A stretch of DNA of 40,203 bases, from positions 1-40,203 of the IMG/VR virus record IMGVR_UViG_3300031825_000361; one strand, given 5' to 3'. Each line of letters opens with the position of its first letter. Position 1 is the first letter of the stretch. Under the pieces are notes generated by a model, which had not been told where the DNA came from, did not search any database, and worked only from the letters and a program-made list of their open reading frames with translations. Both the position numbers and the translations under genes were made by a program. This DNA is from a virus. This document shows positions 1-40,203 of this stretch, one piece after another.

Positions 1-600
1 TCACCGCCCAGCCAGGCTTGACGGCCTGAACGCGGGCTCCCAGGTTGCCAGGCCGGCCGGCTGGGACGCCCGCGGTATGTGGGCAGCGTCCAGTTGGGAC
101 AGCACCTGGGACAGCAAGCGCAGGCCCATGGGCGCCAGTTCCCGGCGCCATAGCTCCTCGGCCGTGTCGCCCGGCCTGATCCAGCACCAGTCCTGCGCCG
201 CGATGTCGCCGGTGTCGGCGCCGTCGTCGAGCCAGTAGGCCGTGCCGCCAGTGACCAAGTCGCGCATGTGCACGGCCCAGTGGATGGCATCACGGCCGCG
301 GTGGCGTGGCAACAGGCTGGGGTGATAGCCCAGGGCACCCAGTCGGGCCCGCTGGCGGGCCGCGGCCGTGACAAAGACATGGGCGTGGGCGCACAGGATC
401 AGGTCAATCCCACCTGGAACCCATGCCGCGTCCAGGCGCCGGTCGGCCTGGCACAGCGGCACGCCGGCGTCCACCGCCAGGGCCGCCAGGCGGTCATCGG
501 TGCGCGGCGCGCTGACGGCCGCGACGTCGTCGCCGCGTTCCAGGCACAGCTTCAGCACCTCGGCACCGAACCACTTCTGGCCAACGATCATGACGCGCAT
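1..600 (-). CDS. Formyltransferase-like protein of the DNA-modification cassette
   Basis: A 199-aa protein with the fold signature of folate-dependent formyltransferases (the Met-tRNA formyltransferase and GART group). An N-terminal beta-alpha start (MRVMIVG, residues 1-7) is followed by HPSLLPRHRG at 93-102, with the catalytic-type His93, and by DDGADTGD at 125-132, with Asp129 matching the family's catalytic Asp. The usual Asn two residues before the His is Gly91 here, so the chemistry may be altered. It lacks the C-terminal tRNA-binding domain of Fmt. The ATG at 600 lies inside the 3' end of the ABC-GNAT gene (13-bp overlap), so the two are probably translated together. A role in adding or processing a one-carbon group on a modified base or its precursor is inference. 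Confidence 0.8.
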   Translation of the reverse strand: MRVMIVGQKWFGAEVLKLCLERGDDVAAVSAPRTDDRLAALAVDAGVPLCQADRRLDAAWVPGGIDLILCAHAHVFVTAAARQRARLGALGYHPSLLPRHRGRDAIHWAVHMRDLVTGGTAYWLDDGADTGDIAAQDWCWIRPGDTAEELWRRELAPMGLRLLSQVLSQLDAAHIPRASQPAGLATWEPAFRPSSLAGR

Positions 601-1721
601 GGGGCCTCCCCGAGATAGCGGAAGCCCTGCACAGCGCGGAAGTGGCCACCGTAGCCTGACCCCGGGGCGTTGAACCCCAACCTGGCGGCCGACTTGGCGA
701 TGCTGGCCACGCTGCGCGCTTTGCTCTCGCCCACCAGGTGGGCGGAAACCTGCGTCCAGCGGTCCGAGCGGCGCAGCGCGCTGGCCAGGCCGGGGTGGCT
801 GGTGTGGAACAGCGTCAGCATGGGCTTGGCGTAGCGGTTCTGGCCGAGCCGCCAACGCTCGCAGACCGCGTCAAGGAAGCGCAGGCCGACGCCAGCGCCT
901 TGCCACTCGGGCATGACGACCAGGCGGCAGGCGCGTGCCTCGCGCAGGCCCGCGCGGGTGCTGACGGCCACATGCGCGACGAGCTGCTCGTCCACGGTGG
1001 CGACGTAGTTGGTGGCGGCGATCATCCGGGGCAGCTTCAGATAGTGATGCGGCTCAAAGGCTGCCCAATGGCGCCAGTCTGTTTGCCAGACGTCGACGTC
1101 GAGGCGCGGTCGGCGCCGAAGCCACCCCCGTGTGAATTGGCCGCTGGCGGTGTCGAACACCCAGTCCGGCTGGATCCAGTCCAGGATGTCGTAATGGCAG
1201 CTCAGCAGCACGGCCTGGCCGCCGGTGCGCCGCCAGGCCTTGGCGAAGGCGCCCGCGCCGATCTGCGCGATCTGGCGATCGACCACGCTGCTGAACTCAT
1301 CGAGCACGGCCCGCTCGGGCGCCTCGGCGATCAGCCGGGCCAGGTTGGCGCGGAACTGCTCGCCGTTGGAAAGCACCGGGAACGGCCGCAGCCAGGTTGG
1401 CACGCTACCCAGGCCGACGCTGGACAGCGCCGCCGTCACGGCGTCGAAGCTTCCGCCCGGGGTGATGGCGTCGATCACCGGCGCGTCGGCTGGCCAGGCG
1501 GGCGCATAGACCGCCTCGGCGCCCCACAGGGACCGGCCCAGGCTGGTCTTGCCCGAACCGCTGGGGCCGACGATGACGCCGATCTGCCAGGGCGCTGACT
1601 CGATGTCGAGCTCGGCCTCGAGGGTGAAGTTCGCGCCGGTCTCGACGTTGAACAGCGACTTGACCCGCGCGGCGCGGTAGCTGCTGAAGTCGTCGCAGCG
1701 GTGATGGATGGCGAGCTTCAT
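588..1721 (-). CDS. ABC-type ATPase fused to GNAT acetyltransferase (Mom-like position)
   Basis: A 377-aa two-domain protein. The N-terminal half is an ABC ATPase: Walker A GPSGSGKTS at 52-60, signature LSNGEQFR at 117-124, Walker B AVLDEF at 138-143 and an H-loop His at about 176. No membrane segment is present, so it is not a transporter subunit. The C-terminal half, from about residue 210, looks like a GNAT N-acyltransferase with an acyl-CoA loop around VMPEWQGAGVG (269-279). It lies downstream of a Com-like gene, where Mu carries mom, and Mom is itself a GNAT-fold DNA-modifying enzyme. The ATG at 1721 overlaps the stop of the 58-aa gene (ATGA). Inferred role: ATP-dependent DNA scanning or base access coupled to acyl transfer. 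A non-DNA substrate cannot be excluded. Confidence 0.82.
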   Translation of the reverse strand: MKLAIHHRCDDFSSYRAARVKSLFNVETGANFTLEAELDIESAPWQIGVIVGPSGSGKTSLGRSLWGAEAVYAPAWPADAPVIDAITPGGSFDAVTAALSSVGLGSVPTWLRPFPVLSNGEQFRANLARLIAEAPERAVLDEFSSVVDRQIAQIGAGAFAKAWRRTGGQAVLLSCHYDILDWIQPDWVFDTASGQFTRGWLRRRPRLDVDVWQTDWRHWAAFEPHHYLKLPRMIAATNYVATVDEQLVAHVAVSTRAGLREARACRLVVMPEWQGAGVGLRFLDAVCERWRLGQNRYAKPMLTLFHTSHPGLASALRRSDRWTQVSAHLVGESKARSVASIAKSAARLGFNAPGSGYGGHFRAVQGFRYLGEAPCAS

Positions 1722-1894
1722 ACGCACACCACCTTGGGCGTCAGGCCCATCTTCACCAAACGGCCGTAGAGGCGCTGCTGGTGCGCCTCGTCCTGGCAGG
1801 TCACCACCAGGCCAAACTGCTGGCGGTACTTGAAGCCATTCTCACCGGGCCGCGGGGCCGGTTTCTGGCGCGGGGAAACGGGGGTCTTGCCCAT
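1718..1894 (-). CDS. 58-aa conserved-looking protein of the Com/ABC-GNAT cassette
   Basis: A small basic protein. An N-terminal Lys/Pro-rich stretch (MGKTPVSPRQKPAPRPG) leads into a compact beta-alpha-beta-like unit with the pattern QFGLVVTCQDEAHQQRLYGRLVKMG and a VVCV end. The ATG at 1894 has an AGAGGA Shine-Dalgarno about 6 nt upstream. The gene overlaps com by 53 bp in another frame and ends in an ATGA overlap with the ABC-GNAT gene, so it is locked into the cassette. I recall similar short proteins beside modification genes in other phages but cannot give a family name. It could be an accessory subunit or a translational coupler. Confidence 0.78.
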   Translation of the reverse strand: MGKTPVSPRQKPAPRPGENGFKYRQQFGLVVTCQDEAHQQRLYGRLVKMGLTPKVVCV

Positions 1895-2057
1895 GGGTCG
1901 TCCTCTTTTCAGGCTGAGACGCTCCAGGGCGTTCTGGTTCGGGGCTCGGGGCCCTCAGGTGGTTCATCGTCCCGCAGCGCGGGCACTTGATGATCAAACG
2001 ACTGAACAGTCCGGTGCCGAGCTTGCGCGAACAGGCACCACAGCGAATATCTTCCAT
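1842..2057 (-). CDS. com: Com-like zinc-finger translational activator
   Basis: A 71-aa protein beginning MEDIRCGACSRKL, with a second cysteine pair in IIKCPRCGTMNHL. This gives a four-Cys zinc ribbon (Cys 6, 9, 25, 28) in the spacing of phage Mu Com. The C-terminal 35 residues are Pro/Glu/Arg rich and probably disordered. In Mu, Com binds the mom mRNA and opens its translation start. Here com is the first gene of the cassette and would act on the 58-aa and ABC-GNAT genes that overlap it. The ATG at 2057 is preferred over an upstream TTG because the zinc ribbon starts immediately after it. Confidence 0.85.
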   Translation of the reverse strand: MEDIRCGACSRKLGTGLFSRLIIKCPRCGTMNHLRAPSPEPERPGASQPEKRTTHGQDPRFPAPETGPAAR

Positions 2058-2103
2058 ATGCAAGCCAGTTTTCCCAGGTGAAACATCTGTTAGGCTTGAC
2101 GCG

Positions 2104-2115
2104 CTCTCGCGAGAG
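2104..2115. promoter_or_regulatory. 12-bp perfect palindrome upstream of com
   Basis: CTCTCGCGAGAG is a perfect palindrome 47 bp upstream of the com start, in the 152-bp gap between the tail genes and the modification cassette. No GATC site lies in this gap, so Dam control of the Mu mom kind is not visible. It could be a binding site for a late activator or host regulator; function is inferred from position only. Confidence 0.4.
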
Positions 2116-2165
2116 TGGCGGGTCTTGCCGGCTTGCAGGCACGTTCTGCATGTTGGGGCTTGTGT

Positions 2166-2183
2166 CCGGTGTTAGCGCACCGG
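2166..2183 (-). terminator. Short hairpin downstream of the tail operon
   Basis: CCGGTG and CACCGG form a 6-bp stem with a 6-nt loop, 27 bp past the stop of the last tail gene on the minus strand. There is no U-tract, so it is at best a weak or factor-dependent terminator separating the tail operon from the com cassette. Confidence 0.3.
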
Positions 2184-2209
2184 CGCAGGTCGCCCGTCTT
2201 TTATTACCT

Positions 2210-2431
2210 CTACACGTCGATCAGCACCACCGGCAATACCGGCGCCGCCCCCTCGATCGCGCCGTCGCGCACAAAAAACCGTTGTCCCACCGTGGCCTCG
2301 CCGCGCGCTTGCAGCGTTCCGCCGCCGGGCAGCTCGACGGTGGCGACGCCGCCGATGACGGCGCTGACGGTGCCGACCTGCAGCGGCGCGGCGGGGAACA
2401 GACGCTGGAATTCGCGGTACAGGTTAGACAT
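2210..2431 (-). CDS. Small tail-tip protein, OB/spike-like pattern
   Basis: A 73-aa protein, last gene of the tail operon. After a short N-terminal helix (MSNLYREFQRLF) it is a chain of short beta strands with the pattern GTVxxVxGGxATVELPGG, then VGQRFFV. This resembles the OB-fold start of baseplate spike proteins such as gpV/gp45, but no needle or spike repeat follows. The start overlaps the end of the preceding tail-hub gene by 8 bp. A small tail-tip plug or assembly factor is my inference; I do not recognise the exact family. Confidence 0.7.
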   Translation of the reverse strand: MSNLYREFQRLFPAAPLQVGTVSAVIGGVATVELPGGGTLQARGEATVGQRFFVRDGAIEGAAPVLPVVLIDV

Positions 2432-4301
2432 CGTGTGTCTCCAGAGTGAGCGCCTGACGCAGCTTGGGGCGGCCCCACTCGACGCTGGTGGAGCGCACCA
2501 GGCCGAGCACGCTGTCGGCGCCGTCCGTGTGGCGCAGGAAGAGGCCAGGCAGGATCAGGCCGGTCTCGGGCAGCACGGGCAGCTTGAGCGACACATGCGC
2601 CTGGCGGCCGGTGTCGGCCAGCACCGCCAGGCCGCGCTGTCGCGCCGCGTCGGCATGGGTGATCAGCGCATCGGTGACCATGGGCGCGACCAGGGCGCCG
2701 GCCGACCCGGCGCGCGTCACCTGGCCGAGCACGCCCTGACCAACCCCTGAGACGTACACCCGCTCGTAGGCGGGCTTGGTGACCCACTCAACGCCCTCGA
2801 CCTCCATCACGGAAGCCGGCAGCTCGATGTCAGGCGTGACCGTGTCCCAGGCCCATGGGGCGTGCGGATAGCGCGGCAGGATGCGCAGCGTGGGGGCCGT
2901 GGCGTGTGGCTGCAAGTAGCCGCCAGCCGCCTCGGCGATCGCCTTGACGGCGCTGAGGTAGCTGCCCTGGTGCGACCAGGCACCGGCCGGCACCAGCCAG
3001 TCGGTCAGCTGCCAGTCCAGATCCCAGCCCAGGCTGACACCGTTGACGGTCAGCGCGTCGCCCATGAGCTGCTGCGCCGTGCGATCGACGGCGCCACCGA
3101 AATTCATCACCGGTGCATAGGGCGCGTCCAGCACCGCCGCCGCGCCCCGGCCGCGCACGCTGATGCGGGTTTGGCCGAACTGACGGTCCCGACTCACGCT
3201 TTCGACCAGCAGGCGGTATGGCACGCCGTTGATCCGGGCCTCGACCTCCACCGGGTCGCCACTGGTGGCCGGCTGCAAGCTGGCCTGCGTGTCGGCCGGC
3301 AGGGTGGCCGACCAGCTCCAGGTCCACGAATCAACGTCCAGGCTCATGCCGAAGGTGTGCGCTGGGATCGCGATGTTGCCGTCCACGCGGCGCAGCTCAA
3401 TGCTGTTGATGGTCACGTAGGCTCTCCGGATGGGGATGGTGACGAGCGCGGGAACGAGTGGGCTCGCGCGCTCGCAGATGAAAACCAAGTGCGGGCTGGC
3501 CGGCGCCAGCGCGCCGAACAGCAGGTGCGGGCTGGGCGTGTAGCAGGCCTCGCCTGGCGGGATGACGGGCGTGCTGCTGAGGCCCGGCGGCGCGGCGCGT
3601 GAGGCCTGCCAGCGCAGCAGGATCTGCGGGATGCCAGCCAGGCGCAGGCTGGCGCCGCTGCGGCCGGCGTGACGGCGCTGCGCGGGGCGCGCTGGCTGCC
3701 AGGTGGCGGCGCGGTCTTGCCGGTGGGCGATGCCTGCCTGGGCCGGGCTGGCGGACTGGCGATGCCGGCCCGTGCCGGCCTGCCAGGGAGCGGCGCGCAG
3801 ACGCTGGTGTGCGTCGGCGCGCTGGTGCGGCGCGCTGGCGCCTTGCTGCTGACCGGCAGCGCCCTGCCAGGGAGCGGCGGGCGCGCTGGCGCGGGGATCG
3901 GCGGGTGCCTGCGGGATGGCAGCGTGGTGGGCGTCGGGCGCGGCCCCGGTCCACGGCAGGGCATGGGCTGTGCGCTGCGTGGCGCTGGTGGCCCAGGCAT
4001 CCCCCAGCGTCTGCCGCTGTGGCTGGGCCACCTGCTGCGCCGCGCTGGCCTGGCCCTGCAGGTAGCGGGTGAGGCGGTTGTCGTAGGTTGCCGCCATGCT
4101 GACGCGCACGCCGCCGAGCCTGGCCGTGGCCTGCGCGCGCACCACCACCGCCGCGCGGGTGCTGGCGCGCACGCCGCCCAACCGGGCGGCGATGGTCGCG
4201 CTGGTGCCGGGGATGGCCGCGCCGGACTCGGCACCGAACACCAGATGTGGCGAGGCCGGCGCGGGAGCGCTGAACAGCAGGTGCGGGCTGGGCGTGGTCA
4301 C
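2424..4301 (-). CDS. Tail hub-like protein with repetitive disordered N-terminal half
   Basis: A 625-aa protein from a GTG at 4301, 10 bp after the preceding stop. The C-terminal half, from about residue 280 (VTINSIELRRVDG...), has the order and beta-rich look of central tail-hub/baseplate proteins of siphovirus-tailed Mu-like phages. It ends with the MVTDALITHADAARQRG and VLGLVRSTSVEWG segments typical of such hubs. The N-terminal half is Ala/Pro/Gln/Arg rich, contains several APWQ-like units, and is bracketed by two copies of a PSPHLLF...ASPHLVF unit. It probably sits at the tail tip in contact with the fibre-like proteins upstream. The hub assignment is moderately secure; the N-terminal function is unknown. 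Confidence 0.72.
   Translation of the reverse strand: MTTPSPHLLFSAPAPASPHLVFGAESGAAIPGTSATIAARLGGVRASTRAAVVVRAQATARLGGVRVSMAATYDNRLTRYLQGQASAAQQVAQPQRQTLGDAWATSATQRTAHALPWTGAAPDAHHAAIPQAPADPRASAPAAPWQGAAGQQQGASAPHQRADAHQRLRAAPWQAGTGRHRQSASPAQAGIAHRQDRAATWQPARPAQRRHAGRSGASLRLAGIPQILLRWQASRAAPPGLSSTPVIPPGEACYTPSPHLLFGALAPASPHLVFICERASPLVPALVTIPIRRAYVTINSIELRRVDGNIAIPAHTFGMSLDVDSWTWSWSATLPADTQASLQPATSGDPVEVEARINGVPYRLLVESVSRDRQFGQTRISVRGRGAAAVLDAPYAPVMNFGGAVDRTAQQLMGDALTVNGVSLGWDLDWQLTDWLVPAGAWSHQGSYLSAVKAIAEAAGGYLQPHATAPTLRILPRYPHAPWAWDTVTPDIELPASVMEVEGVEWVTKPAYERVYVSGVGQGVLGQVTRAGSAGALVAPMVTDALITHADAARQRGLAVLADTGRQAHVSLKLPVLPETGLILPGLFLRHTDGADSVLGLVRSTSVEWGRPKLRQALTLETHDV
3516..3540. repeat. 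25-bp perfect direct repeat, copy 1
   Basis: Identical to 4272-4296 and lying inside the tail-hub gene. It encodes TPSPHLLF in the same reading frame, 756 bp (252 codons) from the other copy. The homology continues imperfectly through the adjoining ASPHLVF unit. Recombination between the copies would delete the APWQ-rich region in frame. Confidence 0.9.
4272..4296. repeat. 25-bp perfect direct repeat, copy 2
   Basis: Partner of 3516-3540, located at the very start of the tail-hub gene. The two copies bracket the low-complexity N-terminal half of the protein. Confidence 0.9.
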
Positions 4302-4311
4302 GGCACGCGGC

Positions 4312-4719
4312 TCACTCGTCGATAACGCAGGACAGCAGAGACACCTCGCCGCCGGCGAACACATTCAAGGTGTTCACGATCGCGGGCGCCTTCGGCTCGG
4401 GGTCAGTGTCCAGCCCGGCCGGCAGGTCCATCACGCCGTTGCCGCTCGCATCGGCCAGGCGCACGAACGCGACCTGCCCCATCGCGCTGGCGAGCGCGGC
4501 CACGGGCGTGAGGGTCAGCGTGGCGAGGCCGTCCACATCGGCGACAGCGCCGCTGGTGGGCGTGGTCAGCGGCACGGTGGCGAGCGGCGGCTCGGCAATC
4601 GCCGTGTCGGGTGTGGCGGGCAGCGTGCCGGCGTGAAAGCGCGCACTGCCGCCGTCGAGCACGGTGCGCAGCGCGGTGACGCGGGCCAGCCGCGCGGCGA
4701 TGGACAGCGGGATGGTCAT
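4312..4719 (-). CDS. Tail-region protein of unknown function
   Basis: A 135-aa protein that starts MTIPLSIAARLARVTALRTVLDG, helical at first and then beta-rich with many Thr/Ala/Pro residues. It ends in a segment naming itself by NVFAGGEVSLLSCVIDE. There are no membrane spans and no signal peptide. Its start overlaps the end of the SPRY-domain tail protein (ATGA-like, 4 bp). Its position between the receptor-binding candidate and the hub suggests a small structural tail-tip component. No family recognised. Confidence 0.72.
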   Translation of the reverse strand: MTIPLSIAARLARVTALRTVLDGGSARFHAGTLPATPDTAIAEPPLATVPLTTPTSGAVADVDGLATLTLTPVAALASAMGQVAFVRLADASGNGVMDLPAGLDTDPEPKAPAIVNTLNVFAGGEVSLLSCVIDE

Positions 4720-6110
4720 GCGGGCACCTCGGGCACCAGGCCGCTGGCAACGACCGTGTTGAACGCACCGGTGTGGTCGGCGGCCAGCGCGGTGTAAGTG
4801 TGGCGCTCATCGAGGTCGGCGAAGGCGTAGGCGCCCGTGGTCGGGTGGCTCCAGGTCTCGCGGGCCAACAAGCTGTCGCGCTCGCGCAGCAGCCGCACGC
4901 GGCGGTGCACGGGCTGGTTCGGCGTGCCGGTGTTCTTGACTGTGCCGAGGATCTGGCCACGGCCGCCGAACTCCATGTCTCTGGCCAAAACAGGGGCGTT
5001 CACGCGCCGCGCTGCCAGCACTCCTCCGGCCGGAGCTGCGGCGAAAACATCGGCGCTGTAGCCGACAGTTGTACTGGCACTGCTCGCTGCGTCGAAGTAC
5101 GCGAAGCCCGAAGCAGGTGTGCCATCCCACGGCGAAAACCCTGCGGGGAGGGCGTACTGCAACGGTGCGCTACCAGTGCGCAGTGTGGCGGTGCAGTAGT
5201 TTATGTTCATCGGGGCAAACGTCGGATACGCGGTGAAGACGTAAGACCACGAGCTAGCAGGAGACGTGCCTGCTGACGGATCTCCACCCCCTTGCCACAC
5301 GCCGTTTCGTGAGTACCAGATTTTTCGTGCGTCCATGTCCACCGCGACACCGATGACATCGCCTGACGCCCACGCGCTCCCGAAACCAGCGGTCGTATAG
5401 CTTGTGTCTGACGTGCTATACGCCTTCAAACCACTCCTGAAGTAAAAATAAAGGTATCGGTATGGCAGCGATCCGAGCGGGGCTGCGGTGAGCACGCTGG
5501 TAATGCCAACATACGGAGGGCCAGATTGGTCATACATGGAATCTAGCCGCACCTCGAAGTACCACTTACCCGACGAGCGCCCCATCTCTACCTGAATCTG
5601 CTGATTTGCCGTCGAGGAAAACGACATGGTGTAGCCGCCGTTCAACAGGACAGTGTTGGCGTGCTTGTACGTGCTCGACCACGGTGCCCGAACAAACAAC
5701 GGGCTCGTTATGACGTTTTCAGCCGGCGGAATTTGCTCACCGCAATAGGCGGTCGCCCAGTTGGATGCAACATCCGACCCCTGCAGGATCGCGCTCCGCG
5801 GAGACTTACCGGACACAGGAGGTGTGCCAACAGCGAATGCAAGCACGTCCTTGGTGACAGCCACCCCGAAGTCCCACTGAAGCCAGAAAGACGACGCGCT
5901 GTACTGCGCGCGAGACCAGCGTGCCGTTGCGGCCGTGCTTCCGTCCCCCAGCGCAGTCAGCGAGCCTGCGATGGGCGCGTGGCTGCAGGTCAACGTAGCG
6001 AGCTGATCGACGCGTCCGCTGGCGTCGTGCAACTGCAGCTCGCTCAGCTCCAGATCGCCGCCACCCCAGGTGTCAATGCCGACGATGCGCCAGTACCGTG
6101 CTGCGGGCAT
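4716..6110 (-). CDS. Tail protein with discoidin-like and SPRY domains; receptor-binding candidate
   Basis: A 464-aa protein. Residues 1-120 (RYWRIVGIDTWGGGDLELSEL...) look like an F5/8-C (discoidin) beta-sandwich, a common carbohydrate-binding domain. Residues about 165-300 carry SPRY features: WYFEVRL, GVAVDMDARKIWYSRNGVW. The last 110 residues look like a carboxypeptidase-regulatory-like beta domain (TTGAYAFADLDERHTYTALA). The central part (about 5000-5900) is visibly poorer in G+C than its neighbours, suggesting a separately acquired module. The domains point to host surface binding at the tail tip. The ATG at 6110 lies just after the preceding stop. Confidence 0.78.
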   Translation of the reverse strand: MPAARYWRIVGIDTWGGGDLELSELQLHDASGRVDQLATLTCSHAPIAGSLTALGDGSTAATARWSRAQYSASSFWLQWDFGVAVTKDVLAFAVGTPPVSGKSPRSAILQGSDVASNWATAYCGEQIPPAENVITSPLFVRAPWSSTYKHANTVLLNGGYTMSFSSTANQQIQVEMGRSSGKWYFEVRLDSMYDQSGPPYVGITSVLTAAPLGSLPYRYLYFYFRSGLKAYSTSDTSYTTAGFGSAWASGDVIGVAVDMDARKIWYSRNGVWQGGGDPSAGTSPASSWSYVFTAYPTFAPMNINYCTATLRTGSAPLQYALPAGFSPWDGTPASGFAYFDAASSASTTVGYSADVFAAAPAGGVLAARRVNAPVLARDMEFGGRGQILGTVKNTGTPNQPVHRRVRLLRERDSLLARETWSHPTTGAYAFADLDERHTYTALAADHTGAFNTVVASGLVPEVPA

Positions 6111-6113
6111 GCG

Positions 6114-7280
6114 TCAGTTCCTCCACGGCCCGGTCTGGTCAACGAACAGCACGCCGGACGCGCTCGTGTTGCCGGTGGTGCCGACGCGCAGCGCGCGCAG
6201 CTTGCGCCCGGCGTAGGTGCCCGTGCCGTCCACCACGTCCCCCGTCTGGAACGCGCTGGCGGCCTGCAACGGGCAGTGCAGCAGCCCGGGCAGCGTGCCG
6301 CGCAGCGCGGTGGACTCGGCCAGCGAGATGGGCGTGACGGTCAGGCCGTTGTCCGGGCCGTTCGGGTAATTCAGCGCGTCGCCGTTGTAGGCGGCCTCGC
6401 CGCTGTAACCGGCCCCGGTGTTGAGAGCGCCGATCTTCTTGGCCGCCACCGCCCCGCCGATACCGGTCCACGAGCGGGCCAGCCAGGCGTAGCGCGTGGC
6501 CTCGCGGCCATGGCCGGCGCAGCCCTCGATGCGCGAGGTGGCGGCCTGCACACCCGAGGCGCCGCCCAGCAGCACGCAGCCGTAGGCGTCGCCGCTCTTG
6601 TGACTGGCGATGTCGCCGAAGCCGAACACCACGCCCTGCGTGGGCGCGCTGGCGCCCGGCGCGGTGTAGAGCCAGAAGCCGCGCGCATCGCCGATCAGCC
6701 ACCATGGGCGGGCCGTGGCGTCGGCCGTGGAGCTCTTGGGCCAGTAGGCGCCGCCGCTCATCAGCGCGTCGGTCGGGAACAGGCCCAGGCCGGTGTCCAC
6801 GTCGCTCATGGACTCGAAGCCGCGCACGCGCGCCGTGGTGGTGCCGGTGTCGTCCACGCGCAGCAGGCAGCCGCTGGCCTCGGGCGCGGCCGGCTTGTAG
6901 GCCGCTTTGTTGGTGCCGGCGTACGGCTTGAGCCAGCCCAGCGGGGAGAGCTTGAGGGTGATGGTGCCGGTGGCGCTGCCATCCGCCTCGGCGGTGGCGA
7001 AGCTGACGCTGTTGGCGCCGATGGCCGTTACCCGCTGCTCGCCGTTCAGCCCGGCCGGCGTAGCACCGCTGACAACGATGACGGCGCCCACCTGCGCCGC
7101 TGGCGTGGCGGGCACCGTGGCCGTGGCCACACCGCCGCTGACCACCAGGCTGCTGACGGTCTGCAGGCCGAAGCCGTTGACGAGACACGCGTCGAGCAGC
7201 GCGGCCAGCGCGCCGGCCGTGCCATTGAGCACCGGGGCGCCCGGCATGCTGCTGTTGAAATTTTTCACTTCGGTGGTCAT
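6114..7280 (-). CDS. Tail protein, B3/D3112-type
   Basis: A 388-aa protein from an ATG at 7280 with an AGGAG Shine-Dalgarno 5-6 nt upstream; a GTG two codons earlier is less well placed. The N-terminal 60 residues (NFNSSMPGAPVLNGTAGALAALLDACLVNGFGL) are the conserved type found in tail genes of siphovirus-tailed Mu-like phages. The middle is Gly/Ala/Ser rich and beta-rich, including a Trp-rich segment at PWWLIGDARGFWLYT. No enzymatic motif is seen. Probably a structural tail-tip or fibre-base protein. Confidence 0.75.
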   Translation of the reverse strand: MTTEVKNFNSSMPGAPVLNGTAGALAALLDACLVNGFGLQTVSSLVVSGGVATATVPATPAAQVGAVIVVSGATPAGLNGEQRVTAIGANSVSFATAEADGSATGTITLKLSPLGWLKPYAGTNKAAYKPAAPEASGCLLRVDDTGTTTARVRGFESMSDVDTGLGLFPTDALMSGGAYWPKSSTADATARPWWLIGDARGFWLYTAPGASAPTQGVVFGFGDIASHKSGDAYGCVLLGGASGVQAATSRIEGCAGHGREATRYAWLARSWTGIGGAVAAKKIGALNTGAGYSGEAAYNGDALNYPNGPDNGLTVTPISLAESTALRGTLPGLLHCPLQAASAFQTGDVVDGTGTYAGRKLRALRVGTTGNTSASGVLFVDQTGPWRN

Positions 7281-7295
7281 GGTCACTCCTGAGGA

Positions 7296-10200
7296 TTACG
7301 GGCGGTCCACGTCGAGGCGGAACGCGAGGGTGAATTGATCGCTGGCGAGGGTTGCCGGCCCCTGCAGCACGGTGCGCACCGGCCAGAACGGGGCGCCGCA
7401 GGCGTCGGTGTTGAAGCGCAGCACGTTGCCGGTGGACCGGCCTGCGCCAAAGCCGAGCGCGGGCACGGTCCAGAACGGCACGCCGGTTGCCGGGTTCAGC
7501 GGCGAACAGTCGGTAGCGGTGTTTCCGGTGCCGATGACACCAACGTTCTCGCCGACAATGTTGAAGCCGGTGGTGCTGGTGAAGATCAGTGCCCAGCGCT
7601 CGGTGATAGCCCCCTTGTTGGTCACAACGATGGGGAACTGCCCCTCGTTGAAGTTCGCGGTGGGGGCCGAGCCGATGAGGGCGTCGCTCCACACGCCCGT
7701 CCAGGTGGCCTGGTCGAATACTGTGTGGGCACGCGCGAACAGGTCGCCGAAGGGCAGCGCGGACGACACGTAGCTGCCCTCGGGGAAATCGTGCGTCAGC
7801 GACCGAGTGAACGACAGCTTGCCGCTGATGTCGGCCTGGCTGACCAGCACCATGTCCTCGATGCGGTGCTCCACGGTCAAGGGTTGGGTGTACGCCGTGA
7901 GGTCGGACGCGCTGGGCACGGTCAGCGTGCCGGCGTCCAGTGCGGTGGTGTAGAGCGTGTCGGGCACCACCGTGCCCGCGGCGTCCAGCACGCGCACGCT
8001 GGCGATGCGCTGGCGCCCCAGGGTTTGCGCGGCGTCGCGCGTCACCGGGTTGGGCAACTCCAACGGCTGCGTGTGGTGCACCACGGCCAGGTCGCCCGAC
8101 CGGAAAATCGGCACCTTGCCGTCCAGCGGCAGGCGGGCGGTTTCCAGGCCGAGCAACCCGGAGTCCAGCGGCAGGTACTGCAAAAACACGGCGTTGTAGG
8201 TCAGGCTGGCCGGGTCAATGGGCGCCCCGGCATGGCTCCACTGCACGATGCCTCGCTGGAAGTCCACGGTGCCGGTGAAGCCGCCGCCGCCCAGCGTGCC
8301 GCCTGAGACAGCCTGCGCGACATCCGAGCCCGTCTGCAACTGGAACACGCCGATCTTCAGCGGCGCGTTCTCGGTGCGGAACACGCCCGCGCTGACCTCG
8401 CCGCCCGACTGGTTGACCGCCACGTTGTGCCAGGTGGCGGCGTTCGCGCCGTTGCTGGGCAGCGAGGCGAGCGTGATGAGGCCGTCGCTGGCGGCGGCGC
8501 CGGCAGACGCGGTGGCGGGCGCTCCACTGGCAACGTTCCAGCCGCGGCGCAAGGTGCCGTCAGCCAGCGTGTAGACGTCGGCCCCGAGCTGGAAGCACAG
8601 GCCGTTGGGCGCCAAGCCGGCCCCCTGCACAGGAAGGCGCAGCGTCCAGGCACCTGGCGTCAGCGTGCCGGTATGGGCCGTGGCGCCGGCACCCCAGGCG
8701 TAGGTCACGCCGGTCAGGGCACCGATGGCGACGTTCTTGGTGCCGTAGTAGATGCCGCTGTAGCTGCTGCCGGCGTTCCATCCGGTTGCGACGGTCTGCA
8801 CCTCCCGGTAGGCCATGTGGATGCTGGCCGAGCCGCTGATGAGCACCGCGCCCGTGTTGTAGTCGAGCGTGCCGATGGCATGCGCCTCACCCAGATAGCG
8901 GGCGTAGATCACGCCGTTCTCATCCCATACCGGCATCACATCGACGGGCGTTTCGGCCAGCGGGTCGAACGTGCTCAGCACCGTGCCCTTGAAGGAGCCC
9001 GGCACGACGGGCAGGCCGGCGATCAGCGTGTACGGCCACTGGCCGCTGTCGTAGGCGGACGCCTGCACCGCATTGGATTCGTTGGGGCCGAGCGTGCACG
9101 CCAACCCAACATCACCCTCCGGGAACACGGACGGATTGAAGGTCAGCACACCGTATTGCACCGCGCCCGTAGCGTCGCCCGTCAGCGCCCCCGCCGCGTT
9201 GGTGGTGGCGGTGTAGTTGGACCCGCCGCGGCTCCAGGTCACAGTGATCCCCTCGCCCTTGGCGCGGGCGGGCAGCGTCAGCGCGGCGCCGAAGCGGGCC
9301 GGCAGCGTGCCCGCCAGAGGCTTGGCGCTGGCGCCGTCGCCCCAGGTGGCGATCAACGAGCTGCCAACGTCGGGGATCGCGCCCAGCGTGACCGACATTG
9401 AGCCCGTGCCGTAATTGAGCGTGCCCACGCCGTAACCCGAGTCGGCACCAGACAGCTTGCCGTGCAAGTTGTCTGGCAGGTCGTACCAGCGGCCCTGCGC
9501 TTGGTAGCTGAGCGTGAAACTGCCCGGCGCCGGGGGCGGCTCGAAGGCATTGGTGAACCCCAAACCCTGATTGGCCTGGGTGATGCCGAAAGCGGCGCTG
9601 AACGCCGTTGCGCCGGTCAGCGTACCGGGCTTGTAGGTCATCGTCAGTGCCGCGCTGCCGTAGCTTGGCGCGTTGGAGGCCATGCTCACTGTGCCAGCGG
9701 ACAGGTCAACCATGCCGACAGTCACGCCCCCCTGAGTAATGTTGCCGGCACTGTCGCTGGCGAAGGCGGTGCCGCCGTGGGTGAACGCCACAGACTTGGC
9801 TTCGATGGCCGTGGGCAGCGTGAGAACACTGCCGGGGCCGAGCGTCATGGTTACTGCCGGTAGCGTGACGGCGGCGCGGGCCGTTGCAAGCACGGCGGCG
9901 CGGGCCGTGAGCGGGGCCTTGTCGATGACAGGGCTTTCGATGGTGGCGGCAGGCACCAAGGGGGTATAGATGCCACCGTCCACCGTGGCACTGTAGTCGC
10001 CCGGCGCAGCGGCGCTGACCAAGGGCTTGATGCCGTAGAACTTGGCGCCGCCAGCGAGCGTAGTGCTGTAAACCTGCGTCCACTGCGACTCGTTGAGCAC
10101 CCGAGCAGGGGGCGGGCCTGGGAAATCGTGCGCGAGTTCCTGCCCAATCTGGCAGGTAGCGACCGTGGCCGTCAGGATCACCACGCCGTTGTTCTCGGCC

Positions 10201-10727
10201 ACGGCGATGTCCTCGCGCGCCAGCGTGGTCTTGGTCACGCGAACGAACTGCTCGGTGCCGTTCGGGTTGCGCAGCACGATGCCGTCGCCGCTGACAGGAA
10301 ACGCCACCGTGGCGACGAACGCAACCAGCTTGATCTGCATCGAGCCTGCGTAGTGCATGTCGTACAGGCGCGGCGACAGGCGCGGCCCTTTGGCAAGGTA
10401 ACGCTCCACCAGCGAGCGCGCCTGCTCGCGCGTGTCGGCCCACCCGGAGGTCTTGAGCAGCGCGCAGTGCACCAGCGGATCGGCAGGCGGCTGGGTAAGG
10501 ATGGCGTGCGCGCCCATGGCGGTGGCAGTGTCGTCGCTGTGGGCGACGCCGAAGACCTTGCGAAAATTGACACGGCCGAAGGCGCGGTCCATGGCGCTGG
10601 TGTCGGGGAACAGGTTGTTGGACTGGCCGTCAACCACCACGGCGCCGACCATGGCGCCGCCACCGTCGGGCGTGTCGGCCATGACGGCGCTTTTGAGCAG
10701 CTTGATGTCGCCGGATTGAATCGGCAT
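7296..10727 (-). CDS. Very large tail protein (tail-tip/baseplate component)
   Basis: A 1143-aa beta-rich protein. The first 150 residues (MPIQSGDIKLLKSAVMADTPDGGGAM...) form a distinct N-terminal domain that I associate with the large tail gene of B3/D3112-type phages. The rest is a long series of Ig/jelly-roll-like segments rich in Gly, Thr and Ala, including repeated patterns such as TxGAVxYGxLTFNPSxFP and GTLxYNTGxxxxxG. There is no membrane span or catalytic motif. It lies between the distal-tail-like gene and the fibre-like genes. Probably it forms the body of the tail tip. Confidence 0.75.
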   Translation of the reverse strand: MPIQSGDIKLLKSAVMADTPDGGGAMVGAVVVDGQSNNLFPDTSAMDRAFGRVNFRKVFGVAHSDDTATAMGAHAILTQPPADPLVHCALLKTSGWADTREQARSLVERYLAKGPRLSPRLYDMHYAGSMQIKLVAFVATVAFPVSGDGIVLRNPNGTEQFVRVTKTTLAREDIAVAENNGVVILTATVATCQIGQELAHDFPGPPPARVLNESQWTQVYSTTLAGGAKFYGIKPLVSAAAPGDYSATVDGGIYTPLVPAATIESPVIDKAPLTARAAVLATARAAVTLPAVTMTLGPGSVLTLPTAIEAKSVAFTHGGTAFASDSAGNITQGGVTVGMVDLSAGTVSMASNAPSYGSAALTMTYKPGTLTGATAFSAAFGITQANQGLGFTNAFEPPPAPGSFTLSYQAQGRWYDLPDNLHGKLSGADSGYGVGTLNYGTGSMSVTLGAIPDVGSSLIATWGDGASAKPLAGTLPARFGAALTLPARAKGEGITVTWSRGGSNYTATTNAAGALTGDATGAVQYGVLTFNPSVFPEGDVGLACTLGPNESNAVQASAYDSGQWPYTLIAGLPVVPGSFKGTVLSTFDPLAETPVDVMPVWDENGVIYARYLGEAHAIGTLDYNTGAVLISGSASIHMAYREVQTVATGWNAGSSYSGIYYGTKNVAIGALTGVTYAWGAGATAHTGTLTPGAWTLRLPVQGAGLAPNGLCFQLGADVYTLADGTLRRGWNVASGAPATASAGAAASDGLITLASLPSNGANAATWHNVAVNQSGGEVSAGVFRTENAPLKIGVFQLQTGSDVAQAVSGGTLGGGGFTGTVDFQRGIVQWSHAGAPIDPASLTYNAVFLQYLPLDSGLLGLETARLPLDGKVPIFRSGDLAVVHHTQPLELPNPVTRDAAQTLGRQRIASVRVLDAAGTVVPDTLYTTALDAGTLTVPSASDLTAYTQPLTVEHRIEDMVLVSQADISGKLSFTRSLTHDFPEGSYVSSALPFGDLFARAHTVFDQATWTGVWSDALIGSAPTANFNEGQFPIVVTNKGAITERWALIFTSTTGFNIVGENVGVIGTGNTATDCSPLNPATGVPFWTVPALGFGAGRSTGNVLRFNTDACGAPFWPVRTVLQGPATLASDQFTLAFRLDVDRP

Positions 10728-10730
10728 GGG

Positions 10731-11126
10731 TCAGATCTCCATGAAACGAAGGGTGGGGAGAAACAGGTCGTCGGCGTGCTGCTCGCCGTCGGCCAGCTGC
10801 CAGACGGGCTGGGCGCTGAAACCGCCTTTGTCGTGGTCGAACAGCACGGTGCGGGGCGTGTCGCGCAACGTCAGCGTGAACTGCGCGCCGGCGATGGCGG
10901 CCCAGGCCTGCAGCGTCTCGCACAGGCTGCGCGGGATCCAGGCGGCGGTGTCGGTGCCCTGCAGCGTGATGGGACGGCCGGCCTGCCGGGTGCCAACATC
11001 CACCAGCAGCGCGCCGGTGGTGCTGTAGCTGGTGGACTGCTGGATCGGGCTCCAGTCGAACTCGTCGATCCACATCAGGTTTTGAGCCAGGCTGGCGGTG
11101 GTGCCGTTGTAGGTCAGGGTGATCAT
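10731..11126 (-). CDS. Distal-tail-like protein
   Basis: A 131-aa protein directly downstream of the tape measure gene, starting MITLTYNGTTASLAQNLMWIDEFDW. It is short and beta-rich, contains RPITLQGTD and ends LPTLRFMEI. Position right after the tape measure and the small size fit a distal tail protein or hub adaptor. The assignment is by synteny and general appearance. Confidence 0.72.
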   Translation of the reverse strand: MITLTYNGTTASLAQNLMWIDEFDWSPIQQSTSYSTTGALLVDVGTRQAGRPITLQGTDTAAWIPRSLCETLQAWAAIAGAQFTLTLRDTPRTVLFDHDKGGFSAQPVWQLADGEQHADDLFLPTLRFMEI

Positions 11127-11137
11127 GGGCGCTCAGG

Positions 11138-13867
11138 TCAAGACGACAGCCGCGCCAGCTTCAGAGCGCGGACCAGGGCCTCGGCGCCCTCGTCGGTAGT
11201 GGGGATGGCTTCGGACCCGCGATCGGTCCGCAGCCTGACTTCCACGGTCCGGGTGGTACCGGCGCTCGCGGCATTCGCCGTGGTTGAGGGCCGGTCAGTG
11301 ATGTTCACGCGCCCCGTCTTGGTCGCGGCCATCAAGGCGGTGATGCCGCTGATGTAATCCGCCGACGCCGAGCCGGGATTCAGCTTCATCAGGGCCTGCA
11401 TGTCGGCGTAGGCGTTCTTGGCTTGCTTGACGGCCGCGTCGTACTCGGCCTGGGTCATGTCGATCGCCCTGCCAGACTTGCTCGCGTCCAGCAGACGGTA
11501 GGCTTGATCCAGCGGCAGCGTGTTGGTGAAGGTTCCCTTCGCCGAACCGTCCTTGTTCGTCTGGAAACCGTCGCTGGTCCTGGTGGGGTCAGACGATGGA
11601 CGGTCGTACTTGCCTTTGCGGTCCGCTTCGCCCTGGCCATAGCGGGTGTTGATCTCGTCCAACGCCTTGATGGCCGCCGCAGCCTGTTCGGCACTGACGC
11701 GCATCCCATCGAAGCCGCCGGCCGCGTGCCGCGCTGCATCACCCACGCCGTGCGTGGCGCCGCTGGCCTCGCTCATGGCGCGCACGATGGCCTTGCCGGT
11801 GCCGTCCGAAACGACCTCCAGGCCGCGCATGGCGGCCTCCGTTTTCAGCGTCTCGGTGGCCACGCCGTTGTTCGCGGCGATCGCCTTTTCGGCATAGGCG
11901 CGGAAGGCCTCGGCTTTGTCCCGCGCGGTGCTGGTACCGGCATTCTTGATGATCTCGTAGTCGCGCAGGGCCGCGTCGCGCAGCTTCGCCAGTTCGGCGC
12001 TACTGGTCACTCCCATGCGGGTGAAGGCGTTTTCGATGTCCTGCCCCGTGAGCTTGGCCTGGCCGCTGGTGGCCTGCAGGGCACCTTGCATCGCCTGCAG
12101 CTTCTCCAGCGCCAGTTGCACATTGCCTGCGGCCAGCGCGGCCTCGTATTCCTGCTTCAGCTCGGCCACTGCGGCGCGGGTCGACTCGGCCGCTTCCCTA
12201 TGTAGGATGGCGGCGGCCTGGGCCTTCTGGCCGGCGGCCATGGCATCGCCACCGACTTCCTTCAGAGTTTCGGCCACGGTCTGCATGGCCTGGGCGCTGG
12301 CAGCGGCCTGCGGGTCGGCGGCGCGCATGCTGTCGGTGAGGCCGACCCAGCCGTTTTGCGCCATGACGGCGCCCTCGGCTGCCCGGTTGAACGCCTCGTT
12401 TGCCTTCTTGGCAAAGGCCTCGCTGGCGGCCCAGGTTGCGCCGGCGGATTCGCGGATGGAATCGGCGGCCTGCTTGTACGCGGCAGAGACGGCGCCAAAG
12501 GTGATCTTGGACAAGCCCTCATAGAGCAGCGCCAGGCCGCTTTGGATGTTGCTGGCCACACCGGAGAAGGCTTCGCCCAGCTTGTAGATCACTACCAGCA
12601 CGGTGTTGGTTCCGGCGGACATGACGCCGTACACCGTCTGCACGATGTTGCCCGCGTTCCTGGCGTACTCGCCGATCTGGGTGAACACCTCCTGCGTCTG
12701 CGTGGCAAAGGCCTGCAGGCGCGTGGCCAACGCGCCAAAGTCCACCTGCGCCGCGAACTCGCGCGCCCACTTGATCCCGCCCTGGAACGCGGTGGCGATC
12801 GCCTCGCCAAAGCGTCCCACTGTCCCGCTGGAAACGGCCGAACTCAAGGCCGCCGACAACTGCGTCACGCCATCCTTGAGCACCGGCAGCACCGGCGTGG
12901 CCAGCGCGTTCTTCACCGTGTCCCAGGCGCTGGCCAGGCCGTCAGTGGCGCCGCGCAGGTTGTCCTGCATGACGGCGGCCACGGCGGCGGCGCTGCCGCC
13001 CGCGTTGTCCAGCTTGCCCTTGAGCTCGTCCAACGCGCCCATGCCCTGGTTCAGCAGCGCGCGCAGCGCCGGGCCCGCCTCGGTGCCGACGGCCAGGATG
13101 GCCCGCTCCCCGGTGGAGCCGGCGGCGGCCAACTGGTGCAGCGCCTTCTCGAAGTCGTTGGTCGTGATGCCGGCCGTGCCCAGTTCCTGGCGGAACTTGC
13201 TGGCCGGGTCGCTGAACTGGCTCAGGATGGCATTCAGCGCGGTTCCCGCGCGGCTGGCGTCGATGCCGGCGTCGGCGAACTTGCCGATGATGGCGACCGT
13301 CGTCTCCAGGCTCAGCCCCAGGCTGTTCGCCACCGGCGCGGTGTAGCTCAGCGCCTGCGCCAGGCCTGTCACGCTGGTGTTGCTGCCGTTGGCCCCGGCG
13401 GCCAGCACGTCGGCCACGCGACTCGCGTCGCTGAACGCTAGGCCCATGCCCATCACCGCCTTGGTGATGAATTCGGAGGCCTCGCCCAGGCCGATGCCGC
13501 CGGCTTGCGCCAACGACAAGGTCGCCGGCAGCGCGGCGATCGCGTCCTTGGCGGACAGGCCGGCGCGGGTCAAATTACCCAGCGCATCCGCGCCTTCGGT
13601 GGCGGTGTACTTGGTGGTCGCGCCAGCGTCTTCCGCCGCCTTGCGCAGCAGCTTCATCTCCTCGGCGGAGGCGCCGCTGACGGCCTTCACCTCCGAGAGC
13701 TTGGCCTCCAGATCGGCCGCGCCACGCACCGCGCCCGCGAAGGCCGAGATGCCGAAGTAACCGGCAATGGCCACGCCGATGCCGGCCAGCTTGCCTTGCA
13801 GCGCGCCAAAGACGCCAGACGCCTCGTCCCGCGCCTTGATCAGTATCTCAACCGGCTTGATGGCCAT
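11138..13867 (-). CDS. Tail tape measure protein (TP901 family type)
   Basis: A 909-aa protein with the classic tape-measure layout. The N-terminal region has KARDEASGVFGALQGKLAGIG and a Gly/Ala-rich core with SEVKAVSGASAEEM, TEGADALGNLTRAGLSAKDA and SLAQAGGIGLGEASEFI. A hydrophobic middle follows, then long Ala/Glu/Lys-rich helical stretches (about 480-700). It sets tail length and exits through the tube on infection. A single uninterrupted gene of this size predicts a long flexible or rigid non-contractile tail. It starts 22 bp after the tail-tube gene, leaving no room for the usual frameshifted chaperone pair. Confidence 0.92.
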   Translation of the reverse strand: MAIKPVEILIKARDEASGVFGALQGKLAGIGVAIAGYFGISAFAGAVRGAADLEAKLSEVKAVSGASAEEMKLLRKAAEDAGATTKYTATEGADALGNLTRAGLSAKDAIAALPATLSLAQAGGIGLGEASEFITKAVMGMGLAFSDASRVADVLAAGANGSNTSVTGLAQALSYTAPVANSLGLSLETTVAIIGKFADAGIDASRAGTALNAILSQFSDPASKFRQELGTAGITTNDFEKALHQLAAAGSTGERAILAVGTEAGPALRALLNQGMGALDELKGKLDNAGGSAAAVAAVMQDNLRGATDGLASAWDTVKNALATPVLPVLKDGVTQLSAALSSAVSSGTVGRFGEAIATAFQGGIKWAREFAAQVDFGALATRLQAFATQTQEVFTQIGEYARNAGNIVQTVYGVMSAGTNTVLVVIYKLGEAFSGVASNIQSGLALLYEGLSKITFGAVSAAYKQAADSIRESAGATWAASEAFAKKANEAFNRAAEGAVMAQNGWVGLTDSMRAADPQAAASAQAMQTVAETLKEVGGDAMAAGQKAQAAAILHREAAESTRAAVAELKQEYEAALAAGNVQLALEKLQAMQGALQATSGQAKLTGQDIENAFTRMGVTSSAELAKLRDAALRDYEIIKNAGTSTARDKAEAFRAYAEKAIAANNGVATETLKTEAAMRGLEVVSDGTGKAIVRAMSEASGATHGVGDAARHAAGGFDGMRVSAEQAAAAIKALDEINTRYGQGEADRKGKYDRPSSDPTRTSDGFQTNKDGSAKGTFTNTLPLDQAYRLLDASKSGRAIDMTQAEYDAAVKQAKNAYADMQALMKLNPGSASADYISGITALMAATKTGRVNITDRPSTTANAASAGTTRTVEVRLRTDRGSEAIPTTDEGAEALVRALKLARLSS

Positions 13868-13888
13868 GGGCGCGCGCCTGCCTGGGGC

Positions 13889-14629
13889 TTACGCCATCTG
13901 CACGCGGAAGAACTTGGACAAGCCCGCGCCCGTCTTGCTCGCGTCCAGCATCACCTCGCCTTCCACGTCCAGCGTGCCGAAGTCCTTGTCGATCAGGCCC
14001 AGGCCTTTGGTGGCGCCCAGCTGCACGCGGAACAGATCCACCACGCTGGGCGCGCCTTCCATGGCCTCGTTCACACCGGCATAACTCATCTCCAGGATCG
14101 GCGCGGCCATGGTCAGTGCCTGGATCAGGTCGTAGCCGCTGTGCGCGTAGTCCACCGTCAGGTCGTCGCCGTCCACGATGTCGGCGGCGGTGTCGAAGAT
14201 GAACAGGCCCTCGGGCCGCACCTCGTAGTTGCCGGCCGCGGTAATGGTCACGGCCGCCTTCTTCAGCGTCACGGCGCTGGGCGTGAGGTGCGCCAAGCGG
14301 ATCAGGCCGCCCTTGTACGCCTCCACCGCCTCACCGGTGACGGTGGCGCCGGCCACCTCGCTGGTGGAGCCGAACACGGCGCGCGCCATGTTCACCGGGT
14401 TCACGTCCTGCAGCTTGGCCTTCATCGTCACCGCCTTGACGCGGCTGACCTGGGCGCGGTTGCCGCCGCCACCGCGCGTGTAGTCGGGCTGTTTCTTGAT
14501 GTCTTCCTCAATGGCGAGCTGAAGCTCTTCCAGGCCGCCGATGGATTGCAGCGGCGCGGCGCTGCCCACGGCGCGGGCGTACACCACGCCGGCGTTCAGC
14601 ACGGGTCGAAAAATGCGGGAGGTGAGCAT
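13889..14629 (-). CDS. Major tail (tube) protein
   Basis: A 246-aa protein (MLTSRIFRPVLNAGVVYARAVGSA...) with the beta-rich composition of siphovirus tail-tube proteins. It contains an insert of the type AAVTITAAGNYEVRPEGLFIFDTAADIVDGDDLTVDY and a VQLGATKGLGLIDKDFGTLDVEGEV segment. It sits between a gp37-type completion gene and the tape measure, the standard tube position. No sheath gene is next to it, so the tail is non-contractile. Confidence 0.82.
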   Translation of the reverse strand: MLTSRIFRPVLNAGVVYARAVGSAAPLQSIGGLEELQLAIEEDIKKQPDYTRGGGGNRAQVSRVKAVTMKAKLQDVNPVNMARAVFGSTSEVAGATVTGEAVEAYKGGLIRLAHLTPSAVTLKKAAVTITAAGNYEVRPEGLFIFDTAADIVDGDDLTVDYAHSGYDLIQALTMAAPILEMSYAGVNEAMEGAPSVVDLFRVQLGATKGLGLIDKDFGTLDVEGEVMLDASKTGAGLSKFFRVQMA

Positions 14630-14646
14630 GGGGGCTGTCCTTCAGT

Positions 14647-15102
14647 TCAAGGGGCTTTCGCCAGGGTTTCGGCCACGAAGGCCAAGGGGAGGTACTGGTG
14701 GCCGGCGCTGAAGCCGGCGGCCGGGCCGCTGTCCAGGCGCAGCGGCTTGGTGGCGCTGGCGGGCTGCCAGCCCATCAAGGCCGTGATCACCCGCTGGGCC
14801 AGCGGCCCCGCCTGGGCGCGCGCCGCGTCGCCCGTCTTCAGGGCCCGGGTGTTGCGCGTGGCCACCACGGCCAGCCAGGTCTGCTCGATGCGGGCGGCGC
14901 GGCCATCGCTGCGCCCCTCGGCCACGCGGTAGCCCTGGTAGACCAGGTGCACGGCCGGGGTGAGCTGCTTTTCTTCGATCACGCCGTCCAGGTCGGCGGC
15001 GCTGAGCACGTGCACCGCCGGCTGGTGGCCGGCGAGCTGCTCGCGCAGCCGAGCGATCAGCTCCGATTCCAGCGCCAGAAAGTTGGTGGCCAGGGCCTGC
15101 AT
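14647..15102 (-). CDS. Mu gp37-type head-tail/tail terminator protein
   Basis: A 151-aa protein from an ATG at 15102 that overlaps the previous stop (ATGTCA). It starts MQALATNFLALESELIARLREQL and has AVHLVYQGYRV followed by TWLAVVATRNT. This pattern matches the DUF1834/gp37 family of Mu-like phages. Members are thought to be tail terminator or completion proteins between the head connector and the tube. A longer reading upstream into the gp36 gene is rejected in favour of this start because of the overlap arrangement and the conserved N-terminus. Confidence 0.8.
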   Translation of the reverse strand: MQALATNFLALESELIARLREQLAGHQPAVHVLSAADLDGVIEEKQLTPAVHLVYQGYRVAEGRSDGRAARIEQTWLAVVATRNTRALKTGDAARAQAGPLAQRVITALMGWQPASATKPLRLDSGPAAGFSAGHQYLPLAFVAETLAKAP

Positions 15103-15103
15103 G

Positions 15104-15607
15104 TCAGTACCCCGTCCAGTCGAACGCCTTGGCCGGCGCGCGCGTGCGTGCCTGGCCCGGCGCCTGCGCCACGGTGGCGTCGGCGCCGCCCAGGCTGACC
15201 GTGCCCTTGGCCAGGTCGCGCAGGTAGTCGTCGGCCCACTGGGTGCCGCGGCGCAGCTCCTCGGGCACGCTGGTGCCATAGAGGCGCTTGAGCGCGATCG
15301 CGGCCACCACGCTGGGCAGGTCCGAGCCCTGCACCAGCTCGGCGGCCAGTGGCAGCACGGCGCGGTAGCGCGGGAACAAGTAGGTGTCCGCGTGGCGGCT
15401 GGCGCGCTCCAGGGCGTCGGTCAGCCGGGCCAGCGCGGCGTCGGCCTCGGCCTGCGCCTCGGCGCTCCAGGCGCTGCGGTCGCCCGCCGCCGCCGTGGCC
15501 TGCAGCAGCGCGCCGTCCACCAGCGCGCTGGGCGCGGCCCGCTGGGCGAGCTCGTCCCAGCCGCCGGTGGCGGCGCGGACCAGGTCGTCCAGGGTGGCGT
15601 AGGTCAT
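15104..15607 (-). CDS. Mu gp36-type head completion protein (DUF1320)
   Basis: A 167-aa helical protein starting MTYATLDDLVRAATGGWDELAQRA, the typical opening of the DUF1320/gp36 family. LTDALERASRHADTYLFPRY lies in the middle and VAAIALKRLYG with ADDYLRDLAKGTVSLGG near the end. Family members are head-completion (connector) proteins. Adjacent to capsid-associated genes on one side and gp37 on the other, as in Mu-like phages. Confidence 0.85.
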   Translation of the reverse strand: MTYATLDDLVRAATGGWDELAQRAAPSALVDGALLQATAAAGDRSAWSAEAQAEADAALARLTDALERASRHADTYLFPRYRAVLPLAAELVQGSDLPSVVAAIALKRLYGTSVPEELRRGTQWADDYLRDLAKGTVSLGGADATVAQAPGQARTRAPAKAFDWTGY

Positions 15608-15627
15608 GGCGCGCTACCTGGCGGGCT

Positions 15628-15954
15628 TCAGCGCAGCACGCGGATGATGTCGCCCGCGGCCAGCGCCTCGTCGCGCGCCACGCCAAAGGCCACGCCGGTG
15701 GTCTTGGTGATGGCGCGGCCGGAGCCGTCGGACTCCACCTCCGCGCCCACCGCCACGGCGGCGCCGGCTTCCACCAAAATCTCGCCATGCGTGGCCACGC
15801 CGGCCTGCTCGCCCTGCGCATAGTCGGTGTTGGCCACGCCCAGGGCGCGCTCGCCGGCGCCGGCCGGGTTGCCGGTGAAGTCAACGAAGCGAAAGCGCGC
15901 GAGTGCGGCGGCGGCGGCGATGGTCACCGCCATCAGGATTTTTTCGGTCTTCAT
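15628..15954 (-). CDS. Capsid-associated decoration-type protein (DUF2190-like)
   Basis: A 108-aa Ala/Gly/Val-rich beta protein (GERALGVANTDYAQGEQAGVATHGEILVEAGAAVAVGAEVESD) ending in an AAGDIIRVLR strand. This is the usual look of DUF2190-type proteins that lie just after the major capsid gene and are thought to be head decoration or cement proteins. The ATG at 15954 is used; a second Met at residue 8 is possible. Confidence 0.78.
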   Translation of the reverse strand: MKTEKILMAVTIAAAAALARFRFVDFTGNPAGAGERALGVANTDYAQGEQAGVATHGEILVEAGAAVAVGAEVESDGSGRAITKTTGVAFGVARDEALAAGDIIRVLR

Positions 15955-15963
15955 GATCGGGGG

Positions 15964-16161
15964 TTACTCCTTGGTGGTCTTGGCCGGCGCGGGCTTGACC
16001 TTGGCGCCCAGGCGCTTGGCCTGGGCCTCGGTCAGGGCGATCTCGTCGCCGGGCTGGTAGATCTCTTTGTCGTGCGCGATCGGGCAGTCGCCGACCAGGA
16101 AGGTGGCGGTCTTGTCGGTGGCGGCGGGTTTTGGCGTGGGGTTGGTGGTGGCCATGCTCAT
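15964..16161 (-). CDS. Small head-region protein
   Basis: A 65-aa protein with low-complexity Pro/Lys/Thr ends around a short core (TATFLVGDCPIAHDKEIYQPGDEIALTEAQAKRLGAKV). The core reads like a small beta-hairpin plus helix found in phage genes between capsid and connector. Unknown function, 7 bp downstream of the capsid gene, so surely co-expressed with it. Confidence 0.72.
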   Translation of the reverse strand: MSMATTNPTPKPAATDKTATFLVGDCPIAHDKEIYQPGDEIALTEAQAKRLGAKVKPAPAKTTKE

Positions 16162-16168
16162 CCCCTCA

Positions 16169-17086
16169 TCAGGCGTTGGTGTCGCTGATCAGGTAGCCGG
16201 CATCGGCGCCCAGCAGGAAGGGGCGGAAGATGTCCGTGTTGCGGATCAGCTCGATCTTCCCGTCCTCGGTGCGGGTGTCCACCACCGGGTTGCCGCGCTT
16301 GCGCAGCGTGTAGCCAAAGCTCGGCTCATACGGGCTGCGCTCGCCACCGGCGCCGGGCACGTAGGCCAGTTCGATGCTGTCGCCCCAGATGTCGCTGGTC
16401 ACGCCCGCGTCGTTGGCCATCACGGCGCGGCCGATCACGATGTTCGGGATCTCGAAGATCTCGCGCAGGTCCGCCAGCTGCACCAGGCGCGGGCGGGTGT
16501 CGCTCAGGATGGCCTTGAGCTGAGGGTGCTTTTTCAGCACGCGCCAGGTGGCGTAGCCGATCACCATGGTGTTCGGTTCCTTCACCACCTTGGCGCGCAC
16601 GGCGGCCTTGGCGTCGCTGATCACACCCTCGGGGTCGCTGCTGGCGTGGGTGAACTGGCTGGTGCCACTCAGCGCAATCTTGTTGCCGGTGGCGTAATTG
16701 GCGGGGTTCTGCACCAGGTCGGCCACCATCTTCTCGTGGCGCAGGCGGATGCCCTCCACCACAGTGTTGGTGGCGCGCGCCTGCAGCGGGAAGGCGCTCT
16801 CGGCGTCCTCGCGGTAGTCGATCGGGTATTCCAGGTCGTGCTCGTCCAGCGCGATGTCCACCGAGCCGATGTCCTCGGGGTTGATGCGGTTGGACTTGGC
16901 GCGCAGCGCGCGCTCGGTGCTGTAGACCTTGAAGTGCTCCTTGCCGAACAACGGAATCTTGCCGCCTTCCTTGTCCACCATCACGAACGGCATGAGCTGA
17001 TCGCCCACGAACTGCTCGTTGGTGTAGCCGGTGGCCAGGTTGGTGAGGACCGGGTCAACGACCCGCAGCTTGCTCAAACGTCCCAT
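16169..17086 (-). CDS. Major capsid protein
   Basis: A 305-aa protein (MGRLSKLRVVDPVLTNLATGY...) following the protease/scaffold gene. It contains LMPFVMVDKEGGKIPLFGKE, DIALDEHDLEYPIDYRE and the late segment EPSFGYTLRKRGNPVVDTRTEDGKIE, typical of HK97-fold capsid proteins in this type of prophage. Its length equals that of Mu gpT but I do not see direct similarity to Mu T. No long N-terminal delta domain is present, consistent with a separate scaffold. Confidence 0.87.
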   Translation of the reverse strand: MGRLSKLRVVDPVLTNLATGYTNEQFVGDQLMPFVMVDKEGGKIPLFGKEHFKVYSTERALRAKSNRINPEDIGSVDIALDEHDLEYPIDYREDAESAFPLQARATNTVVEGIRLRHEKMVADLVQNPANYATGNKIALSGTSQFTHASSDPEGVISDAKAAVRAKVVKEPNTMVIGYATWRVLKKHPQLKAILSDTRPRLVQLADLREIFEIPNIVIGRAVMANDAGVTSDIWGDSIELAYVPGAGGERSPYEPSFGYTLRKRGNPVVDTRTEDGKIELIRNTDIFRPFLLGADAGYLISDTNA

Positions 17087-17113
17087 GGTTGCTGTGCTCC
17101 TGTGCGGATGGGG

Positions 17114-17596
17114 TTACTGGATGACGGCGCGCGCGGCGGTGGCGTAGTCCACCTTGTGCGCAGCCATGTGGGCCTGGATGGCCTTGTGCTGCGCCAGGCG
17201 ATCGGGGTCAGCGTTCTCGCCGAAGGCCACGGCGTCGTCCTGGGCCTGGATTTCAGCGCCCGCGGCACGCTCGCGCGTGGCGCTCTCGCCGAACGTCACC
17301 TGGGCCGGCAGCGCGGCCAGCATGGCCTTCAGGCCCTCGGCCAGCGGGCCCTTGGCCTCGCCTTCGCCGAACTCGACCGGCGTGGGCTGGGCCGCCAGGT
17401 GGTCCAGCGTGGCCACCACCACGTCGCGCGCGGCGGGCAGCAGCCGGCCCTGGGTGACCAGGCCGTCGCAGAAGGCCACGTTGGCCTGGTGCACGGCGGC
17501 CTGCTTGGCAGCGGTGGCGGCGGCTTCGAGCTCGGCAATGCGCCGGGCCTGGGCCTCGTTGTTGGCGCGCAGCTGCGCGGCTTCCTGATCGGTCAC
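17114..17596 (-). CDS. Nested scaffold protein (Z-like), in-frame start within I
   Basis: A GTG at 17596 is preceded by AGGAG at 6-nt spacing, an unusually good ribosome site inside a gene. It would give a 160-aa protein consisting only of the helical scaffold part of the protease (VTDQEAAQLRANNEAQ...). In Mu, Z is made in the same way from within I. The sequence shows the site; expression is inferred from the Mu precedent. Confidence 0.65.
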   Translation of the reverse strand: MTDQEAAQLRANNEAQARRIAELEAAATAAKQAAVHQANVAFCDGLVTQGRLLPAARDVVVATLDHLAAQPTPVEFGEGEAKGPLAEGLKAMLAALPAQVTFGESATRERAAGAEIQAQDDAVAFGENADPDRLAQHKAIQAHMAAHKVDYATAARAVIQ

Positions 17597-18253
17597 GGTG
17601 GACTCCTGTGCAGTGGGGGAAACGGTGGGGTCGGCAAACGCCGGCAGCGGCGAGGCCTCTTCGGCGCGCGCCTTGTTGATCTCTTCCTGTGCGCCCAGCT
17701 CCAGCGAGCGCACCTCGTAGCCGGGCAGCACCTTGTCGGCCTCCTCGGGGCCGAACTTGCCGAGGATCCACTCGCGCAGGTTGCGCCACAGGCCGGCGTT
17801 GGTCATGTCGTCCCACTCGCCGAAGGTCAGCACGCCCGCCTCGTCGTCGGCAAAGGACGGCTGGCGCAGGCCCTTAACGGCTGGCGGCTGTGCGCCCAGG
17901 AAGCCGACGTGGCGCAGGTAGTACACGCCGGGCACCGGGTTGTTCGGCGCGTCCGGGGCGTAGAACGAGGCGCTGATCTTTTTGAAGGCGCCCGCCGTCA
18001 CCAGCTCGGCGAACTCAGGGTTCACCTGGGCGGGTGTGGCCTCCAGGCCGTCATCGCTGTACTGCAGCGCGGCCACCCAGCCGTAGGCCGGCAGATCGTG
18101 GCGCGGGTGGCCCACCACCAGCGGTGCTTCGTGCCGCGCCGGGTCGTAGGCGGCCACAGTGGCGCGCAGGTCCGATTCGGAAAAGCTCAGCGCCTGCCCG
18201 CCCATGGCGGTGTGCCGGCCCGGCCTGAAGATGTGGAGAGGTTTGGTGCCCAT
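17114..18253 (-). CDS. Head maturation protease with scaffold domain (Mu I type)
   Basis: A 379-aa protein. Residues 1-150 form the protease: GRHTAMGGQALSFSESDL, VGHPRHD (candidate His49) and FKKISASFYAP (candidate Ser94 or Ser96), as in Mu gpI-type proteases. A linker follows (about 150-215). Residues 220-379 are an Ala/Glu/Gln-rich helical scaffold with AQARRIAELEAAATAAKQAA. It is the first gene of the leftward late operon, and a dyad lies 36 bp upstream of its ATG. In Mu-type phages gene I follows G directly; here G is about 22 kb away on the opposite strand. Confidence 0.88.
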   Translation of the reverse strand: MGTKPLHIFRPGRHTAMGGQALSFSESDLRATVAAYDPARHEAPLVVGHPRHDLPAYGWVAALQYSDDGLEATPAQVNPEFAELVTAGAFKKISASFYAPDAPNNPVPGVYYLRHVGFLGAQPPAVKGLRQPSFADDEAGVLTFGEWDDMTNAGLWRNLREWILGKFGPEEADKVLPGYEVRSLELGAQEEINKARAEEASPLPAFADPTVSPTAQESTVTDQEAAQLRANNEAQARRIAELEAAATAAKQAAVHQANVAFCDGLVTQGRLLPAARDVVVATLDHLAAQPTPVEFGEGEAKGPLAEGLKAMLAALPAQVTFGESATRERAAGAEIQAQDDAVAFGENADPDRLAQHKAIQAHMAAHKVDYATAARAVIQ

Positions 18254-18288
18254 GGCCGCACTGTCGCGCGGCGGGGCGTAGGGGACGA

Positions 18289-18304
18289 ACTAAAGAGCTT
18301 TAGT
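18289..18304. promoter_or_regulatory. Dyad operator upstream of the leftward late operon
   Basis: ACTAAAG, a 2-nt spacer, then CTTTAGT: 7-bp perfect arms, 35 bp from the start codon of the protease gene. A related element (TTAAAACGCTTTAG) lies at the same distance before the rightward late operon at 32654. Inferred to be a binding site for the Mor/C-type late activator. No convincing -10 was found. Confidence 0.55.
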
Positions 18305-18676
18305 AATTTGGGGGCCGGTCCATCCTTCGGAGGGGCGACTGGCGGCGCTCATGGATGAGGGCGACATCACCGGACGGCCGGTCTGTGCCATCAAAGTCGG
18401 CAACTACGCCGCGATAGGCGGTCGGGAGGCTGAGCCGGGTATCTCACGGCTCGTCCGGCATCGTTACGCAATTGCGGTCAGAGGCGGCGGGCGGCTGGAT
18501 CTTGGCCGCGAGATTGGCTGCTAGATCTGCATCAAGTCGGCCAAGCGCGGTCGGTTGTGTGTCGCCCATGCACTCACGTAATCGACCAGGAGCAGGCACT
18601 GGCGTGATGTCGAAGCGGACGCTCAACGCCCAAGGTAAGCGGCGCCCGCTTGACCGATCCGTTAGGGCACTTTGCC
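18305..18676. other. 372-bp stretch with no supported gene
   Basis: Between the late-operon dyad and the AbiC-like gene. Short open frames exist on both strands (a 57-codon frame from an ATG near 18350 on the plus strand, and a 78-codon frame on the minus strand), but neither has a clear ribosome site or a recognisable pattern. It may be promoter leader plus decayed sequence carried in with the cargo genes. Confidence 0.5.
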
Positions 18677-19531
18677 TCAAGCAGGGAGTTGGTTGAGCTC
18701 ATGGCGCTCCCAAATTGAATCGTAATCGTCGCCATATGCTGAAGCTGCGTAAAGTGGAATATGAAGACGCGGGAAGAGAAGCAATTCGGTAGGTAAGTTC
18801 TCCAGCAAAGCGTACTTTTCAACAAGAGGCTTGAATTTCTTGTCGCCCTGTGTGCTTAAGCAGTTGTAAAAAAGGAATGCTTGTTCGTAGCTGGAAAGTT
18901 GTGCTCTTGCCAGGCTGGTGTATCGCTGCTTGTTTGGTACGCCGGATTCATTAACGAGCTTGACGATATGGTAGAGCGTTCGAAAGTAGTGACCTACTTC
19001 GGACTGAAGCTCATCGTAAAGGCGTGAATAGATGTCTTGAACTGTAGCAAGCGCTGCATCTTTCTCGGGTTGGTAGAACGCGTAGGCAGCGTGAATATTT
19101 TTCAATCTCTTATACCAAACCTTAAAGCAGTCTCTGGACTTCGTTACCCTGTTGTTATCACCGACAAGATCCATGGACGAAACGATCTGTCTATGCGCCT
19201 CGAGCAAAGAGAAGAACGTGCTTTCAAAGCGTTGCAGTTCAAATGTGCCGCTTTGCTGCTCCAGTTGTTCTTTCTGACCAGCGAGCTCCTCCCTCGTTGA
19301 GGCTAACTCTTCGCGCTGCAGCGCAAGTTCTTCGCGTTGCAGCCATGTTGTGTAGATCAGTGTTGCGAATGCAAGCCCAGAAAAAAGGGCATTGATCGCA
19401 CCGAACATATCGCCAAAGGTGCCTCGTTCGGGCTTTTCGGAGAGCCAGAATCCCGATCCCGCCCAAACAAAAATTATCACAAGCCAAAGTCCAATTAGCC
19501 AGAAGGCTGATGGTTTTGAGGGTTTGCTCAT
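18677..19531 (-). CDS. Putative phage abortive-infection protein (AbiC-like, putAbiC)
   Basis: A 284-aa protein from an ATG at 19531. Two N-terminal membrane segments (FWLIGLWLVIIFVWAGSGFWL, shortened, at about 9-28, and INALFSGLAFATLIYTTW at about 44-61) are followed by a coiled coil of repeated REEL units (about 65-92). A soluble helical domain then carries FESTFFSLLEAHRQIV and the late FYNCLS motif. This matches the putAbiC family of predicted phage-exclusion proteins. G+C is lower than in surrounding phage genes, so it is a cargo gene. A role in blocking competing phages while in the prophage state is inferred from the family. Confidence 0.75.
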   Translation of the reverse strand: MSKPSKPSAFWLIGLWLVIIFVWAGSGFWLSEKPERGTFGDMFGAINALFSGLAFATLIYTTWLQREELALQREELASTREELAGQKEQLEQQSGTFELQRFESTFFSLLEAHRQIVSSMDLVGDNNRVTKSRDCFKVWYKRLKNIHAAYAFYQPEKDAALATVQDIYSRLYDELQSEVGHYFRTLYHIVKLVNESGVPNKQRYTSLARAQLSSYEQAFLFYNCLSTQGDKKFKPLVEKYALLENLPTELLLFPRLHIPLYAASAYGDDYDSIWERHELNQLPA

Positions 19532-19584
19532 TGTTTCCAAAGGTGGCCTAACGAAGGTAACCGGCGACTTGCGCTAGGAGCGCT

Positions 19585-20187
19585 TTATCGCAATCTGTGT
19601 GTTTCAAGACTCTTGCCTGTGCAGTGCAGATACAAAGCACCCAGAGCGGCCTCCGTCTTCGCTAACTCACCGAGAGCATAGTCGGCTAGGCTACGCAGAA
19701 GGTCTGGATTATTAGTCTCGTCCTCTGATTCATGAATATGCACCAGCGACTCGCGCACGTGTTCGAGCGTGGCGAGGGAGTCGTAGGCCGGTTCGAAAAC
19801 CGCGAAGAGCTTCCTATCCAAGGCCGCAATGTCGAAGAGATGCTTGGACATGAGGTCGCGATGTACGTCGGGCACATTTCGCGTCGTCTCTGCGCCTCCG
19901 TCATACGATCCGATTCGAGCAATCGACCTACCGCTCGGACGCTGTTCAATTTGGACAGATATCTGCGGATTCTCGTCGTCAAGCTTAGGTGCATTGATGA
20001 AGATTCCCCGCAGGGATTTAATGGACCACAAATTGAGCTCGCATTCCCGCGCCAGCAACCTCTTCAGCGCCTGAGTCTTTCTGGCGTCAGCACGGTACCG
20101 GCGCACAGCCTCAACTACCTCCTTCACGACGAAGAGCAGTATCGCTGCAACAACGGTAGCGGGTAGGTACTGTAGAAGACTAGACAT
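19585..20187 (-). CDS. Membrane-anchored protein of unknown function beside the AbiC-like gene
   Basis: A 200-aa protein from an ATG at 20187. One N-terminal membrane helix (LPATVVAAILLFVVKEVVEAV) is followed by a cytoplasmic region starting with a basic helix (RRYRADARKTQALKRLLARE). A helical domain with LFDIAALDRKLFAVF and ESLVHIHESEDETNNPDLLR comes next. No catalytic motif recognised. It is on the same strand as the AbiC-like gene, 53 bp upstream, and has similarly lower G+C. The two probably arrived together and may act together. Confidence 0.7.
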   Translation of the reverse strand: MSSLLQYLPATVVAAILLFVVKEVVEAVRRYRADARKTQALKRLLARECELNLWSIKSLRGIFINAPKLDDENPQISVQIEQRPSGRSIARIGSYDGGAETTRNVPDVHRDLMSKHLFDIAALDRKLFAVFEPAYDSLATLEHVRESLVHIHESEDETNNPDLLRSLADYALGELAKTEAALGALYLHCTGKSLETHRLR

Positions 20188-20580
20188 GCGCTCTAACTTA
20201 ATGTATTCGGCAACACTTGCGGGATAAGTTGGGCGATGCGGATTATTCTGGGCACGACTTCCTCCTGAAAGTGACTTGCGACCTGGATTTGCGGCCAGCG
20301 CACTGAGCAAACACGCAAGTATGAAAGCTCTGTGAAACCTGGCACGCCTGCTTCGAGCACCGTACGACCTTGCAGTTAAGCCGCGGGCGCATTCTTGAGG
20401 GGACTATAGCTTGTGCACAGAGCGAGTTCGTGCATAAGGCGCAGGCAGTTCTACCCGATGGCAAGGGCGTGCACCTCGGACGATCGACAGCTTTGATCTG
20501 CGGTGACGAGAGTCGCCATCGAGACCGGCCCGTGCTGGCCCGGAGCACTCGACCAGACACTGATCCAAATCACCAGCGCC
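20188..20580. other. 393-bp stretch with no supported gene
   Basis: Between Mor and the cargo genes. Only a Cys/Arg-rich unlikely frame is present on the minus strand. Composition is mixed. It may hold the promoter of the cargo pair; I see no clear dyad or terminator here. Confidence 0.45.
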
Positions 20581-21009
20581 TCAGTCCAGCCCGGGCAGGC
20601 CCTGCTGGCGCGCCAGGAAGCGCTCGCGCTGCCAGGCGTCCACGATCTGGCGCACGCGCATCTCGGTCAGCTTGTACTTGCGCGCCAGCACCCGGTAGTC
20701 GCCGCGGAACTCGGCACACATGGCGCGATCGCGCGCCGACAGGTGCACCGCCACCCCCTTGGCCAGGTACACCGGCGCGCCGCCCTTGTGGTCACACAGG
20801 TACTGCAGCTGCGCCAGCGCTGCGCGGGCCAGCGCCTGCAGCAACTCCAGCCAGGGTCCCCGTACCGCCGTGCGTCCCGCGCGCTCGTCCTGCAGCACCA
20901 GGGCGGTGAACAGGCAGCCGGCCACGTCCTTCATGTCCGGGGTCAGGCCGGGCGGCAGCATGTTCTCGAGCACCGCCAGCTCGGCAGCGGTGACGCGGCG
21001 CTCAGCCAT
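20581..21009 (-). CDS. mor: Mor-type activator of late/middle transcription
   Basis: A 142-aa protein from an ATG at 21009 that overlaps the end of gemA by 8 bp. The C-terminal part (CAEFRGDYRVLARKYKLTEMRVRQIVDAWQRERF) has the helix-turn-helix of the Mor/C family. The N-terminal part carries the dimerisation-type helix region (LPPGLTPDMKDVAGCLFTALVLQDE). It is the last gene of the leftward early region, as in Mu. It is the best candidate for the factor acting at the matched dyads before both late operons. No second, C-like, gene is visible. Confidence 0.87.
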   Translation of the reverse strand: MAERRVTAAELAVLENMLPPGLTPDMKDVAGCLFTALVLQDERAGRTAVRGPWLELLQALARAALAQLQYLCDHKGGAPVYLAKGVAVHLSARDRAMCAEFRGDYRVLARKYKLTEMRVRQIVDAWQRERFLARQQGLPGLD

Positions 21010-21505
21010 GGGCGGGCTCCTCGCTTGCCGCGCGCTCGGTCGGCACGCCCACCCGCACACACCAGCGCTTGAGCGCCTCAATCACCTGGTTGATCTGGTG
21101 GGTGTTGAGAAAGCGCCAATGCTCCACGGGCGCCTGGCGCCGCACGTAGGCCATCAGCGCCGCATCGGTGTCGGTGCGCACATGCCCGGCGACCACCAGC
21201 GCATGCCAGAGGGAGCGGGCCTTTTGCCAGCGCTCGTCCAGGCTGTCGGGGTGGGCGCGCTCACGCGCCGGCCGCTCGGGCTGGTAGGCCGGCTTCTGAC
21301 CGCGGGCCACGGCCGCACGGGCCTGCAGGTCGCTCAGGTGGGCGAGGTATTGACGGCATTGCATCGCCGTCATGTCGGCCGCGCTGGCCACGCCGGTCAC
21401 GGCCAGCTTCAGCGCCTGGGCATCGTCGCTGGACAGGCCCAGCGCCTTCTGCGCCATGTGGATGGCGGCCAGGTGGTTTTGACGGTTGGCGGGTTTGGTG
21501 CTCAT
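21002..21505 (-). CDS. gemA: GemA-type regulatory protein (DUF1018, Mu gp16-like)
   Basis: A 167-aa protein. Residues 10-50 (HLAAIHMAQKALGLSSDDAQALKLAV, then MTAMQCRQYLAHL) match the GemA/DUF1018 pattern. A proline-rich linker follows, then a helical end (VEHWRFLNTHQINQVIEALKRW). In Mu, GemA modulates host gene expression and supercoiling-sensitive promoters. It precedes mor and overlaps it, as in many Mu-like phages. The ATG at 21505 follows a 215-bp gap after the terminator. Confidence 0.85.
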   Translation of the reverse strand: MSTKPANRQNHLAAIHMAQKALGLSSDDAQALKLAVTGVASAADMTAMQCRQYLAHLSDLQARAAVARGQKPAYQPERPARERAHPDSLDERWQKARSLWHALVVAGHVRTDTDAALMAYVRRQAPVEHWRFLNTHQINQVIEALKRWCVRVGVPTERAASEEPAHG

Positions 21506-21719
21506 GGTGCTGTGTGACAGGTTGAAATGCTTTTTTCCTCGTTTCGACAGAACGGCCTGGGATGCGATGGACGCCCGTGGCTAGGCGACGTATCACCGGC
21601 GGTCGTTTCGTCGGCTCAGAATCGTTTTGAATCAGGTTCTCGGCGCATCGGCGTCCGTTGGTGCCGGTCGCGTTGTGGGTCTCAGCCCGGTGGATACCCA
21701 GAAGTGTGGTTCCAGATGT

Positions 21720-21752
21720 AAAAAGTCCCCGGCCAGGTGAACCCGGCCGGGG
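21720..21752 (-). terminator. Rho-independent terminator after the early operon
   Basis: On the minus strand an 8-bp stem CCCCGGCC/GGCCGGGG with a 10-nt loop is followed by ACTTTTTA. It starts 5 bp after the stop of the last tiny ORF behind the DUF3164 gene. It would separate the transposition operon from gemA-mor, so mor needs either read-through or its own promoter in 21506-21719. Confidence 0.8.
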
Positions 21753-21757
21753 CAACA

Positions 21758-21808
21758 TCAAGCGGCCTCGCGGCGCGACTTGATCAGGGAGGAGATCGGT
21801 TCAGACAT
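21758..21808 (-). CDS. Candidate 16-aa micropeptide 2
   Basis: ATG at 21808 to a stop at 21758, encoding MSEPISSLIKSRREAA. The start overlaps the stop of the preceding 23-aa frame, so it could be made by termination-reinitiation, and the terminator follows at once. Too short to judge by coding statistics. Confidence 0.35.
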   Translation of the reverse strand: MSEPISSLIKSRREAA

Positions 21809-21872
21809 CGGTCGGGCCGATGGGCGTCTTGTCCTGGCCGTCGTCATCGGGCCACCAGGGATTGCGGCTCAT
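21801..21872 (-). CDS. Candidate 23-aa micropeptide 1
   Basis: ATG at 21872 overlaps the DUF3164 stop (ATGA). The frame begins MSRNPWWPDDDGQDKTP and ends at 21801. The coupling geometry equals that of the other gene junctions in this operon, which is the only positive evidence. Confidence 0.4.
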   Translation of the reverse strand: MSRNPWWPDDDGQDKTPIGPTDV

Positions 21873-22486
21873 ACGGCGGCCACGTCCAGGCTGATGGGAA
21901 GGTACTCGCCAGTGCCCTCATGGCGCTTGTAGAAGCGGATGTAGGGCTTGGTGCTGGCGGTCTGCATGCTGTCGCTGATCGCCTGCATGGCCTGCTGCCA
22001 GGTCTCGTCCTTGATGTCCAGGCGACGCAGGCCCAGCACGCGGGCGGTGTTGATCTTGCCTTCCTTGTCGGTCTGGAAGGCGTGGTTGATCAGCGCCTTG
22101 ACGTTGTCGTTGCTGCCCTCGCTCCAGGCGTGCACGCACTCGTCGATCAGTGCCTTGGCGGCCATCAGCTGCTCGCCGAAGACGATGCGGTCCTGCATCT
22201 GGCGCACCAGCTTGTACTTGCCGTCGAAGCTGGTGAGCGTGATGTTGCCTTTCTCGCCGCCGCTCCTGACGCCGTACTGCTCCAGGCTCGTGGCCACCAG
22301 CGCAGCCACGTCCTGCATGGCGCAGGCCTTGAACCTGGCCAGGCCCTGGGACTGCCGCTCGGCCATGATGCACAGGTCGCTCACGACCTGGTGGCGCAGC
22401 TTGTCGATGTCCTTGACCTTGGCCTCAGGGATCAGGTTGCCGTTGGCGTCTTGCCAGTAGCCGGCGGGGATGGTCGTTTCCGTCAT
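21869..22486 (-). CDS. DUF3164 family early protein
   Basis: A 205-aa protein from an ATG at 22486 with AAGGAAA just upstream. It starts MTETTIPAGYWQDANGNLIPE and contains VKDIDKLRHQVVSDLCIMAE and GKYKLVRQMQDRIVFGEQL. It ends with a YIRFYKRHEGTGEYLPISLDV segment, the standard DUF3164 layout. Family members are found in the early operon of Mu-like phages; function unknown. The start overlaps the previous gene by 4 bp. Confidence 0.85.
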   Translation of the reverse strand: MTETTIPAGYWQDANGNLIPEAKVKDIDKLRHQVVSDLCIMAERQSQGLARFKACAMQDVAALVATSLEQYGVRSGGEKGNITLTSFDGKYKLVRQMQDRIVFGEQLMAAKALIDECVHAWSEGSNDNVKALINHAFQTDKEGKINTARVLGLRRLDIKDETWQQAMQAISDSMQTASTKPYIRFYKRHEGTGEYLPISLDVAAV

Positions 22487-23124
22487 GGGGTTTCCTTGGT
22501 TTGGTGAGTGGTTTTGGGAGCGGTGCCGCCACGCAGCTGGGCCAGCCTGGCGCGCACCTCGGCGGGCATGGGAGCGGCCCGGCGGGTGTCGGCATCCAGC
22601 TTGGCGAGCGCAGGGTCCCGCGCGCCGTGCACCACCTGCAGCGCGTCGCCGACGCTCATGGCCTGGCCGCGCACCTGCACCGTGTCCTGGCGCGGCGCGC
22701 TGCGGCGTTCGGTCTCGCGCTGGGCTTCCGCTACCGCCTCCACCTTGTCGGCCAGGCCGACCAGCACCGTGTAGAGGTAGTTGTGGTTCTCCAGCGGCAG
22801 CGTGAGCTTGTCTGCGGCGGCCTTCTCCAGCATGGCCTCCAGGCCGGCGCGCCAGCCGTCCAACGGCATGGTCCAGTCGCGGCCACGGTGCGTAATGGCG
22901 CCACGCTGCAGGTCGGGCAGCAGCTGGCCGGCGAGCTTGGCCATGCGCGAGGGACTCAGCCTGTTCTTGGCCGGGCGGAACAGGCCCAGGTAGCGCAGCA
23001 CCAGCGTGGCCAGCGGGAGGCTGATCAGCATCACCTCGTGCATGGCGCGGCGCAGCTCGTCGTGGGCGAACACCACATCCATCGTCATCTCGGCGCCGCA
23101 GGCGGGGCAGTTGACCAGGCTCAT
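22483..23124 (-). CDS. Early-operon protein with N-terminal Cys pair
   Basis: A 213-aa protein starting MSLVNCPACGAEMTMDVVFAHDE. The CxxC may be half of a zinc site. The remainder is helical, with LPLATLVLRYLGLFRPAKNRLSPSRMAKL and a basic Arg/Gln-rich tail. The LFRPAKxxLSxxRxxxL pattern recurs in early proteins of Mu-like phages, but I cannot give a function. A DNA-binding or replication-associated role is a guess from context. Confidence 0.75.
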   Translation of the reverse strand: MSLVNCPACGAEMTMDVVFAHDELRRAMHEVMLISLPLATLVLRYLGLFRPAKNRLSPSRMAKLAGQLLPDLQRGAITHRGRDWTMPLDGWRAGLEAMLEKAAADKLTLPLENHNYLYTVLVGLADKVEAVAEAQRETERRSAPRQDTVQVRGQAMSVGDALQVVHGARDPALAKLDADTRRAAPMPAEVRARLAQLRGGTAPKTTHQTKETP

Positions 23125-23549
23125 GCGCTGCGGCTCCCGTAGGCGCGACGCTGGCCCAGTACCACGCTGGGCAGGGCCGCATGGTCCGAGGCGCCGGCGC
23201 GCGCGGGCTGGCCGGGCGTCTCGCGGTACACCGGACCGTGCATCACATTCACGCGGCGCGGCAGCGCCACGGCGCCCACATACGGGGCCTCCGGCGCCGG
23301 CTTGGCCGCCGGCGTTGGGCCGGGCGCGATGTGCATGGGCCGGGCCACACAGGCGCGCCAGACCACACGGCCGCGCTCAATCGGGTTGTCGATCCAGCCG
23401 GTGGACTTGAGGTAGATCAGCCGCTTCTGGAACTGGCGCGGGCTCTCGCCCGAGGCCGCGCAGGCGGTGAACAGCTCGGCTGCGCCGATGGGCTGGTGCC
23501 TGGTGACATGCGCCACCAGCGCCTCGTTATGGGGAAGGATCGGCCTCAC
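23121..23549 (-). CDS. Small early protein, winged-helix-like N-terminus
   Basis: A 142-aa protein from a GTG at 23549 that overlaps the upstream gene's stop. Residues 1-65 (ALVAHVTRHQPIGAAELFTACAASGESPRQFQKRLIYLKSTGWI...VWRAC) read as a winged helix that would bind DNA. The rest is Pro/Ala-rich and probably disordered. Overlapping junctions on both sides place it firmly in the early operon. Confidence 0.7.
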   Translation of the reverse strand: MRPILPHNEALVAHVTRHQPIGAAELFTACAASGESPRQFQKRLIYLKSTGWIDNPIERGRVVWRACVARPMHIAPGPTPAAKPAPEAPYVGAVALPRRVNVMHGPVYRETPGQPARAGASDHAALPSVVLGQRRAYGSRSA

Positions 23550-23731
23550 AGCAGTGCGCCTCCCACATGCAGGTAGCCGGCGATGAAGCCGACGGCGACC
23601 GCGCCGGAGGCCAGGCCGCTGATCAACAGCAGGGCTCGGCCGATGGCCTCCAACTGGTCGGCAGACAGGGCGCGACGGCGGCGGTGCGGCCCTTCCAGGA
23701 CGCCCGGGGCGAAGTTGTGGGGCTGCTTCAC
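23546..23731 (-). CDS. 61-aa early membrane protein
   Basis: Starts at a GTG (23731) two bases into the previous gene's stop (GTGTGA) with GGAGG just upstream. It has a basic patch (HRRRR at 16-20), an amphipathic helix and one membrane span (LLLISGLASGAVAVGFIAGY). Too short for family recognition. It might be an inner-membrane effector of host takeover or superinfection control. Confidence 0.65.
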   Translation of the reverse strand: MKQPHNFAPGVLEGPHRRRRALSADQLEAIGRALLLISGLASGAVAVGFIAGYLHVGGALL

Positions 23732-23871
23732 ACGGCCTCCACAGAGATCTTGCTGGCGTCGGGGAAGGCCTGGCTGGCGACCAGGGCCGCCTCGACGGGG
23801 TCCGGGTACAGGCCCTCGTGGCTGAAGCTCAGGCCATCGGCCAGGGTGATGTGGATCACACACTTGACCAT
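23728..23871 (-). CDS. 47-aa early protein
   Basis: ATG at 23871, 3 bp after the ATPase B stop. The sequence MVKCVIHITLADGLSFSH...YPDPVEAALVASQAFPDA reads as a small alpha/beta protein with two strands and a helix. The last codons overlap the GTG start of the next gene. Unknown function, but the tight packing and regular codon use support it as real. Confidence 0.68.
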   Translation of the reverse strand: MVKCVIHITLADGLSFSHEGLYPDPVEAALVASQAFPDASKISVEAV

Positions 23872-23874
23872 GGC

Positions 23875-24774
23875 TCAGCACCCCCTGATCACTTGCGCGT
23901 CCACCTGCGGCCAGCCGGCGCGGGCGGCGGCGTTCATGGCGCGGCACACCAGGTTGTTCACCACCAGCGGGTGGCACATGCTGCGCGCGTCGCTGGCCTT
24001 GCCGCCGCGCGGGATGCGGATCAGCCGGGCGCGGATGGCGTCGGCCGCGTCGGGGGCGAACACGTCCTCGTACTTCAGCTCGAAGCGGGCGAACTTGTGG
24101 CGCAGGTAGCCCTCCAGCTCGGCGTCCAGCGGGTCCAGTTCGACCACCTCGCAGCGCTGCGCCACCTCGCGCACCTCGGCGTTCTGGCTGGAGAGGCGGT
24201 CGCGCAGCTCGGGCTGGCCGATCAGTGCCACGCCCAGCAGCCGCTGCATGCCGTCCTTGAGTTCCAGGAAGCGCTTGAGGTGCTTGAGCGTGGCGGTGGG
24301 CAGGCCGTGCGCCTCCTCGATCAGGAGCAGATGCCGGCGACCGGCGCGCCGGCTGGCCTTGAGCAACTGGTGCACCTGCTCGAAGCGGGCCTGGGGCGAG
24401 CTCTTGACCTTGAGCTGCGGGTCCAGCGCGGAGGCGATCGCCTCGGCGATGTGGCTCGACTTCAGGGTCTTGCCCTTCTGGTCGTTCTGCTCCATGGCCA
24501 GCACATAGGGGCGGATGACCACCACGTCGCGCTGGTCCGTCTTGAGGCGCTCCTCCAGGTCCTCGGCCAGCGTGGACTTGCCGGCGCCGCTCTCGCCGAC
24601 CACGGCCAGGAAGCCGTGGTGAACGGCGCAGTCCATCAGCGTGGCGCGCACGTAGCGCACGCTGGGCGTCTGGAACACGTCGTCGGGCGATTGCACGTCG
24701 TCCACAAAGGGACTGCGCGGCAGGTTGAAGTGACGCTTCGCGTCCGGGGTCAGGGATTGGTTTTCCAGTAGCAT
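23875..24774 (-). CDS. Possible short form of B from an internal start
   Basis: The ATG at codon 96 (24774) follows GAGGAGGAAACC, a strong ribosome site, exactly at the junction between linker and ATPase. It would give a 299-aa AAA protein without the helix-turn-helix. This could be an alternative product, or the mark of an HTH domain fused onto an older B gene. Confidence 0.4.
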   Translation of the reverse strand: MLLENQSLTPDAKRHFNLPRSPFVDDVQSPDDVFQTPSVRYVRATLMDCAVHHGFLAVVGESGAGKSTLAEDLEERLKTDQRDVVVIRPYVLAMEQNDQKGKTLKSSHIAEAIASALDPQLKVKSSPQARFEQVHQLLKASRRAGRRHLLLIEEAHGLPTATLKHLKRFLELKDGMQRLLGVALIGQPELRDRLSSQNAEVREVAQRCEVVELDPLDAELEGYLRHKFARFELKYEDVFAPDAADAIRARLIRIPRGGKASDARSMCHPLVVNNLVCRAMNAAARAGWPQVDAQVIRGC

Positions 24775-25059
24775 GGTTTCCTCCTCGGGGGTTTCCGTTT
24801 GGTTGGGGGCTTCAGGGGCGGCCTCGGGCGCTGCAACGCCCGGGGCCAACTTGGTTTCAGGGGCGGCATACAGGGCCAGCAGCTGGGCTGGCGTGGCGCC
24901 ATGGGCGCGCAGGCAGGCATCCAGCTTCCGGCGAGCCTGCGTGGCGCCGCGCGCCGGCCAGGTGCCGCCGGCGATGCGGCTGACGGTGGGCTGGCTCAGG
25001 CCCGTCTCTCGCGCCAGGTCGCGCTGGCTCAGGCCCAGGGCTTCGAGGACGGCTTTCAT
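23875..25059 (-). CDS. B: Transposition ATPase B with N-terminal HTH (BcepMu/ExeA-like AAA type)
   Basis: A 394-aa protein. Residues 1-50 form a helix-turn-helix (LSQRDLARETGLSQPTVSRIAGG). A Pro/Ala-rich linker follows (70-95). An AAA ATPase has Walker A GESGAGKST at 155-163 and Walker B LLLIEEAH at 244-251, then a sensor-like LIGQPELRDRL. The ATPase resembles ExeA-type proteins used as the B function in BcepMu-type phages. B proteins bind DNA non-specifically, choose the target and stimulate A. It overlaps the transposase stop by 4 bp. Confidence 0.87.
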   Translation of the reverse strand: MKAVLEALGLSQRDLARETGLSQPTVSRIAGGTWPARGATQARRKLDACLRAHGATPAQLLALYAAPETKLAPGVAAPEAAPEAPNQTETPEEETMLLENQSLTPDAKRHFNLPRSPFVDDVQSPDDVFQTPSVRYVRATLMDCAVHHGFLAVVGESGAGKSTLAEDLEERLKTDQRDVVVIRPYVLAMEQNDQKGKTLKSSHIAEAIASALDPQLKVKSSPQARFEQVHQLLKASRRAGRRHLLLIEEAHGLPTATLKHLKRFLELKDGMQRLLGVALIGQPELRDRLSSQNAEVREVAQRCEVVELDPLDAELEGYLRHKFARFELKYEDVFAPDAADAIRARLIRIPRGGKASDARSMCHPLVVNNLVCRAMNAAARAGWPQVDAQVIRGC

Positions 25060-26828
25060 GCGCCGCCTCCCGCCACCACGCGCAGGCCGGCGCGCACCGT
25101 CAGGCGGGCCTGCAGGTCATCGAGCTGGTCCTCGGGCACGCCGTCGGGCCAGCCGTTGCACAGAGTGGCCACCAGCTCGGGGCTCATGGCCACGCCGCGC
25201 GCCACCAGCGCCTTGGCGGCCTCGAACTGGCTGAGCACGCGGGCCGGCGCGGCGGTGGTGCTGACCGTGGTGGCCAGCTCAGTGCCGCGGCGCGGCAGGA
25301 AGGTGCGCTCGGGCGCCTGCTCGATCACCTTGAACGGGTCGATCCGGCCGCCGAACGGCACGGCCTTGGCCTTGCGCTTGGCCTCGGCCTCCGCGTCGGT
25401 GGCGGCGTCCATGGCGAAGCGCTCCACCTCCTTGCGGTTGCCGTCCAGGGCGGTGTCGGCCGGGCGGGCCCAGTCCTCGCCGATCACGTTTCCGTCGGCG
25501 CGGAATCCCGCCTCGTCGCGCACCACCAGCGGGATGGTGTGCAGCGCCTCGTTGCCGTCGGCGTCGGTGTCCACCACGGTGGCGGCGTCCAGCACGTAGG
25601 GGTTCAGAGCAATGCGCAGCTTCTCGCCCACCATCACGCCGGGCACGGCACGCACGTCGAACTCGCGGCCCTTGAACGACACGGTGAGCGTGTCGGTCAC
25701 GGTGCGGGTTTCCGGCTCGTGCGTGAGCAGCTCGCGGCACAGTTCCACCGGCGGGGCCAGGCGCAGCTGCTCGGGCGTGATGGTCAACCACTGGTCGTAG
25801 CGCGTGCGGCCGTGGCGGCTGTGCACCTTGTTGGCGTTGAACCAGCGGGCCCAGCGCTGGGCCTGGGCGTTGAGTTCGGCCAGGTCGCGAACGGGGCTCA
25901 GCCGCAGGCCGGACTCGAAGCTCTTCTCGATCAGGTCGCGCGCCTTCTCCACCTGGCCGGTGGCGCGGGCGTTGCCCGGCGCGTGGGCGATGGTCTTGAC
26001 CTGCAGCCGGCGCGCCAGGTTGGCGAACAGGCCGCTGGTGTTGGCGCTGCCCATGTCCATCATCAGGATGAAGGGCACGCCGTGCAGCGGGTCAGCCTCG
26101 CGCGGCTGGATGGCGGCGATGAAGCTCTCCGCCAGGTTGGCGCCGCTCTCGGCGCCCAGCACGTAGTGCACGAAGATGGCGCCGCTGTGGTGGTCCGTCA
26201 CCTCGTAGGACCAGACGCGGTCGGCCTCGATGCGCTTGAGGTTGCCCGGCTTGTTCTTGTAGAACTTGTCGCGCTCCATCACCTGCAGGCCGCTCTCGGC
26301 CTCGGTGCGGGCGTTCAGGTAGTACAGCACGCACAGCGAGGCGTCGATCTGCCAGACGTGGTTGGGGTGCAGGCTTTTGAGCTCCACCGCCGGGGTGGGC
26401 CGGTTGAGCTGGTCGGGGTGCAGGCCGTAGCTGCGCAGGGCTCGGGCGATGGCGCTGTCCGACAGTGGGCGCAGCTCGCCGGTGGCGGGATCGACGCGCT
26501 CGGCACGCACCTCGCCGTTGGCGCGCATCACCTCCACGGCCTGGCCGATGGACATGAGGCGCTTGTTGGTCTTGCGGTGGCTGACCATCAGCGCGGCGCT
26601 GATGGCGATCGCCTCCTCGCGGCTGAGCGTCACCTCGCCGGCGTCGCTGCGCTGCTTGCGTTCGGGTTTCATGGAGACCTTTCCCAGGTGGCGGTGCAAG
26701 GTGGCCAGGCTGATGCCCAGCTCCTGGCAGGCGGCGGCGTAGACGGCCTGCTTGCCGCCGGCCGGGGCCGCGGCGGCGGCTTGAGCCACTTGCACCAGGC
26801 GTTGCGTGAGCACGGGGTTGATCGGCAT
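25056..26828 (-). CDS. A: DDE transposase A
   Basis: A 590-aa protein. The N-terminal DNA-binding part has a helix-turn-helix near residues 28-50 (AVYAAACQELGISLATLHRHLG). The catalytic core shows Asp162 (VWQIDAS), Asp258 (MMDMGSAN) and Glu294 (GQVEKARD), the last two 35 residues apart as in retroviral-integrase-type transposases. A mu-transposase C-terminal beta-barrel-like segment (FKGREFDVRAVPGVMVGEKLRIALNPY) follows. It is shorter than Mu A (663 aa) and closer to the BcepMu type. It catalyses joining of the phage ends to target DNA. Confidence 0.93.
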   Translation of the reverse strand: MPINPVLTQRLVQVAQAAAAAPAGGKQAVYAAACQELGISLATLHRHLGKVSMKPERKQRSDAGEVTLSREEAIAISAALMVSHRKTNKRLMSIGQAVEVMRANGEVRAERVDPATGELRPLSDSAIARALRSYGLHPDQLNRPTPAVELKSLHPNHVWQIDASLCVLYYLNARTEAESGLQVMERDKFYKNKPGNLKRIEADRVWSYEVTDHHSGAIFVHYVLGAESGANLAESFIAAIQPREADPLHGVPFILMMDMGSANTSGLFANLARRLQVKTIAHAPGNARATGQVEKARDLIEKSFESGLRLSPVRDLAELNAQAQRWARWFNANKVHSRHGRTRYDQWLTITPEQLRLAPPVELCRELLTHEPETRTVTDTLTVSFKGREFDVRAVPGVMVGEKLRIALNPYVLDAATVVDTDADGNEALHTIPLVVRDEAGFRADGNVIGEDWARPADTALDGNRKEVERFAMDAATDAEAEAKRKAKAVPFGGRIDPFKVIEQAPERTFLPRRGTELATTVSTTAAPARVLSQFEAAKALVARGVAMSPELVATLCNGWPDGVPEDQLDDLQARLTVRAGLRVVAGGGA

Positions 26829-26850
26829 GGCGGGCTGGGGGTACGTCCGG

Positions 26851-27780
26851 TTACTGGGCCCACTGCGCCACTTCGCTGGCCAGCTGCTGCGCTGCGGCGG
26901 TGGACACGTCGGGCAGGTTGAACTCCTCGCGCAGGGCGTTCAGGTCGGCCTGCAGCTGGCCGACCAGGCCGGCCATGAAGACCACCTTGTTCGGCGTGTC
27001 GGGCGTGTCGTTCAGGGCGATCAATGCCTGGCGCACACCGCCGCGGATGGCGCCCAGAGCGTCGTTGGCGATGGACGTGGCCTCACGCTGCAGGTTGGCC
27101 AGCGCCTCCTCGGGCGGCAGCTTCTCGATGCGCTTGACCTGCGCGCGCAGCTTGTCCATGGCGGCGTTCTTGTCGCTGAGCACCTTCTCCACGGCGGTCT
27201 TTTCCTCGCGCGTCTCGCGCAGCGCCGCGCGCAGTTCCTTCACGCTCATGGTGGCGATGTCATCGAGCTTGAGCTCGCCGGTCTGGCCGGTCAGCTCCAG
27301 CTCCTCGATCTGCTCGTCGTCGAGGACCAGCATCTCGAACAGCTTGGTCTGGTTGCCTGCGGCCTTCAAAAGCGGCGTTGACGCCGCATTTGAGAACTTG
27401 GCGGCCGAGGCCATGAACCGCTGCGCCACACGAGTTTCGATCCCCAGCACCTCCAGGCGGGCGACGAACTGACCGTGCTGGCAAGCCGCCTTCAACACCG
27501 CCAGCCCACGCCCGACCTCCAGGCAGGCCTCCACGCTGCGGCGCATGTTGGCGCTGATATCGCGCTGGATCAGGTCGGGGTCGGTGCAGTCGGCCGGCAG
27601 CTGGTAGCCCAGCTGGGTGGCCACGGCGCGCACGGCGCTCTCGTGCTGCTGCTGGGCCAGGGCCAGCGCCTGGCCGTCGGCGCGCATCTGTGCCATGGCG
27701 CCTTCGACCTTGCCGGTGTCGAGGCCTCCCTCGGTCATGTCGATCACGTCGGCGGCGATGGGTTTACGTCCTGCGGTCAC
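26851..27780 (-). CDS. Early coiled-coil protein (DUF3102-like)
   Basis: A 309-aa largely helical protein upstream of the transposase. It contains EACLEVGRGLAVLKAACQHGQF and LGIETRVAQRFMASAAKF, the pattern of DUF3102-like phage early proteins. A long coiled coil follows (SVKELRAALRETREEKTAVEKVLSDK, shortened, about 180-215). The ATG at 27780 lies 34 bp after the upstream gene. Possible roles include DNA-binding accessory factor or ParB-like helper; unproven. Confidence 0.78.
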   Translation of the reverse strand: MTAGRKPIAADVIDMTEGGLDTGKVEGAMAQMRADGQALALAQQQHESAVRAVATQLGYQLPADCTDPDLIQRDISANMRRSVEACLEVGRGLAVLKAACQHGQFVARLEVLGIETRVAQRFMASAAKFSNAASTPLLKAAGNQTKLFEMLVLDDEQIEELELTGQTGELKLDDIATMSVKELRAALRETREEKTAVEKVLSDKNAAMDKLRAQVKRIEKLPPEEALANLQREATSIANDALGAIRGGVRQALIALNDTPDTPNKVVFMAGLVGQLQADLNALREEFNLPDVSTAAAQQLASEVAQWAQ

Positions 27781-27814
27781 GTGGGGTTCCTTTCTTGGTT
27801 GTGGTTCGTGGGGT

Positions 27815-28129
27815 TCAGTCGGGCTGCGTCATGAAGCGCGCGCGGCTGTCGTCCAGCCGGCGCTGCGCCCGGTCGATGGCGGTCCAGACCTTGATGGCCT
27901 GCTGCGGCAGACGCGTGGTCAGGCGCCACAGGCCGGTGGCCTCATCGCGCTCAGCCAGGCCGGCGGTGGCCAGGTTGTCCAGGTCGCGGGTGATGACCGG
28001 GGCGCTGCAACCCACGGTCTTGGCCAGGGTGCTCGGCGCCATGCCGTGGACGACGTCGCTGAACAGGGCCAGGATCACCTTCACCAGGCGCTGCTGGGCG
28101 GCGTTTGTGTAGTTGGTCTTGCGGGTCAT
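27815..28129 (-). CDS. Winged-helix DNA-binding early protein
   Basis: A 104-aa protein. Residues 10-75 (QRLVKVILALFSDVVHGMAPSTLAKTVGCSAPVITRDL...GLWRLT) form a winged helix of the IclR N-terminal type. The last 30 residues are an Arg-rich helix. It lies 4 bp downstream of the next HTH gene, so these are co-translated. Likely a regulator or accessory factor of transposition. Confidence 0.78.
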   Translation of the reverse strand: MTRKTNYTNAAQQRLVKVILALFSDVVHGMAPSTLAKTVGCSAPVITRDLDNLATAGLAERDEATGLWRLTTRLPQQAIKVWTAIDRAQRRLDDSRARFMTQPD

Positions 28130-28133
28130 GGGG

Positions 28134-28601
28134 TCAGAACTCCAGTTCGGGCTCGGCGTGGCGCGCCACGTTGGCGCGGTGCCACGCCACTTGTTCCATG
28201 TGGCTGCTCAGAGCGATCACGGTCTCGGCGGGGTCAGAGCCGGGGTTGGCGTAGAAGTCGGTCAGCAGCTGCAGCGCGGCGGCGAAGCCGCTGTTGAGCT
28301 CCACCATGTCGGTCTGCCCGGCACGCCGGCCGGTGGGCAGCTCGATCACCATGCGGCCGGCGCTGGCGGCCAGCCAGTCGCTGGCGAAGTGGCAACCGCA
28401 GGCCAGCTCGTAGGCCGGGATCAGGATGGCCGGCAGGCGGCCCGTGGCCAGCCACTTGTAGAGGCTGTCGTGCGTCACGCCCATGCGGTCGGCGATGCGC
28501 TCGACAGAGAGGTTGGCCCGCTCCTGGGCAAACTCCTTGCACAGGCGCAGCGCCTCGACCAGGCTGTTCGGGCGCACCCGTTTCCAGTTGCGGCGGCTCA
28601 T
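28134..28601 (-). CDS. Early HTH protein
   Basis: A 155-aa protein from an ATG at 28601. The N-terminal half has a helix-turn-helix (LSVERIADRMGVTHDSLYKWLATGRLPA). The C-terminal half is helical (LNSGFAAALQLLTDFYANPG). Its ribosome site GGAGGG and the A of its start codon are contained in an RNA hairpin, so translation may be controlled. The short intergenic region upstream is shared with a divergent plus-strand gene. Confidence 0.78.
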   Translation of the reverse strand: MSRRNWKRVRPNSLVEALRLCKEFAQERANLSVERIADRMGVTHDSLYKWLATGRLPAILIPAYELACGCHFASDWLAASAGRMVIELPTGRRAGQTDMVELNSGFAAALQLLTDFYANPGSDPAETVIALSSHMEQVAWHRANVARHAEPELEF

Positions 28602-28630
28602 TGGAAGGCCCTCCGCGCGGGGGCTTCCAA
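28601..28630 (-). promoter_or_regulatory. Hairpin masking the start of the 28601 gene
   Basis: On the minus-strand RNA, UUGGAAG pairs with CUUCCAA (7 bp). After one mismatch, CCC pairs with the GGG of the GGAGGG ribosome site. The 3' arm ends in the A of the AUG. The arrangement would limit ribosome entry until opened by a protein, by transcript context or by a translating ribosome. Confidence 0.5.
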
Positions 28631-28706
28631 ACAAAAAGCTCGGCTGGGGCTGGTGCGCGACGAGCCCGCTTTGAACAATGAGCCCATCGCAACACGGGAG
28701 GACACG

Positions 28707-28997
28707 ATGGAAGAATTCGACGAACTGGCCGGGCGCATCGAGGGGGTGGCGCGGGCCGTGCTGCTGCTGGCGCAGATGATGGAGCGCGAGACGTGCATGG
28801 ATGGCCTCACGCTGACACGCCAGTGGCGAGAGTCTGTTCCGCCGCAAGACGGTGCGGGCATTGCTGGCACAGCGCGCAAGACCCTGCATGAGCTGGCGCA
28901 GGCGCTGGATGACGCACGTAGCCAGCACCAAGAATCGGTTGCTGCGGCAAGGCGGGAAGATCCGTCGCTGCAGCGGGCGCTGTCACATCGGCCATGA
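28707..28997 (+). CDS. Small plus-strand protein inside the early region
   Basis: A 96-aa acidic helical protein (MEEFDELAGRIEGVARAVLLLAQMM...), with GGGAGG 5 nt before the ATG. It is divergent from the HTH gene at 28601 and convergent with the Ner-like gene. No family recognised. A long leftward transcript from the ner promoter would cover it in antisense, so it is probably expressed under repressed (lysogenic) conditions or from its own promoter. Confidence 0.68.
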   Translation: MEEFDELAGRIEGVARAVLLLAQMMERETCMDGLTLTRQWRESVPPQDGAGIAGTARKTLHELAQALDDARSQHQESVAAARREDPSLQRALSHRP

Positions 28998-29060
28998 CCT
29001 CAGCGCGAAGCGCATCATGGCAATTTGTTACATTGGACGTTGGACGCGTCATGACGGTCC

Positions 29061-29294
29061 TCAGGCGGCGGAGAGCTTGGAGCCGGAGCGGGAGACCTCG
29101 CCATCCTTCAGGCCGAGCTGCACGGCGATGTTGTGTGCATCGCCGCGCAGGCACTTGAGGCGCGGGTTGACCTCGTTGTCCGCCAGGATGGCGATGACCA
29201 GGTTGGGGCTGTAGCGGTTGTCCCTGGCCCAGCCGGAGATCGACCAGCCTTTGCGGGCGAACTCTTCGCGGACCTGCGATCGGGTTTTGAGCAT
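29061..29294 (-). CDS. ner: Ner-like early DNA-binding protein
   Basis: A 77-aa protein from an ATG at 29294, preceded by AGGA. It has the Ner/Nlp layout: MLKTRSQVREEFARKGWSI, then GWARDNRYSPNLVIAILADNE (shortened) and a C-terminal LGL motif. First gene leftward from the early promoter, facing the repressor, exactly the position of ner in Mu. Ner normally turns down both the early and the repressor promoter. An upstream in-frame extension to 29384 is unlikely because it would run through the dyad at 29316. Confidence 0.8.
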   Translation of the reverse strand: MLKTRSQVREEFARKGWSISGWARDNRYSPNLVIAILADNEVNPRLKCLRGDAHNIAVQLGLKDGEVSRSGSKLSAA

Positions 29295-29315
29295 GGTGCT
29301 GCGTCCTGTTTGTTG

Positions 29316-29337
29316 TGCATCAGTTGGCGCTGATGCA
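29316..29337. promoter_or_regulatory. 8-bp-arm dyad in the ner leader
   Basis: TGCATCAG, six bases, CTGATGCA: a perfect 8-bp inverted repeat between the early promoter and the ner start, about 20-40 bp into the transcript. It is probably an operator for Ner or the repressor. Confidence 0.6.
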
Positions 29338-29362
29338 TTTGTTGGTTTGTCTTGTTGTATTG

Positions 29363-29391
29363 ATTCTAGTGCACGTTTGTGCACCTTTCAA
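29363..29391 (-). promoter_or_regulatory. Early promoter with operator in its spacer
   Basis: On the minus strand TTGAAA (29391-29386) and TAGAAT (29368-29363) are separated by exactly 17 bp. The spacer holds GTGCAC-AAAC-GTGCAC, two copies of a self-complementary hexamer. A dimeric repressor bound there would block RNA polymerase. This is the strongest sigma70-like promoter seen in the window and points into ner. Confidence 0.7.
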
Positions 29392-29409
29392 TAATTTATT
29401 GGGGTTCAT

Positions 29410-29850
29410 GTGAGCACTTTTTCTGAGCGCCTGCGCGAGGAGAGGCTGCGGCTTGGCCTGAACCAGACCGAGTTCGCAGAAGCCGCCGGAGTCCAGAAGC
29501 GGGCTCAGGTGAACTACGAGGCCGGAGAACGTCTGCCTGACGCGGGGTACCTGATGGCCGTTGCCGATGCGGGTGTGGACGTGGCATACGTCCTCACCGG
29601 CCAGCGCGAGCCGTCAGCGCCCGCGCTGGATGCGGCCGAGCGTGTGCTGCTGGACAGTTACAGGCGCTGCTCAGTCGATGCCAAGGCCAATCTGATCCAG
29701 ACGGCGGCACTGTTGTCGGCGGGCATGGCGCCGACAAAGGCGAAGGCGGCCAGCGGAGGTATCCAGATCGGCGATATGACCAACAGTGCGCCGGGTGGCG
29801 TTCAGGTAGGTCACGCGGGCGGAAAGGTGAGCATCAAGAAAGGGAGGTAA
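29410..29850 (+). CDS. c: C-type (XRE family) prophage repressor
   Basis: A 146-aa protein from a GTG at 29410. Residues 5-65 form an XRE helix-turn-helix (RLREERLRLGLNQTEFAEAAGVQ...VNYEAGERLPDAGYL). A helical dimerisation-like middle follows. The C-terminal 30 residues are an unusual Gly/Val/Ile stretch (GGIQIGDMTN...GGVQVGHAGGKVSI) that reads like turns of a small beta-solenoid. Divergent from ner, 115 bp apart, with two dyads between. No LexA-like peptidase domain, so not induced by self-cleavage. Confidence 0.83.
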   Translation: MSTFSERLREERLRLGLNQTEFAEAAGVQKRAQVNYEAGERLPDAGYLMAVADAGVDVAYVLTGQREPSAPALDAAERVLLDSYRRCSVDAKANLIQTAALLSAGMAPTKAKAASGGIQIGDMTNSAPGGVQVGHAGGKVSIKKGR

Positions 29851-29853
29851 GCG

Positions 29854-30435
29854 TTGAGGGAGGAGCAGCCAAGCCTGGTCAACATGGGCCACTGCGCAAT
29901 TCAGGTCGGACGAGCGGATGGCGATGTGACCATCGTCCAGATGCCGGCGTCCCCACCGACCGAGTCGGAACTGCAGGCGCGCTTTGAGAGGGCCACCGGC
30001 ATCCGCTGTGGCCGTGCCGTGCGCGAACGGATGGAACACCTGATGGAGAACCACGGCTTCACATCTTGGGAGCTCAGTCGCGCCTGGAAGGCTAGCGCCC
30101 TGGTCTCTGATCGGCAAACCGCGCAGTTACGCAGGGACTTCGGCAGGCTGGACTTGCTGATGGGCTGGACCGGCATGGCCATGGCAACGCTGTACTTCCT
30201 GGCGGGGATGCTTGAGTCCGTTCTTCTGCTGCGTGACGCACTGTTTATGTACATGCCCATCGCCGCAGCCCTGGGATGCCTGCTGTACGTTGGGACACTC
30301 GGGTTCTTCTTCTACGTTTTTATCTGGCCGCAGCACACCGCGAAGAGAGTGACGGTGGCGCTGCAGTCAGCCGAAGCCATCAACCAGAAGGCCGCGATGA
30401 CAGCGGCCGAGGATTCCACCAGGGGGGAGTCATGA
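29854..30435 (+). CDS. Two-TM membrane protein co-expressed with the repressor
   Basis: A 193-aa protein, probably from a TTG at 29854, since AGGGAGG lies about 6-7 nt upstream; an ATG ten codons later lacks such a site. The N-terminus contains CAIQVGRADGDVTIVQ, similar to the repeat pattern at the end of the neighbouring repressor. A helical domain follows. Two membrane spans (LLMGWTGMAMATLYFLAGM and IAAALGCLLYVGTLGFFFY) come before a basic tail. Only 3 bp after the repressor stop. It could be a lysogenic-state membrane protein such as an exclusion factor. Confidence 0.72.
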   Translation: MREEQPSLVNMGHCAIQVGRADGDVTIVQMPASPPTESELQARFERATGIRCGRAVRERMEHLMENHGFTSWELSRAWKASALVSDRQTAQLRRDFGRLDLLMGWTGMAMATLYFLAGMLESVLLLRDALFMYMPIAAALGCLLYVGTLGFFFYVFIWPQHTAKRVTVALQSAEAINQKAAMTAAEDSTRGES

Positions 30436-31022
30436 GGTATTTACACATCTTCGCGGCGTTGGCGGTGGCGCTGGCCGGCCCGGTTTGGGCGATCAACAAA
30501 TGCACCGGGCCGGATGGCAGGCCGGTGTTCCAGGACGCGCCCTGCACAGCGGGCAAGGGGGAAGCGCTCAACGTGCGCCCCGCGTCCGGGCATGGCGCAA
30601 CGACAACCGCCGCCGATGCCCAATACGCCACCGAGAAGATCAAGCGCGACAACGAGATCTCCGAGGCGATCCGGCTGAACCGCCCCCTGGTGGGCATGAC
30701 CATGGCTCAACTGAACCAGGCCATGGGCGCACCGACCAAGATCAACGCCAGCAACGTCGACGGCGTCGCGCACGACCAGCTGATCTACGAACGTCCGAAC
30801 GAGACCTGGTATGTCTACCCTCGGAACGGCATCGTCGGCACGGTCCAGCATCGCCCCGGCGCGCCCCTGGGCACGTCCGCTCGCGAGGCCAGGGCCTGCC
30901 CCTCCGCGCATGAGATCCGCAATCTGGAGACGTCGGCGTCCAGCATCACGCTGTCCGAGGCGCAACGCGCCGGGTTGATGCGGCAGATTCGGGATGCGAA
31001 GAACTGCGGGGCGGGTGGGTGA
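30432..31022 (+). CDS. Secreted DUF4124-like protein (lysogenic-conversion candidate)
   Basis: A 196-aa protein from an ATG at 30432 that overlaps the previous stop (ATGA). A signal peptide (MRYLHIFAALAVALAGPVWA) ends near residue 20. A DUF4124-like motif follows (INKCTGPDGRPVFQDAPC, two Cys likely disulfide-linked). The remainder has PLVGMTMAQLNQAMGAPTKIN and a final Cys. It should act in the periplasm or envelope. Expressed from the repressor operon, so present in the lysogen. Confidence 0.75.
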   Translation: MRYLHIFAALAVALAGPVWAINKCTGPDGRPVFQDAPCTAGKGEALNVRPASGHGATTTAADAQYATEKIKRDNEISEAIRLNRPLVGMTMAQLNQAMGAPTKINASNVDGVAHDQLIYERPNETWYVYPRNGIVGTVQHRPGAPLGTSAREARACPSAHEIRNLETSASSITLSEAQRAGLMRQIRDAKNCGAGG

Positions 31023-31150
31023 AGTTGGCTGGTTGCCGGCCAATCTAACGAAAACGCTGTGCATGGTTGGTCGTGTAGTGCGGTCCTATTTGCTCATGCA
31101 CCACTTCAGCGCAGGAATCTTCACTTTTCGAGAACTTCAAGGAGGTACTA

Positions 31151-32014
31151 ATGTCACTAACACGAACCATAAAAATCTCTGCTCTAAACATCGCGATGCA
31201 CCAACCGCACTCTCCGCAGCGCTACGTGTCACTTTTTCACGATGCGAAGAAACTCGGTCAACTGGTACGCCTTGGGTCGTTGCATGGGACCATGCTCGGC
31301 TCACTTAGTGGGGTGAAGGAGTACACCAAGGGAGCTGTTCTGACCGGGGAGATTTACCGCTTTGTCAAGCTTGATGCCAACGAGCCATGGTTCAACATAG
31401 AAACTCTGGAGGAAGCTACAGAAAACGAAGTCGATGGCATCAAGATACCCTCTCACTTATTGCCTCATCTTCAAAGAATCGAGTTTGTATTCAGGCCTGA
31501 TGTCCATGAACTTTGGTTCGTAAGCCAAGACAGAGATGACAGACTTGGTCCGCAGGCTGCGGCCAAGTTTTTTCAATCGCTATTTGACCGACTGGTCGAT
31601 TCCGGAAAATATCCAAGGGTAGAGGTTACGGCAGTTCCGGATCACGAGACTTTGGATCAGATGCTTTCGCTGCGTAAGGTTGAAAAACTCACCATTGAAC
31701 TCAAACGCCCGAACGCAGATGATGCAGCGAAGGAAGAGGCGCGCTGGCTAAAACAATTAGAGAAACAGAAGGCACGAAAGATGACCGTCGAGTTGGTGGC
31801 AGAAAAGGGAGATTCAGTCGTACCAGATGAGGAAACCAGATCGCTTGCGACGGTCGCATCAAAAAATGGGAATGTGTCCGTCGTCGGCAGAAACGAACTA
31901 GGGACAAGGGTTGAAGAGTCCACCAAGGCTAAGCCGCTGATGAAGCCTGCGCTGGTCGACTCGGAGCTAGAGACGTCACTTGACGTCTTGCGCCGCGCTG
32001 CTTTCGGCGGGTAA
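31151..32014 (+). CDS. DUF4747-like protein, cargo/defence candidate
   Basis: A 287-aa protein with a strong ribosome site (AAGGAGGT) 6 nt before the ATG. The N-terminus TIKISALNIAMHQPHSPQRYVSLFHDAKKLG is of the type I associate with DUF4747, from memory. A beta-rich core follows (RIEFVFRPDVHELWFVSQD, then QAAAKFFQSLFDRLV). Thr/Lys-rich helical stretches come next, ending ETSLDVLRRAAFGG. G+C is clearly lower than in the phage genes around it. It is 16 bp upstream of a four-TM gene. The pair looks like a cytosolic sensor or regulator with a membrane effector; that function is inferred. Confidence 0.68.
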   Translation: MSLTRTIKISALNIAMHQPHSPQRYVSLFHDAKKLGQLVRLGSLHGTMLGSLSGVKEYTKGAVLTGEIYRFVKLDANEPWFNIETLEEATENEVDGIKIPSHLLPHLQRIEFVFRPDVHELWFVSQDRDDRLGPQAAAKFFQSLFDRLVDSGKYPRVEVTAVPDHETLDQMLSLRKVEKLTIELKRPNADDAAKEEARWLKQLEKQKARKMTVELVAEKGDSVVPDEETRSLATVASKNGNVSVVGRNELGTRVEESTKAKPLMKPALVDSELETSLDVLRRAAFGG

Positions 32015-32030
32015 GTAGTACTATTGCAAA

Positions 32031-32600
32031 ATGTACACAGGGGTTCTCAACATCTTTGGCCGCTACTGGCAGGCCTACGGAGGTGGATCGGCTCTAGTGC
32101 GGTCGCCTTACCTACACGCGGCCGCCGTGCTCCTGGTTTTGACCTACGCGACGTGGTCTCAGAACGGGTGGTGGGAACAAGTGCTCAGCGTGATGCCGAA
32201 CTTGCTTGGTTTCACGTTAGGTGGGTTCGCGATGTTTCTTGGGTTTGGCGACGAAAAATTCAGATCACTTTTGGCCGAGCCAGACGAAGACGCAATCGGT
32301 GAGCCGACTCTATACGTTTCAATCTGCGCAACTTTTGTCCATTTCATCGTGGTGCAACTGTTCGCGCTGGTTGCCGCAGTCGTAGCTAAATCCTGGTGGT
32401 TCTATTTCCCATGGCCAGAGCCAATTCGAGTTTTTCTACCATTTCTCAACCTTTTTGGCTGGGCCTTTGGGTATGCTTTTTTTCTGTATGCATTGACTTC
32501 TGTGCTTGCGGCAACCATGCACGTTTTTAGGATCGCAACGATGTATGAGCAACACCAGCAGGTTCAAGCGACCAATCGTGCAAGCAATGACGAAAAATGA
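32031..32600 (+). CDS. Four-TM membrane protein paired with the DUF4747-like gene
   Basis: A 189-aa protein with four hydrophobic segments: YLHAAAVLLVLTYATW, VMPNLLGFTLGGFAMFLGFG, ICATFVHFIVVQLFALVAAVV and PFLNLFGWAFGYAFFLYALTSVLAA (shortened in part). An acidic loop (EPDEDAIGEP) lies after TM2 and there is a short cytoplasmic tail. No ribosome site is visible, so it probably depends on translation of the upstream gene. Similar lower G+C. A membrane-disrupting or channel effector is plausible but unproven. Confidence 0.7.
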   Translation: MYTGVLNIFGRYWQAYGGGSALVRSPYLHAAAVLLVLTYATWSQNGWWEQVLSVMPNLLGFTLGGFAMFLGFGDEKFRSLLAEPDEDAIGEPTLYVSICATFVHFIVVQLFALVAAVVAKSWWFYFPWPEPIRVFLPFLNLFGWAFGYAFFLYALTSVLAATMHVFRIATMYEQHQQVQATNRASNDEK

Positions 32601-32653
32601 GCAGATCCTGCGACTGATCCAACCGGAATCATTGCGGGTGTTGCCGACAGTTT

Positions 32654-32667
32654 TTAAAACGCTTTAG
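32654..32667. promoter_or_regulatory. Late-operator-like element upstream of the rightward late operon
   Basis: TTAAAACGCTTTAG matches the core of the 18289 dyad (CTAAAG-nn-CTTTAG) at 11 of 14 positions. It lies 37 bp before the amidase ATG, against 35 bp for the other copy. Inferred second binding site of the same late activator. Confidence 0.5.
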
Positions 32668-32704
32668 ATATCGATCCTTTTGGTCTCGCGGCACATTGCC
32701 ATGC

Positions 32705-33292
32705 ATGCCGCGCCCCATCAACCTCATCGTCATCCACTGCAGCGCCACGCCCAGCGGTAAGCCGCTGGTGCAGGGCCAGCCGGGCCAGGCCGGCTACCTG
32801 AACGCGCCGCAGGTCATCAACGCCTGGCATGCAGCACGGGGCTTCCGCCGCCAGCCCCAGGCGGTGCGAGCCTTCAACTCGCGCCTGCCCTCGATCGGCT
32901 ACCACTACGTGATCGACCTCAGCGGCGAGGTGTGGAACGGCCGCGGCCTGGATGAGGTGGGCGCCCATGCGGCGGGCTTCAATGCCAACAGCGTCGGCAT
33001 CTGCATGGTGGGCGGCGCCGAGCGCGAGGCGCGCTACACGCTGGCGCAATGGGACAGCCTGGCGCAGGTCGTGGGCATGCTGTGCCACGACCACGGCGTG
33101 CCGCTGACCACACCGCCGTGCGGGACGCACGCGAACGGCATCTGCGGCCACCGCGACCTGTCGCCGGACCTCAATGGCAACGGCATTGCCGATCCTGCGG
33201 AGTGGCTCAAGACCTGCCCTGGCTTCGACGTGTCGGCCTGGCTGGGCCACGGCATCAAGCCGCTATCGCAGCATGTCCTGGAGGCCGTGTGA
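32705..33292 (+). CDS. N-acetylmuramoyl-L-alanine amidase (endolysin)
   Basis: A 195-aa amidase_2 / T7-lysozyme-type enzyme. Zinc ligands fit His11 (LIVIHCSAT), His149 (CGHRDLS) and Cys171 (LKTCPGF), with GYHYVID in the middle. It cleaves the MurNAc-L-Ala bond of peptidoglycan for host lysis. No signal peptide, so export depends on the holin immediately downstream. The ATG at 32705 is used; a TTG three codons earlier is in frame. First gene of the rightward late operon. Confidence 0.88.
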   Translation: MPRPINLIVIHCSATPSGKPLVQGQPGQAGYLNAPQVINAWHAARGFRRQPQAVRAFNSRLPSIGYHYVIDLSGEVWNGRGLDEVGAHAAGFNANSVGICMVGGAEREARYTLAQWDSLAQVVGMLCHDHGVPLTTPPCGTHANGICGHRDLSPDLNGNGIADPAEWLKTCPGFDVSAWLGHGIKPLSQHVLEAV

Positions 33293-33831
33293 TGGAACCT
33301 GTGTCCATGGCTCTGGCGCTGGCCCAGTTCGCGCCCAGCATCCTGCGCTTCTTCGGAGCCGGCCAGGGCTCGGTGGACACGGCGCAGAAGGTCGTGAACA
33401 TCGCCCAGACCGTGGCCGGCGTGAAGACGCCCGAGGAAGCCCTGCAGGCGCTGCGCGCCAATGCTGAGCTGGCGCAGCAGTTCAACCTGGCGGTGTTGGC
33501 CGCTGACAAGGACTTGGAGCAAGCGCATCTGGCCGACCGCCAGGATGCACGCGCGCGGGATGTCGAGTTCATCCGCGCAGGCCGCACCAACACGCGGGCC
33601 GATGTGATGGTGGCCGGCGCGGTGCTGGGCCTGATCGCCTGCCTGGCGTGCCTGGTGCTGTTCCGCCAGGGCCTGCCGGGCGAGGCGGTGGGGATCATTT
33701 CCACGGTGGCGGGCATCTTCGGCGCCTGCCTGCGCGACGCCTTCCAGTTCGAGTTCGGCTCCTCGCGCAGCTCGCGCGACAAGGACTCGGTGATCAACCA
33801 GATGGCCTCGCGCCAGGGGGCCCAACCATGA
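33292..33831 (+). CDS. Holin-like protein (3TM holin type)
   Basis: A 179-aa protein from an ATG that overlaps the amidase stop (TGATG). The N-terminal half is helical (AQKVVNIAQTVAGVKTPEEAL). Two clear membrane spans (VMVAGAVLGLIACLACLVLF and GIISTVAGIFGACLRDAFQF) and a FEFGSSRSSRDKD tail match the GTA/3TM holin pattern. It would open the inner membrane to release the amidase. Confidence 0.82.
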   Translation: MEPVSMALALAQFAPSILRFFGAGQGSVDTAQKVVNIAQTVAGVKTPEEALQALRANAELAQQFNLAVLAADKDLEQAHLADRQDARARDVEFIRAGRTNTRADVMVAGAVLGLIACLACLVLFRQGLPGEAVGIISTVAGIFGACLRDAFQFEFGSSRSSRDKDSVINQMASRQGAQP

Positions 33832-34052
33832 CGGACGAGATCGACCGCGCCAGCGCGCGGGAGCAGGAATGGCTGGCCGACGCGCTGGGCGATCAAGCCC
33901 GCCGTGCCGGCCTAGCCGGCAAGACGGCGGCGGATTCGGCCGAATGCTGCGAGGACTGCGGCGTCGATATCCCGGCCGCACGCCGCGCAGCCGTGCCCGG
34001 CTGCCTGCGCTGCGTGGCGTGCCAGGCACGCGCGGAAAGGCGCCGGCCATGA
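33828..34052 (+). CDS. TraR/DksA-type zinc finger protein
   Basis: A 74-aa protein with a CxxC...CxxC zinc ribbon (CEDCGVDIP...CLRCVAC) preceded by an N-terminal helix, the layout of phage TraR/DksA-like proteins. These bind the secondary channel of RNA polymerase and can tune host transcription. Overlaps both neighbours by 4 bp. Common in this position in Mu-like phages. Confidence 0.85.
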   Translation: MTDEIDRASAREQEWLADALGDQARRAGLAGKTAADSAECCEDCGVDIPAARRAAVPGCLRCVACQARAERRRP

Positions 34053-34444
34053 ATGTACAGATCGAACTGTGGCACCTGGTCAGCCTGATGCTGGCGGTGC
34101 TGGGCGGCTACTGGACGCTGGCCAAAGTCGTGGCCGGCCAGGCACAGAAGCACCTGGACGCCCGCTTCACCGCGCAGGACGCGATGCGCCAGGCGAACCA
34201 CCAGCAGCTGGCGGTGCGGCTGGACGGCATCGAGGCGGCGAACCGCGAGGAGGCCGGGCAGTGGTCGCGCATGGAGCGCGAGCTGCTGATGCTGAAGGCG
34301 GAGCTGCCGCTGCAGTACGTGCGGCGCGAGGACTACATCCGCGGCCAGAGCGTGATCGAGGCCAAGCTCGACGCGCTGGGCTCGAAGCTGGAAGCGGCCC
34401 ACCTGCGGGCACTGAATGGAGGGAGAACCCATGCAACAGATTGA
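34049..34444 (+). CDS. Membrane-anchored coiled-coil protein (DUF2730/spanin-like)
   Basis: A 131-aa protein with one N-terminal membrane helix (HLVSLMLAVLGGYWTLAKVVAG) and a long helical remainder (HQQLAVRLDGIEAANREEAG, then IEAKLDALGSKLEAAHLRAL). This is the shape of a DUF2730-type phage protein and also of an inner-membrane spanin. No partner outer-membrane spanin gene was found in another frame. Overlaps the TraR-like gene by 4 bp. Confidence 0.7.
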   Translation: MNVQIELWHLVSLMLAVLGGYWTLAKVVAGQAQKHLDARFTAQDAMRQANHQQLAVRLDGIEAANREEAGQWSRMERELLMLKAELPLQYVRREDYIRGQSVIEAKLDALGSKLEAAHLRALNGGRTHATD

Positions 34445-34742
34445 CCACGCCAAGGTGCGCCGCGAGGCGTTGCGCTGGCTGATCCTGCTCACGCTGAACA
34501 ACGCGCGGCCGATGGGCGCGCACGAGGGCCCGGTGCTGTCCGTGGCCCAGGCCGTGTACCCCGACGCGACGCCGCTGGAGCTGCGGCGCGAGATGGACTA
34601 CCTACACGAGCGCGAGTTGGTGAAGGTGAGCAAGTCTCCCAGCGGTCCCTGGCATGCCGACCTCACGCGCCACGGCGTGGACGTGGCCGAGTACACGGTG
34701 GACTGCGAGCCGGGCATTGCCCGGCCGGCGAAGTACTGGTGA
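34431..34742 (+). CDS. Mu gp26-type protein (winged-helix-like)
   Basis: A 103-aa protein with GGAGGGAG before the ATG. It starts MQQIDHAKVRREALRWLILLTLNNARPMGAHE and has LELRREMDYLHERELVKV and HADLTRHGVDVAEY. This reads as a winged helix found just before the small terminase in Mu-like phages. Possible regulator or packaging accessory. Confidence 0.78.
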   Translation: MQQIDHAKVRREALRWLILLTLNNARPMGAHEGPVLSVAQAVYPDATPLELRREMDYLHERELVKVSKSPSGPWHADLTRHGVDVAEYTVDCEPGIARPAKYW

Positions 34743-34746
34743 CGCC

Positions 34747-35310
34747 ATGGGGCGCAAGAGCACCATTGCCCGCCTGCCGGTGGAGGTGAAAGCCTTCATC
34801 GAGGGCCACCTGGCCGAGGGCCGGCTGACGCTGGACGAGCTGATCGCGGCGCTGCGCGAGCGCTTCCCCTCGCACGACGGCGCGGGCGAACTGCCCAGCC
34901 GCGCGGCGGTGCACCGCTACGGGCAGAAGCTGGAGCGTCGCCTGTCGGCCATCCGCGCCAGCACGGAGGCGGCCAAGATCATTCAGGCGCAGGCTGGCGA
35001 CGACGAGGACGCGCGCTCCGAAGCCCTGACGGCGCTGGTGCAGACCGAGCTGTTCGAGGCCATCCTCAGCCTGCAGGAGGCGGACGACGAGGACGCCGAC
35101 CCCGGCGAGCGCGTCGGGCTGCTGAGCAAGGCGGCCAAGGACATTGCCACGCTGACGCGGGCCAGCTACGGCCTCAAGAAGTTCCAGACCGAGGTGCGCC
35201 AGCGCGCCGAGACGGCAGCCGTCAACGTGGAAAAAATCGCCAAGAAGGGCGGGCTGTCGGCCGAGTCGGTGGAGCAGCTGCGGCGCGAGATCCTGGGCAT
35301 TGCCGCATGA
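34747..35310 (+). CDS. Small terminase subunit (Mu gp27 / DUF3486 type)
   Basis: A 187-aa protein starting MGRKSTIARLPVEVKAFIEGHLAEG with LTLDELIAALRERF and RAAVHRYGQKLERRLSAIRAS, the typical DUF3486 start and HTH region. An acidic stretch (ADDEDADPGE) and LSKAAKDIATLTRASYGLKK follow. It recognises phage DNA and feeds it to the large subunit. Overlaps the large terminase start by 4 bp. Confidence 0.87.
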   Translation: MGRKSTIARLPVEVKAFIEGHLAEGRLTLDELIAALRERFPSHDGAGELPSRAAVHRYGQKLERRLSAIRASTEAAKIIQAQAGDDEDARSEALTALVQTELFEAILSLQEADDEDADPGERVGLLSKAAKDIATLTRASYGLKKFQTEVRQRAETAAVNVEKIAKKGGLSAESVEQLRREILGIAA

Positions 35311-36836
35311 CTGCTGCCGTCCCGTTTGAGGTGCCCAACACGGCCGCCAGCGCCGTACCCGCCGCGCTGATGGCGTACCAGCAGCGCTGGGTGGCCGACG
35401 ATTCGCCGCTGAAGGTGATCGAGAAAAGCCGCCGCACGGGCCTGACCTGGGGCGAGGCGGCGGACGATGTGCTGTCGGCCGCGGCGGCGCGCAGCGCGGG
35501 CGGGCAGAACGTCTACTACATCGCCTACAACCAGGACATGACGATCGAGTACATCCAGGCCTGCGCGATGTGGGCCCGGGTGTTCAACTACGCCGCGGGC
35601 GAGATCGAGGAAGGCTTCTGGGACGGCGACGACGAGGCGGACAAGAACATCAAGACCTTCACGATCCGCTTCCCCGCGTCGGGCTTTCGCATCGTCGCGC
35701 TGTCCAGCCGCCCGTCCAACCTGCGCGGACGGCAGGGGATCATCGTGATCGACGAGGCCGCCTTCCACGATAAGCTGGGCGAGCTGCTCAAGGCGGCCCT
35801 GGCCATGCTGATCTGGGGAGGCAAGGTGCGCGTGATCAGCACGCACAACGGCACGGACAACGCGTTCAACGAACTGGTGACGGACATCCGCGCCGGCAAG
35901 CGCAAGGGCACGGTGCACCGCGTCACCTTCCAGGAGGCGGTGGCCGATGGCCTGTACCGGCGCGTCTGCCTGCGCCTGGGCAAGGATTGGACGGCCGAAG
36001 ACGAGGCGGCCTGGATGGCCGGCGTGTACGCCTTCTACGGCGACGGCGCGGCGGAGGAGCTGGACTGCATCCCGGCCAACTCGGGCGGCGCCTGGCTGAG
36101 CCGGGCGCTGATCGAGTCGCGCATGTCGGCGGACACGCCGGTGCTGCGCTGGGAGTGCAAGCCGGGCTTCGAGGTGCTGGCCGACCACATTCGCGCCGCC
36201 GATTGCCGCGACTGGCTGGAGGCGCAGATGGCGCCGCTGCTGCAGACGCTTCCAGCGGAGGCGATCAGCTTTGACGGCGAGGACTTCGGCCGCACGGGCG
36301 ACCTGTCGGTGCATGTGCCGCTGATCCAGCACCAGAACCTGGTGCGGCGTGTGCCGTTCGCGGTGGAGCTGCGCAACGTGCCGTTCCGCCAGCAGGAGCA
36401 GGTGTGCTTCTACCTGCTGGACCGCCTGCCGCGCTTCATGGGCGGCGCCTTCGACGCGCGGGGCAACGGCCAGTTCCTGGCCGAGGTGGCGATGCAGCGC
36501 TACGGCGCCAGCCGCATCGAGCAGGTGATGCTGTCCGAAGGCTGGTACCGGGAGCACATGCCGCCGGTGAAGGCGGCGCTGGAGGACGGCACGCTGGACA
36601 GCCTGCCCAAGGACGCCGACATCCTGGCCGACCTGCGCGCGGTTCAGGTGGTGCGGGGCGTGCCGCGTGTGCCGGACATCCGCTCCACCGGCGAGGACCA
36701 GGGCAAGCGCCACGGCGACGCGGCCGTGGCCGTGGCCCTGGCCTATTACGCCAGCCGCGAGATCAACAAGGGCCCGGTGACGGTGAGCAGCCGCCCACGC
36801 CGCGGCGGCCTGGCGGCCACCCTGCAGGGCTATTGA
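35307..36836 (+). CDS. Large terminase subunit (Mu gp28 type)
   Basis: A 509-aa protein. The ATPase domain has an adenine-side motif (MAYQQRWVADDSPLKV), a Walker A variant EKSRRTGLT at 39-47 and Walker B IIVIDE at 145-150. The RNase H-like nuclease domain has acidic residues in FDGEDFGRTGDLS (about 315-328), FDARGNG and KRHGDAAVA. It cuts and pumps DNA into the prohead, presumably by headful packaging from the phage end, as in Mu. Confidence 0.9.
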   Translation: MTAAVPFEVPNTAASAVPAALMAYQQRWVADDSPLKVIEKSRRTGLTWGEAADDVLSAAAARSAGGQNVYYIAYNQDMTIEYIQACAMWARVFNYAAGEIEEGFWDGDDEADKNIKTFTIRFPASGFRIVALSSRPSNLRGRQGIIVIDEAAFHDKLGELLKAALAMLIWGGKVRVISTHNGTDNAFNELVTDIRAGKRKGTVHRVTFQEAVADGLYRRVCLRLGKDWTAEDEAAWMAGVYAFYGDGAAEELDCIPANSGGAWLSRALIESRMSADTPVLRWECKPGFEVLADHIRAADCRDWLEAQMAPLLQTLPAEAISFDGEDFGRTGDLSVHVPLIQHQNLVRRVPFAVELRNVPFRQQEQVCFYLLDRLPRFMGGAFDARGNGQFLAEVAMQRYGASRIEQVMLSEGWYREHMPPVKAALEDGTLDSLPKDADILADLRAVQVVRGVPRVPDIRSTGEDQGKRHGDAAVAVALAYYASREINKGPVTVSSRPRRGGLAATLQGY

Positions 36837-36846
36837 AAGCGAGACC

Positions 36847-38334
36847 ATGAAACCCCAAGGCCTGTACGTCACCCCCACGGACTTCGTGCGCTTTGCCGAG
36901 CCGGCGCAGCGCCTGTCCGACCACATCGCTACGCGCGAGCGCAGCCCGGACTTCATGGCGCTGGGCATGCTGCTGCCCAACCCGGACCCGATCCTGAAAA
37001 AGCAGCGCAAGGACATCAGCGTCTACACCGAGCTGCGCTCGGACGCCCACGTGGGCGGCTGCATCCGCCGGCGCAAGGCGGCCGTGCAAGCGATGGAATG
37101 GCGCGTCGAGCGCGGCAAAGCCAGCGCGCGTAGCGCCAAGCTGGCCCAGGAGGTGCTGGCCGGGCTGGACCTGCAGCGGCTGATCCACGAGATGCTGAAC
37201 GCGCCGCTGTTCGGCTGGCAGCCGCTGGAGGTGATCTGGACGCCGGCCAGCGCCGGCCCGATCGTGCCGGCCCAGGTACTGGCCAAGCCCGTCAACTGGT
37301 TCCACTACGACGACCAGGCGCAGCTGCGCTTCAAGAGCCGCGAGCAGCCGCTGCACGGCGAGCTGGTGGACCCGCGCAAGTTCCTGGTGCCGGCGCAGGA
37401 GGCGAGCTACGCCAACCCCTACGGCTTCGCCGACCTGTCCATGTGCTTCTGGCCTACGGTGTTCAAGCGCGGCGGTCTCAAGTTCTGGGTGACCTTCACC
37501 GAGAAGTTCGGCACGCCCTGGGTCATCGGCAAGACGCCGCGCGGCACGTCCGGGCCGGATCAGGACAAGCTGCTCGACCAGCTCGAAGCCATGGTGCAGG
37601 ACGCGGTGGCCGTGATCCCGGATGATGCCAGCGTGGACATCGCCGAGTCTGGCGGCAAGAGCGCCAGCGCAGACCTGTACGAGCGGCTGCTGATGTTCTG
37701 CCGCTCCGAGGTGTCGATCGCGCTGCTAGGCCAGAACCAGAGCACCGAGGCCAGCAGCACCCGGGCCAGCGCGCAGGCCGGGCTGGAAGTGACGCAGGAC
37801 CTGCGCGACGGCGACGCCCGCCTGGTAGAGGCCGCGGTGAACCAGCTGCTGCGCTGGGTGGTGGACCTGAACGAGGGCGAAGCCGCACCGGCGCCCCGCT
37901 TCGAGCTGTTCGAGCAGGAGGAGGTGAACGAGGTCCAGGCCAAGCGCGACAAGCTGCTCAACGAGGCCGGTGTGACGTTCACCCCGGCGTACTGGCAGCG
38001 GGCTTATGGCCTGGCCGCCAGCGACCTGGCCACGGCGCCAGACGGCCCCGATGCCGGCGTCGGCACCGCCTTTGCCGAGGCGGGCGCGGCCCCGGACCAG
38101 GAAGTCCTGGATGCCGCCTTGCGGGCGCTGCCCGACCCGCTGCTGCAGGGTCAGCTGGAGCAGCTGCTGGGCCCGCTGCGCGAGCGGCTGCGCGGCGCCG
38201 ATCAGGATCCGCAGGCGCTGCTGGGCTGGCTGGCCGAACAGTTCCCGGCGGCCGACGAGGCGGCGCTGCAGGACTACCTGGCGCGGCTGCTGTTCGCCGC
38301 CAAGGTCTGGGGGCGCCTGAATGGACAAGACTGA
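36847..38334 (+). CDS. Portal protein (Mu gp29 / DUF935 type)
   Basis: A 495-aa protein with the DUF935 pattern: DISVYTELRSDAHVGGCIRRRKAAV, FGWQPLEVIW, GFADLSMCFWPTVFKRGG and LGQNQSTEASSTRASAQAGLEV (shortened in each case). The C-terminal part is helical. It forms the ring through which DNA enters. The start follows the terminase stop by 10 bp. Confidence 0.9.
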   Translation: MKPQGLYVTPTDFVRFAEPAQRLSDHIATRERSPDFMALGMLLPNPDPILKKQRKDISVYTELRSDAHVGGCIRRRKAAVQAMEWRVERGKASARSAKLAQEVLAGLDLQRLIHEMLNAPLFGWQPLEVIWTPASAGPIVPAQVLAKPVNWFHYDDQAQLRFKSREQPLHGELVDPRKFLVPAQEASYANPYGFADLSMCFWPTVFKRGGLKFWVTFTEKFGTPWVIGKTPRGTSGPDQDKLLDQLEAMVQDAVAVIPDDASVDIAESGGKSASADLYERLLMFCRSEVSIALLGQNQSTEASSTRASAQAGLEVTQDLRDGDARLVEAAVNQLLRWVVDLNEGEAAPAPRFELFEQEEVNEVQAKRDKLLNEAGVTFTPAYWQRAYGLAASDLATAPDGPDAGVGTAFAEAGAAPDQEVLDAALRALPDPLLQGQLEQLLGPLRERLRGADQDPQALLGWLAEQFPAADEAALQDYLARLLFAAKVWGRLNGQD

Positions 38335-39643
38335 TCCGGCCGTCCTTCACGCGCTGTTCGACCAGCCGCCGGCCGAGGCGATCCGCTTTCTGGAGAGCAA
38401 GGGCCTGCGCATCACCTTCAACTGGGCCGAGATGCTGGACGAGGCGCACGCCCGGGCCTTCGCCGTCGCCAAGGCCATGCGGCTGGACGTGTTGCGCGAC
38501 ATCCGGGCCGGCGTGCTGGACGCGCTGGCGCAGGGCAAGACGCTGCGCCAGTTCGAGCAGGAGCTGACTCCGCTGCTGCAGGCCAAGGGCTGGTGGGGCA
38601 AGCAGATCGTGGTGGACGGTGAGGGCCAGGCTCAGCAGATCCAGCTGGGCAGCCCGCGCCGGCTCAGGACCATCTACCAGACCAACCTGCAAAGCGCCTA
38701 CATGGCGGGCCGCATGCAGGCGCAGATGGCGGCCGACGCCTTTCCCTACCTGATGTACGTCGCGGTCATGGACGGCCGCACCCGGCCCAGCCATGCCGCG
38801 CTGAACGGCCAGGTCTGGCACAAGGACGATCCGGTCTGGGCTTCGATCTACCCGCCCAACGGCTTCAACTGCCGCTGCCGCACCCGGGCGCTCACCGCCG
38901 GACAGATGAAACGTGAGGGGCTGAGCGTGTCCGCGCCACCCGACATGGTCACCCGCGAAGTCAGCGCCGGGCAGGATCGGCAGACCGGCGAGCTGTTCAC
39001 CACGCGGCAAAGCGGCGTGCGCGTCAAGGATGCGCAGGGGCGCCCCGTCACCATGTGGGTGGACCCCGGCTTCAACAGCAGCCCGCTGGCCGGTCACGCC
39101 ATGGACGAGCTGCTCGCCCAGAAAGCGATCGACGCGCTGGGTGACACGGCTGGCTACGACCTGGTGCGCCAGGTGGTGCGGTCGAACACGCGCCTGAAGG
39201 CATGGCGCGCCTTCGTCGACAACACCTTCGACTCCGGCCTCCGTGGCAAGGACGGCCGGCCTGTCATCCAGCGGCAGGGCATGACCGTCGGCATGCTCCC
39301 GCTGGAGACGGTACGGCTGCTGGCAGCGCAGGGGCGGACCTATTCGCCCGTGCTGCACCTCGAAGACCGATTGATGGTCGGCAAGAAGGCGCTGCGTCAC
39401 GGCGGCTCTGGAGACGCGCTGGCCCGGCCGGACTGGCGCGGGCTGCCGGAACAGCTACCCGGCGCCTATCCGTACTGGGACAACGAAACGGGGCGGCTGG
39501 TCCTCGTGTACCCGCACGGCGAGTCGGACCGGTCGGTCCAACTGGTGTTCGATGCGAGTGGGGAAGCCGCCAGCGCTTACTTGGCCGAGAACGCTCTGGT
39601 CGAAGACAAGGTACGCTCGAAACGCTGGGAGGCCGTGAAGTGA
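38321..39643 (+). CDS. MuF-type minor head protein with extra C-terminal domain
   Basis: A 440-aa protein that overlaps the portal gene by 14 bp. Residues 1-200 form the MuF domain (LRDIRAGVLDALAQGKTLRQFEQELTPLL, shortened; RTRPSH; YPPNGFNCRCR). The last 200 residues are a separate alpha/beta domain (SPVLHLEDRLMVGKKALRHGG and YWDNETGRLVLVYPHG) that resembles the barnase/EndoU/RelE-like (PBECR) nuclease domains often attached to MuF proteins. If so it would be packaged in the head and injected. The MuF part is secure; the nuclease is an inference. Confidence 0.83.
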   Translation: MDKTDPAVLHALFDQPPAEAIRFLESKGLRITFNWAEMLDEAHARAFAVAKAMRLDVLRDIRAGVLDALAQGKTLRQFEQELTPLLQAKGWWGKQIVVDGEGQAQQIQLGSPRRLRTIYQTNLQSAYMAGRMQAQMAADAFPYLMYVAVMDGRTRPSHAALNGQVWHKDDPVWASIYPPNGFNCRCRTRALTAGQMKREGLSVSAPPDMVTREVSAGQDRQTGELFTTRQSGVRVKDAQGRPVTMWVDPGFNSSPLAGHAMDELLAQKAIDALGDTAGYDLVRQVVRSNTRLKAWRAFVDNTFDSGLRGKDGRPVIQRQGMTVGMLPLETVRLLAAQGRTYSPVLHLEDRLMVGKKALRHGGSGDALARPDWRGLPEQLPGAYPYWDNETGRLVLVYPHGESDRSVQLVFDASGEAASAYLAENALVEDKVRSKRWEAVK

Positions 39644-39723
39644 TCGCGTTGGCGGCGCACGGGTTCGAACCGGCCATCAAAGCCCACCCCAGGTGGGAAC
39701 ACCGCCAACGGCAGTTAGGTTAA
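39640..39723 (+). CDS. Candidate 27-aa peptide between F and G
   Basis: A GTG overlapping the stop of the MuF gene (GTGA) opens a 27-codon frame beginning VIALAAHGFEPAIKAHP and ending 3 bp before the G start. Coupled-start geometry is the only support. The same bases hold a strong secondary structure, so the frame may be incidental. Confidence 0.3.
   Translation: MIALAAHGFEPAIKAHPRWEHRQRQLG
39647..39710 (+). other. 64-nt structured element between F and G
   Basis: CGTTGGCGG and CCGCCAACG form 9-bp outer arms. Inside lie a perfect palindrome GGTTCGAACC (39662-39671) and a hairpin CCCACC-CCA-GGTGGG (39683-39697). Together they could fold as a three-way junction in the RNA just before the G ribosome site. 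It recalls a tRNA T-arm but does not complete a tRNA on either strand. Confidence 0.5.
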
Positions 39724-39726
39724 CGC

Positions 39727-40203
39727 ATGATCGCCGTCGAAGTCAAAGACCAGGAAGTCCTGGCAGCGTTGGGCAAGCTCATGGCCGGCCTGAAAGACAT
39801 GCGCCCGGCCATGGCGAATGTCGCCCAGGCCCTGGGCAGCGAGAGCGAGCGGCAGTTCTCGACGCAAAGCGGCCCGCTCGGCCCCTGGCCAGGGCTGGCC
39901 GAATCGACGAAGCACGCGCGCGGCCAGCAAGGCACCTGGCCCGGCCGCATGCTGCAGGTCTCGGCCGGCGGCCTGGCGGCCTCCGTACAGACCGCCTTCG
40001 GCTCCAGCTTCGCCAGCATTGGCAGCAACAAGCCCTACAGCGCAATCCACCAGTTCGGCGGCATGGCGGGGCGCGGCCACAGCGCCAAGATTCCGGCCCG
40101 CCCCTATTTGCCCTTCCACCCCCAGACCAGCGAACTGACCCAAAGCGCCAAGGCCACCGTGCTCGACGTTCTGGACAGCTACTTGTCCCGCATCACCGGC
40201 TGA
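39727..40203 (+). CDS. G: Virion morphogenesis protein (Mu G type)
   Basis: A 158-aa protein with the phage virion-morphogenesis pattern. It starts MIAVEVKDQEVLAALGKLMAG and contains ERQFSTQSGPLGPWPGLAESTKHARGQ (shortened), SFASIGSNKPYSAIHQFGG and IPARPYLPFHP. Mu G is needed for tail or head completion. In Mu-like phages the protease gene I follows; here the window ends at the G stop and I is on the other arm. Confidence 0.88.
   Translation: MIAVEVKDQEVLAALGKLMAGLKDMRPAMANVAQALGSESERQFSTQSGPLGPWPGLAESTKHARGQQGTWPGRMLQVSAGGLAASVQTAFGSSFASIGSNKPYSAIHQFGGMAGRGHSAKIPARPYLPFHPQTSELTQSAKATVLDVLDSYLSRITG

Follow-up and report, generated by a model that had tools for sequence, protein, structure and literature searches.

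A four-gene cassette at one end of a viral contig is best explained as a late-expressed module for the hypermodification of phage DNA under translational control by the zinc ribbon protein Com, an explanation that we consider probable. The cassette encodes Com, a 58-residue protein (S58), an ABC-ATPase/GNAT fusion (ABC-GNAT), and a protein with the formyltransferase fold (FT), and it probably coats phage DNA with an undescribed chemical group, giving chemists a defined place to look. The window (the whole 40,203-base stretch analyzed, a viral contig) carries genes for a Mu-like transposase, a transposition protein, a tape measure protein, a major head protein, and a terminase, which marks the phage as tailed and transposable, with the cassette at one of its ends.

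An earlier note on this DNA had described four overlapping genes here (com, the 58-residue gene, ABC-GNAT, and FT), and open reading frames, all on the minus strand, and Pfam and PHROGs profiles agreed with that description (Table 1). Adjacent genes overlapped by 53 nt (com/S58), 4 nt (S58/ABC-GNAT), and 13 nt (ABC-GNAT/FT); the FT stop codon is formed by the first bases of the record, and FT ends exactly at the record end. Com scored 56 bits against PF10122 (cut-off, 22.9) and matched phrog_6417, a translational regulator (E value, 2e-19), with Cys6, Cys9, Cys25, and Cys28 invariant across 28 relatives. Profile searching found a PHROGs family for each of the four cassette proteins. Within the fusion, ABC_tran (PF00005) matched above its cut-off and GNAT families matched with an E value of 2e-5 (Pfam).

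Table 1. Cassette genes and predicted RNA elements in the window
Feature	Position	Strand	Description
com	1842..2057	minus	71 aa; Com-type four-cysteine zinc ribbon, leads the cassette; PF10122 Zn_ribbon_Com, E 2e-15
S58	1718..1894	minus	58 aa; phrog_28816, E 4e-17; resembles C-terminal domain of ParB-like proteins
ABC-ATPase/GNAT fusion	588..1721	minus	377 aa; phrog_11143, E 4e-155; ABC ~1-203, GNAT ~207-370
FT, Formyl_trans_N fold	1..600	minus	199 aa; PF00551, E 4e-21; phrog_9240, E 1e-62
Predicted Com-binding RNA hairpin H1	1942..1954	minus	GGGC-CCCGA-GCCC; fits published Com motif; covarying 4-bp stem
Predicted Com-binding RNA hairpin H2	1919..1932	minus	ACGC-CCTGGA-GCGT; fits published Com motif; covarying stem
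Predicted translation-inhibition structure, S58 start region paired with H2 Com site	1889..1930	minus	Putative; minimum-free-energy fold, weak in the window alone

Acylation of phage DNA by ABC-GNAT proteins, the central idea here, had already been predicted by Aravind's group: PMC7824862, with reference to Iyer et al. 2013, expects an uncharacterized acyl modification of a DNA base from a GNAT that is coupled to an ABC ATPase and gives phage pT24 as an example. The systems of Iyer, Zhang, Burroughs, and Aravind (2013), as described there, share with the present cassette a phage GNAT plus an ABC ATPase, with pT24 as the common example; the Tenacibaculum phage pT24 protein was a relative of ABC-GNAT (32.5% identity). 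They differ in that Com control, a stand-alone S58, and FT are found here, and neither FT nor Com is mentioned alongside ABC-GNAT in PMC7824862. The available portions of BREX and Dnd papers on DNA modification with GNAT and ParB proteins do not describe the cassette, and the full-text literature, with most subscription journals outside its coverage, yielded no paper linking FT, Com, the hairpins, or S58 to ABC-GNAT. With the cassette described here, a decade-old prediction becomes directly testable and gains a candidate donor-making enzyme.

Co-occurrence of the four genes, for which the earlier note had proposed a genome-neighborhood survey, was counted across loci, and the arrangement is not a product of chance. 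ABC-GNAT relatives were encoded by 505 of 510 pattern-matching stretches in viral contigs and by 450 of 491 in bacterial genomes, and 80 viral and 80 genome loci were kept from larger match pools for the survey. Among the genome loci, ABC-GNAT was adjoined by S58 in 79/80, with FT present in 65/80 and Com in 47/80. An ATGA formed by the S58 stop and the ABC-GNAT start recurs in nearly every locus, and at the next junction ABC-GNAT either overlaps FT or directly adjoins it. S58 itself matched the C-terminal end of longer open reading frames that precede ABC-GNAT in other phages, and all 19 of its 19 matches in annotated phages adjoin ABC-GNAT. Pfam placed ParB_N at the N-terminus of four of these S58-ending proteins (L009, L011, L084, and L085), at a borderline score in another (L007) and weakly in Gordonia and L090 proteins. 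The best reading of S58 is as a ParB-like partner's docking domain, retained here without the ParB domain, the docking itself being a presumed function.

Com leads a slot that other phages fill with different enzymes. The cargo of 80 Com-led viral loci comprised D12 adenine methyltransferases (37), DPPYxxGG N6/N4 methyltransferases (24), other DPPY proteins (4), C5 methyltransferases (2), ABC-GNAT (1), and seven proteins scored as "other," two of them Mom; the remaining five loci either reached the contig end before any cargo or gave none that was recognized. Recognizable DNA methyltransferases were present in at least 67 of the 80 and Mom in 2, and the loci outside these classes were mostly missed reading frames or contig ends. 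Pfam assigned cargo representatives to Mom (PF25680; E value, 8e-73), MethyltransfD12 (1e-20), N6_N4_Mtase (1e-28), and C-5 methylase (7e-56). Viewed from the other side, Com lay upstream in 28 of 80 mom loci, with the same hairpins (described below) in 27 of those 28.

The com genes were compared as near-identical pairs because com is so short that a tree of it cannot be trusted; the Com tree, for which there was no shuffled control, gave 46 cargo-class changes over 153 rows. From 40 nt before com, an ABC-GNAT-FT locus (L052) and a Mom locus (L282) matched at 18 to 20 of 20 positions per step, identity that spans most of the zinc ribbon codons and then falls across the hairpins to chance, the break being the com 3' end. 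Another ABC-GNAT-FT locus (L045) and a D12 methyltransferase locus (L169) share com and a 49-bp stretch past the cargo. These comparisons are direct evidence that cassettes are exchanged behind a common Com leader. Mom (PF25680) was absent from the window record and from 12 other cassette phages in a profile search of the records whose positive control recovered Mom from 8 of the 9 records expected to carry it; conversely, ABC-GNAT was found in 0 of 17 Com phages of the Mom or methyltransferase type, with working positive controls. The cassette shows that Com and its hairpins are not specific to Mom and precede a swappable slot for many DNA-modifying enzymes.

Published SELEX work has placed the Com site, CC(N)2-3GAG, in the loop of a hairpin closed by a C-G pair, and the Mu Com site contains GAAUGCCUGCGAGCAUC (PMC6483171). 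Two predicted hairpins with this motif lie ~22 nt apart in the window, inside the 3' coding region of com. Ahead of ABC-GNAT, at least one such hairpin was present in 43 of 50 non-redundant com regions (mean, 1.36, versus 0.012 in shuffles). Across all cargo classes (145 non-redundant com regions), 85% had one or more and 52% two or more; under synonymous recoding of the same 145 regions, these figures were 6% and 0.1%, and protein coding does not explain the hairpins, given this fall from 85% to 6%. Stems were exactly 4 bp long in 200 of 201 hairpins and are flanked by an A.C mismatch. With hairpins chosen by loop letters only and pairs counted ungapped in 53 sequences (counts being of sequences, not of independent events), four of four pairs formed in 53/53 for H1 and in 52 to 53 of 53 for H2. 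Stem pairs change compensatorily through GC, CG, AT, TA, and GT, and the covariation is strong. A search for the element as a known Rfam family gave nothing above threshold, and that identity was discarded. The hairpin grammar offers a sequence handle for finding further, still undiscovered modification genes.

These hairpins appear to form part of a translational switch. In the minimum-energy fold of the window, the S58 start region (CCCAUGGGC) pairs with the H2 site (GCCCUGG), making H2 and an open S58 start mutually exclusive; the region is not unusually stable overall (fold z-score, −0.8). Across loci, the 3' arms of the hairpins paired with their own pre-start regions at −10.0 kcal/mol and with those of others at −8.3 kcal/mol (0/20,000 permutations), and forcing the Com hairpins made the start cheaper to open by 4.0 kcal/mol, versus 1.6 kcal/mol with swapped starts (p 2e-5, 42 loci), with part of the relatedness among loci left in place by both the permutation and the swap tests. 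Some loci show little release effect, the window among them (2.2 kcal/mol). Because the hairpins are conserved, covary, and are predicted to compete with structure that hides the S58 start, control of S58-ABC-GNAT-FT by Com is predicted to follow the pattern of mom, and we infer that Com binds H1 and H2 in this phage.

The arrangement thus predicted resembles com-mom of phage Mu in having the Com zinc ribbon first, a Com hairpin with a CC(N)2-3GAG loop, a (here predicted) structure hiding the downstream start, and a (here likely) DNA modification cargo at the phage end. It differs in carrying S58, ABC-GNAT, and FT in place of Mom, in having two covarying hairpins inside com, and in that the gene under direct control is predicted to be S58, with the enzymes coupled behind it. 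DNA modification is likely because the Com slot otherwise holds Mom or DNA methyltransferases and because control is predicted to be of the Com RNA type; DNA is quite probably the substrate of the cassette.

Motifs of both catalytic domains of ABC-GNAT are conserved. Walker A, the LSxGE/Q signature, Walker B, the D-loop, and the H-loop (DEF-S-V-D, H176) were invariant or nearly so in 47 sequences, from which an ATP-dependent GNAT step is a reasonable reading, and the CoA-binding motif (R/Q-x-x-G-x-G/A) is present as the conserved PEWQGAGVG, with Q-G-x-G invariant. AlphaFold modeled two domains (pLDDT, 83), and a fold search with this model matched the ABC part to transporter nucleotide-binding domains (Z, ~15). 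Because searches with the whole model were filled with ABC domains, the GNAT part was modeled separately (pLDDT, 86); alone, it resembled amine acetyltransferases of the RimI/SpeG type (Z, ~14; rmsd, 2.5 to 4 over ~130 residues). The proposal under study had been that an ATP-dependent GNAT, with an enzyme of one-carbon chemistry, fills the Mom slot. The slot is supported by Com-led loci elsewhere, which carry Mom or DNA methyltransferases, and by the near-identical com of L052 and L282, and the GNAT fold likewise stood. A relationship to Mom itself did not emerge: a profile-profile comparison of the GNAT with Mom gave a probability of 0.2%, PF25680 was not among the Pfam matches of ABC-GNAT, and homology to Mom was rejected. 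Since the profile comparison found no similarity, it can be said that the GNAT and Mu Mom belong to the same superfamily and occupy the same slot but are of different families.

The best PDB profile match of FT was the N-terminal hydrolase domain of 10-formyl-THF dehydrogenase (E value, 2e-38). His93, Ser95, and Asp129, which match the catalytic residues of that enzyme, were kept in 32/32 FT sequences, and position 91, two residues before the His, was Gly in 31/32 and Ala in 1/32, never Asn. According to crystallographic work, an Asn at the equivalent position is crucial in Fmt, ArnA, and GART, whereas 10-formyl-THF dehydrogenase has Ile (PMC4388273); with this Asn missing in 32/32, an amine formylator of the GART/Fmt type was rejected. 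10-Formyl-THF dehydrogenase passes its formyl group to a phosphopantetheine thiol, and HypX has been proposed to make formyl-CoA (PMC6802093). FT shares with the former's hydrolase domain the HxSLLP motif, the His/Ser/Asp set, and a residue other than Asn before the His, and its proposed role, formyl transfer to a pantetheine or CoA thiol, is that proposed for the N-terminal domain of HypX; FT differs from both in being a free 199-residue protein without partner domains. By its active site, FT is more likely to transfer formyl to a thiol (giving formyl-CoA or similar) than to formylate an amine directly. FT is proposed to make a formyl thioester for the GNAT because His, Ser, and Asp are kept, the Asn is missing, and its relatives transfer to thiols. 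That formyl-CoA made by FT is the GNAT donor is a tentative suggestion and the least certain part of the reading. We know of no precedent for formyl-CoA as a GNAT donor.

In the mechanism that we favor, Com would bind the tandem hairpins located in the 3' portion of the mRNA that encodes it, and this binding would stop the hairpin RNA from pairing with the S58 ribosome-binding site and start. S58, ABC-GNAT, and FT would then be translated in order via their overlapping stop and start codons. S58 probably docks on ABC-GNAT, the ABC domain of which would, as an ATP-binding dimer, hold DNA in a clamp and expose a base; FT would move formyl from 10-formyl-THF to a thiol such as CoA, and the GNAT would move an acyl group from a CoA thioester onto an exocyclic amine of the base. 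As with Mom modification, the altered phage DNA would be protected from restriction by the host; we infer both this anti-restriction purpose and the action on an exocyclic amine. The transferred group would most likely be formyl, because FT is proposed to load formyl onto a CoA-type thiol, and formylation of DNA is plausible as one option. N-formylated exocyclic amines of phage DNA would, to our knowledge, be a kind of hypermodification not described before. Rather doubtful is the fullest version, in which the base is N-formylated by an ATP-driven GNAT from CoA charged by FT and Com is a general gatekeeper of interchangeable DNA modification modules.

The part played by FT could be a different one. 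ABC-GNAT may acetylate or otherwise acylate DNA alone, with FT in an accessory role, as a folate-linked auxiliary gene that feeds or regulates one-carbon pools; PHROGs classes the FT family with auxiliary metabolic genes, and no FT accompanied any of the distant ABC-GNAT relatives seen. A few Com-led cassettes genuinely lack FT, and about a fifth of Com-led genome cassettes had no detectable FT, so FT is dispensable in some cases; its reading frame is apparently broken by mutation in one locus (L206), and several viral loci apparently without FT merely terminate at the ABC-GNAT/FT junction. We nevertheless regard an accessory role as fairly improbable, since FT directly follows ABC-GNAT, with overlapping or abutting ends, in 65 of the 80 genome loci and trails it in ParB-type and Com-type cassettes alike. 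Alternatively, the GNAT may attach an amine-bearing acyl group (e.g., aminoacyl) to the base and FT then formylate this amine while it is on the DNA, in the manner of Fmt with Met-tRNA or GART with a glycinamide, a two-step route that accords with FT being the last gene, after the GNAT, with the amine formylators in the wider FT fold family, and with the amide-bearing group that Mom adds. It is unlikely, given that the closest solved relatives of FT are 10-formyl-THF dehydrogenases and that the Asn crucial in Fmt, ArnA, and GART (PMC4388273) is replaced by Gly or Ala in 32/32 FT sequences.

A substrate other than DNA, such as tRNA, the ribosome, or a host factor, is the least probable of the alternatives, and we give it little weight. 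The nearest solved GNAT folds are indeed protein and polyamine acetyltransferases (RimI and SpeG), and the ABC motifs weakly match ABC-F translation factors too, but nearly all other Com slots are occupied by DNA methyltransferases or Mom, and the ParB_N partners of distant relatives, together with the earlier published prediction, indicate DNA.

The putative DNA modification cassette is conserved in prophages as well as in hundreds of phage contigs. The structural proteins of the window phage were poor prophage markers in distant genomes (6/80), and prophage context was judged instead by PHROGs on upstream open reading frames. Among 10 Com-led genome loci, seven had a tail or baseplate gene as the largest upstream open reading frame, and one had a replication gene; because these genes were mostly tail or baseplate genes, the cassette is taken to be phage-borne, and not, as the earlier note had allowed, mostly found outside phages. 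PADLOC gave just weak partial matches confined to the ATPase part (best, mad3; E value, 2e-7 over 39 residues), and a defense system was rejected. Close matches on plasmids were rare, one at 88% and one at 53%. Among cultured phages, Pseudomonas phage Komp_PAO1_1 carries the whole cassette, including com.

Tandem Com hairpins, the predicted Com-binding RNA hairpins in the 3' part of com, were also found upstream of D12, N6/N4 and C5 DNA methyltransferases and of Mom (com regions L093-L172 and L253-L332). Because the same type of tandem hairpin precedes methyltransferases and Mom alike, Com appears to gate, quite generally, the translation of interchangeable phage DNA-modification genes.

The Com-led slot of L158 possibly received an insertion (see the table). 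In L027, two modification modules may be stacked, since an apparent ParB-like gene and an apparent D12-type frame replace the formyltransferase-fold gene (FT) downstream of the ABC-ATPase/GNAT fusion (ABC-GNAT); a Pfam scan of this apparent ParB-like gene returned no match.

Coordinates of features in the compared loci and the window
Locus	Positions	Strand	Feature
L158	3604-4979		D12 methyltransferase reading frame, Com-led, broken off; then apparent transposase gene
L027	4633-7022		Apparent ParB-like gene and D12-type methyltransferase frame (by eye) in the FT position, 3' of ABC-GNAT
L005 (Porphyromonas phage)	3867-4001		Small gene 5' of ABC-GNAT, relative of the 58-aa protein S58, labelled 'acr candidate'
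Gordonia phages, L002	1814-2461		FT relatives annotated as tRNA methyltransferase
Window	23875-40203	minus	Transposition, head and tail genes
Window	23875-40203	plus	Terminase, portal and minor head genes, at the opposite end

Cassettes without FT occurred in Streptococcus Javan141 (L003), Lactococcus P335 (L004) and Oenococcus Vinitor-27 (L011), where separate ABC and GNAT genes lie side by side, 3' of a ParB_N protein gene, with a terminase shortly downstream of the pair in two of the three. Annotations of these genes (iron-siderophore or other ABC transporters) are probably wrong, and the anti-CRISPR label of the S58 relative is probably mistaken. Judged by sequence, the Gordonia FT relatives have the formyltransferase fold and lack the catalytic Asn of amine formylators. 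The strand split in the window is unusual among Mu-like phages.
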